DNA of 23,185 nucleotides from a virus. Positions 1-23,185 of the stretch are shown piece after piece; position 1 is the stretch's first letter, and each line of letters begins with the position of its first letter. The notes under the pieces are model-generated. The model saw only the letters and a list, made by a program, of their open reading frames with translations, was not told the origin of the DNA and ran no database searches. The stretch covers positions 1 to 23,185 of the IMG/VR virus record IMGVR_UViG_3300031566_000380. One strand, given 5' to 3'. The position numbers were made by a program, and so were the translations under genes.

Positions 1-970
1 TTGTCCCACTTGCGTCTGCACTAACTAATAACGGACCAATCGCACTACCATCTGTATTTCCAACAATATGTAATAGTTGACTCGGTTCAATCGTCCCGAT
101 GCCTATTTTACCTCCAATAATCAAATCACTTGAAATGGAAGCAATAGTATCCGAAAAAGTAATGTTTGAACCTATGGTCAAATCGTCAGAGATTGAGGCG
201 TGGGTTCCCGTAATCGCACCGCTTGTTATAAAATCCTGCGAGCCAGTTGCTAAGAGAAATGTGCCTGAAATGTTGGGGAATTCAAAGATTCCGGTTGCCG
301 TTAAATCTGATGTTAATAGGTTTGCATAATACATTGGACCAGTTCTAATTCTAACTCCCGATACCCCAGTTCCAACTATCGTCACTCCACCGCCCGCATC
401 TAGTCCCAATTCGTTGCTCCACTCTCCACCGCCATCAGTTCCTGTATTCCCATAAAAAGTAAATGCTCCAGGAACAGCCCAGTCGACTCCACCAAAATAT
501 AAAGTACCGTGAGCCGTGCTCCATCTCAAGTTTTGAGTTTTTGCCGTATCAAAGTATAAATCTTGGTCATCTCCCAATGCTATGTCATCGCCGATTGTTA
601 AATCATCGGATATTGAAGCGTGGGTCATCTGAATATAGTAATCTCCCCCTATAATCCAGTTGGTATCAAGGGTTGCGCTATCTACTATTTCATCAAAGTC
701 AATGGAATTGGAGGCGACACCGCCGCATCCAATACAGGTTCCCGATACTGTTAGATTCGTGGTAGTTATGTCGTCTGAAATGGAAGCTCTTATCCCGCTT
801 ATTCCCCAAGAACTGACTACTGGCTTTAACATTCCACTTGACGGATACCAAAGTTCTCCCGCACCATAGGTTTGTTCTGGCGAAGAGTTTTTAACAATTC
901 CAAAAGTTATCAGTCCAATAAGACCGATTGCGATTATTATTATATGTATTGGTTTGATTTTATATTTCAT
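1..970 (-). CDS. Tail-fibre-like virion protein, N-terminal part (runs off the window)
   Basis: The frame is open from the ATG at 970 to the window edge, about 323 codons, with no stop, so the C-terminus is missing. Residues 8-25 are a hydrophobic segment after a basic start (MKYKIKP), giving a signal-anchor-like N-terminus. The body is rich in Ser, Thr, Gly and Asp. The motif ASISDD or ASISSD recurs four times, each followed by a short beta-type stretch such as LTIG. Near the window edge is IGIGT-EPSQLLHI, which resembles the VGIGTxxPxxxLHV motif found in phage fibre stalks ahead of C-terminal chaperone (peptidase S74-type) domains; this resemblance comes from family memory, not a search. 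The start overlaps the upstream gene by 11 bases. A fibre or appendage role is inferred. An N-terminal anchor is unusual for a fibre, so a surface-display protein is the alternative. Confidence 0.7.
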   Translation of the reverse strand, partial: MKYKIKPIHIIIIAIGLIGLITFGIVKNSSPEQTYGAGELWYPSSGMLKPVVSSWGISGIRASISDDITTTNLTVSGTCIGCGGVASNSIDFDEIVDSATLDTNWIIGGDYYIQMTHASISDDLTIGDDIALGDDQDLYFDTAKTQNLRWSTAHGTLYFGGVDWAVPGAFTFYGNTGTDGGGEWSNELGLDAGGGVTIVGTGVSGVRIRTGPMYYANLLTSDLTATGIFEFPNISGTFLLATGSQDFITSGAITGTHASISDDLTIGSNITFSDTIASISSDLIIGGKIGIGTIEPSQLLHIVGNTDGSAIGPLLVSADASGT

Positions 971-1391
971 AATATAGTTGAATTGCCGCCCCGTCATCTA
1001 ACGAGTCAACATACAAAAGTGATAAATTGCTTACATTAAATGCCTGTGTCTGTGTTGGATAAAGCGCAAATCCTATTCTTGTAGCAAGTGTAGCGTCTAC
1101 GCTTGAATCTCCGACAACTATAACCCCGCCATTGGTCAAACTTCCATTTGCCTCACTACATTGGATATAAACCTTTTTACAATCTACATCTGGAAGCTGA
1201 ATTGGTGTGCCGGCGGAAGATACCACTGTTCTACTTGCGCCTATACTTGATACTCCATCTCCTGAATTTGAGTCAACTTTAAGTCGGAGCGTAGTGTCTG
1301 TCAGTTGAAGTTCTTTTGTTTCTCCTGACTCATTAACTCCCAACGCTACTGGAACGTAATTATCATCACGCCTCGCTGAACTTTTTGCCAT
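960..1391 (-). CDS. Small phage structural protein of unknown function
   Basis: 143 residues. The N-terminus (MAKSSARRDDNYVPVALGV) matches a pattern I know from many tailed-phage structural-region hypotheticals: a basic start, then D-N-x-V-P-x-x-L-G-V-x-x, then a short beta-rich region. The rest is Val/Ser/Gly-rich and probably beta-sandwich, with a central DCKKVYIQCSEANGS stretch and an aromatic C-terminus. It sits between the coiled-coil gene (26-base overlap) and the fibre-like gene (11-base overlap), so it is translated in a tightly coupled late cluster. There is no good SD in front of its ATG. A neck, tail or fibre-attachment role is plausible from position only. Confidence 0.7.
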   Translation of the reverse strand: MAKSSARRDDNYVPVALGVNESGETKELQLTDTTLRLKVDSNSGDGVSSIGASRTVVSSAGTPIQLPDVDCKKVYIQCSEANGSLTNGGVIVVGDSSVDATLATRIGFALYPTQTQAFNVSNLSLLYVDSLDDGAAIQLYYEI

Positions 1392-2175
1392 ATTTATCTG
1401 CCATTGCCCTGTTAAAACTTCTCCTATCGTCTTTTAACTTGGCTTGGTCTTGTTTAATTTTAATTTCTTCACGATTTAAAAATTCTTTTGTCTTAATTAA
1501 AACTTCTTCTTTGGAATCTACGAGTTTTTTGTGGTTTTCCAGTTTTTCCGTAAGTTCTTGTTGTTTTTCCAATTCTTCCTCAATTTCGTTCTTTTTGTCC
1601 TTTGCTTCCTGCCTATCCCTTAATGTATCACTCTCTAACCCCTTTAAATGCTTCTGTGTGGCGTTATTATCCTTTACCCCTTGTCTGACAGCACCCTCTC
1701 GTTTTTCTATCGTTTTAAGTCCGTTTTTGACATTTTCCTCTCTATATGTTATTTCGTTCTCCTTTTCTTCAAGTTCGTCTATCTTTCCTAATAATTGTTG
1801 TTTATTGTCTTCAATTTCTTGTTCTCGTTCTTCAAGCGATTTAATAAAGTCGCTTTTTTTGTTTTTAAATGATTTTAACTCTTTATTTTTTATTAAAATA
1901 TCATCATCAAGTTTCACGAGTATTCCTTGTTTTTTAATTTCAAGTTCTTTAACTTCTTCGCCTACTTGTTCTGATTTACGATTCTTTTTAATGGTTTCAA
2001 CTACCGCTATATTGTATTCTTCCTTGTCTCGTTTTTTTAAAGGTTTAAGGTCTTTGAGTTCGTTATTCTTTAATTCAATGTCTTCACGGATTTCTTTAAG
2101 TTCCCGCCTTGCGGTTTCTACCTCACGCTCTAATTCCATTAACTCAATTTTTTGTTGTCGGATTCTGTCCTCCAT
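1366..2175 (-). CDS. Long coiled-coil protein
   Basis: 269 residues, almost all Glu, Lys, Leu, Ile, Asp, Gln and Arg in continuous heptads from residue 1 to about 250. The C-terminal end (DDRRSFNRAMADKYGKKFSEA) leaves the heptad pattern. There is no signal peptide, no membrane segment and no Cys. It overlaps the upstream gene by 32 bases and the downstream gene by 26. An elongated rod in the virion, or an assembly ruler or chaperone for the fibre, would fit; it is much shorter than a normal tape-measure protein and lacks their hydrophobic patches. The opposite strand is also open for 278 codons, but as a low-complexity Ser/Phe/Leu shadow. Confidence 0.75.
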   Translation of the reverse strand: MEDRIRQQKIELMELEREVETARRELKEIREDIELKNNELKDLKPLKKRDKEEYNIAVVETIKKNRKSEQVGEEVKELEIKKQGILVKLDDDILIKNKELKSFKNKKSDFIKSLEEREQEIEDNKQQLLGKIDELEEKENEITYREENVKNGLKTIEKREGAVRQGVKDNNATQKHLKGLESDTLRDRQEAKDKKNEIEEELEKQQELTEKLENHKKLVDSKEEVLIKTKEFLNREEIKIKQDQAKLKDDRRSFNRAMADKYGKKFSEA

Positions 2176-3091
2176 ATCCTACGCATACTATGCCTATTTT
2201 TCCATCAGGCATCTTTTTTAATTGTAAAATCGGAATCCTATGACCTTTTTCTTTGTCTATTTTCATTCTTTCCGCCATTCTATCTTCGTAAGAAACATCT
2301 TGATAGTTATAACAATGATGTCCTAAAACGAAATACCAGTCGGACTCATCTAACTTGACTTTTTCCATATCAAGTTCTGTGATAAACCTTTTAACTGCCT
2401 TGCGGACAAACGGAACTGATAATGCCCATTTTAAAAGTTTCTCAACCTTAACCCATTTTTCTTTCTGACTTTTGGTATCTTCGCGGACAATCATTAGTTT
2501 AAAAACTCTTTTGAGTTCTTTAATCAGATTCTTGCTTTTGTCTATTTCGGGTAAAATGTCTTGTGCTACGAACCTATAAGCTGTGTCCATTTCTGGTATC
2601 ATCAGGGCGATGTCCCTTAATTTTTCCAATACTCTTTTAAGGCGACCATTCTTTACATCTGAAAGTATAATTTCTGAAACCCTATAATACTCTTTGACCG
2701 ATGTACACCATTCATTCGGAGTCGGTATCATCTGCATCATTTCAAGATAACGATAAGCTACATCAAAGTATCCATTGCATAATCTTACGAACTCCTTGAT
2801 AGCCTTTTTACGGAAAAATACAAAGAGCAACAAATGATACAGGAATATAACCTTATTCTTAAAAATACTCAATAATAACCAAGAAGTGTCTTTTGATACC
2901 TCCAGTTGATGCAGTATGTTTTTATTCAGAAAACCTTTAAATAAATAACTGCAACCCTCTAATTTTACCAAAGCTCCACTATTTTCTGGCCAAAATACCT
3001 CTTCGGTTACCCCTGCTTGTATATGACCCAATTTTTCATTGCTTCCGAATATAGAAAATAGCACAACCCCCTTTTTTCCTGTATGAAGCAT
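2144..3091 (-). CDS. Unknown late-operon protein
   Basis: About 315 residues from the ATG at 3091; a TTG three codons upstream is possible but has no better ribosome site. I do not recognise the family. Visible features are a strongly hydrophobic stretch at about residues 70-97 (LLLSIF...IFLYHLLLFVFFRKK), which could be a membrane segment or a buried core helix, a helical middle with many Lys/Glu pairs, and a C-terminal part with WYFVLGHHCYNY. It lies among capsid and fibre genes, so a head-completion or tail role is likely by position. The last 32 bases overlap the coiled-coil gene. Confidence 0.65.
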   Translation of the reverse strand: MLHTGKKGVVLFSIFGSNEKLGHIQAGVTEEVFWPENSGALVKLEGCSYLFKGFLNKNILHQLEVSKDTSWLLLSIFKNKVIFLYHLLLFVFFRKKAIKEFVRLCNGYFDVAYRYLEMMQMIPTPNEWCTSVKEYYRVSEIILSDVKNGRLKRVLEKLRDIALMIPEMDTAYRFVAQDILPEIDKSKNLIKELKRVFKLMIVREDTKSQKEKWVKVEKLLKWALSVPFVRKAVKRFITELDMEKVKLDESDWYFVLGHHCYNYQDVSYEDRMAERMKIDKEKGHRIPILQLKKMPDGKIGIVCVGYGGQNPTTKN

Positions 3092-3099
3092 TTGATTCA

Positions 3100-3147
3100 A
3101 AGCAGGGCACGATTTGAGTGGAGGCTTTTTCTCTTCACGCCCTGCTT
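3100..3147. repeat. Intergenic inverted repeat
   Basis: A perfect 9-bp inverted repeat (AAGCAGGGC at 3100-3108, GCCCTGCTT at 3139-3147) is separated by 30 bases, between the 110-residue and 315-residue genes. No U-tract follows it on the minus strand, so it is not a standard terminator. It could slow or process the late mRNA. Confidence 0.45.
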
Positions 3148-3159
3148 AAAATACTCGAG

Positions 3160-3492
3160 TTATTTTCTCTTTCTGGACTTTTTGGGTTTGATTTCTTCAA
3201 ACTCTTCCTCCTTCTTCTCAACTTTTACACTTTCCTTTGGCGTTTCTATCACTGGTTCTGGAATATCAACCTTACCTACATATGACTCGGCCATTTCCTT
3301 TTCTTTGTCTTCAGTAACCTTATCAACGCCAATTCTAACCCTGACCTTATAGGCCAATTGGTTTGCCAAGTGTCTGGCCAATTTCTCGGTGAATACTTTT
3401 GATTCACCAGCTTTAAGTGTATATGGTTCGCCATGAAACATACCCTCAAAGTCCTCACTGTCAGTATTTGTGAATGTTTTTAATACTTCCAT
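3160..3492 (-). CDS. Small phage structural-region protein
   Basis: 110 residues. The first half (TNTDSEDFEGMFHGEPYTLKAGESKVFTEKLARHLANQLA) follows a pattern common in tailed-phage proteins near the capsid gene: a D-F-x-G-x-W/F-x-G-x-x-Y-x-I/L-x-A-G-E-S core followed by A-x-H-L-A. The C-terminal third is a charged Lys/Glu/Pro tail ending KPKKSRKRK. No SD precedes the ATG (context AAAATTATGG); an AGGAG lies about 45 bases upstream but is buried in the hairpin at 3508-3577. A virion-associated role is inferred from position. Confidence 0.7.
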   Translation of the reverse strand: MEVLKTFTNTDSEDFEGMFHGEPYTLKAGESKVFTEKLARHLANQLAYKVRVRIGVDKVTEDKEKEMAESYVGKVDIPEPVIETPKESVKVEKKEEEFEEIKPKKSRKRK

Positions 3493-3507
3493 AATTTTGT
3501 TTTTATT

Positions 3508-3577
3508 ACTAACGACCTTTACTCAGTTCTATCTCCTTATGTACAAGCATAAAGAGATAGTCAGAATATTCGTTAGT
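3508..3577 (-). promoter_or_regulatory. Large intercistronic hairpin in the late mRNA
   Basis: Two nested inverted repeats: an outer 8-bp arm (ACTAACGA at 3508-3515 with TCGTTAGT at 3570-3577) and an inner 13-bp arm (3529-3541 with 3548-3560, loop of 6). The one inner mismatch is a G-U pair when read on the minus strand, which favours an RNA structure on the transcribed strand. The stop codon of the upstream decoration-like gene lies in the outer arm. No U-tract follows. It may set the relative expression of capsid and connector genes by mRNA stability or processing. Confidence 0.55.
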
Positions 3578-4061
3578 GTCCTGCCGTTTGAGCGTCAAGA
3601 AATGGATACATAAGTTGGAAAGTGGTTGAGGTGTTCCCTGAACTTGCGTCCATAGAACTTCTTAAGAAAGCGCCATAGATTACGTCTCCTGCTGTCGGGT
3701 TTTGTCCTACCGAGCCATCTGCGGAAGTTCTCCCGCAAACTGCTGGGGCAGTCCAAGCCGCGTCAGCATAAGACTTACCTACGGTTGTTCCCCAAATACA
3801 ATACCATCCATACTTACCAGCAACAGTTGCCGCTTGGGCAACAGCTACTGAGCCGAGTGCTCCGGTAGCAAGTAATGTGGTTTGATACTCATCGTTAGAA
3901 TCGTATGTAACCCATGAACCAGCTACGGTGCTTGCAACTCCCTTTAGGAAGATGTACTCGCCTCCGTCTTGGTCAACAAATCTTGTGCCTAATTGCACAG
4001 CAGTCCTTGAATATATCGTGTCTATATCTCCTGGAGAGATACCTCTTGTAAATTCTGCCAT
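3573..4061 (-). CDS. Capsid decoration-like protein, copy B
   Basis: 162 residues, Ala/Gly/Thr/Ser-rich and probably beta-structured, with no signal or membrane segment. It is a close paralogue of the next gene upstream: both start MAEFT, share YSRTA-QLGTR, EYIFL-GVASTVA-SWVTYDS, QTTLLA--ALG-VAVA-AA-VA-KYGWY-IWG and the ending YP--D-QTA-H. By eye well over half of the positions match. Small proteins of this pattern, right after the capsid gene, are often annotated as decoration or minor head proteins; that is inference here. No SD precedes the ATG. Confidence 0.75.
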   Translation of the reverse strand: MAEFTRGISPGDIDTIYSRTAVQLGTRFVDQDGGEYIFLKGVASTVAGSWVTYDSNDEYQTTLLATGALGSVAVAQAATVAGKYGWYCIWGTTVGKSYADAAWTAPAVCGRTSADGSVGQNPTAGDVIYGAFLRSSMDASSGNTSTTFQLMYPFLDAQTAGH

Positions 4062-4091
4062 AATTTTGAAGCGGAATCTACATCACGCAGT

Positions 4092-4583
4092 TTAGTGAGC
4101 AGCCGTTTGATCGTCTACGTAAGGATAATGAATTGAGAACGTTGTTGCGGCGCTTGTATTTGTATCTGCCATTGCACTTCGTACAATACAATTATAAATA
4201 ATATCGCCTGCTGGTGGGTCGTCGCCGACATAACCGTCAGCTCCTGTCCTACCAACAACATCACTCACATCAAGAACAGCAGTACTATAATTCGCAGCAC
4301 CACTGACGTTGCCCCAAATCATGTACCAACCATATTTATCAGCTACGATTGCGGCCATAGCTACTGCTACTGGCCCCAAAGCGTTTGCCGCTAATAAAGT
4401 TGTTTGATGTTCGGCGCTACTGTCATATGTTACCCACGAAGTAGCTACTGTGCTTGCTACACCTCTTAAAAAGATGTATTCGTTACCATCGGTGTCAAAT
4501 GCTCTTGTGCCTAATTGTATGGCGGTTCTGCTGTAAACTGTCGTAATGCCACCAGGAGCTATTACTCCTGTAAATTCTGCCAT
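4092..4583 (-). CDS. Capsid decoration-like protein, copy A
   Basis: 163 residues and the tandem partner of the gene at 3573-4061, lying directly between it and the major capsid gene (5-base gap to the capsid stop). It shares the same N-terminus, the GVASTVA-SWVTYDS block and the KYGWY-IWG block. The copies differ most in the C-terminal third, where surface loops would be expected to vary. The duplication is old enough that the DNA has diverged although the reading frames stay intact. Likely a capsid-bound cement or decoration protein, by position and copy number. Confidence 0.75.
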   Translation of the reverse strand: MAEFTGVIAPGGITTVYSRTAIQLGTRAFDTDGNEYIFLRGVASTVATSWVTYDSSAEHQTTLLAANALGPVAVAMAAIVADKYGWYMIWGNVSGAANYSTAVLDVSDVVGRTGADGYVGDDPPAGDIIYNCIVRSAMADTNTSAATTFSIHYPYVDDQTAAH

Positions 4584-4588
4584 AGTTT

Positions 4589-5647
4589 TTAGGAAGTGTA
4601 ACTAACCTCAATTCCCTGATGTCTCGGGGAGTCAGCGATTAAGTTACCCATCAAGATTATATGACCGACTTTTCCGTATTGATCTATTGGCTTGTTGAAT
4701 CCACTAAACGCAAATCCAGTTACTTTCGGAACGTCTGTGTGTACTGATTCTATTGAACCACCACCAAACTTTACTGATTTGTATTCTGGGTCTGTTGATT
4801 GTAATCCATAGAAAGCAAGATGTTTTAAGTTCAACATATAAAGATAATTTGCTGAACATTTTTCATCTACTACTATTGGACAACCAGAGAACCATAATAC
4901 ATCAAAACCTTTATCACCTTTTAGAGCTTGAACACTTGGCGCAATACCACTTCTGGTCATTTGAGGATACCCAGTATTTGAATACTGAATAACTCCATAT
5001 GAAGTTGTGGTGATTACTAATGCTTCGTATCTTGCCCATCCAGTTTTAGAGGTTACAATAATGTCCGGTTTTTCTGCACCATGCGTACAGTTAGCATATT
5101 TCGTCCTTAAAAGGGCGATAGTCATTGCCGCAGAAGATGCAGTATAAATTCCAGATAAACCATAAGTGCTTCGGTCTAATCCACCATATGTGGCTCCTCC
5201 TAAAGTCTCATTGTCACAAGCGTTAATCAAGGAAAGAAATGTCTTGCCTGTCTGTAGGGTGTGAAGAAGTGTTCCAAGAGCGTCAATCATATCTTCTGCG
5301 CGTGATTCCATTTCACGAGCAATAATATCGATAGGATTGTTTTGCGCCTTGACTAAGTCAACTTCCATTTGAGATAACGAAACGTTTATCTCATAACCCG
5401 TTGGCTGGAAAGTCATTACTTCGAATGAATCGCTTAATGCTGTTGAGAATTTGTCCAAACCATCAAACGAAGTTCCACTAATACCAACTTGATATTTTAC
5501 CGGGAATTTCGCTTTCCATGGTCTTTGGCTTCCCAAAATTCTTAAGGTGACTGGTGATGCATTTAGAACAGTATCTATTGTCTTTGCAACTAATTTTTCT
5601 GTAGACGCAGAATATATCCGCGCTACACTCGTTGGATCTAATGCCAT
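4589..5647 (-). CDS. Major capsid protein
   Basis: 352 residues, in the expected position after portal and scaffold-like genes and before the decoration-like genes. The order and features fit an HK97-fold capsid protein: an N-terminal helix region (residues 1-40), a long alpha/beta middle with a helix rich in acidic residues near 110-125 (REMESRAEDMIDALGTLLHTL), a PDIIVTSKTGWARYE segment typical of the P-domain region (about 195-210), an FSGCPIVVDEKC strand near 270 and a C-terminal beta region. There is no N-terminal delta domain, consistent with a separate scaffold. The ATG has only a distant GGAGG, which sits over a 7-codon overlapping frame. Family assignment is by position and pattern, not by search. 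Confidence 0.85.
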   Translation of the reverse strand: MALDPTSVARIYSASTEKLVAKTIDTVLNASPVTLRILGSQRPWKAKFPVKYQVGISGTSFDGLDKFSTALSDSFEVMTFQPTGYEINVSLSQMEVDLVKAQNNPIDIIAREMESRAEDMIDALGTLLHTLQTGKTFLSLINACDNETLGGATYGGLDRSTYGLSGIYTASSAAMTIALLRTKYANCTHGAEKPDIIVTSKTGWARYEALVITTTSYGVIQYSNTGYPQMTRSGIAPSVQALKGDKGFDVLWFSGCPIVVDEKCSANYLYMLNLKHLAFYGLQSTDPEYKSVKFGGGSIESVHTDVPKVTGFAFSGFNKPIDQYGKVGHIILMGNLIADSPRHQGIEVSYTS

Positions 5648-5661
5648 AATTTTTCAGTCAT
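5638..5661 (-). promoter_or_regulatory. Seven-codon overlapping frame at the capsid gene start
   Basis: A good SD (GGAGG) stands 4 bases before an ATG at 5661 that opens a 7-residue frame (MTEKLWH) ending in TAG at 5638. The capsid ATG at 5647 lies inside this frame in another phase and is 17 bases from the same GGAGG, too far for normal use. Ribosomes loaded at the mini-frame would stop just past the capsid start and could restart there. Confidence 0.4.
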
Positions 5662-5713
5662 TTGCCTCCATACTAATCTTTTTCGACCTTTCAGATTGTC
5701 TGTAAAGAATGGT

Positions 5714-6385
5714 TTAACCTTGCGATAATTCGTCAAAACTCTTATTGCGAATCTCGCTATAGTCAAATCCTTGTTCTGTTCCAGTTGATTTTTGAGAAGT
5801 GCCTACTTGTGAACCTGCCTCTTGTTTGACTTGAGTTTTCACCTTGGCGATAACTTTGCCCCCCTCCCTTTTGGCTTCTTGGAGGTCTTTCCAATCTAAT
5901 CCGGCAGTCATGAGGTCTTTGTTTTTGCCTTGTTTCTTTTGAGAAATGGCATATTCAATTACCGCATCTTCATCTGCCTTTGATTGGATAATACCTCTTG
6001 CCTTTAACTCGTCCAGTTGAGAATCAATCTGACGATTGACTTTCTGGTCTTCTTCTAACTTAACGCGTCTTTGTTCGTCTTGGAGTTTTAAAAACCCCTT
6101 AACTGTCAATGGCGCATCATCGTCTTGGAATTCGTTGGACTTGTTAATACCTTTAAGGGCTTCATTGATTGCTTCTTGGTTTTTCTTTATCTCCGACAAC
6201 TCTTGTCGGGTTAGGGTATAACCTTTCTGCAATGCCTGTGCTAACTCATAGGTCTTATCAACGGTGATAGGTTCTTCTTCGGTTTTCTCTGACTGTTCCT
6301 CTGGGGCAACTTCTTCGGTAACGACTTCTTCTGTCGTTTCTTCGGTTGTTTCCTCAGGGACTTGGTCAATATTTTCTTCTTCCAT
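5714..6385 (-). CDS. Probable capsid scaffolding protein
   Basis: 223 residues, strongly acidic and helical. Residues 1-45 are a Glu/Thr/Val-rich low-complexity tail, residues 45-130 have coiled-coil character (LSEIKKNQEAINEALKGI, QDEQRRVKLEEDQKV), and the C-terminus is polar (Gly/Ser/Gln) and charged, with no Cys. An acidic helical protein of this size directly before the major capsid gene is the usual place and look of a scaffold, which binds the inside of the procapsid and leaves before packaging. No protease motif is visible, so maturation by cleavage cannot be inferred from it. Confidence 0.75.
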   Translation of the reverse strand: MEEENIDQVPEETTEETTEEVVTEEVAPEEQSEKTEEEPITVDKTYELAQALQKGYTLTRQELSEIKKNQEAINEALKGINKSNEFQDDDAPLTVKGFLKLQDEQRRVKLEEDQKVNRQIDSQLDELKARGIIQSKADEDAVIEYAISQKKQGKNKDLMTAGLDWKDLQEAKREGGKVIAKVKTQVKQEAGSQVGTSQKSTGTEQGFDYSEIRNKSFDELSQG

Positions 6386-6408
6386 AAGTATTGGTCTTAA
6401 CGACTTGC

Positions 6409-6651
6409 TTAATTTTTAAACGACCTTTTAATGCCTCCCTTAAAGTCTTCATTTATTACTTGTTTCCAATTTCTATTATCTCCTTCCATCAAAACCATAT
6501 TTCCATAAACTAAACACGATTTCGCATCATAATTCTTATCATGTCCCAAGCAGTGTTTATTTATCTCACTAAAATCTTCCTTGCTTACTTTAAAAATCTC
6601 GCCAACCTTTCGTTCCTTAAATGCAAAATCATATAAATCTTGTGAAGTCAT
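6409..6651 (-). CDS. Unknown small late protein
   Basis: 80 residues, mixed charge, with no membrane segment. It has two Cys (C34 and C46), a CLVYGNMVLMEGDNRNW stretch that looks like two beta strands with a turn, and a basic end. Its ATG overlaps the stop of the 48-residue gene upstream by 4 bases (ATGA), so it is translated by coupling. The family is not recognised; position suggests a head-assembly accessory. Confidence 0.6.
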   Translation of the reverse strand: MTSQDLYDFAFKERKVGEIFKVSKEDFSEINKHCLGHDKNYDAKSCLVYGNMVLMEGDNRNWKQVINEDFKGGIKRSFKN

Positions 6652-6794
6652 TTTTTTAACATTTCCACATATCTTTCTTTTGCGGATTTCTTTTTCTTAA
6701 CTATCTTACTTCCATATTTCTCAGTCCATCGTTTTGCGATGGTTGGTTCTTTTGCATATAAGTATTTGCGTTGAGATTCCGATCTAAACGGCAT
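6648..6794 (-). CDS. Small basic phage protein of the 'SxxQRRYMYAxxPxxAKRW' type
   Basis: 48 residues, very basic. The N-terminus MPFRSESQRKYLYAKEPTIAKRW closely follows a widespread tailed-phage micro-protein pattern (MPxxSxAQxRwmyAnxPexAkrw), usually found in the structural region and of unknown role; this is recalled, not searched. The C-terminus is lysine-rich (KKKKSAKERYVEMLKK). It is bounded by the stop of the gene upstream (one base from its ATG) and an ATGA overlap with the gene downstream, which supports it as a real gene. Confidence 0.7.
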   Translation of the reverse strand: MPFRSESQRKYLYAKEPTIAKRWTEKYGSKIVKKKKSAKERYVEMLKK

Positions 6795-6795
6795 A

Positions 6796-7023
6796 TTATC
6801 TATTTTTATAATACTTATCTCTTTGTTTTAACATTTCTTTGCGTTCAAATGTATCATAATCCCAATCGCCAGTTTCCTTGTTCTTATGTCCATAGTCCTT
6901 CTTGTATTTTTCTAAAATGGAATCAACCTTATCCATATTTAAAATGTTTCGTTTCTTCTTTTTCTTAGAAGACAATACTTGAAGTCGGTGTGTGTATAAA
7001 TCGTCGTATGTTTTTGCATTCAT
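6796..7023 (-). CDS. Unknown small basic late protein
   Basis: 75 residues, very rich in Lys, Tyr and Asp, with a KKKKKRN run and a charged helical second half. The start is well supported: AGGAGG lies 9 bases before the ATG, just past the portal stop at 7026. No recognised domain. It belongs to the run of three small genes between portal and scaffold. Confidence 0.65.
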   Translation of the reverse strand: MNAKTYDDLYTHRLQVLSSKKKKKRNILNMDKVDSILEKYKKDYGHKNKETGDWDYDTFERKEMLKQRDKYYKNR

Positions 7024-7025
7024 AT

Positions 7026-8714
7026 TTATTGTCCTCCTTTAATTTTCTCCACTATTTGTTTAGCTTTTTGAATTGCTTGTGCTTTTTCATTATCGGGAAG
7101 TTTTTGAAACTCTGGGCTACTTACCATTTGCTGAACCTTTTGAAGTTGCTGTGCCTTTTGTTCTTCTCCCCCTGGCTGTGCTTGAATGCCAGCTACTGCT
7201 TCTGGATTTATTTTTCCTGTCATTGCTAACCACTCGTATAATCTTTTAGTTCTTTCTTCTTCTTCTCCATAACCAAGTTCTTCAAACATTGTAGGTGGGT
7301 CAACCATACCAAATTGAGCCAGTTTAATAGTCATTTCTGCCCTTGATGCTTTGTCTACTGGAAGCGTAGAACCCTTTTTGACTAAAACCTTAGTTCCTGG
7401 CGGGATTTCCTCACCCCTTAATTCAACGCCTTCGGTTCCATTATAGAGTTTTGTCGGTTCGTCTGAATAAACCTTGATACAATGTAAATAGGCATTGTAG
7501 AAATCTTCCATTAGCTGTTCTATGTTTTCAATAATCGTTTCTACCCTGCCATAGTCAGCACCTGCTAAAAGTTTCCTGCCACCAAGTGTTTCTGCTTCTT
7601 GTCTTTCACCACGTGTAGTTGAGTGAACACCCATTATATTGTCAATTTCATTCTTTGAATCTTGTAATTCATTAAACTCTGATGCCCCAATCTGTCCACC
7701 CTCAATCTTTATGTCGTTTATATCTCCCCTATCTAACCATAAGAACTTATTTCCATACTTATTGACGAACTTTTGTCCTTCTTCCTTGCTTATGGCTTTT
7801 GAAGAAGCCACAATTATCTTCTGATTGTCGTCTGTAAGGTCAGAAATCTGGCATTTTCGCTTGTTTATCCCGTCCTGTAAGGTAATTACTTGTTCAATTA
7901 AACTCGTATCATCATAAACCTGTTTACCGAGATTGAATACTTTTAAGAACAAATAAGGAAATTGCGCTGTTTTAAATAGGTTATTCTCTGGTGTGTCATA
8001 ATCAAAATTTGGATTCTTGATTTTGTCTAATAAGATTGAATTTAACTTCCAAGCAACCCATTCTCCATTTCCTCCCCAGAATTCTAAATACTTAATCTTC
8101 TTTTTAGGTAGGTCTGGATATAGTTGTTGGAGTTCTTTTTTCTTTTTAGGAAACTTTAAGATTACATTCTCAACAGAATCTTCTAACCATTCATAAATAA
8201 ACTCGCAATTAGACGCTTCGGTTGCTCTTGGGTCAATACCTATCCTGTCCGTGCGGACAAACTCTAATATAAATCCTTCATCCCAGCGATACTTCCACAC
8301 ACCTAATCGGTAGATAAACCAACTCCTAACGATCCGTTGAAGTTTTTGTTTGACCTTAAGGGTTACCTCGTAAGCGATAGTCAGTCCTTTAATCAGTTTC
8401 TCCCTAATAGTATTGTCAACCTCTCCTGCTATTTCTGGTGTAGGTGTTTCTGCCGTGACCATAGGAATCAATGTCTCAACGGACATAAAGATTCTATTGT
8501 CTACGATATTGGCTCTTTTGGGATTGCGGTCTTCATCTTTTAGGTCTGTTCCTTTGCGCCAGTACTTCTCGTTTCTTAATCCAATAACATCGGCAATCTC
8601 TTTGTCTTTTTTCGCTTCTTCAACTGCCGCATCTATGGCTCTTAACAAGTCATCTTCGTTGGCATTGTATTCTAACGATGCTCGTTCCGCGTCTATAATT
8701 TCTTCGATTTCCAT
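7026..8714 (-). CDS. Portal protein
   Basis: 562 residues, within the usual portal range. It lies downstream of the large terminase and upstream of the scaffold and capsid genes. Visible family features are an early MSVETLIPMVTAETPTPEI segment, a middle with YRLGVWKYRWDEG and DRIGIDPRAT (beta-rich wing or clip region), and a later region IDNIMGVHSTTRGERQEAETLGGRKLLAG followed by a long helix, a common portal signature around the tunnel helices. The C-terminal 80 residues are Gln/Glu/Lys-rich and helical, like a barrel or crown extension. The portal forms the dodecameric vertex through which terminase pumps DNA. The start follows the previous stop by one base. Confidence 0.88.
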   Translation of the reverse strand: MEIEEIIDAERASLEYNANEDDLLRAIDAAVEEAKKDKEIADVIGLRNEKYWRKGTDLKDEDRNPKRANIVDNRIFMSVETLIPMVTAETPTPEIAGEVDNTIREKLIKGLTIAYEVTLKVKQKLQRIVRSWFIYRLGVWKYRWDEGFILEFVRTDRIGIDPRATEASNCEFIYEWLEDSVENVILKFPKKKKELQQLYPDLPKKKIKYLEFWGGNGEWVAWKLNSILLDKIKNPNFDYDTPENNLFKTAQFPYLFLKVFNLGKQVYDDTSLIEQVITLQDGINKRKCQISDLTDDNQKIIVASSKAISKEEGQKFVNKYGNKFLWLDRGDINDIKIEGGQIGASEFNELQDSKNEIDNIMGVHSTTRGERQEAETLGGRKLLAGADYGRVETIIENIEQLMEDFYNAYLHCIKVYSDEPTKLYNGTEGVELRGEEIPPGTKVLVKKGSTLPVDKASRAEMTIKLAQFGMVDPPTMFEELGYGEEEERTKRLYEWLAMTGKINPEAVAGIQAQPGGEEQKAQQLQKVQQMVSSPEFQKLPDNEKAQAIQKAKQIVEKIKGGQ

Positions 8715-8715
8715 A

Positions 8716-8913
8716 TTATTGTAAGTTTAAAACTTCACTAACTTTTTTCACACAAGCCGGACAAAGAGCATATTCCTTTTTGACTACCTGCTCTCCTTCC
8801 TTTGGTTGGTGTTTTATAAAATTAAAAGTTTTGACCTTTTCTATAAAGCCAAAACTACCATACTCTACTCCTGTTATTTCTTCTCCGCAGTTGTCGCAGT
8901 ATATCTTTACCAA
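8716..8913 (-). CDS. Small zinc-ribbon protein
   Basis: 65 residues with CxxC at residues 6-9 (CDNC) and CxxC near 51-54 (CPAC), the spacing of a treble-clef or zinc-ribbon fold; the linker is charged. The start is a TTG: AGGAGG stands 7 bases before it, and no nearer ATG exists. The stop is one base from the portal ATG, so the two are translationally coupled. The role is unknown; small zinc ribbons are common in phage late and early operons. Confidence 0.65.
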   Translation of the reverse strand: MVKIYCDNCGEEITGVEYGSFGFIEKVKTFNFIKHQPKEGEQVVKKEYALCPACVKKVSEVLNLQ

Positions 8914-8924
8914 TCTTTTGCCTC

Positions 8925-9017
8925 CTATAATTTAATTAAAATCAAATATAACTCTATTACTATAATCGCGCCTCCTACAAGTTTTGCTAATTGTATTTTT
9001 GTTTCAAACTTGTCCAT
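8925..9017 (-). CDS. Possible 30-residue membrane peptide
   Basis: A 30-codon frame starts at an ATG at 9017 inside the end of the upstream gene and ends just at the AGGAGG that serves the zinc-ribbon gene. After a charged start (MDKFETK) the last 17 residues are hydrophobic (LVGGAIIVIELYLILIKL), enough for one membrane span. A weak AGGA lies about 12 bases upstream of the ATG. The fit into the gap between two genes supports it, but its length leaves doubt. Confidence 0.4.
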   Translation of the reverse strand: MDKFETKIQLAKLVGGAIIVIELYLILIKL

Positions 9018-9406
9018 TTATTTAAAACTTCCTGATAATCTTTTTCTATCACTTTTGCATCCTTTCCCTTAAACATTTCTTTCTTCATAAAGTCAACTAC
9101 TACCCTTGGCATAATTTCTTTTGAATCATACCCACCAAGTAAATCCCAATATGATATAATTCCATCTAAAACTCCAGGTTCCCACATTTCGTGTATATGT
9201 ATTCCTCGCCAACGCTTGCCTTGAACCAATGCATTGAATCCGTCCATCTTGTATTCGCTCTCCATTTCTTTATGTAATCCTCTTTCTGACCACCCCAAAA
9301 ACATTTCTTCATCCTTTTCGGTTATGGGCGGATATTTACAATTTGAAGGAATAAAGTATTTTATACACTCAATGTCATTTCGTTGTTTTTTTGTTTGTGC
9401 CTCCAT
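8987..9406 (-). CDS. Unknown protein after the large terminase
   Basis: 139 residues, soluble and mixed charge, with several Trp (for example KRWRGIHIHEMWEPG). It starts 5 bases after the terminase stop, with no good SD, so coupling is likely. The HIHEMW stretch holds two His and a Glu, but there is not enough context to claim a metal site. No family recognised; a packaging-linked role would only be inferred from position. Confidence 0.65.
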   Translation of the reverse strand: MEAQTKKQRNDIECIKYFIPSNCKYPPITEKDEEMFLGWSERGLHKEMESEYKMDGFNALVQGKRWRGIHIHEMWEPGVLDGIISYWDLLGGYDSKEIMPRVVVDFMKKEMFKGKDAKVIEKDYQEVLNKWTSLKQKYN

Positions 9407-9411
9407 ATATT

Positions 9412-11043
9412 TTATACGCGCCAGTCCTTAATTTGATGATTAAATTGTTCTTCTTCTATGCGTTTTATGTCTGGTGCTTGAGGATTGTAAGCCATTTTGT
9501 CTGAACCCTTAATCGGAACATCTATGATACTTGCATTTCCACTTCGTTGTAGGGCAAGAAAGAAGTAAATCGTAGCAAATAGTAAGTGATTCTCTCCTTC
9601 TGTTTCCCAAACTTTGCGAGTTATACCTATACTATCGGTTTCTTCTACCTGTGAGAGTGTTTCCCAATGTTTTACATAAGTGCCTAATCTGTCGGGTTCT
9701 ATGAAGAACTTTATCTTTCCATCTACGAATTCATCTATAACTCTTTGGATAATCTTTGACCTGTCAGCATATACGGCCATTTCGGGAGAATCCCATTTAA
9801 TTGATTCTGGACGATCCTTGTCTCTTTTAAAATAACATAACCATACACGACCTCTGTACTTATCTCTTAACTGGCGTGGCTTGGTAAGGTCTCCCAGAGC
9901 GTCAAATACCGCTGTGGCTTCATATTTGCGCATTAGTGCCTCTATTTCGTCCCAAGAGGTAGTTTGACCCACTTTGAATACTCCTTGCTTATTTCCCAAT
10001 ACATAACTCATTGTAAGCCCGGTATCTACGCCTATGACGTTGTTTATTTCAAGGTTCTCTCCGTTTACTACGTTTCTTAAAATCAACTCTTTGTCTACGA
10101 CTACATCTGTTCCCCTATAAGGTAATCCTAAATGAAAGTTATAAAAATACTGCTTACTCTTGGTTGCTTCTGCTTCTATCAGGGTTTTGGCTGAAATCCA
10201 GGGACAGATTAAGTGCGAAATCCAATAACCTGATATACCTTCTCTGTGTGAATACTTTTTAACCCAACGACCATTTCTGCGCGTATCATCGTCTATTATT
10301 CCGTGACATTTCTTACATACATACTCGCCTATTTCTTTGTCTATGTTTTCAAACCAATCTAAGTATTGTTCTTCTTTGCAGTGTGGACATTTTATAAACC
10401 AATGCTTCTGGTCTGATTTGTCCCATACCTTTTGAGTTAAAGTATTTGGATGTGTAGGATTTGAGAAATACCATCTACCCTTGTAATCTGAAGCGGCTAA
10501 ACGTGATTCATACTGCTCTAAAATTGCTTGTGTTGATCGGTCTGATTCATCCATTACTAATAGGTCTGCGGTCAACATAATACCTGTACCTGATTCCATT
10601 TCATCTTTTGATTGCTTACCTGAACTTGCGCCACGATAATAAATAAACCTTTCGCCTACCTTTTTCTGATTGACTGAATCCTTATCTCTTGTCCATTCGC
10701 TTAACTGGGCATTTGTACTGATTATAGGATTTACCTTTGATGGTACAAATTGTCCTACATCATTGAAAGTCGGTAAACTGTAGATTATATTCCATTTTTT
10801 ATACTTTGCGGCATATAGAGATTTAAGTATCTCCATTGTGCTGAATCCCACCTGCGAAGCCTTACGGGCTGTCTGTATTGGTGTCCAGTCGTCAAATGGT
10901 TCTTTAAGAAACTTATGGTCTGTGAATTCAAATGGTAATCCCTTCTCTGTTAAAATGTGCGTATCTTCAAGCCAAAATATTGGTTCTTTCTCCCAAGAAG
11001 CCCTTTGTAGTTCAGTAAAGTAATTTTTGCTTATTTCTTTCAT
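9412..11043 (-). CDS. terL: Terminase large subunit, GpA type
   Basis: 543 residues from the ATG at 11043 (a TTG three codons upstream is the only alternative). This is the ATP-driven DNA-packaging motor plus nuclease. Residues 59-69 (ARKASQVGFST) match the deviant Walker A of lambda gpA (KSARVGYSK). LLVMDESD at 161-168 is Walker B. A zinc insertion follows, with CPHC at 219-222 and CKKC at 243-246, as in the GpA family. The C-terminal RNase H-like nuclease shows GVDTG (D340), VFDALGD (D381) and NHLLFAT (H486). It overlaps the upstream 94-residue gene by 32 bases. All key motifs are intact, so the protein should be active. It works with the portal gene downstream and probably the HTH-like protein at 13767-14162. 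Confidence 0.92.
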   Translation of the reverse strand: MKEISKNYFTELQRASWEKEPIFWLEDTHILTEKGLPFEFTDHKFLKEPFDDWTPIQTARKASQVGFSTMEILKSLYAAKYKKWNIIYSLPTFNDVGQFVPSKVNPIISTNAQLSEWTRDKDSVNQKKVGERFIYYRGASSGKQSKDEMESGTGIMLTADLLVMDESDRSTQAILEQYESRLAASDYKGRWYFSNPTHPNTLTQKVWDKSDQKHWFIKCPHCKEEQYLDWFENIDKEIGEYVCKKCHGIIDDDTRRNGRWVKKYSHREGISGYWISHLICPWISAKTLIEAEATKSKQYFYNFHLGLPYRGTDVVVDKELILRNVVNGENLEINNVIGVDTGLTMSYVLGNKQGVFKVGQTTSWDEIEALMRKYEATAVFDALGDLTKPRQLRDKYRGRVWLCYFKRDKDRPESIKWDSPEMAVYADRSKIIQRVIDEFVDGKIKFFIEPDRLGTYVKHWETLSQVEETDSIGITRKVWETEGENHLLFATIYFFLALQRSGNASIIDVPIKGSDKMAYNPQAPDIKRIEEEQFNHQIKDWRV

Positions 11044-11296
11044 TGGCTTCAAGTTCTTGTTCTCTCTCTTGTTTGTCCTGTTTTAATTGTTGAATGTCTA
11101 CTATCTTACCATCGGGTTGCTTTTCTAAATGTCTATATCTGTCAAAGAATTCTCGTTCTCCCTCTCTGTATGGTTGAACTGTTAATCCCTCTTTGTCGGC
11201 TAATTCTTTCTCTTTGAGAATAACTTCTTTGTCTATACCTAAATCATCGTCTCGCATTATTACTTTATCCTTGTTTCTGTAAACCTCATACATCAT
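11012..11296 (-). CDS. Unknown charged protein before the large terminase
   Basis: 94 residues. The first 60 are mixed charge with short beta patterns (MMYEVYRNKDKVIMRDDD), and the C-terminal 35 are a Gln/Glu/Lys helix likely to coil. The ATG overlaps the stop of the small gene upstream (ATGA), and its 3' end overlaps the large terminase. A second ATG is adjacent. A small-terminase role is possible from position, but no DNA-binding motif is visible, and the protein at 13767-14162 is the better candidate. Confidence 0.6.
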   Translation of the reverse strand: MMYEVYRNKDKVIMRDDDLGIDKEVILKEKELADKEGLTVQPYREGEREFFDRYRHLEKQPDGKIVDIQQLKQDKQEREQELEANERNKQKLLY

Positions 11297-11397
11297 AAGC
11301 TATTGCTTTTAAGTAAGTTTTTTGGATATGAACATGTTGTTTTATGACATTTCTTTCTTGCTCTTTCTTTTGGATTTTTGAAAATTCCTTTTGGCAT
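11293..11397 (-). CDS. Small basic protein between groEL and the terminase cluster
   Basis: 34 residues, MPKGIFKNPKERARKKCHKT then a short polar end; one third of residues are Lys or Arg, and two Cys (C17, C22) flank a His. The start is two bases after the groEL stop codon and the stop overlaps the next ATG in an ATGA, so it fits exactly between two genes. No SD. Function unknown; the charge suggests nucleic-acid contact. Short length limits confidence. Confidence 0.5.
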   Translation of the reverse strand: MPKGIFKNPKERARKKCHKTTCSYPKNLLKSNSL

Positions 11398-11399
11398 AT

Positions 11400-12950
11400 T
11401 TATTTGCTCTTATCTCCGTCCCAACAAATTGCTGCTTCCATTGTTAAAAATATACCAGCCATTGAAGAAGCGTTTTGTAATGCGCATCTTGTGACCTTTA
11501 ATGGGTCTATAATACCTGCTTCCATCATATCTACGCTTTCATTTTTATTAAAATCAAATCCCTTATCGTTTTGAACGTCATTTACTATGACTGAAATATC
11601 TTTCATTCCCGAGTTCTCTGCTATCTGTCTTAATGGAGAAATTAGTGCTTTCTTGACTATGTTAGCGCCTACTCTTTCATCATCGGTTAAATCTTTAAAG
11701 TCCATCATGGAGGATACTTTGACTAATGCTATGCCTCCTCCGGGAACAATACCTTCTTCTATTGCGGCTCTTGTGGCGTTTAAAGCGTCTTCTATTTTGA
11801 ACTTCTTATACTTCATTTCCGCTTCTGTTGCTGCGCCTACACGAATAATTGCTACGCCGTCTGTTAGTTTAGCTAATCTATCCTTTAGAGAATTCTTCAT
11901 CCAGTCTTCTGTGGCTTCTTTGAGCTGACTTTTAATAAGTTTAATCCTTTCAGATACATCGCCATTGCCTATTATGAGGGTTTTCTTATCATTGCTTACG
12001 ACTTTGTCTGCTTTTCCTAATACATCTAAACCTACTTTATCAAGTTTAATTCCTGACTCTTCTGATATGAATTTAGCCCCAGTTAGTAATGCTATGTCTT
12101 CTAATACATCTTTCTTTCGCGCCCCATAACTTGATGCCTTTATACCCAATACATTAAATCCTCCCTGTGCTTTACTTAAAAACATAGTTCCTAATGCTTC
12201 TCCGCTTATATCTTCGGCTATTACAAATAAATTTCTCTGACTCTTTTCGTCCATCTTTTGCAATAAGGGAACTATATCTGAATTAGCGAATATCTTTTGG
12301 TCTGTGATAAGAACTGGTATGTCTCTGTAAATTGCTTCGTTTCTTTCTATGTCCGTGACCATAAATCTTGAAATGAATCCATTGTCTATCTGCATTCCTT
12401 TGGTGAGTTCTTTTGATATGCCGAATGTTTGTGATTCTTCTACGGTTACTACTCCATTCTCGCCTACTTCTTTAATCACTCCGGCTATCATCTTACCCAT
12501 TTCTATATCTTCGGCTGCTATAATAGCTACTTGTTCTGCTTCATCTTTGACTGGTTTCTTGATTGTATTTAAAAGTTCTATTGCTTGGATTGTTGCTTTA
12601 TCTATGCCTCGCTTAATACTCATAGGATCTGAACCGGCTACTACATTCTTGATTCCTTCTTCAATCATTGCGTAAGCTAATACTACTGCTGTTGTCGTTC
12701 CGTCTCCTGCTTGGTCATTTGTCTTCTCGGCTACTTCTTTTAAAAGTTCTGTGCCTATGCTTTCTACTGCGTCATCTGTTTTAACTGATTTAGCTACCGT
12801 TACTCCATCATTGGTAATAACTGGCTTGGTGTCTTGTATAACTACATTTCTGCCTCTTGGGCCTAATGTAATCCTTACTGCGTTATACATTACCTCCATT
12901 CCCTTTTTTATTTGTTGTCTTGCTTCGTCTGAAAACTTATTATGCCTCAT
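11400..12950 (-). CDS. groL: Phage chaperonin GroEL (Hsp60)
   Basis: 516 residues, a complete group I chaperonin subunit that forms ATP-driven folding rings. Visible landmarks are TLGPRGRNVV at 28-37, ITNDGVT (D48, matching E. coli D52), AGDGTTT (D83, matching D87), the intermediate-domain return EDALNATRAAIEEGIVPGGG (matching D398 and G414-416), and a full apical domain in which GMQIDNGFISRF replaces E. coli GMQFDRGYLSPYF with hydrophobic groove positions kept. The apical segment GIKASSYGARKK departs from the usual VKAPGFGDRRK. The C-terminus stops about 13 residues after the equatorial domain (LTMEAAICWDGDKSK) and lacks the Gly-Gly-Met tail. It overlaps groES by 11 bases and lies in the late virion operon, so its clients are probably capsid or other virion proteins. 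Confidence 0.97.
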   Translation of the reverse strand: MRHNKFSDEARQQIKKGMEVMYNAVRITLGPRGRNVVIQDTKPVITNDGVTVAKSVKTDDAVESIGTELLKEVAEKTNDQAGDGTTTAVVLAYAMIEEGIKNVVAGSDPMSIKRGIDKATIQAIELLNTIKKPVKDEAEQVAIIAAEDIEMGKMIAGVIKEVGENGVVTVEESQTFGISKELTKGMQIDNGFISRFMVTDIERNEAIYRDIPVLITDQKIFANSDIVPLLQKMDEKSQRNLFVIAEDISGEALGTMFLSKAQGGFNVLGIKASSYGARKKDVLEDIALLTGAKFISEESGIKLDKVGLDVLGKADKVVSNDKKTLIIGNGDVSERIKLIKSQLKEATEDWMKNSLKDRLAKLTDGVAIIRVGAATEAEMKYKKFKIEDALNATRAAIEEGIVPGGGIALVKVSSMMDFKDLTDDERVGANIVKKALISPLRQIAENSGMKDISVIVNDVQNDKGFDFNKNESVDMMEAGIIDPLKVTRCALQNASSMAGIFLTMEAAICWDGDKSK

Positions 12951-13185
12951 ATAAACCCAGTATATCTTCTCTTGATACGATTAAATAATTATCCTCCACT
13001 TCGTAAGCGCCATACTTTTTGAATAAAACTTTGTTGCCTATTACTAAATCCTTAACCCCTGAACCTACTTCAATTATCTTTCCAATTTCAGGCAGCTCTT
13101 CTTTGGTCTTTGCCAATACTATACTTCCTTCGGTTTTCTCTTTTTCGGGTTCTATTAAAATGTGATTGTCTAATGGTTTAAGCAT
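12940..13185 (-). CDS. groS: Phage co-chaperonin GroES (Hsp10)
   Basis: 81 residues against about 95 in bacteria. The barrel core is recognisable: LKPLDNHILIEP (E. coli IRPLHDRVIVKR), the mobile-loop tripeptide IVL in EGSIVLA, IGKIIEVGSG, VIGNKVLFKKYGAYEV and the ending LIVSREDILGLYEA (E. coli VLIMSESDILAIVEA). The segment between VGSG and the next strand is about nine residues shorter than in E. coli, which removes the roof hairpin. It binds the GroEL encoded next to it through the mobile loop and caps the folding chamber. The ATG overlaps the stop of the previous gene by 8 bases with no SD of its own, so translation is coupled. Confidence 0.95.
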   Translation of the reverse strand: MLKPLDNHILIEPEKEKTEGSIVLAKTKEELPEIGKIIEVGSGVKDLVIGNKVLFKKYGAYEVEDNYLIVSREDILGLYEA

Positions 13186-13570
13186 GTAATTTAAGCCACA
13201 ATTTAGCTACTGCTTCTTCGGGGGTTTTGCCACAGCCACTTACATCATTTTCTCCAAGAATAGTTTTACAAGAATCACAAATTTTTCTTCCCTCTCCTTC
13301 GGCAAAAGCGAACCATGTTAATTTTCCATCCATATCTGTTCCTCCTTCTAATTCTTTAAATCTATCTCCACAAGCATCTATGAGTTCTGAAAGGGTAGAA
13401 ACTTTACAGATAAATGCCTTTTCTCCTTCTGCGTTTACTCCGCAGGTATCATAACTTCCACATTTATTTGCGAGAACTGGCTTATCTAGTTCGTCAATGC
13501 AATATCCTGTTTCTAACTTGTCCTGTGGAAATCCTGCTTCTTTTAATTGTTTTGCTAATTCGTAGTTCAT
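13178..13570 (-). CDS. Phage protein of the 'AKQLKEAGF / LSELIDACGD' family, copy 1
   Basis: 130 residues. It shares with the gene at 17261-17656 the start (Y-LAKQLKEAGF), the centre STLSELIDACGD-F--L and the end KTPEEAVA-LWLKL. This pattern is frequent among phage hypotheticals, but its function is unknown to me. The copy here has eight or so Cys, including CDSC near 97-100 and CGVN and CIDE segments, which its partner lacks, so it may bind zinc. It is coupled to both neighbours: ATGA with the upstream gene and an 8-base overlap with groES. Confidence 0.75.
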   Translation of the reverse strand: MNYELAKQLKEAGFPQDKLETGYCIDELDKPVLANKCGSYDTCGVNAEGEKAFICKVSTLSELIDACGDRFKELEGGTDMDGKLTWFAFAEGEGRKICDSCKTILGENDVSGCGKTPEEAVAKLWLKLHA

Positions 13571-13770
13571 AAATGCATATTTTCTTTAGCTTGTTTATTT
13601 GCAAGTTCTAAATCCGTTTCTGGTTTTTCGTATTCTAATAATTCTGCGTTGCCTTTTTTAATTTCTTCTACGATTTTCTTATTCTTTCTTTCTATTACTT
13701 TAATATTGCCGTCTCTAAGCAAATAGCCAAATCCTATTGAGATGAAAATTATGAGGGCTTGTAAAATCAT
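13567..13770 (-). CDS. Small single-span membrane protein
   Basis: 67 residues. Residues 1-18 (MILQALIIFISIGFGYLL) form one membrane helix, followed by a charged helical cytoplasmic-looking tail rich in Lys and Glu. Both ends are in ATGA overlaps with their neighbours. Size and layout resemble spanin-like or membrane-tether micro-proteins, but no lysis gene is near, so no function is proposed. Confidence 0.65.
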   Translation of the reverse strand: MILQALIIFISIGFGYLLRDGNIKVIERKNKKIVEEIKKGNAELLEYEKPETDLELANKQAKENMHL

Positions 13771-14162
13771 TTTTGTTTACGCCATTTAATATAATTTTTT
13801 AAATCATCTAAATCTATTGGTGTTTGTTCTGTTCTGTCTGTTGGATTTCCTGTAAGTAATTCTATATTTTTTGTAAGTGTATCTATTGAACTAATTAAAT
13901 CTTTATATCCTGCTGAATTTCTTTTCTCGTTTGTAATTGATTTAATTGCTTTATCTCTTTCTTTTACCAATTCATCTACAAATGGTTTTAATCCTTCTTT
14001 AACTCCATCACTTTCATAAATTGCCTTTGGTCTTTTTGTGGTGCTTTTTGCATAACCACTTTTTTCTAAAATTTTACCTTTAATTATCCTCTTGCCTTTT
14101 CGTAAGTTTTCAGAAGTCAATTTAATTACACTCTCTTTGTTAGGAGTTAATTCTTTTTCCAT
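13767..14162 (-). CDS. Probable terminase small subunit or related DNA-binding protein
   Basis: 131 residues from the ATG at 14162; a TTG one codon earlier is possible. Residues near 30-55 (GKILEKSGYAKSTTKRPKAI) read as a helix-turn-helix of the kind seen in small terminases and related phage proteins, where an xAGYSxSTAxxP motif is typical. The middle is a charged helical region suited to oligomers, and the end (DLDDLKNYIKWRKQK) is basic. It is the second gene of the late operon, seven genes before the large subunit; recognition of the packaging site is inferred. The TGA of the gene upstream overlaps the ATG (TGATG). Confidence 0.55.
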   Translation of the reverse strand: MEKELTPNKESVIKLTSENLRKGKRIIKGKILEKSGYAKSTTKRPKAIYESDGVKEGLKPFVDELVKERDKAIKSITNEKRNSAGYKDLISSIDTLTKNIELLTGNPTDRTEQTPIDLDDLKNYIKWRKQK

Positions 14163-14875
14163 CAATTATTTATTTGTCCTCCTATGTATATTCCCCCTGC
14201 TTCTAAGTTTCTAATTATTGCTGAAATCCATTTAAGGTTATTTCCGAATACTTGATACATATTCACATCTACATCTGGTGCGGCAATATCTACTCCTGTG
14301 TTTCCATCAATGCTTGAAGCGGTTTGTAAATCATAGACATCTAGGTAGTCCCAACGATTACTCGTTGATTGAGATGCTAAAAAGTTCGGTTCAGTATTCT
14401 GAATCGAACCTACAAAATATACAGATCCACTTGCTGTTGAATTTGCCGATAAGCTATATACAAAGCTTCTTCCTTGTGAAGCATCAAATACTCTTCCTAC
14501 CGGAGCGACACTAAATAATTCTCCACCCGTACTTGAAGCTGTAATTTCTATTGCGCTTTCTATTGAACTATATGCTACGGCAAATCCTTCATCTGATGCT
14601 GAAACAATATAGTAAGGATAATCCATTTCCAAGTTAGCCAATGTTCCGTCTCCCGCATCAAGATATACATAAGTGCCAACTGATAATGTCGCTGTTATGT
14701 CTCCACTATAAAGTATTCCACCCTCGTGATAAGAAACCGATGCCGAGTCCGCTGCTATATTATTAAAAATATATGACTCCGGCATTACTGCGCCTCCGAG
14801 TCCTTTGTTGTTGAATATGAAATATCCACCAATTAAAACTACTACTACGACTAAACTAATTATTATCTTTTTCAT
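14162..14875 (-). CDS. Anchored, beta-rich surface protein (first late gene)
   Basis: 237 residues. A basic start and a 16-residue hydrophobic stretch (IIISLVVVVVLIGGYFIF) make a signal anchor, and the remaining 210 residues are Ser/Gly/Thr/Tyr-rich with alternating patterns typical of beta sandwiches. The final part (NRWDYLDVYDLQTASSIDG... then KWISAIIRNLEAGGIYIGG) resembles domains seen in phage structural hypotheticals. The start is firmly supported by GGAGGA five bases before the ATG. It is the first gene after the folded leader at 14899-14967. Like the fibre gene at the window's left end it has an N-terminal membrane anchor, an odd shared trait. Confidence 0.7.
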   Translation of the reverse strand: MKKIIISLVVVVVLIGGYFIFNNKGLGGAVMPESYIFNNIAADSASVSYHEGGILYSGDITATLSVGTYVYLDAGDGTLANLEMDYPYYIVSASDEGFAVAYSSIESAIEITASSTGGELFSVAPVGRVFDASQGRSFVYSLSANSTASGSVYFVGSIQNTEPNFLASQSTSNRWDYLDVYDLQTASSIDGNTGVDIAAPDVDVNMYQVFGNNLKWISAIIRNLEAGGIYIGGQINN

Positions 14876-14898
14876 ATTTGTCCTCCGTTAATTTTTAC

Positions 14899-14967
14899 AT
14901 ATGAGCCAATAACCTAACCCGAAGGTCGGTAAAATCATTTAATATCCCGAAGGATTGTGGCTCATAT
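14899..14967 (-). promoter_or_regulatory. Folded 5' leader of the late operon: three-way junction with two UUCG loops
   Basis: On the minus strand three stems can form together: P1, a perfect 10-bp pair (14958-14967 with 14899-14908); P2, ATCC-TTCG-GGAT (14944-14955); P3, seven pairs with one bulged A and a TTCG loop (14912-14930). Both loops are closed C-UUCG-G, the very stable tetraloop, only when read on the minus strand. P1 ends 14 bases before the GGAGG of the first late gene. It may be a riboswitch-like, translation-control or antitermination element; I know no family that matches. Confidence 0.6.
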
Positions 14968-14992
14968 TTTTAGTTTCAAGTTAAGTATTCTC

Positions 14993-15035
14993 GGGGTCAA
15001 CCAAACTTATTAAAATTTGCTGCGTGATTGACCCC
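14993..15035. repeat. Inverted repeat GGGGTCAA / TTGACCCC
   Basis: A perfect 8-bp inverted repeat (14993-15000 and 15028-15035) spaced by 27 bases, between the intrinsic terminator and the late leader. On the minus strand no U-tract follows. It could be an operator for a dimeric protein or part of an RNA pause or antitermination site. Confidence 0.5.
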
Positions 15036-15038
15036 TTG

Positions 15039-15101
15039 AAAAAAAGGCTGGACACCTTCTCAATGCTTGTTATTTCTAATAAGCACAGCGAAGTGTCCAG
15101 C
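15039..15101 (-). terminator. Intrinsic terminator between early and late genes
   Basis: On the minus strand GCTGGACAC (15101-15093) pairs with GTGTCCAGC (15055-15047). Further pairs inside (TTC/GAA and TGCTTATTA/TAACAAGCA) close on a GAAA loop, and seven U (15045-15039) follow at once. The GNRA-type loop and the U-tract both exist only on the minus strand. It lies about 50 bases downstream of the promoter at 15111-15139, so that promoter would normally yield only a short RNA of about 65 bases. Confidence 0.85.
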
Positions 15102-15110
15102 TTCAATTCT

Positions 15111-15139
15111 ATTCTATATTTTTTTTATTCGCTTGTCAA
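15111..15139 (-). promoter_or_regulatory. Late promoter candidate, TTGACA-17-TAGAAT
   Basis: The -35 (TTGACA, 15139-15134) is perfect and the -10 (TAGAAT, 15116-15111) matches five of six, with a 17-base spacer. It lies over the last codons of the 132-residue HTH/zinc gene and points at the late operon. Expected start is near 15104. The intrinsic terminator begins almost at once, which is the layout of a promoter controlled by antitermination. Confidence 0.65.
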
Positions 15140-15512
15140 ATCGTCCCAATTTGTCATTCAATTTCTTCAATAATAATTTATAAAAACCTTTTGTTTCTTC
15201 TTTTTTTGTCCCTGAAAGATTGCTTATTCTAACAATACAATTATTACAAAAATTGCCAGACCATTTATAGTGTTTCCAATTATTCTTAAATCTTTTTTCG
15301 CAGGAACAACATTTGTTTTTTATAATATATTTTTTTTTATTCGCCTCAATAAATTTATCAAGATATGACAACTTGCGACCTGTAAACAATAACATTAACT
15401 TGGATGCCGTTGTTTTTGAAATACCAAACCTTTTAATAATCTCTTTTGTTCTCGCGCCTTTTAAACATTCATTTTTTATTCGGGATAGTTTTCCCTTTGA
15501 CAATCTCTTCAT
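15114..15512 (-). CDS. HTH plus Cys4 zinc protein, candidate late-gene regulator
   Basis: 132 residues, very basic. Residues 21-42 (RTKEIIKRFGISKTTASKLM) are a clear helix-turn-helix. Residues 68-92 hold a Cys4 site (C68-x2-C71 and C89-x2-C92) with aromatic filler, a zinc ribbon. The C-terminus is a Lys-rich helix. It is the last gene before the terminator and its own 3' end contains a promoter aimed at the late genes. Lambda Q, at the same place, also combines DNA binding with a Cys4 zinc site, so a Q-like antiterminator is an attractive idea; sequence likeness to Q is not claimed. An endonuclease-associated DNA-binding protein is the alternative. ATGA overlap with the membrane peptide upstream. 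Confidence 0.7.
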   Translation of the reverse strand: MKRLSKGKLSRIKNECLKGARTKEIIKRFGISKTTASKLMLLFTGRKLSYLDKFIEANKKKYIIKNKCCSCEKRFKNNWKHYKWSGNFCNNCIVRISNLSGTKKEETKGFYKLLLKKLNDKLGRFDKRIKKI

Positions 15513-15649
15513 AAAAACAAACTAATTAGAAAATAAATCACATAAAGCCAACCAAGAATGAACGCAAGGATAAATAAACTACAAAAGATGCTTCGGATAT
15601 AATCCCATAAACTTTCTTTTTGTTTTGGTTCGTGTTGAGGCAATCTCAT
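15509..15649 (-). CDS. 46-residue membrane protein
   Basis: A polar start (MRLPQHEPKQKESLWDYIRS) is followed by 26 hydrophobic residues (from IFCSLFILAF to ISLFL), one membrane span reaching the C-terminus. The stop overlaps the next ATG in ATGA, which supports it as a gene. No SD. Small tail-anchored phage peptides can be holins, anti-holins or superinfection-exclusion factors, but nothing here decides between these. Confidence 0.6.
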   Translation of the reverse strand: MRLPQHEPKQKESLWDYIRSIFCSLFILAFILGWLYVIYFLISLFL

Positions 15650-15661
15650 AATAAATCTTTT

Positions 15662-16051
15662 TTATTTAATTACCTGATACTTGATTACTTGATTCTTTTT
15701 AGCACCAATCTTTTGGGCGATTTGCTTATATTCAAAACTTTTAGGATTATCCATAATAATTTCAAGAACATCTCTTTTCATCTTCCATTCAGAAGTCTCA
15801 AAACCTTTCACTTCTTCCAAGACAATATCCTTATTTTCCTCCCACCTGATAAAATCTATTCTATAATCTCGCCAATGACGACTCATAATATAAAGCGGTA
15901 AAGTAATTTGGCGCTCCCACCGGACTATTTCTTTGGCTTTCAAAAGCACATCCAACTCAAATGCCCTGTTCGCTTCCTTTTTTGAGGCATAATTGTATCC
16001 CCCATAATCTTGCCTCACATTGTGGTATTTTGATTTTGTTTGAAAATACAT
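15662..16051 (-). CDS. DUF1064-like phage nuclease-fold protein
   Basis: 129 residues. The order of motifs follows DUF1064 (PF06356), a restriction-endonuclease-like fold of small phage proteins: SKYHNVR at the start, YASKKEANRAFELDVL (the usual FDSKxEAxxxxxL helix), IVRWERQ, YRIDFIRW (the D of a PD-(D/E)XK core) and IVLEEVKGFETSEWKMKRDVLE (the E-x-K core, here EEVKG). Members are thought to act in recombination or in processing branched DNA, but the activity is not firmly known. The C-terminal 25 residues extend past the family core. The context with endonuclease VII, RecB-like and SSB-like genes agrees. Confidence 0.8.
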   Translation of the reverse strand: MYFQTKSKYHNVRQDYGGYNYASKKEANRAFELDVLLKAKEIVRWERQITLPLYIMSRHWRDYRIDFIRWEENKDIVLEEVKGFETSEWKMKRDVLEIIMDNPKSFEYKQIAQKIGAKKNQVIKYQVIK

Positions 16052-16070
16052 ATTCTTAATTAGTTTCCTC

Positions 16071-16352
16071 TTAAATTAGTTTTTGCTGGGTTAATCCCAA
16101 GTCATTGATAAGTTTATGTAATTCTATATGTTCCTCAAGTGGCGTTATTGATGGATTGAACCTTTCGCTGTGTTGCGTCATCCCTCTACCAGAAGGAATT
16201 TCAAATTTCTCGCCACACAGCTTACACTCCCAAGTCATATCTTCCTGTTCATAGTACGAACTTTTGTCGTCGCTATAATTATATCTTTTTCTTTCTCCGA
16301 CTTCTTTGAAAAAATCACGTATTGATTTTATTTCTCCAATTTTTGTTTTCAT
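16071..16352 (-). CDS. Small zinc-finger protein
   Basis: 93 residues. CKLCGEKF at about 43-50 gives CxxC; H61 and the later His residues (H75, H79) complete a possible C2H2-like site (CxxC, then TQHSERF, then EEHIELH). The first 40 residues are charged, and the end is helical. No SD in front of the ATG. Likely a nucleic-acid-binding accessory of the early operon; the function is not recognised. Confidence 0.6.
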   Translation of the reverse strand: MKTKIGEIKSIRDFFKEVGERKRYNYSDDKSSYYEQEDMTWECKLCGEKFEIPSGRGMTQHSERFNPSITPLEEHIELHKLINDLGLTQQKLI

Positions 16353-16396
16353 AAAATTAAGTTATACACTAATTACCTCTAAGTAAATCTTTTCTC

Positions 16397-16624
16397 TCAT
16401 ATAATTTTAGTTAGTTTCTTAAATTTGTATTCTTCGCCATTTATAAATAACCTATCAGGAAGTTTTGTTGTTTTTACATTAAGTTCTAAATAATTTTCTA
16501 ATACATCGGCTCTAATTTTTTCGGCACTGCTAAATATAAATCCTTTGAAAATCTTATAATACTCTTTGACTTGCGAATAATCATACATCTGAACCAATAT
16601 GTCGTCTTTTTGTTTTGTGACCAT
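16397..16624 (-). CDS. Unknown small early protein
   Basis: 75 residues, soluble, with many Lys, Tyr and Glu. The end (DRLFINGEEYKFKKLTKII) looks like a beta hairpin. The ATG is preceded by AACTAACTAAAATTAT, a G-poor leader with no SD that recurs before several early genes. No family recognised. Confidence 0.5.
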   Translation of the reverse strand: MVTKQKDDILVQMYDYSQVKEYYKIFKGFIFSSAEKIRADVLENYLELNVKTTKLPDRLFINGEEYKFKKLTKII

Positions 16625-16642
16625 ATAATTTTAGTTAGTTGT

Positions 16643-16858
16643 TTAGATACATTGCGAACAATAACCATCTTCCGTCGCCTCGTCGCCACACAATGGACAA
16701 AGATTAAACTCTTCACATAGAAATTTCCACAACCTCTCTTTAAGTTCTTCTTTTGGATTCGTCGCTATTGCGATGTTTGTTTTATGGAGGACAACATTAG
16801 TATTTCTTTTAAGAACCTCGTAATCGTCTAAAATTTTATACAATTCATTTATGTCCAT
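16643..16858 (-). CDS. Small protein with C-terminal zinc ribbon
   Basis: 71 residues. The last 18 residues hold CPLCGDEATEDGYCSQC, a compact CxxC-x9-CxxC zinc ribbon at the very C-terminus; the first 50 are an acidic then mixed helical region. One of at least five small Cys4-type proteins in the window. No SD. Possibly a protein- or DNA-binding adaptor; the family is not known. Confidence 0.6.
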   Translation of the reverse strand: MDINELYKILDDYEVLKRNTNVVLHKTNIAIATNPKEELKERLWKFLCEEFNLCPLCGDEATEDGYCSQCI

Positions 16859-16902
16859 ATAATTTATCTTTACACTTTTAATTGATTAGAATAAGTTAGT
16901 TT

Positions 16903-17169
16903 TTAATCTTGTGGCGGACTTATAAGTTTAGCCACTTTAATTCCGAACCATTCCTCTATAACAAATTCTCTTGGAAATCCTAAAATGGGAATTTGTGGCA
17001 TAAATACGATTTTGTCAAAATCCTTAAATCCCGCATCTAAAATATAATGGACTTTATTGTCTAATTGTTCTTGCCAAGATTGTTTTATATTTTGCATAGA
17101 TTTGGGTAGATTTTGCATAGATTTAATTATTTTCTGGGTTCTTGGGGGAAATCGGATTTCTCTTATCAT
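16903..17169 (-). CDS. Unknown small early protein
   Basis: 88 residues with a basic N-terminus (MIREIRFPPRTQKIIK), a repeated short motif (SMQNLPK then SMQNIKQ) and a hydrophobic beta-type second half (KIVFMPQIPILGFPREFVIEEWFGIKVAKL). No membrane span and no Cys. The 91-base stretch upstream holds no gene I can support. Confidence 0.5.
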   Translation of the reverse strand: MIREIRFPPRTQKIIKSMQNLPKSMQNIKQSWQEQLDNKVHYILDAGFKDFDKIVFMPQIPILGFPREFVIEEWFGIKVAKLISPPQD

Positions 17170-17260
17170 TACATCCGCCAGTAATTGACTAATTGATAAG
17201 GTAGCAACGCTGTTTTATTTCTCCCAAGAAGTCAAAAAACAATTTGTTCACGCATAGGGT

Positions 17261-17656
17261 TTATTTTTTATTAAGTTTTAGCCATAAATGAGCGACTGCT
17301 TCTTCTGGGGTTTTCTGATTTTTGATTATAATCGCCTCGCCAATACAACTTCCGCTATAAGCACCACTTGCTTCCCACCCTATTGTTTTAGGATTATCCC
17401 ATCCTTCCTTTTCTGGTGTTAGTCCTGCGAACTTATCTCCACAAGCATCAATTAACTCCGAGAGGGTAGGGATTAAAGTGAGGTCTTCTTCATCTAATGC
17501 ATTAGAACCATATCCATCGTGGATAATATCGATATAATCATTGTCAGATTCGTCATACATCCAATATCTTTGACCCAACGCACTATGTTTTACATCTGGA
17601 TACTTTTGGTCAAATCCTGCTTCTTTTAATTGTTTGGCGAGTTTGTAATCTAACAT
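17261..17656 (-). CDS. Phage protein of the 'AKQLKEAGF / LSELIDACGD' family, copy 2
   Basis: 131 residues. N-terminal YKLAKQLKEAGF, central PTLSELIDACGDKFAGL and C-terminal KTPEEAVAHLWLKLNKK match the gene at 13178-13570 nearly residue for residue, while the stretches between them are unrelated: here Asp/Tyr-rich (DESDNDYIDIIHDGYG) with only two Cys. The shared ends suggest one fold with a changeable middle. This copy is in the early operon and the other in the late operon next to groES. The leader TTAACTAAAAAAT before the ATG lacks an SD. Function unknown. Confidence 0.75.
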   Translation of the reverse strand: MLDYKLAKQLKEAGFDQKYPDVKHSALGQRYWMYDESDNDYIDIIHDGYGSNALDEEDLTLIPTLSELIDACGDKFAGLTPEKEGWDNPKTIGWEASGAYSGSCIGEAIIIKNQKTPEEAVAHLWLKLNKK

Positions 17657-17672
17657 ATTTTTTAGTTAATTT

Positions 17673-18056
17673 TTATAATAGCTTTTGATTTACCCTTTCT
17701 AATTCTAATTTTGCGAGGACATCTGGGCGGAGATGGGATTCAGTTTCTTGTGCTTGGGGTTTTTCTCCCCCTCTTTTTATGCGCCACTTATCTATTGGAT
17801 AATGGGCTTCGTTATAAAAATCCCCCTCTGCTTCAATTATCAGCCCCCTGCCCTTCAACTCGCCACGCCTATTTGTGATTTTATTTATTTCCCACTCTGC
17901 CGATGGTTCTCTCTTTTGTAAATATCTTAAAATCTCTTTATCACTACACACACCAAGAGTTCTTATTGCTTCCAATACTTCCCATTGCTTTGTTCCGATG
18001 TTAGGCAAAACTCCCAAATATGCCGAGAGTGAATTTATATTAAAAGATTCTTTCAT
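17673..18056 (-). CDS. Winged-helix-like DNA-binding protein
   Basis: 127 residues. Residues 23-80 read as a winged helix: TKQWEVLEAIRTLGVCSDKEI (helices 1-2), a recognition-helix region with EWEINKITNRRGELKGRGLI, and a wing IIEAEGDFYN. The pattern (WxVLxAI...S.xEI...tpxxV..R..ELxxxGlI) is typical of small phage replication or regulatory winged helices. The C-terminal 35 residues are polar and charged. It could bind the replication origin or control early transcription; neither is shown. ATGA overlap with the gene upstream. Confidence 0.6.
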   Translation of the reverse strand: MKESFNINSLSAYLGVLPNIGTKQWEVLEAIRTLGVCSDKEILRYLQKREPSAEWEINKITNRRGELKGRGLIIEAEGDFYNEAHYPIDKWRIKRGGEKPQAQETESHLRPDVLAKLELERVNQKLL

Positions 18057-18220
18057 TTGATTTTATCAAACTCCTTAAAAACTCTTTTTAAATCGGACTT
18101 TCTTATAATACGAGATAGCCCGCTATTTTCGTGAAAATATAATCTATGCTTGGCATAATTTAGTATGTGTCCGACTAATACTTTTATAGGGCGATTCTTG
18201 TATGGTTTATATGTTTTCAT
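18053..18220 (-). CDS. 55-residue basic protein
   Basis: MKTYKPYKNRPIKVLVGHIL opens a very basic, single-domain protein (about one third Lys, Arg or His). A GGAGG about 11 bases upstream, inside the end of the previous gene, and the ATGA overlap with the next gene support it. It probably binds nucleic acid; no family recognised. Confidence 0.6.
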   Translation of the reverse strand: MKTYKPYKNRPIKVLVGHILNYAKHRLYFHENSGLSRIIRKSDLKRVFKEFDKIK

Positions 18221-18223
18221 AAA

Positions 18224-18571
18224 CTAATACCCTCCTCCCTCGTTCTTCATTACCTCTATATTTCGTAATTTTCTCTTGATAGCTCTGGAAACTTCTATGA
18301 TTGTTTTATTGGTGTTTCTGGCTCTTTGCCAATCCCTCCACTCTGGCGTGGCCTTTGCGCGCATTTCTGCCTGTTTGTCGGTCATCTTTTCAAGGTTTCT
18401 AATATCATTCCAGACATTCACATAATTGACTTCTAAATCGCTTTCCATTTCAGAAGCAGTATAAAGCGAAGCTGATAACTGAACAAGGTAATCCGAGAGA
18501 GTTTTTGGATCGTCAGAGGTATCAGTTTTTAGCCGGGTTATAATTTCATTGATTGTTAATGCTTTTTCCAT
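18224..18571 (-). CDS. Unknown helical protein next to the SSB-like gene
   Basis: 115 residues, almost all helical: an amphipathic N-terminus (INEIITRLKTDTSDD), a coiled middle (VWNDIRNLEKMTDKQAEMRAKA) and a basic region (RARNTNKTIIEVSRAIKRKLRNIE). It lies 4 bases after the SSB-like gene. Similar short helical proteins often sit beside phage ssDNA-binding proteins, so a recombination mediator is possible, but I cannot name a family. Confidence 0.6.
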   Translation of the reverse strand: MEKALTINEIITRLKTDTSDDPKTLSDYLVQLSASLYTASEMESDLEVNYVNVWNDIRNLEKMTDKQAEMRAKATPEWRDWQRARNTNKTIIEVSRAIKRKLRNIEVMKNEGGGY

Positions 18572-18575
18572 ATAT

Positions 18576-18929
18576 TTAGAAGGGTATATCTGAATTATCT
18601 ATTGTTGAAAGTTCCTCGTTGACTTTATCGGTGTCTTCCGCTGGTTTCTTAACCCATAACTCTGCTTCTATTTTGGCGACTCTTTCCTCTAATGCTTTAA
18701 GTGGGTCGGGGCGTTTAAAGTTTAGGTATTCTCCCTTTTCTTCAATTTCAATATCAACATCCATTCCCTCTGCCCAATTAGAATTCCAATAACCCATAAA
18801 TCCACTAATCCATTTTGAACCATATTCGGGAGTTTGAATTGCTATTCTCGTATATGGTCTTCCGTCTTTTGTTTTTAAAGGATTCCCTTGTTTGTCTTTA
18901 TCGCTTTTGTATATTTTTACAATTTTCAT
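18576..18929 (-). CDS. Single-stranded DNA-binding-like protein
   Basis: 117 residues. The first 80 form an OB-fold-like beta pattern (MKIVKIYKSDK, then GRPYTRIAIQT, KWISGFMGYWNSNW, MDVDIEIEEKGEYLNFKRP). The tail is a coiled, acidic linker ending DNSDIPF, which matches the bacterial SSB acidic tip (D-D-D-I-P-F) that docks partner proteins. It is followed 4 bases later by a helical gene and preceded by the RecB-like nuclease. The DIPF tip could recruit host SSB partners or the phage nuclease. The OB fold is inferred from pattern and the tip is directly visible. Confidence 0.75.
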   Translation of the reverse strand: MKIVKIYKSDKDKQGNPLKTKDGRPYTRIAIQTPEYGSKWISGFMGYWNSNWAEGMDVDIEIEEKGEYLNFKRPDPLKALEERVAKIEAELWVKKPAEDTDKVNEELSTIDNSDIPF

Positions 18930-18930
18930 A

Positions 18931-19764
18931 TTATTTTTCTAAGCTTAATAAATTATCTAAAACTACGACTGCTTCCGCCCCCTTTTTATAATCCTCTATG
19001 TTGTAGCGAATTACTGGAACAATCTCACTTGCTCCGAAAGGCACAACAATTAGAGATGAAATTGATTTGTCTAACTTCTTATTATGCTTTCCGTCTGCAC
19101 TAAATAACCCGTTTTCTTCTATCTGAATTGCGTAAAGTTCTGCTTGTAAAAAATAACTTGGATAAACTTCTTTTGCTGACTTAAAATCAATTATGGCATA
19201 AGTTCCGTCAATCAATTCGGCTACGCAATCAGTAATTCCTCCAAGCCACAGGCGCTCTGAATAGCAATGAGCTTCTGATGCGATAAACTTTTTGACATTC
19301 AGCACTGACCAATCAATGAATGGTTGAATCTTTAATGCGTCCAGTCCACTATACCACTTGTCTGGGGATCCTTCTCTGTTCTTTATGCAATGCTTTACAT
19401 ACATTTCCAAAATTTCGTGTAAATTTGTGCCTTCATCTGCTTTTTTGTTTTTACTATCAAAATGAGCGAACCTTGCTTTTTTAAATATCGGATATTTCTT
19501 TTGAAGTTCATCAATGGCTTTTTTCTTATCAGAACTTTTGGCGGCTAATTCGTATTCTTCCCTGATGGTTTCAATCTTCTCTCCTTTCTCTAAACACTCT
19601 ACTGCTGATAATTCTGCCGCCCACCAAGTAAGATTCTTCGCCAAAACATTCACTACGGTAGAAGTCCCCTTTAATGGTTTCCACTCTTTTCCGACAAGTA
19701 TTTCGTGCAAGTGATTTTCTTTACCAGTTTCGGGGTCAACTAAATTGTTAAATCTATATTTCAT
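18931..19764 (-). CDS. PD-(D/E)XK exonuclease of the RecB/Cas4 type
   Basis: 277 residues from the ATG at 19764. A longer frame begins at 19815, but those codons overlap the 41-residue gene and the inner ATG has GAGG 9 bases upstream. Motifs appear in order: GTNLHE at 112-117, SERLWLGGITDCVAEL at 169-184 with D179, AIIDFKSAK at 190-198 (the D-x-K core, D193 and K195), and QAELY at 207-211 (the QxxxY motif of the RecB/Cas4 group). All catalytic residues are present. It likely digests or resects DNA ends for phage recombination together with the adjacent SSB-like protein. No Cys cluster for an iron-sulfur site of the Cas4 kind is visible, and no recT or bet gene is in the window. Confidence 0.82.
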   Translation of the reverse strand: MKYRFNNLVDPETGKENHLHEILVGKEWKPLKGTSTVVNVLAKNLTWWAAELSAVECLEKGEKIETIREEYELAAKSSDKKKAIDELQKKYPIFKKARFAHFDSKNKKADEGTNLHEILEMYVKHCIKNREGSPDKWYSGLDALKIQPFIDWSVLNVKKFIASEAHCYSERLWLGGITDCVAELIDGTYAIIDFKSAKEVYPSYFLQAELYAIQIEENGLFSADGKHNKKLDKSISSLIVVPFGASEIVPVIRYNIEDYKKGAEAVVVLDNLLSLEK

Positions 19765-19768
19765 ATAT

Positions 19769-19894
19769 TTAATCCTCTTCAGGAGGCAATAATTCTTCTT
19801 CTTCTCCAAAACCATCTAATTCTTCTTCCTCGCTTTCGTCTATCATACTTTCATCATCTTCTGGATCTTGCGTTGAAACATTATTGTTTTCCAT
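19769..19894 (-). CDS. 41-residue hyperacidic protein
   Basis: Half of the residues are Asp or Glu (for example DPEDDESMIDESEEEELDGF), with no Lys or Arg. It ends 5 bases before the nuclease start, and its tail codons provide the GAGG for that gene. Strongly acidic phage micro-proteins sometimes mimic DNA to block host enzymes, but this is only an analogy. No SD; leader AAGTAAAAAATATAAC. Confidence 0.5.
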   Translation of the reverse strand: MENNNVSTQDPEDDESMIDESEEEELDGFGEEEELLPPEED

Positions 19895-19908
19895 GTTATA
19901 TTTTTTAC

Positions 19909-20337
19909 TTAATTATTATCTTTTTCCAAATACTTAATTGCATTCTTAAAGGCAGGGATAGAATCACGTAAAAGTCCAATGGCATGATTACAATCACTAC
20001 ACAAAATTCCTCTTATCTTTCCAGTATTATGGTTATGGTCAACGTGGGTATTCTTACCCATATCAAGTAATCTATTGCAAATAGGACAGATTCCTTGTTG
20101 TTGTTCTATTCTTTTATTATATCCCTCTAAAGAAATTCCATATTCCTTTTGTAATAAATATCCTTTCATGTATTTTTTATATTCCAATGTTGCTGAACGT
20201 TCTTTAAAGTATTTAATGCGTTTTGGTGTTTTATCATATTTTCTTCCCAATTCCCTTTTGTGTTCTTTATTTTTAGGAATTTGATAATATTTCTTATTAT
20301 ATTCCTTTTTATATTCTTTTTTTAAAATACTATTCAT
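19909..20337 (-). CDS. Endonuclease VII-like Holliday-junction resolvase
   Basis: 142 residues. The C-terminal 80 residues match the T4 gp49 (recombination endonuclease VII) family: YGISLEGYNKRIEQQQGICPIC (C84, C87 of the zinc site), THVDHNHNTGKIRGILCSDCNHAIG (catalytic His-Me core D100-H101-N102-H103; C113, C116; N117) and LLRDS. The first 60 residues are a Lys/Tyr-rich basic extension. It resolves branched DNA before packaging. It lies in the early/middle operon 140 bases upstream of the nuclease gene, with an 8-base overlap with the acidic gene before it. All zinc and catalytic residues are present. Confidence 0.88.
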   Translation of the reverse strand: MNSILKKEYKKEYNKKYYQIPKNKEHKRELGRKYDKTPKRIKYFKERSATLEYKKYMKGYLLQKEYGISLEGYNKRIEQQQGICPICNRLLDMGKNTHVDHNHNTGKIRGILCSDCNHAIGLLRDSIPAFKNAIKYLEKDNN

Positions 20338-20542
20338 AATCTTTTTCAGAATTATCTATATCTTTAAAATCAGTTTCATCCGCTAAACCCTTCTCAAGGT
20401 CGCTTTCTTCTCTTGGCAAATCTTCTGGCTCTTCTGTTGCTATTTGATTATTTGGCGTGATACCAAACACTGCTTCTATGTGTTGCTTTAATCCCATCCC
20501 TTCCGAAGGATTTTCTAATTTCTCATTAAGTTCTTTTGACAT
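20330..20542 (-). CDS. 70-residue acidic protein
   Basis: The first 35 residues are neutral (MSKELNEKLENPSEGMGLKQ onward), and the last 35 are Glu/Asp-rich with few basic residues (EEPEDLPREESDLEKG). No Cys and no membrane span. The leader TTAACTAAAAAAATAT has no SD. Function unknown; one of two acidic small proteins that flank the endonuclease VII gene. Confidence 0.55.
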   Translation of the reverse strand: MSKELNEKLENPSEGMGLKQHIEAVFGITPNNQIATEEPEDLPREESDLEKGLADETDFKDIDNSEKDYE

Positions 20543-20558
20543 ATATTTTTTTAGTTAA

Positions 20559-20696
20559 TTATTTTTTAATATCAATATGTTTGGTTTTCTTAGCTCCTCC
20601 CTCATCTACAATGGCTTCAACCCTTTTATGTCCACTTACCAATGGTTGATTTTTTCTAATCTTTTTATGTTCGCTGATTATTTTAACTATTTCCAT
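20559..20696 (-). CDS. 45-residue basic protein
   Basis: MEIVKIISEHKKIRKNQPLV followed by SGHKRVEAIVDEGGAKKTKH and a basic end. It fills the gap between its neighbours (5 bases after the upstream stop). A beta-strand, basic-loop pattern suggests a small nucleic-acid-binding protein; no family recognised. Confidence 0.5.
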   Translation of the reverse strand: MEIVKIISEHKKIRKNQPLVSGHKRVEAIVDEGGAKKTKHIDIKK

Positions 20697-20700
20697 AATT

Positions 20701-20952
20701 TTAAAAACCAAACTCATCAGGCAAATCTCTCATATACTTTGTTGCCCCGATGCGTTCAGTTAGAATATACGAATTATCTCCGACCTTTATGCTGTCTGTC
20801 TGAACACTAATATAATCTAACAGGTCAATCGTATCTACCGCTGAAACACTTAAGCCCATACAAAGTTTATACATAAGGAATAAGAATACAGCAAAGACAC
20901 AGAGGATTTGGAGTTTGTCTTGCGAATTTTCTTGGATATTTATTTCTAACAT
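20701..20952 (-). CDS. Small single-span membrane protein
   Basis: 83 residues: a polar N-terminus (MLEINIQENSQDKLQ), one hydrophobic span at about 16-35 (ILCVFAVFLFLMYKLCMGLS), then a 48-residue soluble part with beta pattern (DYISVQTDSIKVGDNSYILTERIG). It follows the HTH gene by 4 bases. Position in the first part of the early operon would fit a host-takeover or exclusion role, which is inference. Confidence 0.6.
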   Translation of the reverse strand: MLEINIQENSQDKLQILCVFAVFLFLMYKLCMGLSVSAVDTIDLLDYISVQTDSIKVGDNSYILTERIGATKYMRDLPDEFGF

Positions 20953-20956
20953 ATAG

Positions 20957-21142
20957 TTATTTATTAAACTCTTTATTGACCTTTTTTAGTTTACACACAT
21001 AATAAATTTGCTCTGTTGAAAGGCGGAACATTTTTGCGATGTCTTCCATTGATTCGCCAGTTTCAAATATGCGACAAATCCACTCATCTCTTTTGTGGAC
21101 TAATTTGTTATTAAGGCGTTGTGGTCTTTGTGATTTATTCAT
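20957..21142 (-). CDS. Small HTH protein, first gene of the early operon
   Basis: 61 residues, basic. Residues 22-50 (EWICRIFETGESMEDIAKMF then RLSTEQIYYVC) form a helix-turn-helix like sigma-70 region 4 or the Homeodomain-like group. The ATG lies only 8 bases after a near-consensus -10 (TATACT), so the message is expected to start at or within about 2 bases of the ATG and be leaderless. It may regulate its own promoter or the operon. Confidence 0.65.
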   Translation of the reverse strand: MNKSQRPQRLNNKLVHKRDEWICRIFETGESMEDIAKMFRLSTEQIYYVCKLKKVNKEFNK

Positions 21143-21150
21143 ATATTAAA

Positions 21151-21179
21151 AGTATATTAAATTTTAATTATCGTGTCAA
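21151..21179 (-). promoter_or_regulatory. Early promoter, TTGACA-17-TATACT
   Basis: Perfect -35 (21179-21174), -10 matching five of six (21156-21151), spacer 17 and an A/T-rich spacer. The -35 sits in CACTTGACA, shared with two other promoters at 22241 and 23042. It drives the operon from 21142 down to 15114. From the last base of the -35 to the A of the ATG is 32 bases. Confidence 0.85.
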
Positions 21180-21193
21180 GTGCATAACTCAAT

Positions 21194-21343
21194 TTACAAA
21201 ACTCCTGCCTGACTTTTACTAACAACTAAGTATCCTGATTTGATTTTTAGAATTGTAAATCTATCCTTGTATGGTTTTTTATTTCTTGCGATTTCTGCGA
21301 GGTCTTTGGTTTTGTAGAAGGTTGCGATTAGGAGTTTTTTCAT
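21194..21343 (-). CDS. 49-residue unknown protein behind a folded leader
   Basis: MKKLLIATFYKTKDLAEIAR then a basic centre and a beta-type end (TILKIKSGYLVVSKSQ). A GAGGGGGG tract about 8 bases before the ATG serves as SD. The upstream 160 bases form the large inverted-repeat structure at 21364-21524, which ends about 20 bases before the start. Not recognised; the text pattern (a short protein with FTILKIKSGYLVV) could be a small beta-barrel. Confidence 0.5.
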   Translation of the reverse strand: MKKLLIATFYKTKDLAEIARNKKPYKDRFTILKIKSGYLVVSKSQAGVL

Positions 21344-21363
21344 AATACTTTACCCCCCTCAAA

Positions 21364-21524
21364 TAATAATTTCTTAATTCTGCGGACAAATTATCGCCGA
21401 AGCCATAATTCGTATCACAGCGGAGGAATTTTCCAGTAGATTGCCAACAGGGGCATAACCAGATAACCCTCCCTTTTATTAAAAATCCGATGTGATACTT
21501 ATCCGCAGGATTAAAGAATTATTA
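21364..21524 (-). ncRNA. Large three-way-junction RNA element (candidate leader or ncRNA)
   Basis: P1 is 25 bp long (21500-21524 with 21364-21388) with two G-U and two mismatched positions. Immediately inside it are P2 (21412-21423 with 21487-21498, 12 positions with one mismatch) and a side hairpin (21389-21410) that closes on a C-UUCG-G loop on the minus strand. Only one unpaired base (21411, 21499) lies at each of two junction sides. P2 encloses 63 bases with GGTTATCTGGTTATG and GGGAGGG. No U-tract follows; the 49-residue gene starts about 20 bases downstream. I do not recognise the family. A DNA-level role, such as an origin, is the alternative. Confidence 0.6.
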
Positions 21525-21694
21525 GCAGAATGAAGAGGGCTAAGTTATTTGTTTCTTATTTTCTAAAAACCCTTATTTTTGACAATTTACGACTTTTGAG
21601 TTTAAATCTATGCCTCTAGTTTGCCCATGGTTGCGTTTTTAAAGAAGCGCCTGTATCATTCATCCTCTAAAATCTATGCCGGCCAATTTAATAC
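21525..21694. other. Gene-free stretch with an 11-base direct repeat
   Basis: No gene can be supported. AAATCTATGCC occurs twice (21604-21614 and 21670-21680). A TTGACA on the plus strand at 21579-21584 overlaps a TTGTCA on the minus strand (21585-21580); the minus reading has a weak GAAAAT 16 bases on and could start the structured RNA at about 21550. Together with 21344-21524 this is about 350 bases without protein genes. Confidence 0.4.
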
Positions 21695-21898
21695 TTATTT
21701 CATAAATCTATTGGTAAGATTATCCAATAAATCTTTTAATTGCTCAACCTTTTTTCCTGTCGCATGTTCTATCAATCGTCTTATTTTGGCGATTGTATAT
21801 TTCCGTGTCATTTCTTTCAGATCCTTTTCACTCATAAACTCTTTAAGTATATCTACACTATAATTCGTGTAAAACTCGGTCTTTATTTTTCGGCTCAT
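21695..21898 (-). CDS. Unknown small helical protein
   Basis: 67 residues, basic and helical (SEKDLKEMTRKYTIAKIRRL, then KKVEQLKDLLDNLTNRFMK), with an aromatic N-terminus. The ATG overlaps the stop of the gene upstream (ATGA). Size and charge fit a small DNA-binding or regulatory protein. No family recognised. Confidence 0.55.
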   Translation of the reverse strand: MSRKIKTEFYTNYSVDILKEFMSEKDLKEMTRKYTIAKIRRLIEHATGKKVEQLKDLLDNLTNRFMK

Positions 21899-22071
21899 AT
21901 CTTTGTCGCCCTAATGGTTATCGTTTTAATCTTTAATCCTTTTCCGTTTTCCTTTCGCCATTGTCGGATTCCCCTGTTAATCGCAGGCCCTACTGAGCTT
22001 GCTTTTACTCGGAAATCCTTTTTAATGGGATATGGATGCAGAAAAGAGATTTCAACTAAGAAGTATGCCAT
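21895..22071 (-). CDS. Unknown 58-residue protein
   Basis: From the ATG at 22071 the product is MAYFLVEISFLHPYPIKKDF plus 38 residues ending in a basic beta pattern (KIKTITIRATKI). The frame is open further, to 22149, but that extension runs through the U-tract and arm of an intrinsic terminator, so the inner start is preferred. RVKASSVGPAINRGIRQWRK is a basic amphipathic helix. It is coupled by ATGA to the next gene. No SD, and the promoter is not clear. Confidence 0.5.
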   Translation of the reverse strand: MAYFLVEISFLHPYPIKKDFRVKASSVGPAINRGIRQWRKENGKGLKIKTITIRATKI

Positions 22072-22123
22072 GGGTTTTGATATGGCCGGCACAGATTTTA
22101 AAGAACAAATTTTAATAAGAAAC

Positions 22124-22177
22124 AAAAAAGAGGCAGTAATGAATATCACAAGTTTTTAAGCCCATGTTTACTGCCTC
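22124..22177 (-). terminator. Intrinsic terminator of the short RNA
   Basis: Ten perfect base pairs (22168-22177 with 22130-22139) and six U at 22129-22124 on the minus strand. The loop of 28 bases is long because it contains the other arm of the second inverted repeat. It would stop transcripts from the promoter at 22218-22246 and from the gene at 22243-22446. Confidence 0.65.
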
Positions 22178-22210
22178 GTCTTTATTTCCTATTTGTCTTG
22201 TGATATTCAT
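22124..22210 (-). ncRNA. Short RNA with interleaved stems (candidate sRNA, or leaderless 32-codon frame)
   Basis: A promoter at 22218-22246 predicts a start near 22210-22212 and an intrinsic terminator ends at 22124, giving about 87 bases. Arm A (ATGAATATCACAAG, 22210-22197) is the extreme 5' end and pairs perfectly over 14 bp with A' (22152-22139). Arm B (GAGGCAGTAA read on either end, 22177-22168) pairs over 10 bp with B' (22139-22130), followed by six U. The order A-B-A'-B' is interleaved, as in an attenuator or pseudoknot. The same bases also open a 32-codon frame from the ATG at 22210 to TAA at 22112, which would run through the terminator. Confidence 0.5.
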
Positions 22211-22217
22211 ACTAATA

Positions 22218-22246
22218 ATACTATCAGATTAAAATGCCTCTGTCAA
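22218..22246 (-). promoter_or_regulatory. Promoter TTGACA-17-TAGTAT
   Basis: Perfect -35 (22246-22241), -10 matching four of six (22223-22218), spacer 17. The -35 lies in CACTTGACA and overlaps the last codons of the gene upstream. The A of an ATG (22210) is 8 bases after the -10, that is at the expected first base of the RNA; the -35 to ATG distance is 31. Confidence 0.65.
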
Positions 22247-22446
22247 GTGTCAGATGAGTTTTTGCCAATTTTTATTTCTTCTTCTGGCATAAAATCCAAT
22301 GTCGTGCCTGTTGGAAAAACTATCTTTAATGCCCTTTTATCTTTTCTTATAAAAATTGTAGTTCCAAAAGTAATCGCATCTTTTGTATCAACTCTATCAT
22401 AATCAGGAAATCTGTTATGTTTTTTGATTGATTTTTGTTTCTTCAT
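22243..22446 (-). CDS. Unknown small basic protein
   Basis: 67 residues: a Lys-rich start (MKKQKSIKKHNRFPDYDRVD), then alternating beta pattern (AITFGTTIFIRKDKRALKIVF, shown in part) and an acidic end (DFMPEEEIKIG). TATAAA stands 7 bases before the ATG, so this message may also be leaderless, although no good -35 is present; instead the 14-base repeat copy at 22473-22486 occupies that place. Family not recognised. Confidence 0.55.
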   Translation of the reverse strand: MKKQKSIKKHNRFPDYDRVDTKDAITFGTTIFIRKDKRALKIVFPTGTTLDFMPEEEIKIGKNSSDT

Positions 22447-22472
22447 ATACTCTTTATAATAAAACTAAGAAT

Positions 22473-22576
22473 AAAAATGTTTTCGGGTTAGTCTCGCCTC
22501 CCGTTTTTATGAAACGGGCAAAGCAAATATATTTATGAATAAGATAAAACGCAGATTTAGCGAAAAATGTTTTCGG
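22473..22576. repeat. 14-base direct repeat AAAAATGTTTTCGG
   Basis: Exact copies at 22473-22486 and 22563-22576, 90 bases apart. Read on the minus strand (CCGAAAACATTTTT) the first copy lies where the -35 would be for the -10-like TATAAA before the gene at 22446, so it may bind a regulator. Confidence 0.5.
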
Positions 22577-22863
22577 TCTGGGCATACTATACTCTTGCGA
22601 GAACCTTGCTCTTTGAGTTCAACGGGGCTGCGACCCCAACTTCATCAAGGATTTGTTTCCCAAGTTCGCTTCGCCGTCCTAAGTCAACTCTAAACGATGG
22701 ACTTAAAATAATTTTCACTAATGTTGGTCGGTATATTCTGGCATCTAATTCCGCAGAAGCGGACAACTTCCAGATTTTCGTTTCTAAATATGCCGTTGCC
22801 AGAGCATTAGATTATTTTATTTTCAGCGGTAGTTGTGAGTCAGAGCTACCAAAGAGAATTTAG
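22567..22863 (+). CDS. Doubtful plus-strand frame
   Basis: A 98-codon open frame, the only plus-strand candidate not lying on a confident gene. The product has a mixed composition with Ser/Arg/Pro (SSLRRPKSTLND) and an alpha/beta-looking second half (KIIFTNVGRYILASNSAEAD). No SD precedes the ATG and no domain is recognised. The complementary strand also has a 70-codon stretch without stops but no start, so openness may come from the higher G+C. It might be a remnant or a transferred fragment. Probably not a phage gene. Confidence 0.2.
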   Translation: MFSVWAYYTLARTLLFEFNGAATPTSSRICFPSSLRRPKSTLNDGLKIIFTNVGRYILASNSAEADNFQIFVSKYAVARALDYFIFSGSCESELPKRI

Positions 22864-22882
22864 AGCTTATTCAATATAATAC

Positions 22883-22905
22883 AAAAACCCGTCAATTAAG
22901 ACGGG
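22883..22905 (-). terminator. Intrinsic terminator
   Basis: On the minus strand CCCGTC, loop TTAATT, GACGGG (22905-22888) followed by five U (22887-22883). Compact G+C-rich stem and U-tract make a standard rho-independent terminator. Confidence 0.75.
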
Positions 22906-23014
22906 AATTTGTCGTATCACTAAACACGAAAAAAGAGATTAAAAGTTTAACATCCTCTTTTGTGGTTAGTAGATAATAAAATTGTAGTTTGTGTTTAGTG
23001 ATAGTTTTCATTAT
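22883..23014 (-). ncRNA. Short transcription unit with a long stem (candidate sRNA, or leaderless 39-codon frame)
   Basis: A promoter at 23021-23047 and a terminator at 22883-22905 delimit about 130 bases. Near the 5' end TATCACTAAACAC (23003-22991) pairs over 13 bp with GTGTTTAGTGATA (22927-22915). Inside it AAAAGAG (22961-22955) pairs with CTCTTTT (22937-22931). A 39-codon frame (MKTITKHKLQFYYLLTTKED onward) runs from the ATG at 23011 to TGA at 22892, within the terminator arm, with its ATG about 3 bases from the predicted start. It may be an RNA, a leaderless micro-protein gene, or both. Confidence 0.5.
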
Positions 23015-23020
23015 TTTTAG

Positions 23021-23047
23021 CTTATATCAATTAAATGTCTGTGTCAA
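23021..23047 (-). promoter_or_regulatory. Promoter with CACTTGACA -35 and TATAAG -10
   Basis: Perfect -35 TTGACA at 23047-23042. TATAAG (23026-23021) matches five of six but at a 15-base spacer; at 17 bases the hexamer would be TAAGCT. The A of an ATG at 23011 is 31 bases from the -35, the same distance as in the promoter at 22218-22246. Confidence 0.6.
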
Positions 23048-23093
23048 GTGCCTTTCCTAATTTATGAGTTTTTAGAGGAGTTTTTTATGTCTT

Positions 23094-23185
23094 CTAATGT
23101 TTTTGGCATAGTTTTTCTATTTTTCCACAAATCCTACAAATTAAATCTCCATTTTTTTGTTCTTCGTATTCACAACCATCAACAT
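23094..23185 (-). CDS. C-terminal end of a zinc-ribbon-like protein (partial)
   Basis: The last 29 codons of a gene that enters from beyond the right edge: VDGCEYEEQKNGDLICRICG followed by KIEKLCQKH and TAG at 23094. It shows one Cys, then CxxC (CRIC), then a further Cys, a ribbon-like arrangement. Nothing can be said of the missing part. The next promoter downstream starts 47 bases after its stop. Confidence 0.5.
   Translation of the reverse strand, partial: VDGCEYEEQKNGDLICRICGKIEKLCQKH

Follow-up and report, generated by a model that had tools for sequence, protein, structure and literature searches.

A putative late promoter directly followed by a terminator in a probable Patescibacteria phage and the recurrence of this arrangement among its relatives

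The Q families of lambdoid phages have been described together with the Q binding element (QBE), located between the -35 and -10 elements of the promoter, and a -10-like pause element in the initially transcribed region (PMC6606751; PMC7171158). The cellular regulator AlpA from Pseudomonas aeruginosa is a DNA-binding protein outside the Q families with two target promoters in the genome; its binding element, also between -35 and -10, has been demonstrated, and the terminator starts 54 nucleotides from the start site (PMC7969949). The locus analysed here shares with the Q-pR'-tR' regions of lambda, 21 and 82 a sigma70-type promoter beside a possible regulator gene, an early intrinsic terminator and late genes beyond it. 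It also resembles trp- and riboswitch-type attenuators and the put elements of HK022 in the succession of promoter, structured leader, terminator and gene, and in the leader motifs common to several units. In the open-access literature searched, we found no precedent for phage portal or capsid genes being preceded by promoter-terminator units, nor any report of promoter or terminator control in Patescibacteria phages.

We analysed the complete IMG/VR record IMGVR_UViG_3300031566_000380 (23,185 bases, hereafter the window), all of whose likely genes are carried by the minus strand. Small early genes extend from about position 22,450 down to the gene of a 132-residue protein, after which the virion operon follows (Table 1). 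No relatives were found for the product of the first late gene. The capsid protein is best matched, among annotated phages, by one assembled together with its Saccharibacteria (TM7) host and by another from spring water (25-27% identity). The portal protein of a relative of the window matches the same two phages, TM7 phage DolZOral124_53_65 (MG269973) and Manatee Spring phage MW202566. Because these best annotated matches are a TM7 phage and a spring-water phage that both carry a chaperonin, a Patescibacteria host is likely, and the window probably represents an uncultured tailed phage of this group. A terminase 53% identical to that of the window is encoded on a contig (L085) in a metagenome-assembled genome labelled Nanoarchaeota, which reflects either a binning error or an archaeal relative.

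Table 1. Features of the window discussed in the text, with their positions on the 23,185-base record
Feature	Position	Strand	Basis or remark
P4 module: TTGACA-17-TAAGCT, long nested hairpin, terminator 22905-22888 with T5	22883..23047	-	
P3 module: TTGACA-17-TAGTAT, then terminator 22177-22130 with T6	22124..22246	-	
132-residue basic HTH and Cys4 protein, candidate regulator; its gene is the last one ahead of the late leader	15114..15512	-	ORF, composition, model
Putative late promoter P1: TTGACA (15139-15134), 17-nt spacer, TAGAAT (15116-15111)	15111..15139	-	overlaps last codons and stop of the 132-residue gene
Predicted intrinsic terminator: hairpin 15101-15047, C, T7 (15045-15039)	15039..15101	-	folding
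Second leader hairpin, GGGGTCAATC.../...GGTTGACCCC, no U-tract	14993..15035	-	z = -4.5
Predicted three-way-junction RNA in the 5' UTR, just upstream of the ribosome-binding site of the first late gene	14899..14967	-	z = -3.9
Shine-Dalgarno GGAGG of the first late gene	14882..14886	-	sequence
First late gene, 237 residues, N-terminal membrane anchor	14162..14875	-	ORF; no family match
Late operon beyond the first late gene, including other virion genes	2..14165	-	
Probable TerS	13767-14165	-	
GroES	12940-13185	-	
GroEL	11400-12950	-	
TerL	9412-11052	-	
Portal	7026-8714	-	
Major capsid protein	4589-5647	-	

The TTGACA-17-TAGAAT sequence that a first-pass annotation had placed in the final codons of the putative regulator gene is indeed located there (P1) and agrees with the sigma70 consensus at 11 of 12 positions. 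Shuffled windows contained about 1.05 sites of at least 11/12 on both strands together, or about 0.002 per 100 nt of one strand, corresponding to roughly one site of this grade per 46 kb of strand. With a weight-matrix score of 12.5, P1 is the second-best promoter on the minus strand, and the earlier claim that no better promoter precedes the virion operon also holds between the terminator and the first late ATG, where a scan from 15040 to 14876 gave a top site of only 7.05 (TTGACC-17-GAAACT, lacking a -10 element). Transcription is predicted to start near 15104, about 7 nt past the -10 element; a second TAGAAT overlaps P1 at -7 to -2. The TANNNT hexamer of the pause type is absent between +1 and about +25 of the P1 transcript. 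The spacer contains no direct repeat of at least 6 nt and none of the 21 type, although a site for an undescribed protein would escape such a scan.

The strong terminator with a GAAA loop and seven U reported close behind this promoter was borne out by folding, with its hairpin even within 10 nt of the -10 element. The hairpin comprises 55 nt with a predicted stability of about -26 to -27 kcal/mol (z = -5.3 against dinucleotide shuffles); it begins 9 nt past the -10 element, at approximately +4, and is missed by a simple stem scan because it has internal loops. The predicted terminated RNA would thus end at about +65 and contain hardly any sequence besides the hairpin. Folding of the complete intergenic leader exceeds chance by a wide margin (z = -5.75), and either side arm of the three-way junction can form a CUUCGG tetraloop cap. 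Searches of Rfam gave no match, including for this junction.

The likeness to lambda suggested in the first-pass annotation stands for the order of promoter, terminator and late operon and fails for the Q family and the pause element. Unlike the lambdoid systems, the window has no Q-family protein and no evident QBE or pause element, and its hairpin already starts near +4. Furthermore, lambdoid phages have one late promoter, whereas the relatives of the window repeat the unit before individual late genes, as described below. The likeness to attenuators and RNA antiterminators is also limited by the lack of an Rfam match and by alternative pairing between leader and terminator 5' arm that exceeds shuffled sequences only weakly.

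Among 130 loci with related terminases, 103 remained after removal of near-duplicates. These contained 196 strict terminators, and we scored promoters with at least 10/12 consensus matches on the same strand up to 100 nt upstream. Such a promoter was located upstream of 32 of the 196 terminators, whereas the mirrored control windows contained one in 7 cases on the downstream side and in 7 and 6 cases on the other strand. The same scan recovers tR' of lambda as a positive control, with pR' 140 nt upstream, a longer distance than at the locus described here; it finds none in HK97 and one of 13 in 80alpha, on the minus strand. In 80alpha (L173), a terminator at 16335-16358 lies between rinA and terS with a weak promoter-like site 64 nt upstream.

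The units are concentrated at late genes. Among portal genes, 43 of 101 have a strict terminator close to their start, a feature shared by just 20 of 535 other ORFs. A promoter together with a terminator was found at 20/101 portal and 7/68 capsid genes, compared with 7/535 other ORFs. When the 51 terminators that immediately precede a portal or capsid gene were scored by weight matrix, 75% showed a promoter-like site of at least 7 within 90 nt upstream, in contrast to 8% downstream and 12% at distant places. Near-complete genomes contain 91 non-buried terminators, of which 28 are preceded by a promoter and, as the control, 8 are followed by one. The P values for these enrichments (1e-14 and 1e-10) assume independence and overstate it because the loci share ancestry; the proportions make no such assumption. 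The order is also repeated in places before chaperonin genes. Of the closest annotated relatives by capsid and portal (25-29% identity, with a different gene order), MW202566 has a promoter and a terminator just before its capsid gene, and MG269973 a weaker pair of this kind before its chaperonin operon; their annotations do not describe these leaders. The module is absent from about half of the portal genes, including the window's own portal and likewise its capsid gene, and in the window's nearer subclade many portal genes lie in a plain operon with a Shine-Dalgarno sequence.

Several leaders share sequence signals. In one record (L051), one putative late promoter precedes the capsid gene and another a 313-residue ORF; both are followed by AGAGTC-N5-GACCAGCAAGTGCTGGTT, in which GACCAGCAAGTGCTGGTT is the identical hairpin. 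In another record (L118), AGAGGTTKAAAC occurs in the portal leader as well as in the capsid leader. Of 11 short leaders, 7 have AGAG starting near +1, for which chance predicts about 2% (P of about 7e-10 if independent); the capsid proteins behind AGAG leaders show a mutual identity of about 50-78%, so that shared descent contributes to the recurrence. The longer portal leaders share a motif resembling AGCCCAAACC, with a log-likelihood of 55 compared with 29.5 (sd 2.6) in shuffles. An antiterminator formed by refolding, convincing by eye in the relatives' leaders, is not established: the mean pairing score was 10.3 against 9.4 (sd 0.4) in shuffles, with a combined P of 0.78. In the portal leader of L087 (6100-6200), CATCTAATTAGCGG is repeated at 21-bp spacing, possibly as a protein-binding site, and L093 contains a similar, imperfect repeat.

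The window conforms to the clade in having promoter, terminator and late gene in this order on one strand but departs from it in leader spacing and signal. The distance from the -10 element to the hairpin is 9 nt compared with 10-70 nt in the relatives, that from U-tract to start codon about 160 nt compared with mostly 5-25 nt, and the AGAG of the relatives' short leaders is missing at +1. Because spacing and position differ from those of the relatives' units, the unit of the window may represent a separate answer to a common need.

The reading we favor, with moderate confidence, is that P1 is a late promoter whose transcription is cut off at once, that the virion operon is expressed by readthrough, and that the locus is one case of a clade-wide design. 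P1 would serve as a sigma70-type promoter whose transcripts end in the adjoining terminator, and polymerase reading past it would express the virion operon, whether through regulated antitermination or, most simply, as a set fraction of leak. In the clade, late units (portal, capsid and, in places, the GroES/GroEL operon) would each open with a promoter, a short leader and a terminator. Late genes could plausibly be controlled at the passage through the terminator because the relatives repeat the promoter-terminator order far above controls. We infer from the sequences that the promoters fire, that the hairpins terminate transcription and that expression is timed in this way, and, because the leaders are conserved, that readthrough is regulated. 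More tentatively, the late genes in this clade of Patescibacteria phages could form an antitermination regulon under one factor of an undescribed class. A genome would then contain several late promoters that are opened jointly, every one of them stopped by a terminator directly behind it and marked by a leader signal in common, for instance AGAG at +1. If so, antitermination would be spread over several promoters instead of a single master late promoter, in phages of hosts with tiny genomes. The short leaders (45-110 nt) offer a concrete reporter test and a sequence handle on the factor.

As for such a factor, the last early gene encodes, as previously noted, a basic HTH and Cys4 protein: it has 39 Lys/Arg and 9 Asp/Glu residues, a pI of 10.3, and cysteines at positions 68/71 and 89/92, and the single-sequence AlphaFold2 model contains an N-terminal three-helix domain (pLDDT of about 72-87) followed by a remainder of low confidence. 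Comparison of this low-confidence model with solved structures was uninformative, retrieving generic HTH proteins (best E of 0.69). The protein has no family match; a Pfam-A scan up to E = 1 listed none of PF03589, PF06530 and PF06323, and PF06530 and PF03589 were absent from the window and 25 related records, with positive E. coli controls. It has no relatives in IMG/VR, INPHARED or the ORFs of related loci, and no counterpart in phages with the same promoter-terminator layout. The NusG-type family PF02357 (RfaH and LoaP paralogues) was likewise absent from the window and the 25 records, with controls positive in 10 of 14 genomes. We found no regulator common to the 23 genomes or records compared; the widely shared proteins are only structural proteins, terminases and chaperonins.

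The first-pass annotation regarded the 132-residue protein as a lambda Q-like factor that carries polymerase past the terminator, which we consider distinctly unlikely. Its gene adjoins P1 as the gene of lambda Q adjoins pR', the protein is basic with HTH and Cys4 features, and AlpA is a precedent for unrelated DNA-binding proteins capable of such antitermination (PMC7969949). However, like AlpA, with which the Pfam scan shows no homology, it lies outside the Q families, and neither relatives under the same layout nor the early -10-like hexamer and QBE-like direct repeat were found. The zinc-type Cys4 motif, previously taken as a likeness to Q, has no diagnostic value, since the 23 genomes or records contain 22 small basic proteins of the Cys4 type. 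The protein is one reasonable candidate for the factor, by its position and in this genome only.

Alternatively, the terminator could merely close the early operon, P1 being fortuitous or minor, with the late start at a promoter that depends on an activator or a phage factor, lacking a sigma70 consensus within 15035-14876. Activator-driven phages with late promoters that lack a -35 element are known, for example P2 with its Cys-rich Ogr; the second hairpin and the three-way junction leave space for regulatory DNA, and the compact gene order suits a simple early terminator. This explanation is unlikely considering the rank of P1 on a strand where such sites are rare by chance, and the relatives, which repeat promoter-then-terminator and not the reverse order. 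The module might also be a small-RNA gene whose stable RNA of about 65 nt acts in trans, while leak feeds the late genes incidentally. Its own promoter and strong terminator, and three such units with very stable folds in the window, fit this idea, but the P1 RNA is almost wholly terminator hairpin with no free seed, and the relatives' units precede portal and capsid start codons instead of standing free, which makes a small RNA improbable. Finally, the hairpin and U-run before the AUG in the relatives could be a translation or mRNA-stability element of genes without a Shine-Dalgarno sequence, since the U-run is often 5-20 nt from such an AUG. We regard this as very improbable: the U-run stays on the hairpin where the start codon is 75-165 nt away (L129, L057, L052, L063 and the window), and the first late gene of the window has its own GGAGG.

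The layout recurs at the early end of the window, once clearly (P3) and once more weakly (P4), which the first-pass annotation did not mention. TTGACA occurs ten times on the minus strand, with TANNNT at 17 nt in four cases (starting at 23047, 22246, 21179 and 15139), but five times on the plus strand with no such partner (0/5). The strict minus-strand terminators are three in number, each directly 3' of one of these four sites; the promoter is of the TTGACA-17 type for the two strongest intergenic ones and TTGACA-17-TAAGCT for the third, which is weaker. In P3, a 14/14 inverted repeat (22210-22197 with 22152-22139) straddles and interlocks with the 5' arm of the terminator. As modelled, the full RNA reaches -26.2 kcal/mol with the terminator fold, by far the more stable, and +8.8 when forced to form the repeat, although the repeat by itself reaches -18.1 while the terminator is still incomplete. 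The predicted P3 start coincides with an ATG that opens a 32-codon frame reading across the terminator; for ORFs from the P1, P3 and P4 start sites across their terminators, chance expectation is about 6-17% each. P4 has a weak -10 element and would yield an RNA of about 130 nt, with about 400 nt beyond it lacking a clear gene.

We also considered boxA-like sites past terminators and rejected them as a signal, with eight sites compared with six in the reversed control. Two of the eight lie 15-22 nt beyond a promoter-terminator unit: TGTTCTTTAAAA at 22106-22095 of the window, 22 nt past the terminator, and TGTTCTTTGAAAAC at position 7316 of L074, 15 nt past it. The remaining TTGACA-17-TANNNT site of the window, TTGACA-17-TATACT at 21179-21140, lies 8 nt 5' of the ATG of a 61-residue HTH protein, and a near-leaderless mRNA is predicted for this gene because of that short distance.
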